A stretch of 32,398 nucleotides of DNA from Acidimicrobiia bacterium (GTDB lineage Bacteria; Actinomycetota; Acidimicrobiia; Spongiisociales; JAENVV01). Made by a program: the position numbers and the translations under genes. Shown here piece after piece: positions 1 through 32,398 of the stretch. Location of the stretch: NCBI GenBank assembly GCA_016650365.1, contig JAENVV010000030.1, positions 1 to 32,398 on the forward strand. The letters run 5' to 3'. The notes under the pieces were generated by a model. That model saw only the letters and a program-made list of their open reading frames with translations, had not been told where the DNA came from and did no database searches. Numbering within the stretch: position 1 is the stretch's first letter; the number at the start of each line of letters is the position of its first letter.

Positions 1-24
1 AGCGGGTATCGTTAAGGGACCATT

Positions 25-98
25 GGGTCTGTAGCTCAATCCGGTAGAGCAGCGGACTTTTAATCCGTTGGTTGTGGGTTCAATTCCCACCGGACCCA
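25..98 (+). tRNA. tRNA-Lys (anticodon UUU)
   Basis: The sequence folds into a standard cloverleaf. The acceptor arms GGGTCTG and CGGACCC pair over 7 bp with one G-T, and A98 is the discriminator. The D arm is GCTC...GAGC. The anticodon loop is CTTTTAA, giving anticodon TTT, which reads lysine AAA/AAG codons. The T arm is GTGGG TTCAATT CCCAC. The 3' CCA is not encoded (ACC CC follows). An inverted-repeat sequence begins 4 nt downstream, so the 3' flank is notable as a possible recombination or processing site. Confidence 0.96.
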
Positions 99-102
99 CC
101 CC

Positions 103-125
103 TCAATCGAGTGTGCATCCAGATT
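103..125 (+). repeat. Left copy of 23-bp inverted repeat
   Basis: This 23-nt sequence begins TCAATCGAGTGTGCATCC and ends AGATT. Its exact reverse complement lies at 3553-3575. The copy sits 4 nt after the tRNA-Lys gene. A related, partly matching inverse copy (ATGCACACTCG) lies at 142-152, so 108-118 and 142-152 can also pair locally as an 11-bp stem. No transposase is linked to it. Confidence 0.85.
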
Positions 126-152
126 CCGCATAGGCACCTGCATGCACACTCG
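108..152. other. 11-bp stem between tRNA-Lys and the ABC-F gene
   Basis: CGAGTGTGCAT at 108-118 is the exact reverse complement of ATGCACACTCG at 142-152, leaving a 23-nt loop. There is no T-tract after it, so it is not a canonical intrinsic terminator. It could aid tRNA 3' processing or act as a weak terminator. The stem overlaps the alternative upstream ATG at 142 of the next gene. Confidence 0.5.
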
Positions 153-177
153 TTTCGCGATCGATTGTTTGGACAAC

Positions 178-1920
178 ATGAATCTGGTTTCCGTTGAAGG
201 CGTCTCAAAGGCGTATCCCGAATTACCGATCCTCGACGACGTCACCATGGGCATCCACGACGGCGACCGGATCGGGGTGATTGGAGCCAACGGATCGGGC
301 AAATCGACCCTGCTGAGCATCATCGCCGGAACAGTCGACGTGGACGCCGGACGGGTGATCCGTCGCTCCGGCACCCGGATCGCCTTGCTTGCCCAGGAAC
401 CCGACATCGATCCAACCACCACTCTGGCCGAGATCGCTGCCGAGAGCCACCCGACGCTGGTGCTGCTCGACCGATTGGGATTCAAGGACCTTGACCAGCG
501 TATCGCCGACATCTCCGGTGGCCAACGACGCCGGGTCGCCCTTGCTCAATGTCTGGCCATCGATGCAGACATCACCATCCTCGACGAACCGACCAACCAC
601 CTCGACGTGGAGGTGATCGACTGGTTGGAAGACGAATTGGCCACTCGACCAGGTGCATTGGTCATGGTCACCCATGACCGCTACGTCCTCGACCGGGTCT
701 GCACCTCCATCGTCGAAGTCCACAACCGCAAGCTCATGGGCCACCGGGGCACCTATCAGGATTTCCTGGTTGCCAGGGCCGAACGAGAAGCACTGGCAGA
801 AGCCACCGAGCAGAAACGACAGAATCGAGCCCGTACCGAACTCGCCTGGTTGGAACGTTCGCCGAAGGCCCGGACCGGAAAGCAGAAGGCGAGGATCAAA
901 TCTGCCACCGATCTCGTCAACCAGGAGTCAGGTGTCATCGCACGGACCGCGCTCGAGTTTGATCTCCCGACTCGACGGATCGGGTCGAAGGTGGTCAACC
1001 TCGACAACGTTGGGATCACGTTCGGCGAAAACACCGTTCTCTCAGCGATCACCTGGCATCTGGCCGAAGATGCCCGGGTCGGTATCGTCGGACCCAACGG
1101 AGCCGGCAAGACCACCCTTTTGCGGATCATCGCCGGACGAATCACCCCCACTTCCGGCAAGGCAAGCATGGGAGACACCATTGTTCCCGGCTGGTACGGC
1201 CAGGATCCCCAACCGCTCCCCGCCAACCAACGGATTCTTGAGACCATCAGGGAAATCTCCGAGCAGACTCGGCTCGACTCAGGCATTTCCATCTCCGCGT
1301 CACAGTTGCTTGAACGATTCGGTTTTCCGAGTCGTCAGCACTCCACCCTCGTTGGGGAACTATCGGGAGGCGAGCGCCGCCGTTTGGAACTGCTTCGGGT
1401 GCTCGCAGAAGCCCCGAATCTCCTCATGCTCGACGAGCCAACCAACGATCTCGACCTTGACACTTTGGGTGCGCTGGAGGCCTACCTCGACAACTGGCCA
1501 GGTGCTCTGGTCGCCGCAACCCATGACCGGTACTTCCTCGAACGGGTGTGCACCGACGTGGTTTCAGTCCAACCGGACGGTTCCATCTTGCACCACCCCG
1601 GCGGCTGGGCAGCCTACCGGGCTGCCGAAATCGCACCCAAAACACCGAAACAATCAAAGCCTGCCCAGGCGCGCTCGGGAGGGACCGACTACGGAGCCCG
1701 CCTGTCCTCGAACGAACAGCACGAACACCGGCAGATCGAGAAACAAATCCCCAAACTCGAACGCCGCATCGCGGCCATCGAAGCCGATTTGGCGGTTGCC
1801 GGGACCGACTGGGAACGGGCTGCCGCACTCGGTGTTCAGTTGATCGAGGCGCGAGGGAAACTCGCCACTATCGAGGATCGTTGGCTCGAATTGTCCGAAC
1901 GAACCACTGGTCCAGCCTGA
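178..1920 (+). CDS. ABC-F family ATPase, Uup-like
   Basis: This is a soluble tandem ATPase of the ABC-F type, with no membrane segment. Members act on the ribosome; Uup has also been linked to DNA and ribosome-assembly phenotypes. Domain 1 has Walker A GANGSGKST (36-44), signature ISGGQ (112-116) and Walker B with LDEPTNHLD (about 132-143). A basic interdomain linker follows (about 200-260). Domain 2 has GPNGAGKTT (305-313), LSGGE (395-399) and LDEPTNDLD. The charged C-terminal coiled coil at about 510-575 is typical of Uup. I start at ATG 178 because conserved ABC-F sequence begins there; an in-frame ATG at 142 would add 12 residues but lies in the repeat hairpin. Length is 580 aa against about 635 for E. 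coli Uup. The Walker A to signature distance in domain 1 is only about 70 residues, so its helical subdomain is shortened. Confidence 0.9.
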   Translation: MNLVSVEGVSKAYPELPILDDVTMGIHDGDRIGVIGANGSGKSTLLSIIAGTVDVDAGRVIRRSGTRIALLAQEPDIDPTTTLAEIAAESHPTLVLLDRLGFKDLDQRIADISGGQRRRVALAQCLAIDADITILDEPTNHLDVEVIDWLEDELATRPGALVMVTHDRYVLDRVCTSIVEVHNRKLMGHRGTYQDFLVARAEREALAEATEQKRQNRARTELAWLERSPKARTGKQKARIKSATDLVNQESGVIARTALEFDLPTRRIGSKVVNLDNVGITFGENTVLSAITWHLAEDARVGIVGPNGAGKTTLLRIIAGRITPTSGKASMGDTIVPGWYGQDPQPLPANQRILETIREISEQTRLDSGISISASQLLERFGFPSRQHSTLVGELSGGERRRLELLRVLAEAPNLLMLDEPTNDLDLDTLGALEAYLDNWPGALVAATHDRYFLERVCTDVVSVQPDGSILHHPGGWAAYRAAEIAPKTPKQSKPAQARSGGTDYGARLSSNEQHEHRQIEKQIPKLERRIAAIEADLAVAGTDWERAAALGVQLIEARGKLATIEDRWLELSERTTGPA

Positions 1921-2031
1921 ATAGCGACCCTTGAGGGACTTACGCCCTCCAAAAGGGCCGAAAGTCTCATTGCCGACCTGCACCAACAGGAACCAGACTG
2001 CCTCCACAACCAATTATTGGAGGAGGCGTCG

Positions 2032-2274
2032 ATGGGGGTCTTTACAAACGACAAGCTCCCTGGTCCCGGGATCGGTGCGTCCACCAACATCATCGACCAC
2101 ACCCGATGCCCGGGCGGTCGCACCTGCATACTCCACGCCTCAATCGGTTCAACGGCCCGGGGCGCCGGAAGTGACCACGCCGACAAAGTCCAAGCCTTCA
2201 TTGAGCTCGCCGGTCATTGCCCGTACGACGCGGTCACCGTGCTCGTGGGTGACTCGCAGAACAGAGCTTCATGA
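2032..2274 (+). CDS. Small ferredoxin-like protein (three-cysteine pattern)
   Basis: This is an 80-aa open frame with a strong Shine-Dalgarno sequence, GGAGGAGG at 2019-2026, five nt before ATG 2032. The protein has exactly three cysteines in the order C-x5-C (CPGGRTC) and, about 35 residues later, C-P-x-x-A (HCPYDAVTV). That arrangement resembles small actinobacterial [3Fe-4S] ferredoxins, which pass electrons to P450s and other oxidoreductases, although the N-terminal half is atypical. Its TGA overlaps the ATG of the next gene (ATGA at 2271-2274), which suggests coupling. No P450 or reductase is nearby. The function is inferred from the cysteine spacing only. Confidence 0.45.
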   Translation: MGVFTNDKLPGPGIGASTNIIDHTRCPGGRTCILHASIGSTARGAGSDHADKVQAFIELAGHCPYDAVTVLVGDSQNRAS

Positions 2275-2750
2275 TCATGTCACCCCGGGCCAATCACTTG
2301 CTTGTCCAGCACACGGCTGACGTGGCCGTCCCGTTCGACGAGGCCAGTGATCGGATGCAACGCCATCTGGACATGCTTCTCGCCGACGTACACGGCGCAT
2401 TGGAATACGGCGAGAGTATCCGGACCAGACTCGGAGCGGGCGGCAACCAGTTTCACATCGAGAAGTCCGTCAACATGACCATTGGTGCACCGCTTGAACT
2501 GACCGACCGTTTGGTCGTACCGTTGTGGTGGGAGGCAACCGGCCCACAGTCCCTATTCCCACGGATGGATGCAGATCTCATTCTGACCGACCGGGAGAGC
2601 TTCGGATCAGACCTCACCTTCCGGGGCCAATACTCCCCTCCCCTCGGACCGTTGGGCGAACTCATCGACCGCCTCATGCTCCATCGGTTGGCCGACGCCA
2701 CGGGTCGCCAGTTCGTCGAAACAGCAGCCCGAGCCCTTACGGGCGCCTAG
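2271..2750 (+). CDS. SRPBCC-like (START-fold) hypothetical protein
   Basis: This is a 159-aa soluble protein with no signal peptide. The alternation of beta-type segments, the sequence around FRGQYSPPLGPLG, and the final long amphipathic helix (ELIDRLMLHRLADATGRQFVETAARAL) resemble SRPBCC/polyketide-cyclase-like proteins, which bind hydrophobic ligands in a deep cavity. The start overlaps the stop of the ferredoxin-like gene by 4 nt; a second in-frame ATG lies at 2277. The specific ligand cannot be inferred. The fold assignment is moderately supported. Confidence 0.6.
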   Translation: MIMSPRANHLLVQHTADVAVPFDEASDRMQRHLDMLLADVHGALEYGESIRTRLGAGGNQFHIEKSVNMTIGAPLELTDRLVVPLWWEATGPQSLFPRMDADLILTDRESFGSDLTFRGQYSPPLGPLGELIDRLMLHRLADATGRQFVETAARALTGA

Positions 2751-3016
2751 CACTACGACCTCCACATCGTCGAAGATCTGCATCAGATGCTCGTACCGCG
2801 CGGAGATTGGGTACCACTTGGCAACGCCGACGAGCAGAAGGAACCTCCGGAAGGGTCGGTTGATGCCTGGGCACGTTCAAGCGATAACCCCATCGATGGT
2901 TGGTACGATTGAGAAAGGATCTCAGAGGTCGGGTCGGCAACTACGTCGCTCCAGTTCTCGAAGGCCCCGCCGAAGTCGAGCACAACGCTCGCAACAACCG
3001 CATGCGGGCCATCTAG
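2751..3016 (+). pseudogene. Possible frameshifted gene remnant, family unknown
   Basis: Directly after the previous stop, the same frame stays open to TGA 2910-2912 with protein-like composition (for example VPLGNADEQKEPPEGSVDAW). A second frame then continues from about 2909 to TAG 3014-3016 (for example GRVGNYVAPVLEGPAEVEHN). Neither part has a convincing start or Shine-Dalgarno sequence. Joined, they would read as one polypeptide of roughly 85-90 residues with one frameshift. I do not recognise the family. It could also be non-coding sequence with chance open frames. Confidence 0.25.
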
Positions 3017-3026
3017 CTTCGCCTGT

Positions 3027-3055
3027 CGATCGCTTGGCACGAAAAAGAGCGATCG
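3027..3055. other. 8-bp hairpin CGATCGCT/AGCGATCG
   Basis: CGATCGCT at 3027-3034 pairs with AGCGATCG at 3048-3055 across a 13-nt loop. It lies just after the stop of the possible remnant. No T-run follows, so terminator function is only a guess. Confidence 0.35.
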
Positions 3056-3098
3056 CGGTTGCGATTAGGTGGCAGCAGACACCCACTCACACCGCCAT

Positions 3099-3219
3099 GA
3101 TGGCCCACGGCGGAGATGCTCATGCCAACTTGATGGAAGGCAAAACCGATGCCGAGATGATGCAGAAGAAGGCCGAGATGGACGCCCACATCAAGAAACT
3201 CATCGAGCAACACAACTAA
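3099..3219 (+). CDS. Small charged hypothetical protein or gene tail
   Basis: This short frame starts with a double ATG and gives about 39 residues. It is rich in Met, Lys, Glu, Asp and His, with a strongly helical end (DAEMMQKKAEMDAHIKKL). No good Shine-Dalgarno sequence precedes ATG 3099. The same frame stays open upstream to 2818, so this may be the 3' end of something longer or degraded. Two hairpin-prone segments (3231-3245 and 3259-3273) follow. No family is recognised. Confidence 0.3.
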
Positions 3220-3230
3220 TCCAACCGGCC

Positions 3231-3273
3231 GCGACCCCCTGTCGCGTTTGTGCAAGGGGCGGCCTTCGGCCGC
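3231..3273 (+). terminator. Two consecutive hairpins, possible terminator
   Basis: GCGAC at 3231-3235 pairs with GTCGC at 3241-3245 (5 bp, 5-nt loop). Next, GCGGCC at 3259-3264 pairs with GGCCGC at 3268-3273 (6 bp around TTC). They lie 12 nt downstream of the small charged frame and upstream of the YCII-like remnant. There is no long T-tract, so the terminator call is tentative. Confidence 0.35.
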
Positions 3274-3348
3274 TGTCGAAAACGGCCTGGCTTGTTCGTT
3301 GGTGAGCAGCACGTGGCGAACCAGGCCGCCGGGACCAAGGAGCATGCA

Positions 3349-3549
3349 ATGGCCAAGTACCTATTGGCATCTTGCGGCGGCGGAGCGAATCCCGTGACCG
3401 GATACAGCATCGTTGAGACAGATTCAATAGCGTCCGCTCTGGGCCTCACCACGAGTTGCCCGATCCTCGATGACGCCGGCACGGTCGAACTCTGCGAGAC
3501 CTTCAATGTAGGCAGATTTCTTCGTCGAGTGTCCATCCTCGTTCGATAA
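3349..3549 (+). pseudogene. YCII-like (DGPF-type) protein with internal deletion
   Basis: The ATG at 3349 has a good Shine-Dalgarno sequence (AAGGAG, 6 nt spacing). The first residues MAKYLLASCGGG match the beta-strand start of YCII-related proteins. The next part, GYSIVETDSIASA...CPILDDAGTVELCETFNV, matches their C-terminal half. Full-length relatives are about 90-120 aa. Here the two ends join after only about 15 residues, so the central stretch, about 40 residues in the family, is missing. A short unrelated tail (GRFLRRVSILVR) follows the usual end. The gene is probably non-functional, although transcription signals look intact. It ends just before the right copy of the inverted repeat. 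Confidence 0.5.
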
Positions 3550-3552
3550 TCC

Positions 3553-3575
3553 AATCTGGATGCACACTCGATTGA
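3553..3575 (-). repeat. Right copy of 23-bp inverted repeat
   Basis: This is the exact reverse complement of 103-125. The identity ends sharply on both sides (23 of 23, then mismatches). It sits only 10 nt from the stop end of the ABC importer operon at 3586. Together the two copies bracket about 3.4 kb containing the ABC-F gene and the loosely packed small genes. Confidence 0.85.
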
Positions 3576-3585
3576 AGGAAACGGT

Positions 3586-4629
3586 CTAGCCGGATACCCG
3601 TTCCGGGTCGAGGTCCTGGTGTGCGCCGGTACGCAGATGGCAGGCGGCCAAATGATCGACCGAATCGCCGGCGACCTGAATGAGTTGGGGAGCATCCACG
3701 TTACAAATGCCCTCGACCGCGATCGGACACCGGGGATGAAACCGGCAACCCGGCGGAGGATTGATCGGGTTGGGGATTTCGCCCGGGGGTAGCGGCTCAA
3801 GGCGCCGGTGAAGGGGGTCCGGAACCGGAACCGCATCGAGCAACGCCCGGGTGTAGGGATGCTGGGGATGTTCATAGATCTCGGCGAGGGTACCGATCTC
3901 GATAATCTCCCCGAGATACATGATGGCGATCCGATCGCACACATACTTGGCCGTCGCCAGGTCGTGGGTGATGAACAGATATGTGAGGTCGAACTCTTCC
4001 TTAAGTTTCATCATGAGATCGAGCAACACAGCTCGAACCGACACGTCGGCCATTGCGATTGGTTCGTCGGCAACAATCAGCTCGGGCGCCGTAATCAAGG
4101 CTCTGGCGATCACGATGCGTTGGCGCTGGCCTCCCGAAATCTGGTGCGGGTACTTGCCGTAATACAGCTCTGGTGGGCTCATTCCAACATCGTCGAGCAG
4201 TGTTAGTACCCGCTGGGTTCGTTCTTGAGCGCTGAGCTCCGGCAAGTGGATCAAGGCCGGGTGTTCAATCGCCTGGCCGATGGTCATCCGGGGGTTGAGT
4301 GAGGCGAGCGGATCCTGAAAGATCACCTGCATGCGGCGACGGGTTTGACGGAGTTCCTCACGGGACATGGCGCCGAGATCCTGGCCGTCGAACAACACCT
4401 GGCCGTCGGTTGCATCCAGCAATCGAATTGCCAGACGACCAACCGTCGATTTACCGGATCCCGACTCCCCGGCCAGGCCGAAAACCTCGCCGCGCCGGAT
4501 TTCAAAAGTAATTCCATCTACCGCCCGAACGTTCTTCTTCTCACCGCGATCGAGAAGATTGGCGATCAGGCCCTTGGTAACCGGGAACCACTTGCGTACC
4601 CCGACGAATCGAACGAGTGCATCACTCAT
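3586..4629 (-). CDS. Oligopeptide/dipeptide ABC importer ATPase (OppF/DppF type)
   Basis: This is the second ATPase of a peptide-type importer and powers transport through the two permeases upstream in the operon. Its 347 residues include Walker [10 protein letters not shown] (54-62), Q-loop Q105, signature ISGGQ (164-168), Walker B with VADEP (to 190) and H-loop H222. The family-typical C-terminal extension has four cysteines (about 295, 301, 309 and 330), as in OppD/DppF proteins where they can bind an Fe-S cluster. The D-loop reads AMAD instead of the usual SALD. The start overlaps the stop of the partner ATPase by 4 nt (4626-4629). It is last in the operon. Confidence 0.92.
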
Positions 4630-5612
4630 CGGGCGAGCTCCACCGTCTGGTCATCGTATAGCCAGCAGGCGGTCTCCTGGTCGGCCCGCACCGCGCGCAG
4701 GACCGGCACCTGGTCCGAACAGATCGGCAAAGCCTTTGGACACCGTGGATGGAAGGAGCACCCGGGTGGCGTGAACGCCAGGTTGGGCGGTGAACCGTCC
4801 ATCTTGTACAGCTCCTGACCGTCCAACTCGATGTTGGGTACCGACTTCAAAAGACCTTCTGCATACGGGTGCAAGGGTCTGGCAAACACATCTCTAACGT
4901 CGCCGATCTCCGCCATTCGGCCCGCGTACATGACGGCCACGCGGTCGGCGATCTCGGCGACCACCCCGATGTTGTGGGTGATCATCACAATCGTCAGGTC
5001 GAACTCGTCGCGTAGTTCTCTCAATAGGTCAAGGAATTTGGCCTCAACGATTACATCCAGAGAGGTGGTCGGTTCGTCGGCGATCACGAGATCGGCATGC
5101 AATGCCAGAGCGAGGGCAATCATCACGCGCTGGCGCATGCCGCCCGAAAACTGATGGGGGTAATCGTCGATCCGCTCGCGACGAATCCCGAGTCTCTCGA
5201 CGAGTTCGGAGGCCCGGGTCCGAGCGCCTGCCGCGGTGGTGGTCTTTTCGTGGGCGAGAATCGTCTCCGTGAGGTGATCGACTATCCGCTGAACCGGGTT
5301 CAGCGAGGTCATCGGGTCTTGAAACACCATTCCCAGCCTGCTGCCCCGAAGCGAACGCATCTCGCGAGAGGACAGCGTCATAAGGTCATGACCGCCAAAC
5401 AGCAACTGACCGCCAGTGATTTCGCCCGGCTTCGTGATCATTCGTAACATGGCTTTGCCAAGTGTGGATTTCCCGCATCCCGACTCGCCAACCAGGCCAA
5501 GGATCTCATTCTTGCGAATATCGAACGAGACGTCGTTGACCGCCTTCACCGGTCCCTGCCTGGTTCCGTACTCGACCGACAGGTTGCGGACGGAGTAGAG
5601 AGCGTCAGTCAT
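4626..5612 (-). CDS. Oligopeptide/dipeptide ABC importer ATPase (OppD/DppD type)
   Basis: This is the first ATPase of the importer, 328 aa. It has Walker [10 protein letters not shown] (42-50), a Q-loop in [10 protein letters not shown] (about 97-106), signature FSGGM (155-159), Walker [11 protein letters not shown] (about 177-186) and H-loop H213. The C-terminal peptide-transporter extension carries cysteines near 285, 291, 298 and 316. Its ATG overlaps the permease stop (ATGA at 5609-5612), and its own stop overlaps the next ATPase, so the last four genes form a tightly coupled unit. The exact solute cannot be told from the ATPase. Confidence 0.93.
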
Positions 5613-6874
5613 CGTTCACGCAACTTTGGATTGAATATTTCCATGAGTCCCTCACCAAGCATCGTGAAGGTCAGGACCACGATCATGATGGCCAGGCCAG
5701 GGAACGTCGAGAGCCACCAGGCGTTCTGGATGGCTTCTCGACCCTGGTTGAGATCGGCTCCCCAATCGGGGATGTTGGGAGGCAGGCCGAGACCCAGGAA
5801 CGACAAAGCCGCTCCGGTGAGAATGGCGTCGGCAACGTTGACCGAGAAAATAATGGCTACCGATGGAATCACATTCGGGAACACATACTTACGAACGACC
5901 TGGCTGACCCGAGCACCAATCGATCGGGCAGCTTCGACGTACAACTCTTCTTTGACCGAAAGGGTTTGGCCGCGCACAATCCGGTAGTAGGTGGGGATGT
6001 ACAGGACAGATATGGCCACCACCACGTTGAGGACGCTCGGACCAAGCACGGCCGTAATGGCAATCGCCAGGATCAAACCCGGAAAGGCATACATCGAATC
6101 CATGATGAGCGAGATACCGCGATCGAGTGCTCCACCGGCATACCCCGCCAATAGTCCAAGGGGTACGCCAATCACCAAGGCCGCCAGAGCGGCGGCAAAA
6201 CCTATGAGGAATGCCACGCGCGTCCCGTGAATCAATCGGCTGAGCACATCCTGGCCGAGTTGATTGGTACCGAGGATGAAGCCACCCTTCTGAACTGCGC
6301 CTTCCTCCATCGCGATGGGACCGACCTCGGCGATCGTCGGGTATCCACCAAGGAGCGGCTCCAGAACCAGCGACGAGCCACCCGCAGCAATGACTTCCCC
6401 ATCGGTGAGAGCGGTGAGCATTTGTTCTCCAGTGTCATACCGCTCGACCTTCAACCGAATCCGCTCATCTATGCCTGCCGCAGCGAGTTCTTGTGTCAGC
6501 CGATCAGCCTCATCGCGGGCTGCTTCGGATGCGTTGCTGCCGGCGACTACCCCGAATGGGACACGACCATCGCGCGGAAGATCGCCAATGCCGCCGATGC
6601 CACTGTCTTCAAGCGTGAGAAGAATCAACCGATCAGGATCGGCTCCCGGGGCCAGGAGCCGGGGACCGACCTGGGCCAACGGATCATGCGGAGCAAAGAC
6701 ACCAGGAAACAGGGCAAGTGCAAACAAAACCACCAAAACAACCGCACTGATGGCAACGAACCACCAATCGACGCCATACCAACGCCGGGCCACAAACATG
6801 CGTCTGACCAACCCCACCCGCTCAAGTTCAGCGGACAACAGGTTGTCAGGATCGAGAGGAGAATCGTTCGACAT
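5609..6874 (-). CDS. Peptide-type ABC permease (OppC/DppC type) with inserted domain
   Basis: This is the inner-membrane permease of the importer, 421 aa, longer than the usual 280-320. The first membrane helix is at about 38-60. The family-typical GTNQLGQDVLSRL stretch comes only at about 202-214 and is followed by five further membrane segments. The coupling EAA-type motif (EAARSIGARVSQVV) is near 314-327. Between 78 and 197 lies an extra segment predicted to be outside the membrane, with short VPFGVVAGSN- and GEVIAAGGSS-like stretches that recall a periplasmic binding-protein lobe. The start overlaps the end of the upstream permease by 1 nt. Substrate specificity is unknown; peptides, or nickel- and opine-like solutes, are possible. 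Confidence 0.9.
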   Translation of the reverse strand: MSNDSPLDPDNLLSAELERVGLVRRMFVARRWYGVDWWFVAISAVVLVVLFALALFPGVFAPHDPLAQVGPRLLAPGADPDRLILLTLEDSGIGGIGDLPRDGRVPFGVVAGSNASEAARDEADRLTQELAAAGIDERIRLKVERYDTGEQMLTALTDGEVIAAGGSSLVLEPLLGGYPTIAEVGPIAMEEGAVQKGGFILGTNQLGQDVLSRLIHGTRVAFLIGFAAALAALVIGVPLGLLAGYAGGALDRGISLIMDSMYAFPGLILAIAITAVLGPSVLNVVVAISVLYIPTYYRIVRGQTLSVKEELYVEAARSIGARVSQVVRKYVFPNVIPSVAIIFSVNVADAILTGAALSFLGLGLPPNIPDWGADLNQGREAIQNAWWLSTFPGLAIMIVVLTFTMLGEGLMEIFNPKLRER

Positions 6875-7971
6875 CAGTACCGCACCCGCGGGTCAAGCAG
6901 TGAATACAAGATATCTACGGCAAGCGAAATCATGGCGACAAAGATCGCAAACATCGTGACAACGCTTTGCACGGCCGTGAAGTCGCGAGCCAAGATTCGA
7001 TCAATGAGATACCGGCCCATGCCTGGCCAGGAAAACACCGACTCGGTCAAGACGGCTCCCGCCAACAGGATCGCCACCTGGAGACCGATCAAGGTCACCA
7101 CCGGGATCATGGCATTCTTCAAGGCGTGGCCATAGACGACCACCAGCTCCTTGATACCTCGAGCCCGAGCCGCGGTGATGTAATCCTGCTGGAGCGTCTC
7201 GATGACGTTGATACGGGTCAGTCGAACGAAGACGCCTGACAGAACCAGCCCGAGCGTGGTGACAGGCAGAACGAGGTGAATCAGAACGCTTCGAAACGCC
7301 ACCCAGTTTCCGGACAAAACGGAATCAATGACAAGAATATTCGTCGTACGTTCCAGCCCGATCCCGGTGATCGCGTCGATACGGCCCGAGACCGGCAGCC
7401 AGCCCAATTTCACACTGAAAATGAGCTGAAACATCAATCCGAGCCAGAAAACTGGAATCGAGTAGATGATCACCGAGAACAGGCGAATGGCGTAGTCAGG
7501 CGCCTGTCTTCGTCGGTGAGCGGCAATCGTTCCAGGGATCAGGCCGATCAGCAGAGCAAGCACGGTCGCCGGCACCACCAGCTCCAGCGTGGCCGGGAAC
7601 CGTTCGCCCATTTCATCCGCAATCGGACGGCGGCCCTCGGTCAACGCAGTCCCGAGGTCAAACCTGGCGACATCGCCCAAGAAGCGACCGTATTGAACGA
7701 TCAGCGGGTCGTTGAGACCCAGATCGTCGATCATTCTGGCTTTCAGCTCCGGCGAGCCCCTTGGCCCGAGCGCACTCGTGACAGGATCACCGGGAAGCAA
7801 CCGCAGAACCACGAAGATCACGGTCGCCAGAATAAAGATCATTGGAAGGGTGAGGATGATCCGGGTTACGACATAGCGCCGCAAACCTGAGCTTCCCCGC
7901 ACAAACACATATGTCAAACCCGCCAAAGCAGGAATACCGATTATCAGGAATGTGAGTGCCAAAGGATGCAC
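6874..7971 (-). CDS. Peptide-type ABC permease (OppB/DppB type)
   Basis: This is the second permease, 365 aa. The usual family start corresponds to about residue 30 (LRRYVVTRIILTLPM). Here an additional hydrophobic helix at about 4-24 precedes it. I keep the GTG start at 7971 because AGGAGG lies upstream at suitable distance. Conserved elements include the LLPGDP stretch (58-63), the DLG segment after helix 1 (105-107), and an EAA-type loop (ITAARARGIKELVVVYGHALKNAMIPV, about 265-291) that contacts the ATPases. The Shine-Dalgarno sequence can be hidden in a hairpin formed with the 3' UTR of the binding-protein gene (7978-8019). Confidence 0.92.
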   Translation of the reverse strand: MHPLALTFLIIGIPALAGLTYVFVRGSSGLRRYVVTRIILTLPMIFILATVIFVVLRLLPGDPVTSALGPRGSPELKARMIDDLGLNDPLIVQYGRFLGDVARFDLGTALTEGRRPIADEMGERFPATLELVVPATVLALLIGLIPGTIAAHRRRQAPDYAIRLFSVIIYSIPVFWLGLMFQLIFSVKLGWLPVSGRIDAITGIGLERTTNILVIDSVLSGNWVAFRSVLIHLVLPVTTLGLVLSGVFVRLTRINVIETLQQDYITAARARGIKELVVVYGHALKNAMIPVVTLIGLQVAILLAGAVLTESVFSWPGMGRYLIDRILARDFTAVQSVVTMFAIFVAMISLAVDILYSLLDPRVRY

Positions 7972-7977
7972 CCAGAT

Positions 7978-8043
7978 CCTCCTCTGAAGAACGGGAAAAT
8001 CGGAAACAGTCAGAGGAGGGGGCGGGACGTCCGCCCCCTCCTC
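7978..8043 (-). promoter_or_regulatory. Mutually exclusive hairpins between binding-protein and permease genes
   Basis: Stem A pairs 8013-8025 with 8031-8043: 13 bp without mismatch, GC-rich, 5-nt loop. Stem B pairs CAGAGGAGG (8011-8019 on the plus strand) with CCTCCTCTG (7978-7986): 9 bp. In the minus-strand transcript, stem B covers the AGGAGG Shine-Dalgarno sequence of the permease gene that starts at 7971. Bases 8013-8019 take part in both stems, so only one can form. Stem A begins 17 nt after the binding-protein stop and lacks a T-tract, so it fits 3'-end protection or partial termination that keeps SBP mRNA in excess. The switching is inferred from pairing alone. Confidence 0.6.
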
Positions 8044-8060
8044 CGATCGTCAATACCGTG

Positions 8061-9794
8061 TTATTTGCTGGTATCCAGCAACTCGTAGTGCAGATCGAAC
8101 GTCGGCCCAATGTTCAGGGATTCGATCGTTGCCGCGGCATCGTCGGCCGAGATGTAATCCCAGTAGACGACATGCTCCGGCAGGAAGAACAGCGGCAACG
8201 TGGTTACGTTCTCGGCGAACTTCTCCTGCAGGTCCGCATACAAGGCTGCCCGGGCATCCACATCCGTTTCGGTGCCTGCCTGGACCAGCAGGTCCATGAG
8301 CGCCTGGGCGTCGGCGTCAATCGGCTCGTTGGTGTCGGGGTCGGTAATCATGGTTCCGAGTCCACCGTTGTTCATGAACGGGGCCAGATAGTTGTCCGGG
8401 TCCGGATAGTCGAAGAACCAGCCCAACAGCGAAACCGCATAGTCCTGGCCTCCGATGACGGCCCCGATGTAGGTTGACCACTCTTGAGAGATGATCTCAA
8501 CATCGATCATGCCGGACGCCTCATACTGCTCGCTGAGGAGCTGAATAAGGTCGGCTGCCGTGCCACCGTAGTGCTCTGGCGGATACGCGACCTGGAGCTG
8601 AAGCTTATTCGTCTCCGAATAGCCCGCCGCCGTCAAGAACGCCTGAGCGGCCGGAATATCGGGAGCACCGAACACATCGTCGAACGCCTCATTGGCTCCA
8701 AGGAAGCCGACGGGGATCATCGAATAGAGCGGTTCGGCAGTTCCGGCATAGACCCGGTCGGAGATTTCGTCACGGTCGACGAGCGCCGCGAGGGCTTTTC
8801 TCACATCCGCATTGTCAGTGGGTGCCAGTTGATGATTGATAACCATGAACCGCACACCACCGCCGGGAACGGTGCCCACAGTCAGACCGTCGACGCCTTC
8901 GAGTTCCGCCAGCAGATCTGGTTGGCCGATGGTCCGCCAGGCAATATCGATCTCACCCCTGCCGTCTTTAACAGTTTCGATGGCTTTGGCCATCGTCGGA
9001 GCGTCGTTGAAGTAGCGGATGATGATTCGGTCGACCTTCGGAGCAGGAGCGGAACCGGCGTAATACGGGTTCGGCTCCAATACCGTCTGCTCCCCTGGAA
9101 CATACTCGGTGATCATCCACACGCCGACACCGTAGACCGGCGCGTCGGGGAACTCGACGAGGGCATCCAACGGAAAATCAGGGTGCATAGGCATATACGG
9201 TGCACCGGTCACGACCTGGGGGAAGTAACCGAAAGCATCCTTCAGGGTGATCTCCACCGTGCGGTCGTCGACGGCCCGATAGGACTCGATAAATGGTGTG
9301 CCAAGCGCACCACCGACGCCGCCGGATCCGTCAAGCGTAAGCATGCGGGTGAGATGATCAACATACATGTTGGCGTCCAACTCGGTACCGTCGCCAAAGA
9401 AAATGTCATCTCGCAGATTGAACGTATAGACAAGTCCGTCATCACTTACCGAGTAGTCACTCGCCAAACCGGGAACGATGTCGGTCGTACCTGGAGCAAA
9501 GCTAAGCAAAGCCTCTCCGATGTTCCGGAGGAGTTCCCAGTCGTGAATGGCGTAGGCGTCGGCAGAGTCAAGTCCGGCGATCGAGTCTGTCGTTCCGATA
9601 ATGATCGTTTTCGGACCTGCAGGTTCGGCAGGCACCGTTGTATCGGTTGACCCGGTTGTCGTGGTCGGTGCTGCTGCCGTTGTGTCGGGCGTGTCAACCG
9701 CGGCCACGGTGGTGGTCGAAGAATCTCCCCCACAAGCGGCGGCCAACACCGACAAAACAACCAGCAGAACAAGCCATTTAGTGGTTCGTTTCAT
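8061..9794 (-). CDS. ABC importer substrate-binding lipoprotein (SBP family 5, peptide type)
   Basis: This is the extracytoplasmic solute receptor for the importer encoded downstream. I start at ATG 9794, preceded by an AAGAAGGGA-type ribosome site, although the frame stays open to 9968. This gives 577 aa beginning with MKRTTKW, a hydrophobic helix and the lipobox LAAAC, then a Thr/Ala/Asp-rich spacer of about 45 residues. The mature part has the family-5 order: an N-terminal GTTDSIAGLDSADAYAIHDWELLRNIGEALLSF-like lobe; DDGLVYTFNLRDDIFFGDGTELDA, typical of DppA/OppA proteins; and a C-terminal FFDYPDPDNYLAPF stretch. It is first in a five-gene operon and separated from the rest by a strong hairpin. 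Confidence 0.93.
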   Translation of the reverse strand: MKRTTKWLVLLVVLSVLAAACGGDSSTTTVAAVDTPDTTAAAPTTTTGSTDTTVPAEPAGPKTIIIGTTDSIAGLDSADAYAIHDWELLRNIGEALLSFAPGTTDIVPGLASDYSVSDDGLVYTFNLRDDIFFGDGTELDANMYVDHLTRMLTLDGSGGVGGALGTPFIESYRAVDDRTVEITLKDAFGYFPQVVTGAPYMPMHPDFPLDALVEFPDAPVYGVGVWMITEYVPGEQTVLEPNPYYAGSAPAPKVDRIIIRYFNDAPTMAKAIETVKDGRGEIDIAWRTIGQPDLLAELEGVDGLTVGTVPGGGVRFMVINHQLAPTDNADVRKALAALVDRDEISDRVYAGTAEPLYSMIPVGFLGANEAFDDVFGAPDIPAAQAFLTAAGYSETNKLQLQVAYPPEHYGGTAADLIQLLSEQYEASGMIDVEIISQEWSTYIGAVIGGQDYAVSLLGWFFDYPDPDNYLAPFMNNGGLGTMITDPDTNEPIDADAQALMDLLVQAGTETDVDARAALYADLQEKFAENVTTLPLFFLPEHVVYWDYISADDAAATIESLNIGPTFDLHYELLDTSK

Positions 9795-9993
9795 AAATAG
9801 TCCCTTCTTGTATGCATCCAGCCAGGCAGATGCGGCACCTAAACTACAACTCCCAAGTCGATCGCGCTCACGCACGGCCGGAATCGCAACGCGAACGCTA
9901 GCCCGCCAGCCGCGGGTCGTCGAAAAACGATCTGATTGCGATACTGCTCGCAAGACGATTCGGCCCACATGTCTTGCTCTACCCTATGTTCTG
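9795..9993. promoter_or_regulatory. Divergent intergenic region between SBP and CLC genes
   Basis: This 199-nt gap separates the divergent binding-protein and CLC genes, so promoters for both must lie here or overlap the genes. The SBP side carries a clear ribosome site. The CLC side has no Shine-Dalgarno sequence before ATG 9994 but has ACCCTATGTT just upstream, compatible with a -10 box and a short or absent leader. I see no operator palindrome strong enough to name. Confidence 0.35.
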
Positions 9994-12069
9994 ATGGTTA
10001 GCCGATTCCTTAACAAGCCCAAGCGAGACGAGGCCGGGCCCGCCTTAAGTACCACCGGAGACACCGCGGCATTCCTTGGCGTGTCTGTCGTGGTCGGGGT
10101 CCTGGTCGGAGCGGCCGCGGCAGTGTTGATCTGGTCCACCGACGGGCTCTCTGAAACGCTCGGCCGACTTGGCGAAGGGTGGGGAGCCGGCAAATACCTG
10201 GTTCTCATCACCCTTCCTCTCGGCCTGTGGGCGGCTCACACGATCTCAAAACGATTCGCTCCCGACACCATCGGCGACGGCGTCCCGGAAGCCACAGCTG
10301 CGCTGGCCCTGCACTCGGGCTATTTGCCTACCCGGTCCCTATTCTACAAGATCCTCGTGACCGCATTGTCCATTGGCGGTGGCGGGTCGGCCGGCCGGGA
10401 GGGTCCGATCGTGCAGATCGGCGCCACTATCGGATCGTCGATCGCCCGCCATACTGGCCTTACCGAGGACCAGGTCAAGAGCCTGGTCGCCGCAGGAGCC
10501 GGGGCCGCAATTGGCGCCGCCTTCAACGCCCCTATCGCCGGCATGCTGTTCGCCATGGAGGTCATCCTCGGAAACTTCGCGACCCGACACCTCAGCTCCG
10601 TCGTGGTTGCGTCGGTGGCCGCGGCCGTCACCACCCGGAGCCTGGTCGGTGCTGAAGAAGCAGCACTGCGTGCTCCCCTCTACCTACTCAATGACCCACG
10701 TGAGCTATTCCTTTACGCGATTCTCGGCCTTCTGGTGGTACCGGTCGCCTGGGCGTTTCTGAAACTTCTCGACCGAGCAGAGCGTCCTCCCGAATGGATC
10801 GCCAAACGAAGCTGGCTGCGTCCAATCACCTTTGGTCTGATCGTGGCGGGGCTCGGCGTCATTGAGCCAAGTATCCTCGGGACCGGGCAAGACTTCATCA
10901 ACGAAGTCCTCCGCGCCGCGACCGGGGGTTCGTTTGTTTGGTACACCCTCTTGGCCATAATGGCGCTGAAGGTGCTGGCAACGTCCATCACGCTTTCGTC
11001 GGGAGGGTCTGGTGGGGCGTTCTTCCCCAGTCTCTTCATCGGTGCGACGCTTGGCGCCTCGTTCGCTCTCTTCGTGGCGCCGATCTGGGGCTTTTCCTAC
11101 CTCAATCCGGGAGCATTCGCGGTCGTCGGAATGGCGGCCACCTTCGCGGCTGTCGGACGAGCCCCATTGACGGCGATCCTGATCGTGTTTGAAGTAACTG
11201 GACTCGAATACGGCCTGGTGCTTCCGCTCATGCTGACAACGATTCTGGCAACGGCAGTCGTTGACCGTATCCACCCCGAGAGCGCCTACACCATGCCGCT
11301 CGTGAGACGAGGAATTCGACTCGTCCGGACCACGGAAGTCGACTTACTCGACACCGTCAGCGTGCGCCAGGTCATGGCTCCGCCGCGCTCCGTACCTCCG
11401 ACCTACACCCTCGACGAAGCCAGTGCTGTTTTTGACCAATACCGTCACCACGGACTTCCGGTAGTCGACAAGGACCGGCTGGTCGGAATCCTGACAGTGA
11501 CCGACATCGTTCGGGCGCGGGCCACCCCAGACAAGCCAACCGCCCGGGAGGCGATGACGACCCGGCCCGTAACGGTGACCCCCGACACCCATGTATCGGT
11601 AGCACTCGAGCGCATGGCCGCTCTAGGCGTCGGGCGACTCCCGGTTGTCGCCAACGACAACCCGAACAAGCTGGTCGGCATTTTCGGCCGGGACGGGGCA
11701 GTTCAGGCCTACCACATCGGTCTGGCATCCAGCACCGGCCAAAGTCTCGACCGTCAGCGGTTCCGGCAACGGACCGACCCGGGGGCTTCGTTCTTCGACT
11801 TCCGCATTCCGCCCGGATCCGTGGCCGACGGACAACCACTGCGCGTCGTTCCATGGCCCGAAGGTTGCACCCTTGTATCGGTTCGGAGGGGTAGAGCGGT
11901 GATGGTGCCAACGGGTGATACTGCGCTCATGGCCGGCGATGTCATTACGGCATTCGGCACCACGGGCGGCCGGAGCAGGGTCATCGAACGACTCAATGCC
12001 ACGGCTGACGAACCCACCGCCGAGATCATGCTCCACGACGTTGCGGAATCCGGGCCGGAAGAGAAATAG
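9994..12069 (+). CDS. CLC-family chloride channel/transporter with CBS pair and TrkA-C-like domain
   Basis: This is a membrane anion protein of 691 aa. The start at ATG 9994 is chosen because the upstream open frame runs antisense through the SBP signal region. The ion-path motifs are GDGVP (94-98, GSGIP position), GREGP (134-138) with gating glutamate E136, GGSGGAFFP (337-345) and Y432 in the last helix (EcClC Y445 equivalent). The internal proton glutamate of EcClC (E203) aligns with V190 in FAMEV, the residue found in CLC channels. Cytosolic CBS domains lie at about 455-510 and 520-572. Then a TrkA-C/RCK-C-like domain (about 600-668) ends the protein. Channel-type conduction is suggested by V190 but not proven. 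Confidence 0.92.
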   Translation: MVSRFLNKPKRDEAGPALSTTGDTAAFLGVSVVVGVLVGAAAAVLIWSTDGLSETLGRLGEGWGAGKYLVLITLPLGLWAAHTISKRFAPDTIGDGVPEATAALALHSGYLPTRSLFYKILVTALSIGGGGSAGREGPIVQIGATIGSSIARHTGLTEDQVKSLVAAGAGAAIGAAFNAPIAGMLFAMEVILGNFATRHLSSVVVASVAAAVTTRSLVGAEEAALRAPLYLLNDPRELFLYAILGLLVVPVAWAFLKLLDRAERPPEWIAKRSWLRPITFGLIVAGLGVIEPSILGTGQDFINEVLRAATGGSFVWYTLLAIMALKVLATSITLSSGGSGGAFFPSLFIGATLGASFALFVAPIWGFSYLNPGAFAVVGMAATFAAVGRAPLTAILIVFEVTGLEYGLVLPLMLTTILATAVVDRIHPESAYTMPLVRRGIRLVRTTEVDLLDTVSVRQVMAPPRSVPPTYTLDEASAVFDQYRHHGLPVVDKDRLVGILTVTDIVRARATPDKPTAREAMTTRPVTVTPDTHVSVALERMAALGVGRLPVVANDNPNKLVGIFGRDGAVQAYHIGLASSTGQSLDRQRFRQRTDPGASFFDFRIPPGSVADGQPLRVVPWPEGCTLVSVRRGRAVMVPTGDTALMAGDVITAFGTTGGRSRVIERLNATADEPTAEIMLHDVAESGPEEK

Positions 12070-12204
12070 CTGCCACGCTTTGTGGTCAACCGGACAGCCT
12101 CGTTCGGCCTAATTTCGGGACCGCCGGTAGCCTGCACTCCAACCAGTACGCCTTCGGCCAAACCGGCGTTCACCCGGTGGACGCCAACTGAGGAGACAAC
12201 CCAT

Positions 12205-13401
12205 TTGACCAAGTGCAGACAGCTCCTGGCGTTGCTAGCAGTTCTAGCGTTACTGGCCGCAGCCTGCGGAGGTCAATCAACCGCCAGAACCACCGTCACA
12301 ACCGGTGATACCCTCGGGGCGGCCGATCCTATAGACGCCTCCACACCCGAAACCACGGAAGACGATTCCGCCGCCAAGCCTGGCGAAGGAATCGAGCTGA
12401 CCATGGCGCGCGCCAACTGGTCGTCCGGCTATTTCCAAGCAGCTGTGTACCGCCAACTCCTAGAAGAGCTTGGCTACATCGTCTCAGACCCATCCGAGCT
12501 CGAACTTAGCCCGTCGACGGCGTACCTCGGTATGGCCCAGCACGATTTCGACTTCTGGGTCAACAGCTGGTACCCGGGCCACGCGAGCTGGCTCGCTACC
12601 GAACTGCCTGACGGAACGAAGGTCGGCGACCATGTCAGCGTGGTGGGTGAGGAAATGATGGCCGGCGGGCTGCAGGGCTATCTGATCACCAAGGCCTTCG
12701 CCGACGAATACGGCGTCACCCATCTCGATCAGATCAATGATGATCCGGAGATCCTGGCTGCCTTCGACGCCGGCGACCCGGTCCCCGGAAATGGCATCGC
12801 CGACATTTACGGCTGCCCGGAGACCTACACCTGCGACAACGTCATCGCGAACCAGATTGCTTTTTCCGGTTGGGAGAACATCCGCCAGATGATCGCTGAT
12901 TACGATTCCATGGTTGGTGAGGCAATATCAAAGGCACAAGCCGGCGAGCCGATGATTATCTACACCTGGACGCCCAGCGCACCTATTACGAAGCTCATTC
13001 CGGGTACCAACGTTTACTGGCTAGCGGTCGACGAAGTCATCGACGACTCCAACCCGACCAACCAGGAAGGCGGCGAGTCCCACGACCAGCGGCCCGGAAC
13101 GGCCAACCTCGGGGCGGATGTCTGTCCGGCTGCAGCCGGCGCAGATACGTGCCAACTCGGGTGGATTGCAGCTGACATTCAGGTGACTGCCAACAACGAC
13201 TTCCTGGTCGAGAACCCGGCTGCCGCCAAACTGTTGGAACTCGTCAAGCTCCCGATCGTCGACGTTTCGCTCGCAAATATCGAACAGGATGGCGGACGCA
13301 ACAGCAACGACGATGTCAACGCCCTGGCGTCCGAGTGGATCGCGAACAACCGCGACTTCGTCGATGCCTGGATCAACGAGGCAGCCGCGGCAGGCAACTA
13401 G
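12205..13401 (+). CDS. Glycine betaine/proline-type ABC substrate-binding lipoprotein (ProX/OpuAC family)
   Basis: This is a secreted lipoprotein receptor for quaternary-ammonium-type solutes. The TTG at 12205 is the best start: GAGGAG at 12190-12195 precedes it by 9 nt, and the protein then opens with a basic end, a Leu/Ala-rich helix and an AAAC lipobox. Length is 398 aa. Family features include the early WSSGYF segment, the STAYLGMAQHDFDFWVNSW stretch and YTWTP near the C-terminal half, with several Trp/Tyr/Phe residues that could form the aromatic cage for a trimethylammonium group. No betaine permease or ATPase gene adjoins it, so it must work with partners encoded elsewhere. The substrate is assigned only to family level. 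Confidence 0.85.
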   Translation: MTKCRQLLALLAVLALLAAACGGQSTARTTVTTGDTLGAADPIDASTPETTEDDSAAKPGEGIELTMARANWSSGYFQAAVYRQLLEELGYIVSDPSELELSPSTAYLGMAQHDFDFWVNSWYPGHASWLATELPDGTKVGDHVSVVGEEMMAGGLQGYLITKAFADEYGVTHLDQINDDPEILAAFDAGDPVPGNGIADIYGCPETYTCDNVIANQIAFSGWENIRQMIADYDSMVGEAISKAQAGEPMIIYTWTPSAPITKLIPGTNVYWLAVDEVIDDSNPTNQEGGESHDQRPGTANLGADVCPAAAGADTCQLGWIAADIQVTANNDFLVENPAAAKLLELVKLPIVDVSLANIEQDGGRNSNDDVNALASEWIANNRDFVDAWINEAAAAGN

Positions 13402-13436
13402 CCACGGCGTTGGCCCTTGGTGGCTATGTTCTGGAT

Positions 13437-13880
13437 ATGCACACGTCAATTCGCCCCTTGCAGGCGAGCGACTGGCCAGAGTGGCGACGTCTCTGGACGG
13501 CCTACCTCGACTTCTACAAGACAACTGTCCCGGACGCTGTGTATGCCACCACATTTGCCCGCCTGTTGTCCGATGACGCCCACGAGTTTTCCTGTCTCGT
13601 CATTGAAACTGAAGCGGGACTCGGCGGACTCGCCCATTTCTTGTTCCATCGCGACACGTGGACCACGGCTGATACGTGCTACCTCGAAGACCTCTATGTC
13701 GACGAACCTGGGCGCGGCACGGGCCTGGGACGGGCTCTGATCGAGGCGGTATACCAACAGGCCGACCTGGCTGGAGCGGCCGGAGTCTATTGGTTGACTC
13801 AAGAGTTCAACACGGCCGGTCGTCGACTCTATGACCGCATCGGCAAGCTCACGCCATTCGTCCAATACGAACGGCCATGA
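13437..13880 (+). CDS. GNAT family N-acetyltransferase
   Basis: This is a cytosolic acyl-CoA-dependent acetyltransferase of 147 aa with the GNAT order of elements. The N-terminal substrate part begins IRPLQASDWPEW. A beta strand plus motif A follows (LEDLYVDEPGRGTGLGRALI); R/Q-x-x-G-x-G at about 93-98 binds the CoA pyrophosphate. The ending EFNTAGRRLYDRIG is characteristic of motif B. ATG 13437 begins 35 nt after the betaine receptor gene, and the preceding sequence has no strong Shine-Dalgarno. The acceptor is unknown; small amines or amino acids are common in this subgroup. Confidence 0.85.
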   Translation: MHTSIRPLQASDWPEWRRLWTAYLDFYKTTVPDAVYATTFARLLSDDAHEFSCLVIETEAGLGGLAHFLFHRDTWTTADTCYLEDLYVDEPGRGTGLGRALIEAVYQQADLAGAAGVYWLTQEFNTAGRRLYDRIGKLTPFVQYERP

Positions 13881-13944
13881 ATAAACCTGCCGTGCCCGGC
13901 TCCCGATGTCTCTATCGTTGAACCCATGAACGTGAGTTCCATCT

Positions 13945-14949
13945 GTGACTAATCCGCTGACCGGCCTCGGCTGGTCCGACCACTGGGAGCGACTCCTCGC
14001 CGGGCGTCCCGGCGAACCAGCGCGGGTGATCCGCCACGACGCCAAAGTTCTTACCGTTCAAACCGCTGAGGGGATCATTCGCATTCCTGTCGATAATTCC
14101 AGCGCCAACATCGTCGTTGGAGACTGGATCACCGTAGACGGGGGACGATTCGGAGCTCTGGCAGAGCGTTCATCGCTGCTCACCCGACCCAACGTTCGAG
14201 GCACGGGTGACCAGGTGCTGGCAGCCAACGTCGACGTCGTGTTCGCGGTCTGCGGGCTGGATCGTCCGCTCCCGGCCGGTCGGGTTGACCGGTTGGCAAG
14301 CCTGGCATGGGACGCCGGAGCCGCCCCCATCCTGGTTCTTTCGAAAACCGATCTCGCTACTGACCTCGCCGATATTCGAAAAGAGATGGAAACGCTCCAT
14401 CCCACGTTGGCCATCCTGGAGGTTTCTGCGACGACCGGTGAGGGCATCGCCGAAATGCGGGATGCCACCGCCGGCAAAACAGCCGTGCTGATCGGGGAGT
14501 CGGGGGCCGGTAAGTCCAGCATTGTCAATGCCATGCTTGGCACCGATGCGGCCGAAACCGGGACGGTTCGGGAAGGAGACGGGAAGGGGCGCCATACGAC
14601 CACCGCCAGACAGATCCACACCGTCCCCACCGGCGGTTGCATCGTCGACAGTCCCGGCATCCGCCAGATCGGGATGGTTGGCAATCCTGATGCAGTCGAT
14701 GCCCTGTTCGATGATGTAACCGACCTGGCGGCCGACTGTCGATTCAACGATTGCTCGCACACTTCGGAGCCAGGATGCGCCATCCTGGCGGCCGTCGAAT
14801 CGGGAGCGGTGGACCCGTTGCGATACGAGCGATGGCGCGATCTGGTTGTTGAAGCGGAAGACACCCAGCAGCGGGCCGATGAGCGGGCCAAACGGGAACT
14901 CGCCAGGAGCCAGGGCCGAGGCTCCAAAGGAAGACCGAGGCGGCGCTAG
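13945..14949 (+). CDS. rsgA: Ribosome small-subunit assembly GTPase RsgA
   Basis: RsgA is a GTPase that checks late maturation of the 30S subunit. The 334-aa protein shows the circularly permuted order of the family: an OB-fold region (about 25-85), then G4 SKTD (133-136), G1 GESGAGKS (184-191) and G3 DSPG (235-238). The C-terminal zinc site C-x4-C-x-H-x5-C follows (C265, C270, H272, C278). The start is GTG 13945: the ATG at 13926 is out of frame and gives an eight-codon frame ending at 13952, which overlaps the GTG and may couple translation. The Lys/Arg-rich tail is compatible with RNA binding. Confidence 0.95.
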   Translation: MTNPLTGLGWSDHWERLLAGRPGEPARVIRHDAKVLTVQTAEGIIRIPVDNSSANIVVGDWITVDGGRFGALAERSSLLTRPNVRGTGDQVLAANVDVVFAVCGLDRPLPAGRVDRLASLAWDAGAAPILVLSKTDLATDLADIRKEMETLHPTLAILEVSATTGEGIAEMRDATAGKTAVLIGESGAGKSSIVNAMLGTDAAETGTVREGDGKGRHTTTARQIHTVPTGGCIVDSPGIRQIGMVGNPDAVDALFDDVTDLAADCRFNDCSHTSEPGCAILAAVESGAVDPLRYERWRDLVVEAEDTQQRADERAKRELARSQGRGSKGRPRRR

Positions 14950-15000
14950 CCGTCCGTCCTTCGACCCAGCGCAATCACAACCTGTGGGACAATCAGGCCC

Positions 15001-15498
15001 GTGAACGAAGTCATCGCCCACCTCACGGCCCTCGGAGCCGACTACGAGACACTCGACTGCGACCCTAGTCTGGCTGACACAGCCGACTTCTGCGCGGCCT
15101 ACGGCTTCCGACTCGAAGAATCAGCCAACGCCATACTCATCGCCTCAAAGCGACCTCCAGGGCAATTCGGGTTGTGTCTGGCCCTGGCCAGTACTCGCCT
15201 CGACGTCAACCGGGCGGTTCGCGATGCCATGGGGGTCAAAAAACTATCGTTTGCCTCCGCCGAACAAACCGTCGAGGCGACCGGGATGATGATCGGCGGG
15301 GTTACCCCGTTCGGAATTTCCGCAGACGTGCCGGTCTATGTCGACGAAGCGGTGATGAATGTTCAGCGGGTGATCGTGGGTGGAGGGTCCCGTTCACTCA
15401 AACTCCGGGTCGACCCGGAGGTATTTGGTCGAATGCCAAACGCTCACATTGTGGCGGGCCTGGCAGCTCCGATCGGTCCATCCGCCGACAGCATCTGA
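15001..15498 (+). CDS. YbaK/EbsC-type aminoacyl-tRNA deacylase domain protein
   Basis: This is a 165-aa single-domain protein of the YbaK/ProX-deacylase family, which hydrolyses mischarged tRNAs (for example Cys- or Ala-tRNA-Pro) in trans. Supporting stretches are the early DPSLADTADFCAAYG, then LALASTRLDVNRAVRDAMGVKKLSFASAEQTVEATGMMIGGVTPFGI, which carries the family's characteristic VKKLSFAS-x(n)-TG-x-x-x-GGV-x-P-x-G pattern. The start is GTG 15001. GACAAT at 14988-14993 lies 7 nt before it and there is no Shine-Dalgarno, so a leaderless transcript is possible. The last 55 nt overlap the convergent SRPBCC gene. Confidence 0.88.
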   Translation: MNEVIAHLTALGADYETLDCDPSLADTADFCAAYGFRLEESANAILIASKRPPGQFGLCLALASTRLDVNRAVRDAMGVKKLSFASAEQTVEATGMMIGGVTPFGISADVPVYVDEAVMNVQRVIVGGGSRSLKLRVDPEVFGRMPNAHIVAGLAAPIGPSADSI

Positions 15499-15941
15499 AG
15501 CTCATGAATGGCGTTGCAGTGAGCAACGTACGAGGCGAATATCTGACGATTGCCGATGTCGTAATATGGCAATAAGTCAGCCACCCCCGCCTCATCGAAG
15601 CTGTCCTGGCGCTGGGTCACCAAACAATGATGACCCACATGCTCAAACGTGATGGTCACGATGGTGGGATTTGACCAATCCGGCGCCTTCCACTCGTGCA
15701 CGATCCGGTTGGGAGCATCCCATTCGAGGACCTCACCGATCGTGTGGTCGGTGCCATCGGCGAACCGTTCATGCAGGCGCTCGTTTCGGGCGAAACAGAT
15801 GTGCTCGGCTGCAGTGCCCTTCGGGGCAAAGCTGTACGGAAACACACCGTTACGAGGCCACCAGGTGTTGATCTGGTGGGTGAATACCTCAAATGCCTTG
15901 GCCGGCGACAAGGGGACAGTCGCCGAAACTTCGGTCCACAT
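15444..15941 (-). CDS. SRPBCC/AHSA1-type protein
   Basis: This is a 165-aa cytosolic START-fold protein of the Aha1-C/polyketide-cyclase-like group. It opens with the typical strand WTEVSATVPLSPAKAFEVFT; continues with INTWWP and IGEVLEWDAPNRIVHEWKAPDW, the usual catalytic-free beta core; and ends in a helix around FASYVAHCNAIHELQ. ATG 15941 follows an AAAGG-type ribosome site. Ligand and role are unknown. The final 18 codons overlap the convergent YbaK-type gene, so the two transcripts are complementary there. Confidence 0.85.
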   Translation of the reverse strand: MWTEVSATVPLSPAKAFEVFTHQINTWWPRNGVFPYSFAPKGTAAEHICFARNERLHERFADGTDHTIGEVLEWDAPNRIVHEWKAPDWSNPTIVTITFEHVGHHCLVTQRQDSFDEAGVADLLPYYDIGNRQIFASYVAHCNAIHELQMLSADGPIGAARPATM

Positions 15942-16017
15942 CCAATAGCCTTTCCACCCTCGACACTAGGCCACCTTCACCCCAAGCGCCGACCTTCCGC
16001 CCGGTTTCTGACTCGGT

Positions 16018-17400
16018 TTAATCGGTATGGGCAGCTTCGCGGACGGCTTTGGCGACCTCGATCACGACATCGCCATTGAATACCGACGGGATGATGTAGA
16101 CAGGACTCAGTTGCGAATCGGTTACCACTTCGGCGATGGCCTTGGCAGCCGCCAACTTCATGGCCTCACTGATTTCCGAGGCGCGCGCATCGAGTGCACC
16201 TCTGAATACACCGGGGAACGCCAATACGTTGTTGATCTGATTCGGATAGTCCGATCGCCCGGTCGCCACCACCGCTGCATACTTGCGGGCTTCGACGGGG
16301 TCGACCTCCGGGTCCGGGTTGGCGAGAGCGAAAATGATCGCCTTGTCGTTCATCCGTGCGATCTCTTTGGCGTCGAACAAGTTCGGCGCCGAAACACCGA
16401 TGAACACATCCGCCCCGTCAAGGGACTCCAGGATGCCGCCGGTCATCCCGGCTTTGTTCGTGTTATCGGCCATCCAAAGCTTGGAGTTGTCGACCAGTTC
16501 ACGGCCTTTGTGGATGATGCCCTTGGAGTCAGAAACGATGATGTCCTTGACGTGCTCAGCCAGCAACATCTTGGCGATGGCTACTCCTGCCGCGCCGGCA
16601 CCAGACATGGAAACAACCACTTCGTCAAACGTCTTGCCAACTACCTTGAGCGCATTGCGCAAGGCGGCGACCACCACAATGGCGGTCCCGTGCTGATCAT
16701 CGTGAAACACCGGGATGTCCAACAGTTCCCGCAGGCGCTCTTCGATCTCAAAACAACGGGGAGCGGCAATGTCCTCCAGGTTGATCCCACCAAACACCGG
16801 CGCGATGAGCTGCACCGTGCGGATGATCTCTTCTGTGTCCTTCGTGTCGAGACAAATCGGGAACGCATCGACGTTGGCGAACCGCTTGAACAGGGCTGCT
16901 TTGCCCTCCATGACCGGAAGCGCCGCCAGGGGCCCGATATCACCGAGGCCGAGAACGGCAGTGCCGTCGGTCACGATGGCAACCATGTTCCCTTTGACAG
17001 TGAGATTCCGAGCATCTTCCGGGTTCTCGTAAATCGCCATGGACACCCGAGCCACGCCCGGGGTATACGCCATCGACAGCTGATCGCGGTTACGTAGATC
17101 AACTTTGGAGCGGACTTCTATCTTGCCTCCGAGGTGCATAAGGAAGGTGCGGTCGGAAACCTTGTGGACCGTGGCTCCCTCGACAGCTTCGACTGCGGCA
17201 CTGATGGCCAAAGCATGGTCCGAGTTCGAGGCGTTGACCGTCACATCGATAACGGATCCCCGTTCGTCGGTCTCGACAAAGTCGAAGGCCACCACTTGAC
17301 CCTCTGCCTCACCAATTGCAGTCGTCACCCGACCAATAGCAAGTTGGTCGGTCGAATCGGTAATCACCCGCAACGTTATCGAATAGGAAGCGCTTGCCAT
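16018..17400 (-). CDS. NAD(P)-dependent malic enzyme with N-terminal ACT domain
   Basis: This enzyme decarboxylates malate oxidatively to pyruvate and CO2 in central carbon metabolism. I choose ATG 17400, preceded by AAGGAA at good spacing; the frame stays open to 17490. The 460-aa protein begins with an ACT-like regulatory domain (about 1-80), where small ligands often bind. The malic domain follows with the catalytic tyrosine in MAYTPGVA, lysine in GKAALFKRF, and metal ligands in NLEDIAAPRCFEIE and DDQHGTA. The Rossmann domain has SGAGAAG and ends with ANPDPEVDP and the NNVLAFPG stretch. The cofactor (NAD or NADP) is not decided. Confidence 0.95.
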   Translation of the reverse strand: MASASYSITLRVITDSTDQLAIGRVTTAIGEAEGQVVAFDFVETDERGSVIDVTVNASNSDHALAISAAVEAVEGATVHKVSDRTFLMHLGGKIEVRSKVDLRNRDQLSMAYTPGVARVSMAIYENPEDARNLTVKGNMVAIVTDGTAVLGLGDIGPLAALPVMEGKAALFKRFANVDAFPICLDTKDTEEIIRTVQLIAPVFGGINLEDIAAPRCFEIEERLRELLDIPVFHDDQHGTAIVVVAALRNALKVVGKTFDEVVVSMSGAGAAGVAIAKMLLAEHVKDIIVSDSKGIIHKGRELVDNSKLWMADNTNKAGMTGGILESLDGADVFIGVSAPNLFDAKEIARMNDKAIIFALANPDPEVDPVEARKYAAVVATGRSDYPNQINNVLAFPGVFRGALDARASEISEAMKLAAAKAIAEVVTDSQLSPVYIIPSVFNGDVVIEVAKAVREAAHTD

Positions 17401-17527
17401 GATGGTTCCTTGGTTGAGTCGTTCAATAAAGCCTAGGACTTCTCCAAGCTCTGTTGTGTTACCCACCATACTGGCGATCCGCAACGCCATTCAGCCCCGT
17501 ATAGATAGGGCAAACGAGAGGATATCC

Positions 17528-17965
17528 ATGATTCAGCTAAAAGAGACGATTACGGTCTCTGCCCCCATCGAAGCTGCCTTTGATTACACCGCTGAGTTCG
17601 CGAACACCCAAGACTGGGACCCGGGCGTCGTCCGAGCGAAAAAGGCATCGAGCGCTCCAGCCAAAGTCGGAACAGCTTTTGATCTCGTAACGACCTTCAA
17701 AGGTCGCGAGAGCGAAATGACGTATACGATCACCACGCTTGACAAGCCGCATCGTCTCGTGCTGGCCGGGGAAGGTGACATCCTGTCAGCGGTCGATTCC
17801 CTGGAGTTTTCCGAGACTGCCACGGGGACAGAAATCCGTTACACGGCCGATCTCACATTCAAAGGACTGGCCAAGATTGGCACGCTGTTCGTTCGCAAAG
17901 ACCTCGACCAACTCGGTAGCGACGCCGTCAACGGATTGAAAACTGCCCTGGATTCGAAAAACTAA
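17528..17965 (+). CDS. SRPBCC family protein (polyketide cyclase/dehydrase-like)
   Basis: This is a 145-aa cytosolic protein with the recognisable beginning IQLKETITVSAPIEAAFDYTAEFANTQDWDPGV, then alternating strands and a final helix (DLDQLGSDAVNGLKTALD), the order seen in SRPBCC proteins. ATG 17528 follows GAGAGGATATCC, a ribosome site. The gene is divergent from the malic enzyme across 127 nt and ends convergently, overlapping the SDR gene by 4 nt. Ligand binding is likely; catalysis is not shown. Confidence 0.88.
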   Translation: MIQLKETITVSAPIEAAFDYTAEFANTQDWDPGVVRAKKASSAPAKVGTAFDLVTTFKGRESEMTYTITTLDKPHRLVLAGEGDILSAVDSLEFSETATGTEIRYTADLTFKGLAKIGTLFVRKDLDQLGSDAVNGLKTALDSKN

Positions 17966-18897
17966 AGCTCGGCCAGTCTACGAAGGCCCTCGACGAGGGC
18001 CATCCGATCTTCGGGCCGTTCCCTGGTCTTGTCGGCCATGTGGGTGATCCTCGGTGTACGGTCCAACCAGAACTTCCCCGATGGGACCTCCTCGTCAGTC
18101 GATGCCAGCCATACCATTGTGTCCGCCCCCTCTTCTGGGGACCGCAACAATGGCCCAATGAGCTTTGAGAAGGCCGGGAGCGAGTCGGAAACTCCGGGCG
18201 TATCCGACCAGCCCGGGTGCATCGCACTCACCGTGATCCGCCGATCGGCCAGGCTCTCCGCCCAGATCTCGGTCAGGATGACCTGTCCCCGTTTCGTCCG
18301 AGCGTAGGCAGCCGTCCCCGTGTACTCACCGGTCTTGAACTGCAAATCAGCCGGCCGGATTCGCTGCGAGTACATCCCCCCTGACGATACGTTGATGATC
18401 CGACCGCCGTCCTTGATGTGCGGCAGTACCGTTTCCGTCAACAAGAAGTGGGACAAGAGATTCGTCGCCAGGGTAAGTTCGAGACCCTCTGACGTTTCGG
18501 TTCGAGCGGCTACCAGGACCCCGGCGTTGTTGATCAACGCGTCAATGGGCGGACCGGCTGTCAGTCGGTCGGCGAGGGCGCGCGTCTCGGCCATCAGGCT
18601 GAGGTCGGCCAATTCGACAGAGATCGCTTCGTTTCCCGTGATTCGCTGGATCTGGCGAGCTGCTTCTGCCGCCTTCGCCTGGTTGCGGCCCACCAGCACG
18701 ACCGCTGCCCCGAGGTCGGCTAATTCACGCGCCGCCACCAAACCGAGGCCCGAGGTCGCCCCGGTCACCACGATCCTGCGACCTTCGATTCTGGGCAACG
18801 GCTTGAAGTTGCCTTTGCGAAGCCCGTACCCCACAGACGTGAAACTAAAGAGAAGGGTCCGATCAAGGATTTGATCAAGGCGCGAGTTCTGCTTCAT
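17962..18897 (-). CDS. SDR family oxidoreductase (DHRS12/retinol dehydrogenase-like)
   Basis: This is a cytosolic short-chain dehydrogenase of 311 aa. It has the nucleotide motif TGATSGLG (45-52), the structural NNAG (123-126), the catalytic serine near 171 in NVSSGG, and the Y198-x3-K202 pair in YARTK. AMHPGWSDTPGV after the active site and the extended C-terminal part resemble the DHRS12-like subgroup acting on hydrophobic carbonyls or alcohols. About 40 N-terminal residues precede the Rossmann fold. Its stop overlaps the preceding convergent SRPBCC gene (CTAA at 17962-17965). The substrate is unknown; the partner SRPBCC may bind a similar ligand. Confidence 0.9.
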   Translation of the reverse strand: MKQNSRLDQILDRTLLFSFTSVGYGLRKGNFKPLPRIEGRRIVVTGATSGLGLVAARELADLGAAVVLVGRNQAKAAEAARQIQRITGNEAISVELADLSLMAETRALADRLTAGPPIDALINNAGVLVAARTETSEGLELTLATNLLSHFLLTETVLPHIKDGGRIINVSSGGMYSQRIRPADLQFKTGEYTGTAAYARTKRGQVILTEIWAESLADRRITVSAMHPGWSDTPGVSDSLPAFSKLIGPLLRSPEEGADTMVWLASTDEEVPSGKFWLDRTPRITHMADKTRERPEDRMALVEGLRRLAEL

Positions 18898-18987
18898 GCG
18901 ACGAATGTACCCTGGAACGCTCCATACCGTACATTGGAGAGAGGCTCAACCATGAAAGCTGAACTTGCGCCTAGACTCACGTCATAA

Positions 18988-19090
18988 CCACTCCGGGGAG
19001 CTCGGGCCAACGAGCTGAGAGGGAAGCTGACAACGTCGCTTCCGACCCGCAGAACCTGAACTGGATCATGCCAGCGGAGGAAGCGTGTGG
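18988..19090 (+). ncRNA. TPP (thiamine pyrophosphate) riboswitch, THI element
   Basis: Conserved blocks appear in order: GGGGAGC near 18995, P3 stem AGCTCG/CGAGCT, the THI-box CTGAGAGGG at 19015-19023, an extra stem GGAAGC/GCTTCC (19022-19027 with 19038-19043), GACCCGCAGAACCTGAACTG from 19044, GGATCATGCCAGCGGAGGAA to 19082. The P1 closing stem can pair CCAC at 18988-18991 with GTGG at 19087-19090. It lies directly upstream of thiBPQ, so intracellular TPP should repress thiamine import. A ribosome-site hairpin follows at 19109-19136. Confidence 0.95.
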
Positions 19091-19108
19091 AAACCTCATC
19101 ACAAGTGG

Positions 19109-19136
19109 GATCCTCATCCTCCAACGGAGGAGGATC
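19109..19136 (+). promoter_or_regulatory. Shine-Dalgarno-sequestering hairpin of the thi operon
   Basis: GATCCT at 19109-19114 pairs with AGGATC at 19131-19136, and CCTCC at 19118-19122 pairs with GGAGG at 19126-19130, with a CAT bulge and AAC loop. The GGAGGAGG in the 3' arm is the best ribosome site for TTG 19141. TCCTCC at 19117-19122 could instead pair with GGAGGA at 19076-19081 inside the riboswitch core, which would free the ribosome site. This is a plausible translational expression platform. Confidence 0.6.
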
Positions 19137-19140
19137 GAAC

Positions 19141-20148
19141 TTGAAACTTTTTGCCACCGTCATCGTCGCCAGCTTCGTCCTGGCCGCCTGCTCGACAACC
19201 ACCACCGACGAACCGGCCGAACTCGTGTTACTCACCCACGACTCTTTCGCCCTATCTGAGGGAACGTTGGACGCGTTCACTGTTGAGACCGGAATTAAGG
19301 TCACGGTTCTCGAAGGCGGTGATGGTGGATCCCTCGTTACGCAGGCGGTTCTCAGCAAGGACAATCCGACGGGAGATGTTCTGTACGGAGTCGATAACAC
19401 GTTGCTAACCCGGGCACTCGACCTGTTCGTGCCGTATGAATCCCCTGCCCTCTCCAACGTCGACCCTTCCCTGGTGACGGACGCACGGGTGACTCCCATC
19501 GACTTCGGTGATGTTTGCCTGAACTATGAGAAGTCCGCCTTTTCCGAGGTCGCTCCCCCCGCGGGCCTTGATGATTTGCTCCAGCCTGCCTACGCCAACA
19601 TGCTCGTTGTTGAGAACCCGGCGACTTCCTCGCCAGGCCTGGCGTTCCTACTGGCAACGATCGTCGAATACGGCGAGGATGGCTGGCAAGACTATTGGAC
19701 GGACCTGCTCGCCAACGGAACGGTCATTGCCCCAGACTGGGAGACCGCCTATTACACCAACTTCACGGGCGGCGGAGGAACCGGATCGCCGATTGTGGTC
19801 AGTTACGCCTCTTCACCACCGGCCGGCGTCATCTTTGCTGAGGAACCGACTGACGAAGCGTTGACTGCCACAGTCACCAATGGCTGCTTCCGCCAGGTCG
19901 AGTACGCCGGAATCCTTAAGGACTCCGAGGCCGCCCGGAAGCTCGTGGACTTCATGCTGTCCAAGGACTTCCAGGAAGACATCCCTCTCAACATGTTCGT
20001 CTTCCCTGCCCGCACCGACGCGGCGCTACCTACCGAGTTTGTCGACTACACCGAGATTCCTTCTAACCCCCTGACCATGGACCCCGAAACGATCGACGCC
20101 AATCGCGACCGATGGATTGACGAGTGGACCCAAATCGCCGCTCCCTAA
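19141..20148 (+). CDS. thiB: Thiamine ABC transporter substrate-binding lipoprotein ThiB
   Basis: This is the extracytoplasmic receptor for thiamine or its phosphates. Starting at TTG 19141 gives 335 aa with a short basic end, hydrophobic helix and a clean LAAC lipobox. GGAGGAGG lies 7 nt upstream. GTG 19087 is a longer option, but it would put a Ser/Gly-rich extension before the signal. Family stretches include LTHDSF, DVLYGVDNTLL, PIDFGDVCLNYEKSAF, ENPATSSPGLAFLL and the C-terminal DRWIDEWTQI, which parallel E. coli TbpA. It is the first gene of thiBPQ and sits behind the TPP riboswitch. Confidence 0.93.
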   Translation: MKLFATVIVASFVLAACSTTTTDEPAELVLLTHDSFALSEGTLDAFTVETGIKVTVLEGGDGGSLVTQAVLSKDNPTGDVLYGVDNTLLTRALDLFVPYESPALSNVDPSLVTDARVTPIDFGDVCLNYEKSAFSEVAPPAGLDDLLQPAYANMLVVENPATSSPGLAFLLATIVEYGEDGWQDYWTDLLANGTVIAPDWETAYYTNFTGGGGTGSPIVVSYASSPPAGVIFAEEPTDEALTATVTNGCFRQVEYAGILKDSEAARKLVDFMLSKDFQEDIPLNMFVFPARTDAALPTEFVDYTEIPSNPLTMDPETIDANRDRWIDEWTQIAAP

Positions 20149-21707
20149 GGTGGCTCGTAGCCATCCCGACGCTGTTTTTGGCGTACTTCTTCGTCTATCC
20201 GCTCGTCTCGATTCTGTGGGTGAGTCTGACGTCCGGCGACGGACGCTCATGGGCTGAGATACTCCAGACGGCCCGGATCGGGAGGGTGGCGTGGTTCAGC
20301 GTCTGGCAAGCCGCGGCCTCGACCGTCCTAACCGTGCTGCTTGGCATGCCGGTGGCATGGGCCTTCAGTCGATTCGACTTCCCGGGACGACGACTACTCC
20401 GAGCAGCCATGACCATCCCGTTTGTAATGCCCACGGTGGTAGTGGCAGCTGCGTTCATGGTGTTGTTCGGACGCACCTCAGCGCTGCCCCTCGTCGAAAC
20501 CGTCTGGATCATCCTGATCGCCCACGTCTTTTACAACCTGGCGGTCGTCGTGCGTGTAGTCGGCGGCATGTGGGAGTCCATCGACGACCGCCTTGTTGAG
20601 GCAGCCCGCACCATGGGCGCCAATCGCTGGACGGCGTTTCGGACGGTCACCCTCCCATTGCTCCGTCCGGCCATCGCCGCAGCCAGCGCCATCGTCTTCT
20701 TGTTCTCATTCACGTCCTTCGGAGTAGTTCTGCTCCTCGGCGGTATCCGGTACTCAACCATCGAGGTGGCGGTTTGGCGCCGCTACTTCCTCCTCGATCT
20801 CCAGGGGGCCGCCACCCTGGCCGTTATCCAACTCATCGGCGTGACCGTGGTGCTGACCGTATACGCCCGTTGGCAGCGAAAGCGCCAAACCCAACAGGCT
20901 GTCCGGACGGGACGACTACCAGCCCCAACCGGGTGGAAAGAGCGCACGGTTGTGTTTGGGATTATCGGTGCCGCCCTGATCGGCGAACTGGGACCATTGG
21001 TAACGCTGGTCGTTCGATCCTTCACGACCGCCAATGGCTACGGGTTCGCCAACTACGCTGCATTGACGAACCCGGACTCGGCCTTCCTTGTCACGCCCGC
21101 TACCGCCATTGGTAACTCATTGCGGTTCGGCCTCGCAGCCGTGGCCCTGGCGGTACTCATCGGCGGTTTGGCTTCGGTCGTCATCGCCGCCCGCCGAACC
21201 TCAACATGGTTCGACACCTTGCTTATGCTCCCGCTCGGGACCTCCGCGGTGACAATCGGATTTGGTTTCATCGTCGCGCTCGATTGGCCAATCGACCTGA
21301 GGACATCAACCATGCTGGTGCCGATCGCCCACGCCCTCGTAGCGATCCCGTTCGTAGTCCGAACCACGGTTCCGGTTTTGGCATCGATTCGCAATCATCT
21401 GCGCGAGGCGGCCGCCACCCTGGGGGCGTCTCCGCGCCAGGTGCTCCGCAAGATCGATTTCCCGATCGCCGCCAAGGCACTCGCCGCCGGTGGAGGATTG
21501 GCCTTCGCCGTCTCGCTCGGCGAGTTTGGAGCAACCAGTTTTATCGCCCGTCCGAGCGCACCAACCTTGCCGGTGGCTATCTTCCGATTTCTCGCTCGGC
21601 CGGCCGAGGCAAGTTTCGGTAAGGCGATGGCTATGAGCACCATTCTGATGCTGGTTACGGCAGTCGTGATTCTGGCTATCGATGGGTATCGGGCAGGGGA
21701 CCTCTAA
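20124..21707 (+). CDS. thiP: Thiamine ABC transporter permease ThiP
   Basis: This is an inner-membrane permease of 527 aa in which two permease halves are fused, as in ThiP. Each half ends in an ATPase-contact loop: EAARTMGANRWTAFRTVTLP near 156-175 and EAAATLGASPRQVLRKIDFP near 431-450. The start is GTG 20124, inside the last 25 nt of thiB, giving a basic end followed by the first helix. Its stop TAA shares one base with the ATG of thiQ, so the three genes are translationally linked and share TPP control. Confidence 0.92.
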   Translation: MDPNRRSLRWLVAIPTLFLAYFFVYPLVSILWVSLTSGDGRSWAEILQTARIGRVAWFSVWQAAASTVLTVLLGMPVAWAFSRFDFPGRRLLRAAMTIPFVMPTVVVAAAFMVLFGRTSALPLVETVWIILIAHVFYNLAVVVRVVGGMWESIDDRLVEAARTMGANRWTAFRTVTLPLLRPAIAAASAIVFLFSFTSFGVVLLLGGIRYSTIEVAVWRRYFLLDLQGAATLAVIQLIGVTVVLTVYARWQRKRQTQQAVRTGRLPAPTGWKERTVVFGIIGAALIGELGPLVTLVVRSFTTANGYGFANYAALTNPDSAFLVTPATAIGNSLRFGLAAVALAVLIGGLASVVIAARRTSTWFDTLLMLPLGTSAVTIGFGFIVALDWPIDLRTSTMLVPIAHALVAIPFVVRTTVPVLASIRNHLREAAATLGASPRQVLRKIDFPIAAKALAAGGGLAFAVSLGEFGATSFIARPSAPTLPVAIFRFLARPAEASFGKAMAMSTILMLVTAVVILAIDGYRAGDL

Positions 21708-22651
21708 TGCTGAACCTACGAGACGTCTCGGCAGCCCTAGGCGGAGTCACCATCGTCCATGACGTCGATCTGCAGGTTGCGGATGGCGAGATCGTCGGGT
21801 TGCTTGGGCCAAGCGGAGCGGGAAAGTCCACACTGCTGAGAGTGATCGCCGGGCTGGTTCCGCTCACCCAGGGCGTCGTTAAGTGGGCTGGCGAGGACCT
21901 GACAAACGTGCCGCCGCACCTTCGCAATTTTGGCTTCATGTTCCAGGACTATGCGCTCTTTCCGCACCGTACGGTTGGTAGAAATGTGGGGTTTGGGCTT
22001 GAAATGCAGGGCGTTCCCGACGATCAGATTGCTTCGAAAGTGGGGACCTCCCTGGATTGGGTTGGACTGTCCGGAATGGAAAAACGGGCGGTATCGTCGC
22101 TGTCGGGCGGCGAGCAACAGCGAGTTGCCTTGGCCAGGGCGTTGGCCCCCAAACCTCGACTACTTCTACTTGATGAGCCGGTCGGCTCATTGGATCGGGA
22201 GCTGCGAACCCGGCTGATCGACGAACTGGCCGACATGCTTCGAGAGCGGGAGCTAACGACCATCGTCGTGACACACGACCAAGGTGAGGCGTTCGGACTG
22301 GCCGACCGTGTGGCAGTAATGCGTAACGGTCGAATCGTTGCCTGCGCCGCCCCCGACAGACTGTGGAGGGAACCGCCAGACGAATGGACAGCCCGCTTTT
22401 TGGGGATGACCAACATTGTCGACGATCCCCAAAGAGGCAAAGTGCTGGTCCGGCCCGAAGCAATCTCGATCGATCCTAAGGGCGAACCTGCCACCATCGA
22501 GTCGGTGTCGTTCGACGAGGGGCGCTACCGCCTGGTCACGACCACCGCTTCCGGGAGACGGCTCACGTTTACCACCGCCACGGCTTTCACTCCCGGAGAA
22601 GAGATTCTTATCTCCATCGACCCTACCGGAGTCGTTGACCTGTCGAACTGA
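21707..22651 (+). CDS. thiQ: Thiamine ABC transporter ATPase ThiQ
   Basis: This is the ATPase that energises thiamine import, 314 aa. It has Walker A GPSGAGKST (34-42), Q-loop Q80, signature LSGGE (132-136), Walker B LLLLDEP (152-158), D-loop GSLD and H-loop H190. The C-terminal extension after about 220, including RPEAISIDPKGEPATI, resembles a TOBE-type regulatory domain, making it longer than the enterobacterial ThiQ of about 230 aa. The ATG overlaps the thiP stop by 1 nt. No thiamine synthesis gene follows. Confidence 0.92.
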   Translation: MLNLRDVSAALGGVTIVHDVDLQVADGEIVGLLGPSGAGKSTLLRVIAGLVPLTQGVVKWAGEDLTNVPPHLRNFGFMFQDYALFPHRTVGRNVGFGLEMQGVPDDQIASKVGTSLDWVGLSGMEKRAVSSLSGGEQQRVALARALAPKPRLLLLDEPVGSLDRELRTRLIDELADMLRERELTTIVVTHDQGEAFGLADRVAVMRNGRIVACAAPDRLWREPPDEWTARFLGMTNIVDDPQRGKVLVRPEAISIDPKGEPATIESVSFDEGRYRLVTTTASGRRLTFTTATAFTPGEEILISIDPTGVVDLSN

Positions 22652-22671
22652 CAGCGATATATGATCGACGG

Positions 22672-22749
22672 ATGTCGACCACACCCGGTATCGCCGTCAA
22701 TGCCGAGAGCGTCAATCCTCTCCTCAGAGACCTTGCACGCGGAGCCTGA
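22672..22749 (+). pseudogene. 25-codon frame, possible gene-start fragment
   Basis: ATG 22672 opens a frame of 25 residues (beginning MSTTPGIAVNAESVNPLLRD) that ends at TGA 22747-22749. TATGAT at 22661-22666 lies 5 nt before the ATG, and no Shine-Dalgarno is present, which fits a leaderless promoter. The composition looks like the N-terminus of a normal protein that now stops. It may be a real short peptide or a truncated gene start just before the GC-rich VOC gene. I cannot assign a family. Confidence 0.3.
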
Positions 22750-22851
22750 CCAGCACAAGACCGTTGCGCGAGACGCTCAGCGGGATTGGTCACGGCGTCC
22801 ATCAATGCCCCGGCCGTGACATGATCACTATCCGGAAGGAGATCGTCCGGA

Positions 22852-24049
22852 ATGGGCTCTAGAGTGCCGGGTATGACAGAGATGGGAACGGATTGGCGGG
22901 TGGTCGATGGCGTTGCGACGGCATGGTTCGACGCGCGTTCGCTGATCGAGGGGGCTGCGCTGGCCGGGCGCATCGTGGAGCTATCGCCCGGGATCGTGGT
23001 TGACCTGCGCGCGACGGGCATGCGGGTGCGCCTCGACTCAGACGGGCACGCCGAGGCGGTGTCGGCGGCCGCGCGGGATCTCGGGCTGGCCGCGAACCCT
23101 GCCGTGCTGCAGCACCTGAGCGTCGTGTTCGAATCCGCGAACCCGACTGTGGTGAGGCGGTTCTGGCAGCGCGTGCTCGACTACGCGCCTGGGGAGGACG
23201 GCGGTTTGGCGGATCCGTTGCGGCGCGACCCCGCGATACGGATCCGGCAGTCGACGGAGCCGCGGCCGCTTCGAAACCGCATCCACCTCGACGTGGTGCG
23301 GCCGGCCGCGGCGGTCGAGCAGGCGAGTCTTGGTGAGGCATCCGGACCGTTCGGGGTCTGCCACACCGACCCCGACGGCAACGAGGTCGACCTGGTGCCG
23401 GGCCAGGCGCTCGGGCGAGACGATCGGGACAGCCGACTGGCAGGCGGTGTTCAGCGCGATGGCGTGCTACCGCACCACCTCGCCGACGCAGCAGCGTGAC
23501 CTGGCCGCCGCAGCAGCGGCGCTGGCCGACGACACGGGCTTCCCGCTGCTGGTCGACCTGCGCCCCGGGCTCGTGATCATCGACAGCGGTAAGGACCAGT
23601 GGGAAGACGACGCCCACGGCCTCGAGCTCGACTTCACCGACCTCGCCGGAAACCTCCAGACCGCTGCCCGCGAACTCGGGGCCACTGCGGATCAGGGGCT
23701 GCCGCGCTTCGCCCAGCTCGTCCTCGACGCCGCCGACGTCGCCGCGGTCCGCGCGTTCTGGGTCGCCGCACTCGGATACACCCACGACCGGCGAGCCGGG
23801 GTCAGCGACATCCACGATCCGCGGCAGCTGAACCCGGTGCTGGTGTTCCAAGAGCTCGACGCTTCGGAGACGGAGCGGCGCCGGCAGCGCAACCGCATCC
23901 ACTTCGAGCTCGCTGTGCCGTTGGACCACGCGCAAACGCGTCTCGCCACGATCGTCGCAGCCGGTGGCCGGCTCCTTGAGGAGTCGGAGGATCGCTGGCG
24001 GGTCGCCGACCCCGAAGGGAACGAGATGGTGATCGTCAGTGGGGCATGA
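22852..24049 (+). pseudogene. Tandem VOC-type protein interrupted by one frameshift
   Basis: Two frames encode adjacent halves of one protein of about 398 aa. The first frame runs from ATG 22852 through FWQRVLDYAP, PRPLRNRIHLDVVRP and TDPDGNEVDLVPGQ, which are vicinal-oxygen-chelate (glyoxalase-fold) signatures, after an N-terminal part reminiscent of pterin-dehydratase-like domains. The second continues from TADWQAVFSAM to FWVAALGY, RRRQRNRIHFELAVP and VADPEGNEMVIVSGA, repeating the same order. The frames join if one G is removed from the GGG run at 23413-23415. AAGGAG at 22836-22841 may serve ATG 22852. Codon use is much richer in GC than in neighbours, suggesting transfer. A sequencing error is a real alternative. 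Confidence 0.7.
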
Positions 24050-24208
24050 GCTCGCCTGGCCACCGCACTGCTAGGCGACGATCCGAACGTCGCCGATGAT
24101 TTCCTCGACCAGCATGTCGATGAACTCGCTCGACTTCACAACGCAACTCGCGGCACGGCAGGACCGGAACTTGTCCTCCCCACGGCGCCTGCTTACCGCG
24201 GCTCGTGA
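24050..24208 (+). pseudogene. Possible 3'-end fragment of an unidentified gene
   Basis: After the VOC stop, the same frame stays open for 52 codons to TGA 24206-24208. It gives a helical, charged, protein-like sequence (for example LGDDPNVADDFLDQHVDEL) and a Pro/Ala-rich end, without a start codon or ribosome site near its beginning. It overlaps the convergent thioesterase stop by 16 nt. It may be the tail of a gene displaced by the VOC-type gene, but chance openness is possible. Family unknown. Confidence 0.25.
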
Positions 24209-24606
24209 TCACCGGCGATTAAGGCGAGCCCCTCGGCGAAACCATCAGGAAGCCGGCGGGGTTTGCCACCGAGATCAGTGATCGCGGCGGTCAGCTCGAT
24301 GGTTGCCAACAGCTCGTCGTCGCGGTACATGCGCTGGCGCCAACTCGTGCTGACCCGCCGGGTCTCAATCATTTCCGTTTCGATTCGGACGTCGTCGCCG
24401 CCCAACGCCGATTTGAGGAACTTCACGGCGACCTCCGTGACGACGATCTGACATCCCAGGGCCTGGAGCTGGCCCATCGAGAATCCGATCTCGGCGAGGG
24501 CATCAATCCGGGCCTGTTCAAAGAAGGTCAGATAGAGAGCATGGTTCAGATGGTTGTACGGGTCGACTTCTGACCAACGAACCCGGACGGTGTCGACATG
24601 GGCCAT
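24193..24606 (-). CDS. Acyl-CoA thioesterase, hotdog fold (4HBT/YbgC-like)
   Basis: This is a 137-aa cytosolic thioesterase-like protein. The opening VRVRWSEVDPYNHLNHALYLTFFEQAR contains the YbgC-type D-x-x-x-H motif with catalytic Asp at about 15, followed by the long hotdog helix. VVTEVAVKFLKSALGGDDVRIET is the usual strand pair after it. ATG 24606 is supported by the conserved beginning. The acyl substrate is unknown; it may remove CoA from short or aromatic acyl groups. It is codirectional with the EamA gene, 17 nt away. Confidence 0.9.
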   Translation of the reverse strand: MAHVDTVRVRWSEVDPYNHLNHALYLTFFEQARIDALAEIGFSMGQLQALGCQIVVTEVAVKFLKSALGGDDVRIETEMIETRRVSTSWRQRMYRDDELLATIELTAAITDLGGKPRRLPDGFAEGLALIAGDHEPR

Positions 24607-24623
24607 GCCCGAGAACCTAGCGC

Positions 24624-25523
24624 CTACGCCTCGCGCCTGGAGGCCAGGATCGCCCCGACGATCACCAGGCCAATTCCCACCACCGCCACACCCGTGACTT
24701 CATCGGCGAGAAGTACGACGCCCAGGATCACCGACACGACGGGGATGAGATAGGTAATAAACGAGGCCCTGGTCGGCCCTACCCGGCCGCTCAGGTTCCC
24801 CATGATCACGAAGGCCAGTCCGGTGCCTACCACCCCGATGAACAACACCGACCCGAGAGCAGCCATCGAGAAATGGGAACCTGCGAGGGAAGCCAGTCCA
24901 AATGGCGACACCCAGATGGTGGCGAGAGACAACATGCGACCCATGACAGGGAGAGACCCGTACTTCTGTTGTAGACCGGTTGCGATGTTGAGAGCGATGC
25001 CGTAGCAGAGCGTTGCAACCAGCACCATCACCACCCCGTACCAGGCAGTCTTACCTTGTCCACCAGACGAAATCGAGATCAGCGCCAGCCCGACCAAACC
25101 CAACATGAGACCTCCCCCCTGGGCGAGGCGCGGCAGTCGTTTGAGGAGCAAGCTGGCGACGAGTGCTGCAAAAATCGGCGTGGCCCCATTCAGCATCCCG
25201 GTCACGGAGGAGTTGATGTATTGCTGCGCCAACGGAAACAACGTGAAGGGAATCGCCACCCAGAGAAACGACAACGCCAACAGCTTTGAACGATCCTCTG
25301 GCTCAATCGGCTTGCGAGATCGCGGCACCAACGCCAGGGTTGCCGCCCCGGACGCCACTCTCAACCAGGTGATCAAACCAGGATCAAAATCGTTCAATGC
25401 GATGGAAATGAATAGAAACGAGGATCCCCAGATAAGGGCGACGGACAGAAACAGTCCCCAGTCGCCCGCTGCAAAAGCTCCACGGTTCGTGCCATCTGAG
25501 GTTGAGATGATCCGGGTTCCCAT
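24624..25523 (-). CDS. EamA/DMT superfamily transporter
   Basis: This is an integral membrane protein of 299 aa with about ten hydrophobic helices arranged as two EamA repeats (about 22-150 and 165-295). Characteristic parts are SVALIWGSSFLFISIAL in the first helix, PLAQQYINSSVTGMLNGATPIFAALVASLLL in the first half, and the second-half LSGRVGPTRASFITYLIPVVSVILGVVLLAD. These proteins export amino acids or other small metabolites by drug/metabolite-type transport. The substrate is unknown. ATG 25523 gives a short cytosolic N-terminus. It precedes the thioesterase gene in the same direction. Confidence 0.9.
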   Translation of the reverse strand: MGTRIISTSDGTNRGAFAAGDWGLFLSVALIWGSSFLFISIALNDFDPGLITWLRVASGAATLALVPRSRKPIEPEDRSKLLALSFLWVAIPFTLFPLAQQYINSSVTGMLNGATPIFAALVASLLLKRLPRLAQGGGLMLGLVGLALISISSGGQGKTAWYGVVMVLVATLCYGIALNIATGLQQKYGSLPVMGRMLSLATIWVSPFGLASLAGSHFSMAALGSVLFIGVVGTGLAFVIMGNLSGRVGPTRASFITYLIPVVSVILGVVLLADEVTGVAVVGIGLVIVGAILASRREA

Positions 25524-26616
25524 CAGCCGGGAACGTTAGCGGTCCCCAGATATCCGCGTTGTGGTCACCGAAAGTATCGCGAAATGCGACCTAGACCACT
25601 CTCAGCGGTATAAGGTGTACGTGAAGCGAGGTTGATGCTGGGAGGCGATTGAAGTCAGTCTGAGCAAATCCCTGGCCGACTGACTCACACAACGCGGTCA
25701 ATTCCCAGTACCTTGCTTCACTGGCTGGCGTCGCCCTACCCCCTTTGGGCGGCGCCGGCCAACCTTTTCTTTCCACCGGACCGTCGCGTCGCCTATCAGG
25801 TGCTGGACGGATCACAAGATCCCCCCACCCCATCCGTTGCGTATGCCGGCTACGTACTTGCATTCCTTGGAGCCCGCACAATCAAAACCTGGAAATCAAA
25901 AGCCGGCTGCTGGTGACAAAACGGCTTTGCCTAGCTGGGAATCGGTCGCGCTCGGTGATTCGGTCTCGCAGACGCAGAAACGGTTGCGCCTATTCCCTCC
26001 GCTCCGCAGTGGTCGCTGGTTTTTCGGACCGGTAGTTTCGACGTCCTGACCGAGGCTTTCATGTTCGGGAGTCCGCGGCGAGTCCGCACGGAGACGGGGT
26101 GTGGTGCTCAATCAGGGCAGTGAGGTGACGACCCAGCTGGCGATGGCGACGCACGCCTGAGCGCGTTCGACGGCCTTGGCGGCTGCCGAAAGTGGGATCT
26201 TGTCAGGCTCGTACTCGGCCTTGGTCTTCATGGGGAGCAAACGCAAGACGCAGGACCGATTATGCGACAAAAGAACCCGACCCAGGCATCGCCCGCTCGC
26301 AGCGCGATCGCGCACAGAACCCTCCTTTCCATCGAAGTATCGCACTCATTGAGTCGACGAAGAGGGCGAAGCGGTCGACATAATGAACTCCCAGAATCCA
26401 TGTGTCCCCTCCCGGGCTTGGTCAGGCAGCGGTGTGCTTGATAACGCGACAGGCGCTACTCCCTCGCCACCGAAAAACCTGAAACGAGCCTCCCGGACCC
26501 AAAATCCTGCATTGAATGAATGTAAGGTATCAGAACTGTTGGGAGCGGACTGTGTGAAATTTGCCGCTATCCACCGGACAGGATCGACGGCGAAAGCCTA
26601 TCTGGAGGTAGAAATC
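25524..26616. other. 1.1-kb region without a convincing gene
   Basis: I find no recognisable product on either strand. Elements seen are: the inverted pair GTGGTC (25561-25566) and GACCAC (25593-25598); an 8-bp stem AGTCAGTC/GACTGACT (25653-25660 with 25678-25685, 17-nt loop); and a short minus frame from ATG 26231 to 26112. Other open frames on both strands have compositions untypical of proteins. The 3' part must carry the promoter of the downstream importer operon and possibly that of the upstream EamA gene, but no clear -35/-10 pair stands out. Confidence 0.5.
26112..26231 (-). CDS. Small open frame of 39 codons, doubtful
   Basis: ATG 26231 opens a frame with a sensible-looking sequence (MKTKAEYEPDKIPLSAAAKA, then a short hydrophobic stretch ACVAIASWVVTSL). 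No good ribosome site precedes it (CTCCCC). The mixture of a charged N-terminus and a hydrophobic end could be a small membrane peptide or the start of a lost gene. Nothing is recognised. Confidence 0.2.
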   Translation of the reverse strand: MKTKAEYEPDKIPLSAAAKAVERAQACVAIASWVVTSLP

Positions 26617-27675
26617 GTGAGGAAACGTTCATTGACTATTCTGCTCGTTGTATTGGCGCTGGTGTTTACCGCCTGTGGTTCGGACGGTGATACGACCACA
26701 ACGGCTGGCGCCACTGCCACAACGGCAGCGGCCGCGGAATTGACCAAAGTCACCGTTCTGGCTCCCAACCCCTCCGCAGTGATCTGGTTCAGCCTATGCA
26801 CCGCCATTTATGAGGGCTACCTTGCAGAAGAAGGCATCGACGCATCGTTTGAGGCCGTAGACGGATCAGGGGCCGTGTTGCAGGCGATGGCTGCCGGCCA
26901 GGCCGAATTCGGTATTCCTGGTCCGGGTCCGGTGCTAGCCGCCCGGGCGGCCGGTGAAGATCCTGTCGCCATCTACAACGGTTTCGCCCAGGCGCTGTTC
27001 GGACTCGTCGTTTTGGCAGATTCCGACTACACAGTACCGGCAGACCTCAAAGGCGATGGCGCTCCTACTGTCATCGGCGTGGGGACCGCAGAGGGATCTG
27101 AAGTGACCTTTGTGCGACCGATCCTCACTGCGGCCGGTCTCGAAGAAGGCGTCGATTACGAGTTCCTCCCGGTCGGAGACGGTGGTCCTGCCACTGCAGC
27201 CTTCGAGCGGGGTGAAATCGAAGCCTATGCGGCAGCGGTACCGGACATGGCGATCATCGAAGCCCGCGGCTTGCCTTTGTTGGAGATCACGCCGCCGGAA
27301 TACAAGACCGTCTTCGGGAATGGATATACCACGACTCAATCACTCATCGATTCGAATCCTGAACTGGTCCAGGGATTCGTAAATGGTTTGGTCAAGGGAG
27401 CCCTCTTTGGTGAGGCAAACCCGGACGCAGCCGAGGCCGATTGCGCGAAGATGAATCCGGAAGAGGCAACTGATCCTGAACTGGCCAGGGCGTTGCTGGA
27501 TCTTTCGATCGTCGTGAGCAAGCCACTCGGCGGTCTGCCATGGGGAACGTATGACCCGGTTGCCTGGCAAGCGTGGGCCGACAGCCTCGTTGCCGACGGC
27601 ACCCTTGACGAGGCTCCGGATGTGAGCAAGGCGTTCACCAACAGCTTCGTTGAAAAAGCCCACGCGGGCAGCTAG
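26617..27675 (+). CDS. NMT1/THI5-like (SsuA/TauA-type) ABC substrate-binding lipoprotein
   Basis: This is the extracytoplasmic receptor of the following importer. GTG 26617 is chosen because GGAGG at 26604-26608 lies 8 nt before it and the protein then starts with a basic end, hydrophobic helix and lipobox FTAC, followed by a Thr/Ala spacer. Its 352 residues have the family order: VTVLAPNPSAVIWFSLCTAIYEGYLAEEGID, then GSGAVLQAMAAGQAEFG, typical of nitrate/sulfonate/taurine and hydroxymethylpyrimidine receptors. It is first in a six-gene unit. The ligand is unknown; the downstream enzymes suggest an organic acid rather than a sulfonate. Confidence 0.9.
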   Translation: MRKRSLTILLVVLALVFTACGSDGDTTTTAGATATTAAAAELTKVTVLAPNPSAVIWFSLCTAIYEGYLAEEGIDASFEAVDGSGAVLQAMAAGQAEFGIPGPGPVLAARAAGEDPVAIYNGFAQALFGLVVLADSDYTVPADLKGDGAPTVIGVGTAEGSEVTFVRPILTAAGLEEGVDYEFLPVGDGGPATAAFERGEIEAYAAAVPDMAIIEARGLPLLEITPPEYKTVFGNGYTTTQSLIDSNPELVQGFVNGLVKGALFGEANPDAAEADCAKMNPEEATDPELARALLDLSIVVSKPLGGLPWGTYDPVAWQAWADSLVADGTLDEAPDVSKAFTNSFVEKAHAGS

Positions 27676-27681
27676 AAGAGA

Positions 27682-28515
27682 ATGACCGAATCAACGGATG
27701 CCGTTGGCCGGGCGGGACAACAGTCCCGCCCGGCCAACGATGAGGTCGTCAGGATCACGAACCTCTCCAAGACATTTCACAAACGCGGTTTGAAGGCCCT
27801 GGACGACGTCAACATAACCCTTCGCCACGGCACTTTCACCAGTGTCATCGGTCCTAGCGGTTGTGGGAAGTCCACCCTGCTGAAGATAATGGCTGGGTTG
27901 ATTCCGGCCAGCTCCGGCGAGATGCTGCTGAACGGCATAGAGGTGACCGGCCCGCGTCAGGACATCGGCATCATGTTTCAGCAGCCCACGCTGCTTCCGT
28001 GGCGTACTTCGATCGAGAACGTCTTGCTACCAATTGAAATCAGGTCGGGGACGGCCGCGGCCAAAGAGAAGTCGGAAGATGCCCTTCAACTCCTTGAGTT
28101 GGTGGGCCTCGGGGGATTCGATCAGGTCCATCCGTTTGAACTCTCGGGCGGCATGGCGCAACGGGTCGCCATCTGCCGGATGCTCGTAACCGGACCGGCA
28201 ATTCTGCTGCTCGATGAACCTTTCGGGGCTTTGGACGAGTTGACCCGCGAGTACATGAACGTCGAACTGCAACGGATTTGTCGCGAACGAGACGCCACCT
28301 CCTTCATGGTGACCCACGCGATCCCGGAAGCCGTCTTTCTCGCCGACCGGGTACTTGTAATGTCGGCTCGTCCGGGTCGGATCGCCACCGTAGTTGATGT
28401 AAACCTTCCCCGTCCAAGGACTCTTGACATGATGACCACTCCCGAGTTCGGGGCTCTCGTACGTCAGGTACGTCATAGCCTCGACATGGGAATCAACGGT
28501 GGAGGCGAAGCATGA
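27682..28515 (+). CDS. ABC transporter ATPase (SsuB/TauB type)
   Basis: This is the ATPase of the importer, 277 aa. It has Walker A GPSGCGKST (57-65), Q-loop Q100 in IMFQQPTLLPWRT, signature LSGGM (154-158), Walker B LLLLDEPFGALD (about 174-184) and H-loop H212. The LLPW-R-T segment after the Q-loop is typical of the nitrate/sulfonate/taurine group. ATG 27682 lies 6 nt after the receptor stop, and its stop overlaps the permease start (28512-28515). Confidence 0.93.
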   Translation: MTESTDAVGRAGQQSRPANDEVVRITNLSKTFHKRGLKALDDVNITLRHGTFTSVIGPSGCGKSTLLKIMAGLIPASSGEMLLNGIEVTGPRQDIGIMFQQPTLLPWRTSIENVLLPIEIRSGTAAAKEKSEDALQLLELVGLGGFDQVHPFELSGGMAQRVAICRMLVTGPAILLLDEPFGALDELTREYMNVELQRICRERDATSFMVTHAIPEAVFLADRVLVMSARPGRIATVVDVNLPRPRTLDMMTTPEFGALVRQVRHSLDMGINGGGEA

Positions 28516-29384
28516 TTCCGAAGACCGGAAAACAAGCCGGACCCGTGGCAATGTCCGATGCTGAGACGCTGTGGTATTCGGGCAAATGGATTGACCGGGT
28601 TCCTCAGTGGGTTTCGATCACAGTGTTGGGGTTGGCCATGCTCGGAATCTGGTGGCTCGTCGCGGAACTCGAGTTCGTCTCCAGGATTCTCCTGCCAGGA
28701 CCGGCAGAAACCTTCGAAGAACTGTGGGACGCGACGAAGAACATCGCCACAGGTGGACATATCGCCGAGGGACTGTGGATCACTACAAAAGAGGTCGTTC
28801 TCGGCTTCCTTCTGGCAGCCATCGCAGGGTTTGTTTTGGGTGTTGTCGTTGGCGAAACCAGGTTGGGGAGGAAAGCGGTAATGCCCTATCTGGTCTCTTT
28901 CAACGCTCTCCCCAAGGTTGCCTTCGCCCCTGTTTTCGTGGCATGGTTTGGCTTCGGCGTCACCTCGAAGATCGTCATGGCCCTCTTCATCGCCTTCTTC
29001 CCGGTGATCGTCGACACGGCCGCGGGTATGTACGCTGCGGACGACGACACGTTGATGCTGTTCAAGTCGATGGAATCGACCAGATGGCAGACACTGAGAA
29101 AGCTCAAGCTGCCGTCCGCCCTGCCATTTATCTTCGCCGGACTCAAAACTGCTGCAGTGTTCAGCGTGGTCGGGGCGGTGGTCGGTGAATACCTGGGCGG
29201 AGGTCATGGGTTGGGCGAGCTGATCAGGTTCTCAGCCCAGACATTGCGAATAGATAGAGTATTCGCCCTGATCGTCTATCTCGGGGTCATCGGCCTAATC
29301 CTGTTCGGAATAGTGGCATGGGCAGAGAGAAAGCTGCTGTTCTGGCAAAAGTCCGAGGTCTTTGAGATCCAGGGCACCGGTTAA
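28512..29384 (+). CDS. ABC transporter permease (SsuC/TauC type)
   Basis: This is an inner-membrane permease of 290 aa with about six helices and the binding-protein-dependent loop (KSMESTRWQTLRKLKLPSAL) near residues 187-206. The stretch AFAPVFVAWFGFGVTSKIVM before the loop is typical of the SsuC/TauC group. The start ATG 28512 overlaps the ATPase stop by 4 nt. It forms the membrane channel of the same importer. A 17-nt gap leads to the FAH-family enzyme gene. Confidence 0.93.
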   Translation: MIPKTGKQAGPVAMSDAETLWYSGKWIDRVPQWVSITVLGLAMLGIWWLVAELEFVSRILLPGPAETFEELWDATKNIATGGHIAEGLWITTKEVVLGFLLAAIAGFVLGVVVGETRLGRKAVMPYLVSFNALPKVAFAPVFVAWFGFGVTSKIVMALFIAFFPVIVDTAAGMYAADDDTLMLFKSMESTRWQTLRKLKLPSALPFIFAGLKTAAVFSVVGAVVGEYLGGGHGLGELIRFSAQTLRIDRVFALIVYLGVIGLILFGIVAWAERKLLFWQKSEVFEIQGTG

Positions 29385-29401
29385 GATCGAGAGGAGCTGC
29401 T

Positions 29402-30244
29402 ATGAGAATTGCACGAGTTAATGGGGCAACCGGACCTGTATATGTGGTCCAGGCTGGTGACGAATCCTGGGTCGAGCTTGGATCGCTCGGTATTCACGTT
29501 ACGACTACGCCCGAGCTTGTCAATGCCGCGGACGCTCTGGCGGCTCTCGACGTCAGTGCAATGGGAGGCGGACTCGTCGATCCCTCGTTCCTGGCTCCGA
29601 TAGTCGCGCCGGGAAAACTGATGGCGATCGGGCTCAACTATGCCGATCACATTCGGGAAACAGGTTCCAAAGCGCCCGCGAATCCCATCCTGTTCGTGAA
29701 GGCCAACACTTCGCTGACCGGTCCCGAAGATGACATCGTCGTCGATCCGGAGCTGACCTCGATGGCCGACTATGAGACCGAACTTACGCTAATTATCGGG
29801 CGAGAGACCAAGGGCATTTCCGAGGCCGACGCCCGTAGTGTGGTCTTCGGATATACCGTGGCCAACGACGTGTCAGCGCGCGATTGCATGAAGGCCGATG
29901 GGCAGCTGGTTCGGGCCAAGAGCTTCGACACGTATTGCCCTATCGGACCCTGGATCACGACGGCCGATTCGGTACCAGATCCACAGGCACTCGCCGTAAA
30001 AACCCTGGTAAACGGTGAGGTGAGACAGGACTCCTCGACGGCCGAGATGATTTTCTCGATCGACCACCTCATCTACTTCCTCGCCCGAGGGATGACATTG
30101 GAACCCGGTGACGTAATGCTGACCGGAACCCCGCACGGGGTTGGGTTCGTCATGGACCCGCCCCGCTTCCTCCACGCCGGCGATGTGGTCGAGTGCGAAG
30201 TAGAGGGCCTCGGCAAGCTTCGGAATCGGGTTGTTGGTCCCTGA
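29402..30244 (+). CDS. Fumarylacetoacetate hydrolase (FAH) family protein
   Basis: This is a cytosolic metal-dependent hydrolase or decarboxylase of 280 aa. FAH-family enzymes cleave C-C bonds or hydrate/decarboxylate 2-oxo acids in aromatic and other ring-derived pathways. Visible features are GLNYADHIRETG (77-88) with H83, the metal ligands E125 and E127 in DYETELTL and D156 in NDVSARD, K173 in RAKSFD, and GTPHGVG near the C-terminus. ATG 29402 has GAGAGGAG upstream. Position behind an importer and before two more enzymes implies use of an imported compound. Substrate unresolved. Confidence 0.92.
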   Translation: MRIARVNGATGPVYVVQAGDESWVELGSLGIHVTTTPELVNAADALAALDVSAMGGGLVDPSFLAPIVAPGKLMAIGLNYADHIRETGSKAPANPILFVKANTSLTGPEDDIVVDPELTSMADYETELTLIIGRETKGISEADARSVVFGYTVANDVSARDCMKADGQLVRAKSFDTYCPIGPWITTADSVPDPQALAVKTLVNGEVRQDSSTAEMIFSIDHLIYFLARGMTLEPGDVMLTGTPHGVGFVMDPPRFLHAGDVVECEVEGLGKLRNRVVGP

Positions 30245-30283
30245 GCTGGACAGAAGTGCCTCGCTGAGCGAAGGAGATTCAGA

Positions 30284-31129
30284 ATGGACGTTGGATTTAT
30301 CGGCCTCGGCGCCATGGGACAGCCGATGGCCCACAACCTCGCCAAAGCGGGGCACAAAGTTCGGGCCTGGAACCGGACGCCGGTCGATCCACCCGAGGGG
30401 GTCGATCTGGTCGATTCTCCAAAGGCCGTCGGCGAACAAGCTGACGTCGCCTTTGTCATGGTGTCAGACGCCGATGCCGTCGAAGAGGTCGTATTTGGTG
30501 AGAACGGTTGGGCGAGTGGGGCGAAGCCGGGGTCGGCACTCATCCAGTCGTCGACCATCGGGGCGAAGGCCGCTGAGCGCATCGGCGAACGAGTCGCCGG
30601 GGCAGGGTTCCAGTTTCTTGACGCTCCGGTCAGCGGTTCTGTAAAGCCGGCCGAAAACGCCCAGTTGACGATCCTTGGTGGCGGCGATCAGGCGTTGTTC
30701 GATCGCTTTCAGGGCTTGTTCGACGCGGTTTCGAAGCGGACCGTTGTCTTCGGACCGATTGGGAGCGGGTCGATAGCCAAGCTCGCTGTCAACGGGTTCC
30801 TCGTGTCGGTGATCGCCGCCGCATCAGAGAGCTTGTCATGGCTCCATGAGCGCGATCCAGATCTGGATATCGCAACATTCGCATCGGTCATCGAGCGGAT
30901 TTCTCCGATAGCAGCGGCCCGAGCTGAATCGATCGTCGGTGACGCGCCGAAGGGGGGATTCTCGCTTCGTCAGGCTGCCAAGGACATGGAACTGGTTGGC
31001 GAGGAATTCCACTCAGGAGGTGTCGTGGAGGCTGTGCGAAGCCTCACCCGAGCAGGATTGGATCTCGGATTCGGCGACCTCGACGTCTCTTGTCTCGGCG
31101 CGGTCGTACGCAACAAGGATAACGGTTGA
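30284..31129 (+). CDS. NAD(P)-dependent beta-hydroxyacid dehydrogenase (3-hydroxyisobutyrate dehydrogenase family)
   Basis: This is a cytosolic 281-aa oxidoreductase. It has the nucleotide motif GFIGLGAMG (4-12), the substrate-binding segment DAPVSGSVKPAE (113-124; usually DAPVSGG), and the catalytic K166 and N170 in SIAKLAVN. The family oxidises or reduces 3-hydroxy acids such as 3-hydroxyisobutyrate, tartronate semialdehyde or 2-hydroxymethylglutarate. NRTP after the second strand is compatible with NADP use, but this is uncertain. AAGGAG precedes ATG 30284; the stop overlaps the start of the RraA-like gene by 4 nt. Confidence 0.93.
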   Translation: MDVGFIGLGAMGQPMAHNLAKAGHKVRAWNRTPVDPPEGVDLVDSPKAVGEQADVAFVMVSDADAVEEVVFGENGWASGAKPGSALIQSSTIGAKAAERIGERVAGAGFQFLDAPVSGSVKPAENAQLTILGGGDQALFDRFQGLFDAVSKRTVVFGPIGSGSIAKLAVNGFLVSVIAAASESLSWLHERDPDLDIATFASVIERISPIAAARAESIVGDAPKGGFSLRQAAKDMELVGEEFHSGGVVEAVRSLTRAGLDLGFGDLDVSCLGAVVRNKDNG

Positions 31130-31740
31130 GTTCCACGCAAGACTTCGATCCCAACGCCTGGAGCGGGATTGGCACTGCCAACCTGTCTGACGTCGTGGGA
31201 CGGGTCGGAGCGATGGACGGTGGCATCCATCGGCTGTGCGGAGAACGAATGGCCGGGCCGGCGCACACCGTTATGACCGGTACCGGAGATTCGTCAAGCA
31301 TCCACCGAGCCATGGTCGACGTCGAGTCAGGCTCCGTATTGGTCGTCGATGCGCAGGGCGGCACTGCCCGGGCTGTATGGGGTGCGGTGATGACTGCCGC
31401 CGCCATCGAGCGAGGAATCGTCGGAGCGGTCATTGATGGCGCTATTCGAGATATCGACGAGATCACTGCTTGGGGATTTCCGGTGTACGCCCGGGCCACC
31501 TGCCCGGCTGGCCCCCACAAGGGTTTCCGGGGATCTCACGGGATTTCGATCCAATGTGGTGGGGTTGTAGTTAAGCCCGGTGACATTGTGGTGGGTGATG
31601 CCGATGGAGTCACGGTTGTCCCATCACACTTGGCTGGGGAGGCACTGGCCGCCGTGGAGCAACTTGTGGTGGCGGAGCGAAATTGGATGAAACGCATCCG
31701 TTCGGGTGAGTCTTCGACTGAGATCCTCGGACTGGAGTAG
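31126..31740 (+). CDS. RraA-family protein (4-carboxy-4-hydroxy-2-oxoadipate aldolase-like)
   Basis: This is a 204-aa soluble protein of the RraA/HMG-CHA aldolase family, whose enzymes split or decarboxylate 4-hydroxy-2-oxo acids; related RraA proteins instead bind RNase E. The key segment GIVGAVIDGAIRDIDEI contains the catalytic R108-D109 pair with DG upstream, and it is preceded by the GG-x(7)-G metal/substrate loop. ARATCPAGPHKG follows. The start is TTG 31126, with AAGGA ahead and overlap of the dehydrogenase stop. Presence of R-D and the neighbours favour an enzyme over an RNase regulator. Confidence 0.9.
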   Translation: MSSTQDFDPNAWSGIGTANLSDVVGRVGAMDGGIHRLCGERMAGPAHTVMTGTGDSSSIHRAMVDVESGSVLVVDAQGGTARAVWGAVMTAAAIERGIVGAVIDGAIRDIDEITAWGFPVYARATCPAGPHKGFRGSHGISIQCGGVVVKPGDIVVGDADGVTVVPSHLAGEALAAVEQLVVAERNWMKRIRSGESSTEILGLE

Positions 31741-31780
31741 GTCGACCCAAACCGGACGCTTCCCCTCGGGATTTTGACCG

Positions 31781-31983
31781 TTAGGTGAACCATGACGGAG
31801 CATTATCGGTGGAGTGACCGATCTCTATCTCGAACCATTCGGGCCAGGAGAGGCTCTCCAGTGTCGTCATGCGAAACGCCGCCGGCCGGACGATCCAGTA
31901 GCAGTCGGCGACACACGCCGGGCACAGGCCACCCACCAGCGGGCGGCGTCGTCGCCGCAGTCGACACAGACCGGAGCCGTCAT
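31781..31983 (-). pseudogene. Frameshifted small zinc-ribbon protein
   Basis: ATG 31983 has a good ribosome site (GGAGGA, about 7 nt before). It opens with MTAPVCVDCGDDAARWWVAC and then reads into a nonsense tail. A second frame continues with CVADCYWIVRPAAFRMTTL and further to SWPEWFEIEIGHSTDNAPS, ending at TAA 31781-31783. Joined, the two frames give a compact two-pair cysteine protein of about 65 aa. The difference is two surplus nt (CG) near 31920, or a one-base loss. The function is unknown; small CxxC proteins bind zinc. The start overlaps the stop of the upstream frame (ATGA). Confidence 0.55.
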
Positions 31984-32093
31984 GTCAGGTCCTCCGCAGC
32001 GATGTAGAACACCCGTCCGGCTTCCACCGCGGAGGCAAGCAGCCGGGGCCGGACCTGGTGGAACAGCGACAGTGACCAGCGTCATGTGCTAGC
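31980..32093 (-). pseudogene. 3'-end fragment upstream of the zinc-ribbon gene
   Basis: A frame with protein-like composition (for example LFHQVRPRLLASAVEAGRVF and then YIAAEDLT) ends at the TGA that overlaps the zinc-ribbon ATG. An upstream in-frame TGA leaves no good start codon. It therefore appears to be the tail of a gene truncated in front, or a frame disrupted by an indel. Gene coupling by ATGA suggests that these genes once formed one unit. Family unknown. Confidence 0.35.
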
Positions 32094-32398
32094 TCAGATG
32101 AGTCTCATCGGGGCAGAGATCTGACGGAGTGCAATCAAGGTCGCTTCGAGGATCACCGCCGTCGGGTAGGTCAGAACGAGCACCAGAGCCACCCCTTTCA
32201 CAGCCTGACGCCAGTGTCAGCGGAACCAGATCAACGGAAGCGCCAGGCCGGTGGCTGCAACACTGAGGTACGCCAAGTGGGAATCGAAGTGGTCGATGTG
32301 AACCCACAATGCCAAGGGCTCAGCCATCAAGACGGTGGCCACAGTCACGACCGCAGCGAACGCCGTCCGATGCGCGGTCAGCCGCCATCCAATTACCC
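32094..32398 (-). pseudogene. Membrane protein fragment with in-frame stop, runs off the window
   Basis: The frame enters from the right edge with a membrane-protein sequence (AFAAVVTVATVLMAEPLALW, then LAYLSVAATGLALPLIWF). It stops at TGA 32217-32219 and continues in the same frame for 40 codons (HWRQAVKGVALVLVLTYPTA and onward) to TGA 32094-32096. The basic loop before the next hydrophobic helix makes the downstream part look like a direct continuation, so CGA-to-TGA in an Arg codon is a likely cause. Alternatively a separate 35-aa membrane peptide starts at a GTG. The N-terminus and family are unseen. Confidence 0.4.

Follow-up and report, generated by a model that had tools for sequence, protein, structure and literature searches.

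Here we report that, within a peptide-type ABC importer operon of an Acidimicrobiia bacterium, a short mRNA carrying only the substrate-binding protein (SBP) gene likely ends at one constitutive hairpin, and that this hairpin probably sets the SBP to permease ratio through a known kind of mechanism. The operon lies on the minus strand of a 32,398-nucleotide stretch (assembly GCA_016650365.1, contig JAENVV010000030.1), which was analysed at its full length and is referred to below as the window. An initial annotation had also proposed that an intergenic structure sets this ratio; comparative evidence and published precedents agree with that part, while the second stem that had been placed over the ribosome site of the permease is left unsupported.

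The order of the operon is SBP, hairpin, two permeases and two OppD/OppF-type ATPases, the genes for permease 2 and the ATPases following permease 1 with overlapping ends (Table 1), and it is a peptide-type ABC importer. The SBP gene, whose likely start is the ATG at 9794 within a longest open reading frame beginning at 9968, encodes a lipoprotein-type signal, MKRTTKWLVLLVVLSVLAAACGG, recognised by eye. A gap of 89 nt separates its stop codon (8063-8061) from the GTG start of the DppB/OppB-type permease at 7971. This permease has an extended N-terminus with an additional hydrophobic stretch, HPLALTFLIIGIPALAGLTYVFVRGS (7870-7971, minus strand), and similar stretches begin the permease in many related loci. 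A search against Rfam 15 at the gathering score found no family in 7972-8060; the two matches in the window were a tRNA and a TPP riboswitch, both located elsewhere. The riboswitch (RF00059, 69.5 bits, 18984-19099) precedes an SBP_bac_8 gene (match 19270-20061), behind which lies a permease open reading frame; together these probably belong to a thiamine importer.

Table 1. Features of the importer operon and of its intergenic structures in the window
Feature	Position	Strand	Remarks
Substrate-binding lipoprotein gene (SBP_bac_5, peptide-type SBP)	8061..9794	-	PF00496 1.4e-72
Whole hairpin with outer extension	8005..8051	-	20 pairs, -38.8 kcal/mol
Stem 1, 5' arm, UCGGAGGAGGGGGCGG	8031..8046	-	stem kept in three same-genus loci
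Stem 1, 3' arm, CCGCCCCCUCCUCUGA	8010..8025	-	includes 8011-8019, the 5' side of proposed stem 2
CAGAGGAGG, permease Shine-Dalgarno (SD), 3' side of proposed stem 2	7978..7986	-	unchanged in L004 and L005
Permease 1 (DppB/OppB type), GTG start	6874..7971	-	PF00528 1.7e-40; Opp2B-like 1.5e-87, a match under the curated cut-off of that family
Permease 2 (DppC/OppC type)	5609..6874	-	family searches
ATPase (OppD/DppD type)	4626..5612	-	family searches
ATPase (OppF/DppF type)	3586..4629	-	family searches

The 13-bp stem that the initial annotation had described is present in the gap as a perfect core (8043-8031 with 8025-8013) and exceeds chance expectation. It extends to 16 bp with one G·U pair at 8044/8012 and a loop of 5 nt, further with the outer extension, and begins 14 nt after the SBP stop codon. 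When the gap was shuffled 60 times with dinucleotides preserved, no shuffle matched the folding energy of the hairpin, and the two fold z-scores on the minus strand were -4.67 and -4.10, with 0/200 shuffles as good in each case. The U-tract that follows is weak, with 4 U among the next 8 nt. A terminator pattern scan requiring 5 T in 8, run over positions 2000-14000, returned 9 sites against a shuffle mean of 9.5, and stem 1 was absent from its matches.

Conservation of the hairpin was examined in 37 SBP-permease gaps, 14 from the order of the window (Acidimicrobiia, we infer) and 23 from Chloroflexota. Relatives of the SBP (E <= 1e-90) were found in 14 of the 138 genomes of that order, own genome included, and a sample of 395 genomes of the class held no additional close relatives. 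Among named genome contigs a scan located 26 loci: the 23 from Chloroflexota, all new, and three that duplicate loci already collected from the order. In 36 of the 37 gaps the best hairpin beat all 60 dinucleotide shuffles; for one locus, L060, the permease start is unsure and only the first 147 nt of the gap were used. At the 37th locus, L053, a stem of 10 bp closes a loop of 13 nt (-18.8); this locus entered the tests of arm-SD pairing, tails and arm bias described below with a minor 6-bp hairpin, as the search there allowed loops of up to 10 nt. The letters of the arms differ widely between genera while the position stays. Closer to the window, the stem is retained in all three same-genus loci, and the covariation check suggested for it gave paired changes: in L005 two G-C pairs are A-U, changed on both sides (the two outermost pairs falling on alignment gaps), and in L004 a G-C replaces the G·U pair of the window. 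Judged by these comparisons, stem 1 is a real, conserved hairpin.

Similar hairpins stand behind other SBP genes. Hairpins were counted as strong if they reached -19 kcal/mol and lay no more than 90 nt beyond the stop codon, with the energy threshold set after seeing the data. Only two of the 22 window genes examined have one, and both are SBP genes, the second being 26383-27675 with an NMT1 domain. The hairpin after this second gene (27702-27739, -39.5 kcal/mol) is U-poor, equals that of the peptide importer in strength, and lies within the 5' part of the following open reading frame (27682-28515) if the first ATG is the start. Two further SBP genes of the window lack a strong hairpin, the ProX-type gene 12082-13401 (-7.0) and the SBP_bac_8 gene at 19270 (L089, -7.9).

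Across the genome of the window, 11 of 15 SBP genes from three Pfam families (window SBP included) have a strong hairpin, compared with 13/118 control genes (Fisher 6e-7); these controls were longest-ORF gene calls rather than curated genes. When the controls were restricted to those followed on the same strand by a gene 40 nt or more away, the count was 1/30 (1.4e-6 against the SBP genes). Both L105, which has a strong hairpin and by eye resembles a lipoprotein gene, and contig C120, with which the SBP gene L083 and its weak hairpin very likely entered, were retained among the controls. The four SBP genes below threshold were L079, L083, L089 and L090, and L087 was dropped from the count as it lies at a contig end. 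An overlapping set, SBP-like lipoproteins matched by the SBP query, gave 14/17; this set and another of 21 own-genome SBP-like genes were selected either for their similarity to the SBP query or for their family, and part of the genes had the family checked. In the relatives, strong hairpins follow 18 of 28 Peripla_BP_6 genes against 2 of the 19 genes following them, and 20 of 29 SBP_bac_5 genes against 0 of 14. These samples are the loci returned by the search: for Peripla_BP_6 one per genome (29 genomes, one dropped), and for SBP_bac_5 29 loci from 28 genomes, of which L154, L156 and L164 are orthologs of the window SBP. L120 was dropped from the relatives' count, having no downstream room.

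Three convergent pairs of open reading frames in the own genome (L113:1322-3093, L113:9636-11244 and L097:212-1879) share a U-poor GC hairpin between their ends. The pairs are longest-ORF calls, and one member, L113:9636-10445, looks spurious by eye. Such shared hairpins fit a 3'-end role, as if they were two-way 3' ends.

The arms of these hairpins are biased in composition. G exceeds C in the 5' arm of every one of the 15 strong hairpins that follow other SBP-like genes in the own genome, in 30 of the 38 strong hairpins of the relatives (5 against, 3 equal), and in 33 of the 37 related loci (3 against, 1 equal), which are mutually related; in 13 control hairpins the split was 10 to 3, which is not significant (p = 0.09). 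Since base pairing alone does not require a G-rich 5' arm, the bias suggests that these hairpins act at the level of the sense transcript. The bias is also relevant to whether the gap holds a mobile or repeated palindrome without a role in expression, as a GC palindrome sitting in a gap might suggest: the bias is strand-specific, the position of the hairpin is kept as its letters change, and no second copy occurs in the genome, so that we give this explanation almost no weight. When the 3.49-Mb draft genome was searched with the gap sequence, no further copy was found, the second match being the gap's own inverted match, and a repeat element was rejected on this basis.

The preferred reading, a constitutive hairpin at the 3' end of an SBP-only mRNA, could act in two ways. 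As first choice, a fraction of RNA polymerases would halt or let go of the transcript at the hairpin (leaky termination); additionally or instead, the hairpin would block 3'-5' exonucleases once the downstream part of the transcript is cut. By either route SBP mRNA would accumulate above permease mRNA. The two are compatible: leaky termination is our first choice as the main effect, with a chance just short of even, and a decay barrier is a tentative, lower-ranked candidate for the same place. Against a 3'-end hairpin stand the weak U-tract in the window, the lack of a significant U excess in the tails described next, the distance of only 14 nt between stop codon and stem, the four of 15 SBP genes below the threshold together with the ProX-type gene of the window, and the similar, though non-significant, arm bias of the control hairpins.

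The tails following the hairpins were compared over 36 loci, which are related and from which L060 was left out. Sense tails held 4.36 U per 8 against 3.81 in antisense tails, no significant excess (Wilcoxon p = 0.15), and U-tract enrichment was on that account discarded as proof of termination. At least 6 U in 8 occurred in 11/36 sense and 3/36 antisense tails (Fisher 0.03), a threshold chosen afterwards. A pure exonuclease barrier, in which the operon would be transcribed at full length, cleaved in the permease part and its decay halted at the hairpin, as in malE-malF, would accord with the very stable GC stem, with the weak U-tract of the window and with tails free of significant U excess. 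It would also accord with the decay-regulated ABC operons of E. coli, where, in the part of the source cited here, the stabilised gene is always the SBP (PMC5927463). The U-rich class among the sense tails looks like termination instead, and the pure barrier is a plausible alternative that we think somewhat improbable.

Among the literature matches listed, only two reports were judged direct precedents for a ratio-setting hairpin (PMC9045158, PMC5927463). The first is a study of cellulolytic Clostridia in which internal intrinsic terminators stand behind SBP genes (Wu et al. 2022, PMC9045158); in the cited passages, all 16 of the 16 predicted SBP stem-loops of R. cellulolyticum terminate prematurely to some degree, with efficiencies of 20.7 to 96.1%. 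The window resembles that arrangement in having a stem-loop directly after a 5' SBP gene and ahead of the downstream transporter genes and in the long GC-rich stem (here a 16-bp core), and its U-poor tail is like that of Types II and IV of the same source; it differs in phylum, and in being known from sequence where the Clostridia have measured termination (PMC9045158). By the same account the Clostridial terminators have a 3' U-rich tract, though often a U-poor one, and the SL-0885 stem without its U-rich tail gave no termination (PMC9045158). The second precedent concerns E. coli, where the SBP part of malE-malF and of four other ABC operons is stabilised against decay; as there, where SBP mRNA is favoured over permease mRNA, a structure occupies the gap, whereas the window, judged from the cited part of that source, differs in carrying a single GC hairpin without another genome copy, known from sequence (PMC5927463). 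In a literature search for Acidimicrobiia, no paper with that word was among the matches listed.

Mycobacteria belong to another class of Actinomycetota. 'I-shaped' intrinsic terminators with a poor U-tract have been reported from them but are disputed, the point at issue being whether the U-tract can be dispensed with, and, as described in the passages cited, the hairpin of the window is like these in being a GC hairpin shortly after a stop codon with a poor U-tract (PMC12288462). In E. coli, a terminator close to the stop codon can be repressed by the ribosome, as seen in some constructs, with termination efficiencies near 0.12 for a distance of 17 bp in one series and near 0.8 for 18 bp in a second series (PMC4824070).

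According to the initial annotation, stem 1 would compete with a second stem of 9 bp that closes the ribosome site of the permease, making the gap a two-state switch. The complementarity exists in the window: CCUCCUCUG (8019-8011), within the 3' arm of stem 1, can pair with CAGAGGAGG (7986-7978), which is the SD and ends 6 nt before the permease GTG (7971-7969). All nine positions are complementary, with p = 0.002 against 500 shuffles of the SD window (the pairing having been picked out afterwards), and the duplex, at -19.8, is the best among the SD windows of 20 window genes, the next reaching -15.6. Arm-SD duplexes were also scored in L004 (p = 0.002) and L005 (p = 0.050), and when the model was made to keep the 5' arm unpaired, the window and L004 formed an arm-SD stem but L005 did not.

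Comparison of the loci argues against such a switch. The test set beforehand was whether stem 2 is conserved where stem 1 is kept; an intact stem 2 occurs in the window alone, and both same-genus relatives have lost pairs of it while keeping stem 1. Because L004 has G-C in place of the G·U pair of stem 1, its stem 2 is down to 8/9 pairs, with a C-A mismatch; L005 has 7/9, one of the seven being G·U and the losses one mismatch and one alignment gap, and in neither does the SD carry a compensating change. Among the 37 loci, AGAGGAGG stands before the permease only in the three of the same genus; it is absent from the 33 others with a placed start (the start of L060 being unsure). Arm-SD duplexes reached p <= 0.05 in 5 of 36 loci, L060 left out, three of these being the same-genus loci; the other two, L013 and L040, are the only ones with p<0.05 among the remaining 33, about chance level.

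The energetics are also unfavourable. Stem 1 comes first in transcription and has much the greater stability, and in the unconstrained equilibrium model the SD is paired with the 3' arm at a probability of only about 1e-4 for the window and 5e-4 for L004, rising to about 5% (5e-2) for L005. The footprint of a terminating ribosome extends about 12 nt past the stop codon; as the stop codon lies 14 nt from the core stem, such a ribosome would not be expected to keep the 5' arm unpaired. With stem 2 not conserved and poorly favoured in the equilibrium model, the two-state switch was rejected as highly improbable. Its complementarity is probably a by-product of the arm bias, going by sequence composition: G-rich 5' arms go with pyrimidine-rich 3' arms, which can take on a likeness to an anti-Shine-Dalgarno, though just 4/37 loci, 2/15 own-genome hairpins and 3/38 in relatives have CCTCC in the 3' arm. 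In the window such an arm meets a strong SD, and the bias, we infer, brought about stem 2.

Structure local to the permease start (7953-8001, minus strand), where UUUUCC can pair with the SD GGAGGA and the GUG lies in a 7-bp stem, might lower permease translation independently of stem 1. In the model most SD bases are seldom unpaired (in the window the probability is 0.05-0.12 for the final five of GAGGAGG), and the UUUUCC pairing counts 8/8 in the window, 8/8 in L004 and 6/8 in L005. This pairing is, however, confined to one genus and to three related, partly coding sequences, and the z-scores of the three start regions are only -1.41, -1.49 and -2.33 (-1.76 for a shorter stretch of the window), which makes this explanation unlikely.

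On the preferred reading of a 3'-end hairpin, the arrangement of SBP gene and hairpin described in Clostridia and E. coli holds in uncultured Acidimicrobiia, where it is a habit that can be counted genome-wide, and in Chloroflexota it holds for this peptide-type importer. A strand-specific G-rich arm without a consistent U-tract bears on termination without U-tracts, or on transcript protection, in such lineages. The locus also carries a warning that an apparent SD-masking alternative can arise simply from pyrimidine-rich 3' arms. More speculatively, and with doubt prevailing, dedicated U-poor hairpins with G-rich 5' arms may be a standing 3'-end signal behind the SBP genes of several importer families in Acidimicrobiia, and possibly in Chloroflexota; if so, a strand-specific terminator or decay barrier without a U-tract would fix the receptor-to-channel ratio genome-wide.
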